From contig JAAXIE010000086.1 in NCBI GenBank assembly GCA_012270525.1, positions 1 through 13,751 on the forward strand: DNA of 13,751 bases, given 5' to 3'. Every line of letters begins with the position of its first letter. The stretch's first letter is position 1. The position numbers were made by a program, and so were the translations under genes. The stretch is from Dehalococcoidia bacterium (GTDB lineage: Bacteria > Chloroflexota > Dehalococcoidia > UBA3495 > JAAXIE01). Below are positions 1 to 13,751 of this stretch, piece after piece. A model generated the notes under the pieces. It did not search any database. It was given only the letters and a program-made list of their open reading frames with translations, and was not told the DNA's origin.

Positions 1-281
1 TGGAGTTGGAGTACATCGCTCTGGAGTCCGGCGACGTTGCCTTGGAGTTGGCGCATGTCCCCCTGGAGTTGGCGTACGTCGCTCTGGAGTCCGGCGACGG
101 TACTCTGGAGTCCGCTAACGTCGTGTTGGATATGGCCAACGGTGCCCTGAAGCTCGCGTACATCGCTATGGAGTGCGCCAACCTCGGATTCGAGACGAGT
201 GTAGGAGCCCCGCAGTTCGTCTATTGCGTGCCATATGGCTGGAATCTCGGCGAGAGCGGTCGTCTCTGATTCAGTGGTCAT
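1..281 (-). CDS. Coiled-coil repeat protein, N-terminal part (runs off left edge)
   Basis: Reading the minus strand from the ATG at 281-279 gives 93 codons open to the window edge. The protein begins MTTESETTALAEIPAIWHAI and then becomes a chain of heptad-like units of the type L-Q-S/G-D/T-V-x-x (for example LQSDVRQLQGDMRQLQGNV). Hydrophobic L and V/M alternate in the 3-4 spacing of a parallel coiled coil. The DNA is correspondingly repetitive in 21-base units. There is no signal peptide in the visible part and the C-terminal domain is outside the window. An in-frame TAG near 318-320 leaves this ATG as the only plausible start. No good Shine-Dalgarno precedes it, but a weak -35/-10 pair sits just upstream. 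The function is unknown; scaffold, adhesin-like or phage-type coiled-coil proteins look like this. The plus strand is also open here (6-269), but it reads as the mirror image of the repeats. Confidence 0.7.
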   Translation of the reverse strand, partial: MTTESETTALAEIPAIWHAIDELRGSYTRLESEVGALHSDVRELQGTVGHIQHDVSGLQSTVAGLQSDVRQLQGDMRQLQGNVAGLQSDVLQL

Positions 282-291
282 GGCAAAGGGG

Positions 292-320
292 AGCGTAACA
301 CAGGGGATGGCGTCCGTCTA
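292..320 (-). promoter_or_regulatory. Weak candidate promoter for the coiled-coil gene
   Basis: On the minus strand TAGACG (315-320) is separated by 17 bp from TACGCT (292-297). The start codon lies 10 nt after the -10, so the transcript would be nearly leaderless, which fits the missing Shine-Dalgarno. Both boxes match the consensus only partly. Confidence 0.3.
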
Positions 321-335
321 CGAGCGGATGTCATG

Positions 336-1067
336 TCAGGGGTGAAGGAGCGGGTCGGTTACGCTGGCTTCGGCGAACCCCTTGGCCCTGAGTAGGCAAC
401 TGTCGCAACGGCCACATGGCGCGTCCCCACCTTCGTAGCAACTCCAGGTGAGGTGAAGGGGCGCGTCCAGTTCCAGTGCCCACCGGATGATGTCCCGCTT
501 GGACATATGGATGATGGGGGTATGGACCTCCATGACCACTCCGTACTGGTTCCAGAGCTTGCTTCCTTCCAGCAGGGTACGCTGGGCCTCGGCGTAGAAC
601 TGGGGGCGGCAGTCGGGGTAACCGGAATAGTCAAGGGCATTGGGGGCGATGTAGATGTGGGCTTCCACGTCGGCTGGGTCGCGTCCGTCCATCTCGATGC
701 ACTTCAATGCCTCGCTCTCGAGGTAGGCTGCCGCGAGGGTCAGGAACAGGGTGTTTCGCAAGGGAACATAGGTGATGGGGATGGAGGCCCCCATCTCGCG
801 GGTGGAGCGGTCCTTGGGCGTGGGGAACATCTCGGGGTTGGTGAGGGCTGAGTACCAGGCCACCTGTGACAGGAAGGAGATGTCGACCAGCACTTGACCG
901 AGCCTCAGATTTTCGGCCACCGCGGTGGCGCACCGGGTCTCTTTGCTGTGGGTCTGGCCGTAAAGGAAGGTGAGGGCGGTGAGACGGTCGACATGCTGGC
1001 GGGCGTAGGCACTGACAGTGGTGGAGTCGAGCCCTCCCGATAACAGGGTGACGCCGTAGCTGGGCAT
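336..1067 (-). CDS. queC: 7-cyano-7-deazaguanine (preQ0) synthase, QueC
   Basis: 243 aa, a usual QueC length. QueC converts 7-carboxy-7-deazaguanine to preQ0 with ATP and ammonia in the queuosine pathway. The N-terminus carries the PP-loop ATP-pyrophosphatase signature LLSGGLDSTT (residues 8-17). The C-terminus carries the zinc cysteines C210, C218, C221 and C224 (in SCYEGGDAPCGRCDSC). The middle has the expected GxxIPITYVPLRNT segment that precedes the substrate region. The gene is the last of a minus-strand group, starting 10 nt after the queF stop; no strong Shine-Dalgarno is visible, so it may rely on coupling to queF. It stops with TGA (336-338), which shows UGA still terminates in this organism. 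QueD and QueE are not in the window. Confidence 0.95.
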   Translation of the reverse strand: MPSYGVTLLSGGLDSTTVSAYARQHVDRLTALTFLYGQTHSKETRCATAVAENLRLGQVLVDISFLSQVAWYSALTNPEMFPTPKDRSTREMGASIPITYVPLRNTLFLTLAAAYLESEALKCIEMDGRDPADVEAHIYIAPNALDYSGYPDCRPQFYAEAQRTLLEGSKLWNQYGVVMEVHTPIIHMSKRDIIRWALELDAPLHLTWSCYEGGDAPCGRCDSCLLRAKGFAEASVTDPLLHP

Positions 1068-1077
1068 TGCTAAGGCG

Positions 1078-1506
1078 TCAACTTGCAGGTGCCGAATACT
1101 CGACGCTCACAGAGGTGTGGATGCCTCCGCGGGTCTTGTAATCGAGACATACTCTTATCGAACGGGGGTGGCAGGCGTCGACGAGGTCGTTGAGCACCCT
1201 GTTGGCAGCGTGCTCCTGCACAATGCCCACATCACGATAGGACAGCAGGTAGTATTTCAGGGACTTCAGTTCGATGCAGCGGAGATACGGGGTGTAGGTG
1301 ATGGTCAGTGTTCCGTAGTCGGGGAGGCCGGTCCACGGGCAGACGGCAGTAAACTCCTCGGTGTCGATGGACACCTGGACCGGCTGGTTAGGGTAGTCGT
1401 AATCGAAGGAGAGGAGGCAACTGGCATCGATCTGGGCCTCATCGCGGGTGGAGAGACGGCGGTCCAGGGACGAGTAGGCCTGTTGCAGTTCGGAGATACT
1501 GGCCAT
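1078..1506 (-). CDS. queF: NADPH-dependent 7-cyano-7-deazaguanine reductase, QueF (short, YkvM type)
   Basis: 142 aa from the ATG at 1506-1504. QueF reduces the nitrile of preQ0 to the aminomethyl group of preQ1, in the cytosol, for queuosine synthesis. The catalytic thioimide cysteine is C56 in VCPWTGLPDYG, with the general acid D63. The NADPH-binding family motif appears as ELKSLKYY (residues 79-86) and the substrate glutamate as E98. Its neighbour in B. subtilis QueF is His-Glu, but here the order reads Q-E-H, a small deviation. The open frame extends further upstream inside the aminotransferase gene, but that part is arginine-rich shadow sequence. The AGGGGAA about 11 nt before this ATG, overlapping the upstream stop, supports the chosen start. 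The gene lies between the aminotransferase (14 nt away) and queC (10 nt away) and is almost certainly co-transcribed with both. Confidence 0.93.
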   Translation of the reverse strand: MASISELQQAYSSLDRRLSTRDEAQIDASCLLSFDYDYPNQPVQVSIDTEEFTAVCPWTGLPDYGTLTITYTPYLRCIELKSLKYYLLSYRDVGIVQEHAANRVLNDLVDACHPRSIRVCLDYKTRGGIHTSVSVEYSAPAS

Positions 1507-1520
1507 GCGTTGACGTTCCC

Positions 1521-2852
1521 CTAGAGGACGTCCTCGTTGCGCATCTCGGAGAGGGTGCGCTCGAGGGAATCGAGCGTGCGGTCTATCTGGTCTTCGGTGT
1601 GTACGCCGGATACGAGGAAGGCGCTGCGGCCCATTATGTCGACCCCGTTGTTCTGCAACGAACGCTTCAGGGCAGTGACGCGAGGGGCGGCGATGGCCTG
1701 CTTGATTTGCGAGTGGGGCATGGTGCAGATGGAGCGGTCGCAATCGCAATCGGCCATCACCAACTGCACGATTGACGCAATGCCGTGGGCATGACCTGCG
1801 ACCTCGTTCTTCGAGAGGATGTCGTTCATGCCAGCCTTGAGACGGTCGGCCATGGCGTTGGCCTGCTGGTTTATGCTGCCTTGGGCCAACATTTCGAGGC
1901 AGGTGTAGCCAGCGGCGGCCGAGAGGGGGTTGGCGTTGAAGGTGCCGGGGTGGTAGACGCGGTTGACGCTGTCGTGGGCTGAGTCGCCGGTAAAGGCCAT
2001 CATGTCGACTATCTCGGCACGGCCGGCGACGGCACCCCCGGGGAGTCCTCCGGCGGCAATCTTGGCCAGGGTGGTGATGTCGGGGCGGACATCGTGGAGG
2101 GTCTGGACTCCGCCGGGATGAATGCGGAAGCCCGTGACGACCTCGTCCATGATGAGGAGGACACCATGCCTTGAGGTGAGTTCGCGCAGGCCCAGCAGGT
2201 AGTCTGGAAGGTCGAGGGGCAACTGGCCAAAGTGGGCCCCGGTGGGTTCGAGGATAACGGCAGCGATGTCGTCGTCGGAGTCGAGGGCGCGCTGGAGGGC
2301 TCCGAGGTCGCCCGCGGGCAGAATCATCATTGAGTCCCAGGTGCTCTGGGGTATGCCTGGAGCACCGCGGTCGGAACCGGCCATGGCGTAATCGTGCCAG
2401 CCGTGGAAGTGGTCCTGGAGCTTGATGATCTTGTTCTTACCGGTAAAGGCGCGGGCTAGGCGAAAGGCCATCATCGTGGCCTCGGTGCCCGAACTATGGA
2501 AGCGGAGCTTTTCCACGTAGGGCATCAGGGCTTTGATGGCGTTGGCCCAGCGCACCTCCTGCTCGGTATTGGCTCCGAGGTGGGTGCCCTTGGCCATCTG
2601 CTCGCTGACGGCGGACACGATAGCCGGGTGGGAGTGCCCAAGGAGCAGGGCCCCGTGGCCCATGACGTAGTCGACGTACTCGTTGCCGTCCACGTCCCAT
2701 TTCAGGGCTCCCTCGCCGTGGGTCACGTAGAGGGGAAAGGGAGAGGCGTAGCGGTTGTCGTGAGTGACTCCGGAGGGGAACTGTCCCAAGGCTTCCTGGT
2801 ACTTCTGGGCCGAGCCCTGGTGCTTGTCCATGTACTCTTGCAGGATGGTCAT
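1521..2852 (-). CDS. Glutamate-1-semialdehyde 2,1-aminomutase-like class III aminotransferase
   Basis: 443 aa, close to the 425-440 aa of HemL. This is a fold-type I PLP enzyme. Visible motifs are the cofactor-phosphate segment HSSGTEA (119-125), the PLP-nitrogen aspartate in MDEVVTGFR (235-243) and the Schiff-base lysine K264 in TLAKIAAGGLPGG. HemL moves the amino group of glutamate-1-semialdehyde to make 5-aminolevulinate. However, this protein differs from classic HemL around the lysine (AKIAAGGLPGG, where HemL usually has GKIIGGGLPVG), and no hemA, hemB or hemC lies nearby. It may therefore be one of the HemL-like paralogues acting on another amino acid or amine. The start is supported by AAGGAAGG (2857-2864) 4 nt before the ATG and by a promoter at 2939-2967. 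It heads the queF-queC transcript. Confidence 0.85.
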   Translation of the reverse strand: MTILQEYMDKHQGSAQKYQEALGQFPSGVTHDNRYASPFPLYVTHGEGALKWDVDGNEYVDYVMGHGALLLGHSHPAIVSAVSEQMAKGTHLGANTEQEVRWANAIKALMPYVEKLRFHSSGTEATMMAFRLARAFTGKNKIIKLQDHFHGWHDYAMAGSDRGAPGIPQSTWDSMMILPAGDLGALQRALDSDDDIAAVILEPTGAHFGQLPLDLPDYLLGLRELTSRHGVLLIMDEVVTGFRIHPGGVQTLHDVRPDITTLAKIAAGGLPGGAVAGRAEIVDMMAFTGDSAHDSVNRVYHPGTFNANPLSAAAGYTCLEMLAQGSINQQANAMADRLKAGMNDILSKNEVAGHAHGIASIVQLVMADCDCDRSICTMPHSQIKQAIAAPRVTALKRSLQNNGVDIMGRSAFLVSGVHTEDQIDRTLDSLERTLSEMRNEDVL

Positions 2853-2938
2853 GGCCCCTTCCTTTCGTGGCGAAGCGTCCCATGGGGTGCAAGCTCAGGC
2901 GAGTCGCAGGCTTGCGGGTTGTCTTTCCCGACGGGGCA

Positions 2939-2967
2939 ATAATACGGGAACGGGGTCGCAGTAACAA
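2939..2967 (-). promoter_or_regulatory. Sigma-A type promoter of the aminotransferase-queF-queC operon
   Basis: On the minus strand TTGTTA (2962-2967) and TATTAT (2939-2944) are separated by exactly 17 bp. They match the consensus at 4/6 and 5/6 positions. The predicted start near 2932 leaves a leader of about 80 nt with a strong Shine-Dalgarno at its end. Confidence 0.65.
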
Positions 2968-3069
2968 GCGAGGGGCGGCCGAGAACACGCGCGCCTGCCG
3001 ATAGGAGGCGCTTTAACGGGGACCGCGGGCGCAAGGTGAGGCAAGGGGGCCGGAGGGCGCATCCTGCTT

Positions 3070-3078
3070 TGGTATAAT
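3070..3078 (+). promoter_or_regulatory. Extended -10 promoter of ispH
   Basis: The sequence TGGTATAAT is a perfect TATAAT (3073-3078) with the TGn extension and no recognisable -35, the usual form of an extended -10 promoter. The transcript would begin near 3085. The ribosome site CAGGGAGG (3109-3116) lies 6 nt before the ispH ATG. The rest of the 2853-3122 gap holds only this promoter and the divergent one. Confidence 0.65.
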
Positions 3079-3122
3079 CGCTGGAATCTCAGCAGCCATG
3101 AGACGGGGCAGGGAGGCGTTGC

Positions 3123-4022
3123 ATGCAGGTGATTCTCAGTTCGCCACGGGGTTTCTGTGCGGGCGTAGTGCGGGCGGTTGAAGTCGTGGAGATGTGCCTA
3201 CAGAAGTTCGGCTCGCCGGTGTACGTGAAACACCAGATCGTGCACAACCCGTACGTGGTCGCCTCGCTGGAGCGCAAGGGGGCTGTCACCGTGGAGGAGG
3301 TGGACGAGATACCGGAAGGTTCGGTGGTGGTATTTTCGGCGCACGGCTCTCCTCCTGAGGACTTCCAGCAGGCGGAAGAGCGGAGCCTTACGGTGATCGA
3401 CGCCACGTGCCCCCTGGTTACCCGGGTGCACAACGAGGCCGCGAAGTACGATCGGGAAGGCCGGCGCATCCTGCTGGTGGGCCATCGTGGTCACCAGGAG
3501 GTGCGGGGGACGATGGGGCAGGCCAGCATGGCATTGGTGGACAACCGGGACGAGACGGAGCTTCCCAACTGGGACCCGGATACGCCGGTTGCGGTGCTGA
3601 CGCAGACCACGCTGTCGGTGGACGACACGGGCGAGGCCGTGGCCGACATCGAGCGTCGTTTCAGCAACGTGCTCATCCGGAACGACATCTGCTACGCCAC
3701 CACTAACAGGCAGGTTGCGGTCAAGGCCCTAGCGGAAAAGGTAGACGTGGTGCTGGTCATCGGGGCGGAGAACAGTTCCAACTGCAACCGCCTGAGGGAG
3801 GTGGCGGCGGCCCAGGGGGTTCCCGCGTACCTCATCAATGGCCCCGACGAATTGGACCTAGAAAAGGTGCGCGAGTTTTCGAGGGTGGGAATCACTTCAG
3901 GGGCGTCCACGCCTGAGGTGCTGGTGAATGAGGTCATCGAGAAGCTGCAACCTGAGGACGTGACCAGCATTTCGGAGATCGATGAGAACGTGACTTTCGT
4001 CCTCCCGAAGGAACTCCGGTAG
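3123..4022 (+). CDS. ispH: 4-hydroxy-3-methylbut-2-enyl diphosphate reductase, IspH
   Basis: 299 aa. IspH is the [4Fe-4S] enzyme that makes IPP and DMAPP in the last step of the MEP isoprenoid pathway. The three cluster ligands are C12 (RGFCAG), C96 (DATCPLVT) and C190 (ICYATTNRQ). Substrate residues are present: H41, H124 and E126 in GHRGHQEVRGTMGQ, and TQTTLS (160-165). The diphosphate-binding SSN is followed by Cys-Asn-Arg-Leu where SSNSNRL is more common, a minor variation. The start has an extended -10 promoter and a good Shine-Dalgarno. The gene stands alone, divergent from the queuosine operon and convergent with the membrane protein gene that stops 14 nt downstream. No other MEP genes are in the window. 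Confidence 0.97.
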   Translation: MQVILSSPRGFCAGVVRAVEVVEMCLQKFGSPVYVKHQIVHNPYVVASLERKGAVTVEEVDEIPEGSVVVFSAHGSPPEDFQQAEERSLTVIDATCPLVTRVHNEAAKYDREGRRILLVGHRGHQEVRGTMGQASMALVDNRDETELPNWDPDTPVAVLTQTTLSVDDTGEAVADIERRFSNVLIRNDICYATTNRQVAVKALAEKVDVVLVIGAENSSNCNRLREVAAAQGVPAYLINGPDELDLEKVREFSRVGITSGASTPEVLVNEVIEKLQPEDVTSISEIDENVTFVLPKELR

Positions 4023-4024
4023 GG

Positions 4025-4038
4025 TAGACGCTGGTCTA
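4025..4038. terminator. Small shared hairpin between convergent genes
   Basis: TAGAC-GCTG-GTCTA is a perfect 5-bp hairpin between the ispH stop and the stop codon of the convergent membrane gene, which lies inside its right arm. There is no T-run on either side. It is the only secondary structure in the 13-nt gap, so it is at best a weak bidirectional terminator. Confidence 0.25.
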
Positions 4039-4845
4039 GCGGGCGTCTTCGCCGGACAGGTACAGCGAGAGGTAGGCGGGGAGGAGGGCGAAGCCGCAAG
4101 GGTTGATGGTCGCGAGCATCCCCGCGGCCAGGGCGTAGAAGGGGATGGTGTTGGCGAGGTTGCTGGCCTCGTTGGTGGCACTGCCCAAAGAGCCTTCGAC
4201 GATGTCGTTCAGCCATGCGATGTGAAGGGACTCAGGCCCCAAGCCCCCGATGCTGATCCAGTAGTAGACGATGAACAGTCCGGCAAGGGTCACCAGCAGA
4301 GGGCTGACCCGCTCCACCACGGGCATCACGGCGCGTACCTTTCGGACCACTGCTCCCTTGAACACGGCCATGGCCAGGGTGAGGACGGTTAGCACCAGGC
4401 CCATGCCCAGCGAGTAGGCCAGGAACTGGCCCAGCCCGCTGAGGTAGTTGCCGGAGGTCAGGCTTACGCCCACGGCGAGGAAGAAGATGGGGAAGGTGCA
4501 GCTCAGGGACACAAGGGCGTAGGCGATGCCAAAGAGGAAGAAGGATGCAATCCGGTTTCGGCCGGAGAGGCTGATACGGGCGGACATCCTCTGGGCCATC
4601 CCCACGTAGAGCTTGTTCCGGCCAACCAGCATCCCCAACCCCAGCAGGGCCAGCAGAACACCGATTACGAGGCCTATCCACGGGATGACCTTGTCGAGGA
4701 GTTGGGCACCAGCGGTGATGGCCAGCCCGATGGCCCCGAACAGCAGGACAAAGCCAGCGGTGACCGCAAGGGAGATAACGAGGGCGCGCAGCAGACGGGG
4801 GATGGTGTCGAGGCCGGTGGCGGTTTGGGGTTGGTGGGTCCTCAT
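4036..4845 (-). CDS. CcdA/DsbD-type thiol-disulfide transmembrane protein, circularly permuted
   Basis: 269 aa, about six hydrophobic segments (roughly 18-41, 54-75, 100-126, 136-162, 182-201 and 235-264). The family carries reducing equivalents from cytoplasmic thioredoxin across the membrane for cytochrome c maturation or other extracytoplasmic thiols, using one cysteine in TM1 and one in TM4. Both are present: C116 in SLSCTFPIFF and C250 in NPCGFALLPAYL. In ordinary CcdA proteins the NPCGFALLPAYLS helix is the first one and is followed by the RLLRALVISLAVTAGFVLLF helix. Here the latter opens the protein and NPCGFALLPAYLS closes it. The order is TM2-3-4-5-6-1, with new ends (MRTHQPQ... and ...SGEDAR) in the former TM1-TM2 loop. 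No upstream remnant of TM1 is seen. With six helices both original ends lie on the same membrane side, so this order is topologically possible. Confidence 0.85.
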   Translation of the reverse strand: MRTHQPQTATGLDTIPRLLRALVISLAVTAGFVLLFGAIGLAITAGAQLLDKVIPWIGLVIGVLLALLGLGMLVGRNKLYVGMAQRMSARISLSGRNRIASFFLFGIAYALVSLSCTFPIFFLAVGVSLTSGNYLSGLGQFLAYSLGMGLVLTVLTLAMAVFKGAVVRKVRAVMPVVERVSPLLVTLAGLFIVYYWISIGGLGPESLHIAWLNDIVEGSLGSATNEASNLANTIPFYALAAGMLATINPCGFALLPAYLSLYLSGEDAR

Positions 4846-4854
4846 GACAGATCA

Positions 4855-4860
4855 ATCATA
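4855..4860 (-). promoter_or_regulatory. Candidate -10 of the permuted ccdA-like gene (leaderless)
   Basis: TATGAT on the minus strand ends 9 nt before the ATG at 4845, so transcription would start within about 3 nt of the start codon. No Shine-Dalgarno lies before that ATG and no convincing -35 is visible, so the call rests on the -10 alone. Confidence 0.35.
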
Positions 4861-4998
4861 TCAGGCGCGGTCTGGGAGCCGTAGGTGGGTGGGGCGTGAC
4901 AAAAGAGGCTTTCGTGAAATACGCGCCACGACCATAATGGCGCACCTAGAGGGTCTGAAGGGCTACTTGGTACGGTGACGCGCAATGGGGGTGGCGAT

Positions 4999-5040
4999 AT
5001 GGCTTCGGCGATCGAGTGGACGGACGAGACGTGGAACCCG
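4999..5040 (+). pseudogene. N-terminal stump of a DUF5131 (phage Gp37/Gp68 family) gene
   Basis: The ATG at 4999, preceded by a G-rich possible ribosome site (GGGGGTGG), encodes MASAIEWTDETWNP. IEWTDxTWNP is the very characteristic opening of DUF5131/Gp37-Gp68 proteins, which normally continue V-T-G-C with a cysteine cluster soon after. Here the match stops abruptly at about 5040. The frame then runs through unrelated residues to a TAA at 5128-5130, overlapping the methyltransferase start. The rest of the family (over 200 residues) is absent from the window. The stump marks a recombination or insertion boundary at the left side of the methyltransferase module. Confidence 0.65.
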
Positions 5041-5044
5041 GCTG

Positions 5045-5092
5045 AATCCGGAATCCGGCGTTCCATTTGCTTATGCGTGATAGGCGTGATAG
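5045..5092 (+). repeat. Two short tandem duplications at the module boundary
   Basis: AATCCGG occurs twice in tandem (5045-5058) and GCGTGATAG twice in tandem (5075-5092). Both lie between the DUF5131 break point and the methyltransferase start. They could be scars of the rearrangement or a regulator binding site; the sequence does not decide. Confidence 0.5.
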
Positions 5093-5119
5093 CATCAACG
5101 AAGCCATCTTGCAGAGGGT

Positions 5120-6638
5120 ATGATGCCTAAACGCAGCACTGTAAAGACCCCAAGACCGAGGACCAAGACTACGCCCAAACCCGCGTCAACACAGCCTGGC
5201 AAGCACTCGCTTAATCGTACCCTCTTTATTGCCGACAACCTCCCCGTCCTCCGCGGCATCGACTCCAATGCAGTTGACCTGATTGCTACCGACCCGCCCT
5301 TTAACAAGGGTGTCAAGGATTTCAAAGGACCACACGGGGGGGGGGGATGAAGTCAGCTACAAGGACGTCTGGACGTGGACAGACGACGTCCAAGGTGACT
5401 GGACCCAGCTCATAGCCGAGGATCATCCTGCCCTTCACAGCGTGATCCAAGCAGCCAATGCGGCCAACGGTGACTCCATGGGTGCCTTTCTGTGCTGGCT
5501 TGCCGTGCGAGTCTTGGAGATGCATCGAGTACTCAAGCCCACGGGTTCCATGTATCTACACATCGACCACACCGCTCACGCCTACGCCAAAGCCATGATG
5601 GACGCTATCTTCGGCTCCAAGAACTTCAGGAACGAGATTGTCTGGTCGTATGGGCAGTCAGCACGAGGAGCAAAGGCCATTGCCAGACAGTTTGCGCGGA
5701 ATCATGACGCTTTGTTGTTTTACTCAAAAGGGGATTCGTATCTCTTCAACAAGGTTGACGTTATCGATAAACACCCCCTTGATAAGCTCCCCAGCCACAT
5801 CATGCGTGACAAGACAGGGGCGTTCAAAACGGCCCCGCGTGGCGATTACACAGACGCAAGCATCAAACGGCTCGACGCAGAGGGGCGCATTTACCGGACA
5901 AGCAGTGGAAGAATACGAATCAAGTATCCGCTTCAAACGGAGAAAGGCTTTGTGTTAGAGCCACGAATGGCGGGAAGCTCCTGGCAGGATATCCCCGATA
6001 TGATGCACTCTCCCCAAGCCGAACGGCAGGGTTATCCGAATCAGAAACCATTAGCGTTGTATCAGCGCATGATCCTGGCCAGCACTAACGAGAATGACCT
6101 TGTACTCGACCCGTTCGCGGGATGCGCAACTACGTGGGTAGCTGCCGAAATCCTCAATCGCCAATGGATAGGCATCGACTGGAATAAGGCTGCCAGGAAA
6201 GTCACCTTCGATAGGCTCGCGGCGGAGGTCCAGAAGAGTATGGCTTGGAGCGAGACTGTTACTGTAGCGACTTCTGCGCCAGCAAGGACGGATGGCGGTG
6301 AGGCCGTCGCGCCAGAGTTGCTGTTGGTCAGCTCCCCACGCAAACGCAGCAATACTCGGAGTCTACCCGTCAAGGAGATACGCGAGCAATTAGTGAGGAC
6401 GGAAGGCCGACGCTGTCAGGGGTGCGGTTGGCAAGCGCCTTACATCGACTTCCTCCAAGTCGACCACAAGAAGCCTAGGTCCCTAGGAGGAACCGACGAA
6501 ATGGAAAACCTCACCCTGCTTTGTGGCCCTTGCAACCGCTTAAAAGGGAACAAGATGGCACTCCGGGAATTGCAGGACGTACGGGTGGACGAAAGACGTA
6601 TGAACGCCAAGTGGTGGGAGGAAGCTCGTTGGCGATGA
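5120..6638 (+). CDS. DNA methyltransferase (N6/N4, beta-type order) fused to HNH endonuclease; frameshifted at a G11 tract
   Basis: Removing one base from the G-run at 5336-5346 gives a single 505-aa protein. It starts with a basic, proline-rich tail, then LFIADNLPVLRGI and the catalytic DPPF (residues 58-61). A long central target-recognition part follows, then the SAM-binding DLVLDPFAGCATT at about residue 330. The last ~90 residues form an HNH nuclease/zinc domain: CQGC, VDHKKPRSLGG, ENLTLLCGPCNRLKG. Motif IV before motif I is the order of beta-class N6_N4_Mtase enzymes. As written, the first frame stops at 5348-5350 just after DPPF, so the enzyme is OFF. The start is ATGATG at 5120/5123; AGAGGG (5113-5118) is better spaced for the second ATG. 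Base composition is visibly less GC-rich than neighbouring genes, suggesting transfer. No separate restriction enzyme is adjacent, so the HNH part may supply cleavage. Confidence 0.85.
5336..5346 (+). repeat. Poly-G tract (11 G) inside the methyltransferase coding region
   Basis: Eleven consecutive G lie between codons for Pro-His and Asp-Glu-Val, just after the DPPF motif. Ten G (or 7 or 13) would restore one frame across the whole gene. Such tracts are classic slipped-strand phase-variation sites in methyltransferase genes; a sequencing or assembly indel is the plain alternative. Confidence 0.9.
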
Positions 6639-6859
6639 TGGCCCTGTGCATTGGGGGCGTGTGCGCACTCGGCCTAGTGGGTTACGGCTTCTACGACTTC
6701 TTTACCGATTGCTACAAATATCCTACAGCTCACGTGAACCTTTTGCAATGCGCGTTGGGGTTGCTTGTGTGGCTGGTTTTGGCGGCAATTGTTGGGGGCG
6801 TTGCCACTATCGTAGCGTACGTCTTAATGCTGTTAGCACGAGAAAAGGCAGGATCATGA
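6635..6859 (+). CDS. Small membrane protein coupled to the methyltransferase-HNH gene
   Basis: 74 aa beginning MMALCIGGVCALGLVGYGFY. The ATG at 6635 overlaps the TGA of the upstream gene as ATGA, and GGGAGGAAG (6616-6624) supplies the ribosome site. There is a hydrophobic helix at about residues 3-20, a short polar loop with DCYKYPT, then a long hydrophobic stretch (about 35-68) that is one long or two short helices, ending in a basic tail. No family is recognised. The open frame extends upstream to 6521, but that part overlaps the HNH domain and is shadow. The tight coupling suggests a product made in step with the restriction-modification fusion; an accessory or membrane-acting toxin role is speculation. 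Confidence 0.6.
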   Translation: MMALCIGGVCALGLVGYGFYDFFTDCYKYPTAHVNLLQCALGLLVWLVLAAIVGGVATIVAYVLMLLAREKAGS

Positions 6860-6996
6860 ATGATCCCGCTCACACATTGAGGGATGCCAAATGGGCAAAC
6901 ACGCATAAGCAAACGGAATCGGACACTCGGCAGCGTTGCCCAGTAGTCAGGGCCATAAGACCCCTAGAAGGTGGAGTTTTCCAGGCCAAGGGGTAA
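6856..6996 (+). CDS. Small hypothetical ORF, third in the methyltransferase module
   Basis: 46 aa, hydrophilic, starting MNDPAHTLRDAKWANTH and ending in GGVFQAKG. Its ATG overlaps the TGA of the small membrane protein (ATGA), and GGCAGGA lies a few bases upstream, so it has proper translation signals. No family is recognised and the coding character is weak. It may be a real short gene or a chance frame after the last module gene. Confidence 0.35.
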   Translation: MNDPAHTLRDAKWANTHKQTESDTRQRCPVVRAIRPLEGGVFQAKG

Positions 6997-7022
6997 CTCG
7001 TCGCTTCGCGCAGGAATGCAGT

Positions 7023-7051
7023 TTGTGTCGGTGAGGGAGGCGGGATATAAT
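7023..7051 (+). promoter_or_regulatory. Promoter of the MFS transporter region
   Basis: TTGTGT (7023-7028), a 17-bp spacer and a perfect TATAAT (7046-7051). The predicted start at about 7058-7059 coincides with the ATG at 7059, which would give a leaderless mRNA beginning with a 22-codon frame. Confidence 0.6.
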
Positions 7052-7058
7052 CCTGCCG

Positions 7059-7127
7059 ATGACAGACGACTGGCAGCGGATGTTCCTCCGGCAGTTCTCA
7101 TCCCTCGGTGAGAGGGCTTCTTGGTAG
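7059..7127 (+). CDS. 22-codon leaderless ORF overlapping the MFS start
   Basis: The ATG lies 7 nt after a perfect -10 box and encodes MTDDWQRMFLRQFSSLGERA plus Ser-Trp, then TAG at 7125-7127. The end overlaps the TTG start of the transporter frame (7121), so the two could be translationally coupled. It may instead be the true N-terminus of the transporter cut off by a frameshift, since amphipathic starts of this kind precede the first helix in MFS proteins. The evidence does not separate these options. Confidence 0.35.
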   Translation: MTDDWQRMFLRQFSSLGERASW

Positions 7128-8401
7128 ACCAGGCGTTGCCGGGGGGCAGGGTTGGGCGGCCGGTTGCTTCGGGGCCATCGCCGCACCCGGTGATGGCGGG
7201 CAGCATCATCGGCTCCCACACCATCGAGCATATCTATGCCCGTGGGTTCCTGGTGCTGCTCACGGAGATCCACGAGGTGCTGGGACTGGCCCCATTCCAG
7301 ACCTTCCTTCTGGATGGGGTGCGCTCCCTGGCCGCTGGGGCTACGGCGATGTCCACGGGTCTGCTGGTGGACATGTTCCAGCACCGCATGGGGCATGTGC
7401 TGTGGATGGCGATGGCCCTCATGGGGGTGGGTTACCTGCTGGTGGGGCTGTCGGCCACCTATTATGTCATTCTCGTCTCCATTATGGTGGCTTCGGCGGG
7501 CAGCGCGCTGTGGCACCCGCCGGCAATGGCAGTGTTATCGCAGATGTATCCCTCGCGACGGGGCCTGCTGATGGCCCTGCACCGTTCCACGGGCAACGTG
7601 GGAGAGGCGATCGCCCCGATCATCGTGTGGGCCCTGCTGCTGGTGCTGAACTGGCAGGGGGTGGTGATGGCTGGAGTGCCGATGATCGCCATCATCGCGC
7701 TGCTCATCTTCGTGTTCATGCGGAACGTGGGAGGCCCTATACCGGAGCGGCACCTGCGAGCTTTCCGATACAACCTCAGGCGGAAGGGCGTCCCCCTGGC
7801 CCAAGCCCTGCGCAGCAGCGGGATGATCAGCCTGCTGACGGTCAACGCGATTCGCGGGGTGGGGGACCGGGCCCTGATACTGGGGATACCGCTGTATCTC
7901 AAGGACGAGATTGGCATGGAAACGGGCTGGATAGCGTTCCACGTGGCCCTGTTCACGGCACTGGCGATAGTAGCCGGACCGGTCATCGGAGGGGCGTCGG
8001 ACCGGTTCGGGCGGAAGCCTTTGATAATTCTGGTGATGGCGGGTTCGGTATTCGCGCCGGTGTGGATGGCCATGGCTGGCGAGGGTATCGGCTTCACGGG
8101 AGCGGTAGCCCTGTTCGGAGTATTCCTGTTCTCGGTGAACTCTCTGACCCAGGCGGCAGCGTTGGATTTGGCAGCGGACCACGGGTTGGAAGGGAGTGCG
8201 GTGGGGCTGATGTGGGGACTGGGGACGTTCGTGGGCTTCGGGGCGTCGCTGGCTTCGGGTGCACTGGCGGGCTGGAGTTGGGAGGCGGTCTTCTACTTCG
8301 CGGCGGCCAGCTTCGCGGTGGGGACGGTGGTATCGCTGGTGGTGCCGCAGACGGGCTTGCGGGCGGAAGGCCCGGTTACGTCGAGCGCGGCGACCAGATA
8401 A
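7121..8401 (+). CDS. Major facilitator superfamily transporter (fosmidomycin-resistance-like)
   Basis: 426 aa from the TTG at 7121, with GAGAGGG 5 nt upstream; an in-frame TGA at 7109-7111 blocks any earlier start. The first 24 residues are Gly/Pro-rich and not helix-like, so initiation at GTG 7190 or ATG 7193 (MAGSIIGSHTIEHIYARGF) is possible but lacks a ribosome site. About 12 hydrophobic segments follow in two halves, with a cytoplasmic basic loop near the middle (RYNLRRKG). The MFS signature GGASDRFGRKPL opens the second half. SAGSALWHPPAMAVLSQMYPSRRG and HRSTGNVGEAIAPI resemble the Fsr-type group of drug/metabolite exporters. The substrate cannot be told from sequence. It has its own promoter and is not obviously part of the methyltransferase module. 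Confidence 0.85.
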   Translation: MVDQALPGGRVGRPVASGPSPHPVMAGSIIGSHTIEHIYARGFLVLLTEIHEVLGLAPFQTFLLDGVRSLAAGATAMSTGLLVDMFQHRMGHVLWMAMALMGVGYLLVGLSATYYVILVSIMVASAGSALWHPPAMAVLSQMYPSRRGLLMALHRSTGNVGEAIAPIIVWALLLVLNWQGVVMAGVPMIAIIALLIFVFMRNVGGPIPERHLRAFRYNLRRKGVPLAQALRSSGMISLLTVNAIRGVGDRALILGIPLYLKDEIGMETGWIAFHVALFTALAIVAGPVIGGASDRFGRKPLIILVMAGSVFAPVWMAMAGEGIGFTGAVALFGVFLFSVNSLTQAAALDLAADHGLEGSAVGLMWGLGTFVGFGASLASGALAGWSWEAVFYFAAASFAVGTVVSLVVPQTGLRAEGPVTSSAATR

Positions 8402-8422
8402 TCGACTAGATAACAGGCGCCG

Positions 8423-8445
8423 GAGGTCGGGGTGGGTTGGACCTC
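8423..8445. terminator. Possible bidirectional terminator between convergent genes
   Basis: GAGGTC (8423-8428) and GACCTC (8440-8445) form a 6-bp stem with an 11-nt loop in the 64-nt gap between the MFS stop and the hydrolase stop. Only a short TTCT follows on the plus strand. It is the best stem in the gap but weak. Confidence 0.3.
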
Positions 8446-8465
8446 TTCTAGGCAGTGTCGCTGGG

Positions 8466-9392
8466 CTAGGCGTCTTCCAATGCTGACTCGTCGGCGGGCG
8501 GTAGCTGCAACTGGGCCAGCCAACGCAGAATCACCTCGCTGGTCTCTTCCAGTTTGTCGCGGTAGAAGTGGTTGGCACCCTCAATGACGTGAGCCTCGCG
8601 TTGCGGGCTGTTGGTGGCAGCTTCCACGAGAGGAGCGGCCACGTCGCGTATGTGGGCTCGACGCTCGCGACTGCCGCCAAGGGCGAGCAGGGGAACGTGC
8701 AGCCCATCGGCCAGGGCCATGATGTCGTATTTCTCCTTGGGGCCCATCTTGCCTATGTAGTTGGCGGCACTGAAGATGTGGTCGACGGGGAACTTGACGT
8801 CCATCAACGTTCCGGGCCGCCGGTCCTTCACCAGGGAATCGGCCTGTTCATAGTAGGACAGGAATTCCTCGCCCGACTCGGACTCAGCCAGGTAGGCGTA
8901 GGAGAGACGCGGGGCGGAGAGGGACACCACCGCCACGACGCGGGGGTCGGCGGCCCTGTGCTGGTAGTAGATGCCCTTGACGCCTCCGAGGCTGTGACCA
9001 ACGAGGGCGACCCTGGAGTAGCCCTGCTGTTCCAGCCAGCCGATGCAGGCCTTGATGTCGGTGCGGCACCAGTCCACGTCCTCGACGGTGGCGCCATACT
9101 GGCGCACGGGGCAACTGGGTCAACCGCGCCAACAGCACATGTCGGATTCGGGGTTTCTGGCCCACAGGGCGTCGTGACCGGTGTTGTCGAAGCAGGCCAC
9201 ACCGTATCCGCCATGGTTCAGGTGTCGGGCCAGTTCCACCAGCATGGGTTGGTAGAAGTTTCCGCCGACACCGTGAATCAGCAGAAGGGCTTCGGCGGCG
9301 CGGGATGGATCGGGTACCGCGGGGGGCTCCAGCCATATGCCGTTCAGGCGAAAATGATCGGTTGTGGTGGTATGGACCAAGTCTACTTCCAT
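8466..9392 (-). CDS. Alpha/beta hydrolase with in-frame UGA, probable selenoprotein
   Basis: 308 codons from the ATG at 9392, preceded by GGGGAG. The fold is clear: oxyanion loop LLIHGVGG, nucleophile elbow GHSLGG (S134), late Asp/Glu region and catalytic histidine in EGANHFYRDKL. Codon 91 is TGA (9120-9122), and the frame continues at full quality on both sides, with the halves matching the neighbouring paralogue. The local sequence is MCCWRG-U-PSCPV, a U-x-x-C redox-type motif with C86 and C87 close by, in an insertion of about 15 residues that the paralogue lacks. A SECIS-like hairpin starts 12 nt after the UGA. Ordinary termination would give a 90-aa fragment without the catalytic serine. 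Against selenocysteine: a simple GGA-to-TGA nonsense change cannot be excluded. Substrate unknown. It is the second gene of a two-gene unit. Confidence 0.75.
9088..9107 (-). promoter_or_regulatory. SECIS-like hairpin of the hydrolase UGA
   Basis: Minus strand, directly downstream of the UGA at 9122-9120: GCGCCA-GTA-TGGCGC is a perfect 6-bp stem, extended by G-U/A-C across one bulged base. The GUA loop starts at nt +21 after the UGA and its first base is G. Bacterial SECIS elements have a short stem-loop with the loop 16-37 nt after the UGA and G among the first two loop bases, so it fits. Confidence 0.6.
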
Positions 9393-9424
9393 AGATATCT
9401 CCCCGTTCCTGCGGAGGCCTGGGT

Positions 9425-10303
9425 CTATGCCCCCGCCGTGGGTTGCAGGTCGGGTTGGACCTGCAATTCTTCCAGCCATTGGAGTATCAGGTCGGCGGCT
9501 TCCTCGAAACGGCCGGCATGGGTATGGTCGGCTTTGTCCACTTCGGCCCAGTGGGTGGACGGGCTGTTGACTGCTGCTTGGGACACCTCGCGGGCAAAGC
9601 CAGCGAGCCTGGGATGGAGTTCCCGCTCACCGCTCAAGCAGAGCAGGGGCACGGTTATGCGATGGGCCAGCCGGGCGATGTTATACCGTTCGTCGGGACT
9701 GTACATATCGAGGTAGGTGGCGGCACTGAAGATGTTGTTTATGGGAAAGCGAACGTGGACGAGTTCGTGGGGTTTGCCCTCGTCGACCAGCTTCTGGAAG
9801 GACTCATAGGTCTGCAGAAATTCCTCGGCGAACTCGCAGGAGGCAAAGGTGGCGTGGGACAAGCGCACGGGAGAGGCAGAGATGACTGCGGTGACGCGGG
9901 GGTCGGGTTCAATGGCGGCGTAGTAGGCGGTTTTCACCGCACCGAGGCTGCGTCCCAAGAGGCCGACGCGGGGGTATCCGCGCTCTTCCAGCCAGTCGAT
10001 GGCGGCGCGGATATCATGGCGGCATCGATCGATGATTTCGAAGGCGTTGCCTTGGGGGCCGGTCTCACCGACCCAGACGGAGTCGTGACCGGCGGTATTG
10101 ATGGAGAGGCAGGGGTAGCCGTGTTCCTGGAGCCTCTGGGCGAAGTGGAGGAGGATTGGCTGGGCGAAACGCCCGCCGGAGCCGTGTATGAGGAGCCAGG
10201 CGTCGGCGAGACTGTTTACGGGTGCGGGAGAGGATGGATTGAAATAGGCCCCATCGAGCCGGATACCGTCACTGCTGACGGTGTGCATCAACTCCGCCTT
10301 CAT
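9425..10303 (-). CDS. Alpha/beta hydrolase, paralogue without UGA
   Basis: 292 aa from the ATG at 10303 (GAGGTG close upstream). The open frame continues another 132 codons upstream, but that part is low-complexity shadow across the promoter region. Motifs: oxyanion loop LLIHGSGGRFAQP, nucleophile elbow LLGRSLGAVK (S119, with Arg where His is usual), catalytic histidine region VDKADHTHAGRFEE. Segments such as FPINNIFSAATYL and LILQWLEELQVQP match the next gene (FPVDHIFSAANYI, ILRWLAQLQLP), so the pair arose by tandem duplication. At the place of the U-P-S-C insertion this copy has only the short loop GETGPQGNAFE. It ends 32 nt before the second hydrolase gene, and both are probably read from the promoter at 10347-10375. 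Substrate unknown; no signal peptide, so cytosolic. Confidence 0.85.
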   Translation of the reverse strand: MKAELMHTVSSDGIRLDGAYFNPSSPAPVNSLADAWLLIHGSGGRFAQPILLHFAQRLQEHGYPCLSINTAGHDSVWVGETGPQGNAFEIIDRCRHDIRAAIDWLEERGYPRVGLLGRSLGAVKTAYYAAIEPDPRVTAVISASPVRLSHATFASCEFAEEFLQTYESFQKLVDEGKPHELVHVRFPINNIFSAATYLDMYSPDERYNIARLAHRITVPLLCLSGERELHPRLAGFAREVSQAAVNSPSTHWAEVDKADHTHAGRFEEAADLILQWLEELQVQPDLQPTAGA

Positions 10304-10346
10304 CGACACCTCGGTGGAGGCCCCGCGATACCGGGGGCGTTGGGGT

Positions 10347-10375
10347 ATTGTACGGCTGGGGCTTGAACGCTGCAA
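10347..10375 (-). promoter_or_regulatory. Promoter of the hydrolase pair
   Basis: On the minus strand TTGCAG (10370-10375), 17-bp spacer, TACAAT (10347-10352, 5/6 match). Predicted start near 10340, giving a leader of about 37 nt. Confidence 0.5.
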
Positions 10376-10579
10376 CGTGCAGGGACACGGAGAGCGGGGG
10401 AACCGCCGGGCAGGTTGACTTACTTTGGAGTCGCTCTCTGTAATTCGGCTCGGCCGGTTGTCGTCAGTAATGACGGAGAGGGGAGGGAGAGGTACGAGAG
10501 ATGAGGGGCTGGCAATCGGGTGCGGGACTGCGGGGCGGCTCTGGATGGAAGCGTGGGAGTGCGGGGTTGCCATAACGCT
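10376..10579. other. Middle of the divergent hydrolase/trxB intergenic region
   Basis: The 394-nt space between the divergent starts contains the two promoters, the inverted repeat next to trxB and this middle part. Here the only structure seen is the perfect inverted repeat CGTCA-GTAA-TGACG at 10462-10475, a possible operator. No coding frame with credible composition was found on either strand. Confidence 0.4.
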
Positions 10580-10603
10580 CAAGGCTTGCATGGGAATGCC
10601 TTG
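10580..10603 (+). promoter_or_regulatory. Inverted repeat overlapping the trxB -35, candidate operator
   Basis: CAAGGC (10580-10585) and GCCTTG (10598-10603) are perfect inverted arms, with nested GCAT/ATGC inside. The right arm runs into the TTG of the -35 box, a typical place for a repressor or redox regulator. Confidence 0.4.
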
Positions 10604-10630
10604 ACACTGAAAAAACGGCTTCAATATAGT
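10601..10630 (+). promoter_or_regulatory. Promoter of trxB (and probably the MerB-like gene)
   Basis: A perfect TTGACA (10601-10606), 18-bp spacer and TATAGT (10625-10630, 5/6). Predicted start near 10637, leaving a leader of about 60 nt that ends in GGGGGAGGG before the ATG. It is the strongest -35 match in the window. Confidence 0.75.
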
Positions 10631-10697
10631 CGAAATCAATTGCAAGCTGGCTCCGAAGGCAAGAGCAGGCTTGAGAAAAAGGGGGAGGGTAGGGTGC

Positions 10698-11636
10698 ATG
10701 GCGACACAGGATGTTGACGTTGCGATTGTTGGCGGTGGGGCGGCAGGACTGTCGGCGGGTATCTACTGCTCGCGATACGGTCTGAGAACGGTGATTATCG
10801 AGAAGCTGGCGGGCGGTGCCCAGGTGATGAACACGGAGCGTATCGAGAACTATCCGGGCCTTCCCAACGGCATTCCTGGTGCGGAGTTCGGCCCCCTGCT
10901 CCAGGAACACGCCATGAAAGCAGGGGCCACCTTCAAGATGGCGGAAGCGAGCCGGGTGGGTCTTTCGGGGGACCACCGCAGCGTGTCGACAGATGACGGG
11001 GACGTGATGGCCAAGGCGGTGATCGTCGCGGCCGGTTCCAGCCTGCGGAAGCTGGGGATACCCGGAGAGGACGCCTACACCGGCAACGGGGTGTCGCACT
11101 GCGCGACCTGTGACGGGCCTCTGTACCAGGGGACCGTGGTAGGGGTGGTAGGTGGCGGAGATACGGCCGCCGACGAGGCGATCACGCTGACCAAGTACGT
11201 CGACCGGGTGATATTGTTCCATCGCCGGGACCGTTTCAGGGCGCAACAGGTACTGCAGGACAGGGTGCGGACCAACCCGAAGATCGAGACGGTGTGGAAC
11301 ACGGAGGTGCGCCAGATACTGGGGACCAATACGGTCACCAGCGTGCAGGTGCGGAACGTGGTCACCCGCCTCGACAACGAGGTGGACGTGGCTGGTGTAT
11401 TCGTCTGCATAGGCTTGGAGCCGAACTCTTCGCTGGTGCGGGATGTGGCGAAGGTGGACCGGGCTGGTCACATTGAAGTGGACGCCTGGATGCAGAGCTC
11501 GCGGCAGGGCATATATGCTGCGGGGGATATCCGGCAGGGGTCGGCAGGGCAGTTGATATCATCGGCGGGCGACGGAGCCACGGCGGCCATCGCCGCGCAC
11601 CGGTACATCTCCGGCATGCAGTGGACTCGACGCTAG
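10698..11636 (+). CDS. trxB: Thioredoxin reductase (low-molecular-weight, NADPH)
   Basis: 312 aa, the normal bacterial TrxB length. It passes electrons from NADPH through FAD and a disulfide to thioredoxin. Visible: FAD-binding GGGAAGLSAG (12-21), IENYPGLP, the redox pair C135-A-T-C138 followed by Asp, the NADPH-binding GGGDTAADEA, HRRDRFRA, and the C-terminal FAD segment GIYAAGDIRQ. No UGA; it is an ordinary Cys enzyme. The frame is open upstream to a TTG at 10671, but the ATG at 10698, 8 nt after GGGGGAGGG, is the better start. It is followed after 94 nt by the MerB-like selenoprotein gene on the same strand and is divergent from the hydrolase pair. It is therefore the likely source of reducing power for the selenol/thiol proteins around it, although TrxB is also a housekeeping enzyme. 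Confidence 0.95.
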   Translation: MATQDVDVAIVGGGAAGLSAGIYCSRYGLRTVIIEKLAGGAQVMNTERIENYPGLPNGIPGAEFGPLLQEHAMKAGATFKMAEASRVGLSGDHRSVSTDDGDVMAKAVIVAAGSSLRKLGIPGEDAYTGNGVSHCATCDGPLYQGTVVGVVGGGDTAADEAITLTKYVDRVILFHRRDRFRAQQVLQDRVRTNPKIETVWNTEVRQILGTNTVTSVQVRNVVTRLDNEVDVAGVFVCIGLEPNSSLVRDVAKVDRAGHIEVDAWMQSSRQGIYAAGDIRQGSAGQLISSAGDGATAAIAAHRYISGMQWTRR

Positions 11637-11649
11637 TGGAAGGCCTACT

Positions 11650-11702
11650 GGCAGGCTGCCGGGAGACTTCCTGATCGGGAGTCCTACGCCGGTCTAACCG
11701 GC
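11650..11702 (+). promoter_or_regulatory. Three consecutive hairpins ahead of the MerB-like gene
   Basis: In the 94-nt gap: GGCA-GGC-TGCC (11650-11660), GACTTCC-TGATC-GGGAGTC (11665-11683, 7 bp with one G-T), and GCCGGT-CTA-ACCGGC (11688-11702, perfect 6 bp). No U-run follows any of them and no promoter is evident. They could be an attenuator, an RNA processing or stability element, or partial terminators separating trxB from the next gene. Confidence 0.45.
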
Positions 11703-11730
11703 ACTACTCCAGTCGAGGGAGGCAGGAACG

Positions 11731-12441
11731 ATGACGACCAGCCCACAGACGTTGGACCGGGTGTTCGACCTGATCATGCGCAGTCTGGTGGACACCGGAG
11801 TAGCCCTGCACTACACGGAGTTGGCCCGGGGGATAGGGTGCAGTGCCGAAGAGGGCCGAAGGCTGCTCTACGACTTGTGCGCCACGGATTTTCCGGTCTG
11901 GCTTCATCCCGATACGGACTGGATCGCTTCGTTCCCGCCCTTCTCGAACATACCGACGCCCCACAAGATCACCATCGACGGCGAGCAAAAGTGGTTCGCG
12001 CAATGAGGGTTTGAGTCGCTGGCAGTCTGCTGGCTCTTCCCTGGCAAGACCGTCCACATCGAGACTCCGTGCTTGGACTGCAACGAGATGATTGTGATCG
12101 AGCACCGGGACGGTGAGGTGCTCTCGGCAAACTTCGATACGATCGTGGGCCATACCAATACGCCGTGGGGTACGCGGCACGAACACTGGGCCCTCGCTTG
12201 AGGGCAGATGCTCCTCTTCCGGTCGGAAGAGCACGCGCGGAACTGGCCCCACTACAACCCTGAATCGGCGCAAGGCACCATGCCTCTGGCGAGCTGGGTG
12301 GAGATGTTCAGCGTGGAGAGCATGAAACACATGCTGGACGGTGATTACATCTCGCGCTGGCAGCCGCGAAGGGCTGGCGAGCGGAACGAGGTGATGGACC
12401 GGTTGGGGAACCACGGCCCCTTCTGGAGGACGAACCGTTAG
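11731..12441 (+). CDS. MerB-like (alkylmercury lyase family) protein with two in-frame UGA, probable double selenoprotein
   Basis: 236 codons with GGGAGGCAGGA before the ATG. Residues 1-70 resemble the winged-helix N-terminus of MerB. Next come IPTPHKITIDGEQKWFAQ-U92-GFESL, matching MerB TPHxFTVDG...WCALDTL, and later HWALA-U157-GQMLLFRSEEH, matching the MerB C-x-x-H-x-x-FF segment. TGA codons at 12004-12006 and 12199-12201 therefore fall exactly where MerB has its two catalytic cysteines (C96 and C159 in the E. coli plasmid enzyme; spacing 63 there, 65 here). The third acid (D99) is E95, and C114 matches structural C117. MerB splits carbon-mercury bonds by cysteine attack. The tail GPFWR and WQPR are typical of the MerB-like family. 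Each UGA has a SECIS-like hairpin. No merA, merR or merT is nearby, so the true substrate may not be mercury. Confidence 0.82.
12018..12034 (+). promoter_or_regulatory. SECIS-like hairpin 1 of the MerB-like gene
   Basis: GCTGGCA-GTC-TGCTGGC: a 7-bp stem (two G-U pairs) with triloop GUC beginning at nt +19 after the UGA at 12004. Its core GCA-GUC-UGC closely resembles the apical GCA-GGUC-UGC of the E. coli fdhF SECIS. A lower GAG/UUC helix may extend it. Confidence 0.75.
12214..12231 (+). promoter_or_regulatory. SECIS-like hairpin 2 of the MerB-like gene
   Basis: CTCTTCC-GGTC-GGAAGAG: a perfect 7-bp stem with tetraloop GGUC beginning at nt +20 after the UGA at 12199. The loop is identical to the SelB-binding loop of the E. 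coli fdhF SECIS. Confidence 0.78.
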
Positions 12442-12447
12442 CCGGAA

Positions 12448-13371
12448 CTAGTGGTCGCGGAGCAGATCGAGCAACAGGGCCATGCGCACGAACAGGCCGT
12501 TCTCCGCTTGGCGGTAACCTGCCCACCTGGCATCGGCATTGTCAGTAATCAGGGGTTCCGTTCGCTGCATGGGGTCGAGAATCACGCAGTGGGGCTTCAG
12601 GAGGCCCATCAGTTCCCGGTCGATCCTGACCGTCACCAGATTGCGTGCCCGCAGAAGTTGCATGTGGGCAGCCGTTTCGGCCCCGTTGAGGTAGACGGCG
12701 TCGAGGGAATCGGCGAAGGGTGTGAGGGTCTGCTCCAGGCGGATGCTCATGCCGGTAGCCTGGCAGTATTCGAGCACTTCGGGATCGGGCTGACCGGTGA
12801 AGGGGCAGAGCACTACTGTCACGTCGCGGTACATGGCCAGTGCCACCAGCAGGGCGTTGACGTTGCGGTGATCGACCCGTCCCACGACAGCGATGGTCAG
12901 GCCGTCGGCACCACCCAGTTCCCTCTGGAGGGTGTACATGTCGAGCAGGGCCTGGGTGGGATGGTCGGTATCGCTGCCACCGTTGATGACAGAGAGGACT
13001 TCTGCTCCAGCTGCGGCCTGGGCGGCGTTGGGTTGGCTACTGCGCAGGACCACGCAATCAAAGTGCAGGTGGCCCAAGAACTTGATGGTGTCCTCGATGT
13101 AAGAGGTGGACTGCACTGGGAAGAACTGGGAGGCGTCCTCGGTGAACTGCACGTGGCCTCCCAGAAGGGACATGGCCCGTTCGAAGGAGGTGCGGGTGAG
13201 GAAGCTGGGTTCGTAGAAGAGGCAGTAGAGGGCGCGTCCTGCCAAGTGGGGACTGTTGTTCCGGACTTCCCTAGCGCTCTCGGTTTCCCGGAGCTTCTCG
13301 GCAAGGGGGAACAGTTTGCCTTCCATCCAGGCGCGGTCGATCTGCTTAGTATTGATGAGGTGGGCAGGCAT
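12448..13371 (-). CDS. Aspartate/ornithine carbamoyltransferase family protein with degenerate active site
   Basis: 307 aa. The two-domain carbamoyltransferase fold is recognisable: FYEPS...TSFERAMSLLGG (52-72), VVLRSSQPNAA (R110), INGGSDTDHPTQALLDMYTL (H137), VGRVDHRNVNALLVAL (R169), ILDPMQRTEPLI and the C-terminal YRQAENGLFVRMALL. Overall it is closest to PyrB, which joins carbamoyl phosphate and aspartate. However, the phosphate-binding S-T-R-T-R motif reads S56-F-L-T-R60, losing the catalytic Arg54 equivalent. The 80s-loop lysine segment (KGE-type) is replaced by PVQSTSYIEDT, and the aspartate-binding R-x-Q-K-E-R is missing. It is probably not a working ATCase and may be a carbamoyltransferase-like protein of another function. 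Its stop is 6 nt from the convergent MerB-like gene. GGTGA upstream and a promoter at 13391-13420 support the start. Confidence 0.8.
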   Translation of the reverse strand: MPAHLINTKQIDRAWMEGKLFPLAEKLRETESAREVRNNSPHLAGRALYCLFYEPSFLTRTSFERAMSLLGGHVQFTEDASQFFPVQSTSYIEDTIKFLGHLHFDCVVLRSSQPNAAQAAAGAEVLSVINGGSDTDHPTQALLDMYTLQRELGGADGLTIAVVGRVDHRNVNALLVALAMYRDVTVVLCPFTGQPDPEVLEYCQATGMSIRLEQTLTPFADSLDAVYLNGAETAAHMQLLRARNLVTVRIDRELMGLLKPHCVILDPMQRTEPLITDNADARWAGYRQAENGLFVRMALLLDLLRDH

Positions 13372-13390
13372 GGAAGGTCACCAGTGGAGG

Positions 13391-13420
13391 AGTATAGCCG
13401 TTGCCGGATTGGGCAAACAA
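13391..13420 (-). promoter_or_regulatory. Promoter of the carbamoyltransferase-like gene
   Basis: On the minus strand TTGTTT (13415-13420), 18-bp spacer, TATACT (13391-13396, 5/6). Predicted start near 13384, leader about 12 nt. Confidence 0.5.
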
Positions 13421-13440
13421 GACGACGGAATGGAACCGCA

Positions 13441-13449
13441 TGCTAGAAT
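13441..13449 (+). promoter_or_regulatory. Extended -10 promoter of the BtuF-like gene
   Basis: TGCTAGAAT: -10 box TAGAAT (13444-13449) with the TGn extension; no clear -35. Start near 13456, placing the two direct repeats in the leader. Confidence 0.45.
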
Positions 13450-13459
13450 CGCGGGGTGA

Positions 13460-13493
13460 TTGCACGGGGTATCACAAGTTTGCACGAGGTATC
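13460..13493 (+). repeat. Two direct repeats with 20-bp period in the BtuF-like leader
   Basis: TTGCACGGGGTATC (13460-13473) and TTGCACGAGGTATC (13480-13493) differ at one base and start exactly 20 bp apart, two helical turns. The second is also inside a small hairpin CACGA-GGTA-TCGTG. A tandem operator for a DNA-binding regulator is likely; a small RNA structure is possible. Confidence 0.55.
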
Positions 13494-13500
13494 GTGAAGT

Positions 13501-13751
13501 ATGACGATGCGGATCTGCTCGTTTCTGCCCAGTGCCACTGAGATCGTGTACGGGCTGGGCTTGGAAGACTCCCTGTACGGCGTGACGTACGAGTGCGACC
13601 ATCCCGCCCCGGCGCGCAAGAAGCCGGTGGTGGTGCACAGCATCTTCGAAAATGCCAGCTTCAGCAGTTCCGAGGTGGACCGGACCATCAGCGAGAGGAT
13701 GTCGGAGGGCAAGGGCATCTACGACATTGACCAGGACGTGTTGGGGCAGGC
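13501..13751 (+). CDS. BtuF/FhuD-like substrate-binding protein, N-terminal part (runs off right edge)
   Basis: 83 codons visible, beginning MTMRICSFLPSATEIVYGLG. RI-C-S-xxPSATE-I-xx-LGL followed by GVTYECDHP is the characteristic start of the TroA-like fold of cobalamin/iron-siderophore binding proteins. K-P-V-V-V and the S-S-S-E-V-D...G-I-Y-D-I-D segment also fit. There is no signal peptide, as in the cytoplasmic cobalamin-binding-protein-like group, so it may not serve an ABC importer. An in-frame TGA at 13495 fixes the start at 13501 or the second ATG at 13507. Only GAGGT, about 10 nt upstream, could act as a ribosome site. The C-terminal half and any partner genes lie outside the window. 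Confidence 0.8.
   Translation, partial: MTMRICSFLPSATEIVYGLGLEDSLYGVTYECDHPAPARKKPVVVHSIFENASFSSSEVDRTISERMSEGKGIYDIDQDVLGQ

Follow-up and report, generated by a model that had tools for sequence, protein, structure and literature searches.

A MerB-family gene with UGA at both catalytic cysteine codons: a predicted double selenoprotein and likely organometal lyase from a Dehalococcoidia bacterium

A gene of the MerB superfamily in a Dehalococcoidia bacterium (contig JAAXIE010000086.1, positions 1 to 13,751, the stretch of 13,751 nucleotides analysed here and called the window) carries UGA at both codons that correspond to the catalytic cysteines of MerB, and we predict that both are read as selenocysteine (Sec). 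This prediction, which we hold to be very probable, rests on the positions of the UGA codons, on conserved hairpins behind them and on the exchange of Sec and Cys among relatives. A confident model shows the MerB fold. Given double Sec insertion, the fold makes it likely that the product is an organometal lyase, and we regard the explanation as a whole, in which the two UGAs are read as Sec and yield a predicted lyase that likely attacks a carbon-metal bond with two selenols, as reasonably probable. That methylmercury is the main substrate is a more tentative suggestion from the same fold, and a somewhat doubtful one. The features of the gene and its surroundings are collected in Table 1.

Table 1. 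Features of the MerB-family gene and its upstream neighbour, in window coordinates
Feature	Position	Strand	Basis or detail
Thioredoxin-reductase-like gene, just upstream of the lyase gene	10671..11636	+	annotation
MerB-family gene, predicted double selenoprotein	11731..12441	+	236 codons, TAG terminator, two in-frame TGA
TGA codon 92, predicted Sec at the MerB Cys96 position	12004..12006	+	reading frame and profile alignment
Glu95 codon at the MerB Asp99 position	12013..12015	+	profile alignment
SECIS-like hairpin 1, 7 bp, loop starting 18 nt after UGA	12018..12034	+	stem search, conservation
Cys114-x-x-Cys117, with Cys114 at the MerB Cys117 position	12070..12081	+	profile alignment
TGA codon 157, predicted Sec at the MerB Cys159 position	12199..12201	+	reading frame and profile alignment
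SECIS-like hairpin 2, 7 bp, GGUC loop 19 nt after UGA, covarying outer pair	12214..12231	+	stem search, covariation

A sequence-only reading of the window had described one continuous frame interrupted by two TGA codons, MerB similarity on either side of them, their coincidence with the catalytic codons, and a 7-bp stem directly behind each, and every one of these elements was recovered. The match to Pfam PF03243 covers residues 71-190 and so spans both TGAs (E 8.2e-19), and the protein passes the gathering cut-off of that family, which places it in the MerB superfamily. When 58 family members were aligned by profile to solved MerB, with residues of the solved chains numbered from the match start as printed, position 92 fell on Cys96, Glu95 on Asp99, Cys114 on Cys117 and position 157 on Cys159. 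Position 95 is acidic in 80 of the 80 genes examined. Within the window, no Rfam family matched at or above its gathering score and no tRNA gene was found.

MerB is an organomercurial lyase that splits methylmercury. The window protein resembles it (PF03243; structures 1s6l, 3f0o and 3f2f) in fold over most of the chain, in both catalytic thiol positions and in the equivalent of Cys117, but differs in having UGA for both catalytic cysteines, Glu in place of Asp99, a second cysteine that completes a CxxC motif, and a C-terminal tail beyond the matched part; no mer gene appears among its annotated neighbours. Where canonical MerB has Cys96, Asp99 and Cys159 the window gene has UGA, Glu and UGA, and its protein lies below the cut-offs of the NCBIfam models for canonical MerB, NF009710 (27.9 against 193 bits) and NF033555 (26.9 against 200 bits), to which the best E value among the 58 members is only 1.3e-14. 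A closer precedent is SaoL (NF040728), characterized in excerpts of PMC13188914 as a MerB-like organometallic lyase with one Sec in a CU motif. The window protein scores 39.1 bits against the 140-bit cut-off of that model, and a scan of the 58 members against NCBIfam at E 0.001 returned SaoL and the two MerB models only. Two SaoL loci above the cut-off, L141 and L142, occurred among a sample of 297 genomes described below. L141, like the window gene, encodes a MerB-family selenoprotein in which the second catalytic site is Sec and a CxxC lies near the position of MerB Cys117. Its first site, however, retains Cys and Asp, and its one Sec stands in a Cys-Sec pair at the second, whereas the window gene has two UGAs and no CU pair; in L142, too, a stop codon directly follows Cys at the second site. 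MerB2 of Bacillus megaterium (5c17) has Cys at both sites and Ser at 99 (alignment; excerpts of PMC8261052). Double-Sec bacterial proteins of other kinds, for example MbdU (NF045648) and a UxxU protein (NF041115), likewise have two Sec per chain and are metal-binding by name, but the parts of PMC13188914 that treat them do not class them as MerB, and neither model matched the window family in our NCBIfam scans. The census of 119 selenoprotein families and subfamilies in that source has SaoL as the sole MerB-like entry in the sections concerned, and nowhere in the literature searched, including the available portion of that review (PMC13188914), did we find a double-Sec MerB described. One correction applies to the sequence-only reading: a single Sec at the second catalytic site is already known from SaoL, and what is new for the MerB family is the predicted replacement of both catalytic thiols by selenols.

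The two-UGA arrangement is widespread among relatives. A scan of species genomes gave 206 relatives, of which the best 80 were retained as loci; codons 92 and 157 are TGA/TGA in 66 of these 80 and TGC or TGT/TGA in 13. This bears out the earlier argument that two chance nonsense mutations would be unlikely to strike exactly these codons. The remaining locus, L016, was at first unplaced owing to an early in-frame stop (TAG), and was later read as Cys92 with a stop at 157; the same genome holds a further match with one TGA (L138). The nearest relative, L001, is 88% identical, syntenic and keeps both TGAs, and loci with both TGAs are labelled Dehalococcoidia, other Chloroflexi, Deltaproteobacteria, Desulfobacterales, Poribacteria, Nitrospirae, Abyssobacteria and Lambdaproteobacteria. 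In phylum samples drawn evenly and independently of similarity to the window gene, 18 of 297 genomes from the phylum of the L015 genome (Deltaproteobacteria-labelled) gave matches: 16 carry 20 two-TGA genes, and in the other two the match, partial in one and distant in the other, lacks internal stops. The phylum of L001 yielded three carriers among 201 genomes, in which four genes have two TGAs and one is of the Cys92/TGA157 type, and that of L002 (Rokuibacteriota-labelled) 21 matching genomes among 95, whose 24 matches comprise 20 with one TGA, one with two and three partial ones with none. Several copies may occur in one genome, as in G007, which has three copies of the double-TGA gene (L091, L093 and L094), and other genomes have two or three. 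No relative was found on plasmids or on viral contigs.

Among proteins, a database search gave 574 matches, and 111 of the 120 listed have Cys92 and end at or just before position 157, as fits cutting at the second UGA; the others are five with Trp at both sites, two with Cys at both, one with Gly at 92 (P0013) and one that is shorter. Residues 158-236 used alone as a query had no match among proteins. A tree was built by a quick method, with SH-aLRT support only and with columns 92 and 157 removed, from 106 rows, namely the window protein, 103 distinct sequences from 122 nearly full-length loci, and the two Cys/Cys proteins. Positions 92 and 157 are U/U in 82 rows, C/U in 22 and C/C in two, with no third residue, so that in-frame UGA is aligned with Cys in homologues, as is expected of a selenoprotein. 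On this tree position 92 requires seven changes, of which well-supported branches force six; position 157 requires two. The double-Sec MerB homologue proposed earlier is supported by these states; homologues with neither Cys nor Sec at both sites, which would have spoken against it, do not occur in the 106 rows, and P0013, from the 120 listed proteins and outside the tree, has Gly at position 92.

What the enzyme does is the point on which an alternative survives best. A double-Sec protein of MerB fold might have a task other than C-Hg cleavage, such as metal sequestration or delivery, redox catalysis, or lysis of another organometal or organometalloid, a reading that we consider unlikely though deserving of weight. 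It gains from the surroundings of the gene. The annotated neighbours in the window are a thioredoxin reductase, a carbamoyltransferase, hydrolases, an MFS protein and LytB; a thioredoxin-reductase-like gene also lies upstream in L001 and is not a general neighbour. None of the 20 neighbour proteins that were annotated, the remainder being clustered only, is a mer gene product, and a role in a mer operon was rejected on that ground. A conserved partner gene was rejected as well: the widest neighbour clusters took in 11 of 81 loci when only the longest of overlapping frames were kept, a choice that lost true genes, and 9 of 81 in a second clustering. Particular groups of loci have neighbours of their own, and various metabolic genes adjoin loci other than the five named next. 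In five Chloroflexota loci (L012, L013, L020, L055 and L072) the gene adjoins an ABC importer, consisting of a substrate-binding protein, a permease and a TOBE-domain ATPase, with a UbiD-like gene further along; in L018, L036 and L041 a radical-SAM protein is encoded directly upstream on the same strand, and the one annotated neighbour of this type also has a match to a B12-binding domain, below the cut-off. As an observation apart, L001 has a BtuF-like cobalamin-binding gene (L001:7802-8743), 1.1 kb downstream from its lyase gene, whose CEEU (CxxU) motif includes an in-frame TGA, and a copy at 13501-13751 of the window ends at the window edge before the position of the TGA codon; a BtuF-like selenoprotein type is listed in part of PMC13188914.

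The same alternative draws on the replacement of Asp99 by Glu and on the scarcity of MerA, which exceeded its cut-off in only three of 40 carrier genomes; MerB without MerA is, by excerpts of PMC8261052, on record. Against it stand the confinement of both catalytic positions to Sec or Cys throughout the 106 rows, the invariably acidic position 95, and an association with the mercury methylation gene product HgcA in the one sample tested. HgcA exceeded its cut-off in 10 of the 40 carriers. In the sample of 297 genomes it is present in 83, and is commoner in two-TGA carriers (10 of 16) than in the others (73 of 281; Fisher p 0.003, uncorrected for kinship or genome size); the figure for carriers is 10 of 15 when the genome on which the sample was centred is left out, and a genome with a partial match, G258, which is HgcA-positive, is counted among the 281. 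By excerpts of PMC8261052, HgcAB is reported to be encoded in none of the MerB-only genomes of that study.

The preferred reading, a lyase with two selenols, presupposes that the ribosome inserts Sec at both UGAs, and here the hairpins are informative. The bSECIS model, as outlined in part of PMC13188914, has its loop 16-37 nt past the UGA, with an early G in it, and both window hairpins show this loop position and early G. We searched for stems of at least 6 bp whose loop lies 16-20 nt past the codon and contains an early G. Such stems follow UGA92 in 66 of 67 genes and UGA157 in 80 of 80; none of 18 UGAs that terminate U/U genes has one, and at other codons of the same genes the rate is 45 of 1866. 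At the first site of Cys92 genes, five of 13 passed. Free energy alone separates the sites less well than this stem test, values of -7.5 kcal/mol or lower being found at 56 of 67 UGA92 sites, 70 of 80 UGA157 sites, 122 of 321 controls and eight of 13 first sites of Cys92 genes. Synonymous identity in 67 U/U genes is in excess by 0.20 over codons 93-105 and by 0.29 over codons 158-172, compared with 0.04, 0.00 and 0.01 in three other stretches, and in the 13 Cys92 genes the excess at the first site (0.21) is close to background (0.17-0.19) while that at the second is 0.36. In stem 2, pairing across 76 distinct rows amounts to 99.2%, and the outer pair, the only one that covaries, shows 11 double changes from C-G to U-A against 2.3 in shuffles; stem 1, whose core hardly varies, gave no covariation signal. 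Folded alone, the two 49-nt stretches of the window are no stabler than shuffles (z 0.47 and -0.41), and hairpin 2 differs from the minimum-energy structure of its stretch; support for the hairpins comes from their conservation across relatives and not from the fold stability of a single sequence.

Components of the Sec machinery are present in most of the carriers scanned. In the 40 carrier genomes covered, which belong to 40 of the loci L001-L043, tRNA-Sec exceeded the cut-off in 32, SelB in 36 and SelA in 36, each genome having at least one, and the genome of the nearest relative, G001, has all three; over the same cut-offs, 14 control genomes gave tRNA-Sec in five, SelB in two and SelA in one. 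The tRNA-Sec cut-off of 47 bits is lax when used alone, as five of 14 controls pass it, and the best carrier matches reach 66-83 bits. SelB is frequent in the sampled phyla (263 of 297 genomes in one, 158 of 201 in the other), and for one of the 16 carriers in the larger sample, G248, no match to SelB came up under the limit applied; co-occurrence with SelB was therefore dropped as proof and is taken as consistency only. An alternative decoding, in which a changed code or a suppressor reads UGA as Cys or Trp, could appeal to the five Trp/Trp proteins, all from JGI (P0003, P0004, P0006, P0007 and P0059), which as protein records fit translation of double-UGA genes with code 4. We judge it highly improbable and rejected it: 18 of 66 U/U genes themselves terminate with UGA (L042, whose gene end is uncertain, being set aside here and in the stem test of terminators), the hairpin accompanies the two internal UGAs and is absent from those terminators, most carriers have the Sec machinery, and at the DNA level the loci have either a Cys codon or TGA at 92 and 157, with no Trp codon. 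That the gene is a pseudogene or an assembly error, in which UGA truly terminates translation and no more than a 91-residue N-terminal piece is made, as public gene calls that stop at UGA and the shortened Cys92 proteins might suggest, is scarcely credible and was rejected, given both TGAs in many separate assemblies and a predominance of synonymous over replacement changes that persists beyond both UGAs (window against L001: 45/7 before the first UGA, 17/8 between the two and 21/15 after the second).

On the double-Sec lyase reading, SelB and tRNA-Sec would insert Sec at both UGAs, and the two resulting selenolates would bind the metal of an organometal, with methylmercury as the first candidate. 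Glu95, which occupies the position of MerB Asp99, may then donate a proton, with release of the hydrocarbon, and the metal would depart on cellular thiols, a route we propose because MerA is usually not found in carriers. A bolder proposal, which we regard as rather unlikely, is that a widespread two-Sec organometal lyase acts as a missing methylmercury demethylase in anaerobes, among them HgcA-bearing mercury methylators. If so, such an enzyme would have been overlooked because gene callers cut at UGA and mer surveys screen for catalytic cysteines. Were methylmercury the substrate, surveys that require a whole protein with catalytic cysteines would miss genes shortened in public calls, and the excess of the gene in HgcA-bearing genomes would bear on net methylation. 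More broadly, the repeated exchange of Sec and Cys at one catalytic site, while the other is nearly always Sec, amounts to a natural experiment on why cells bear the cost of selenium.
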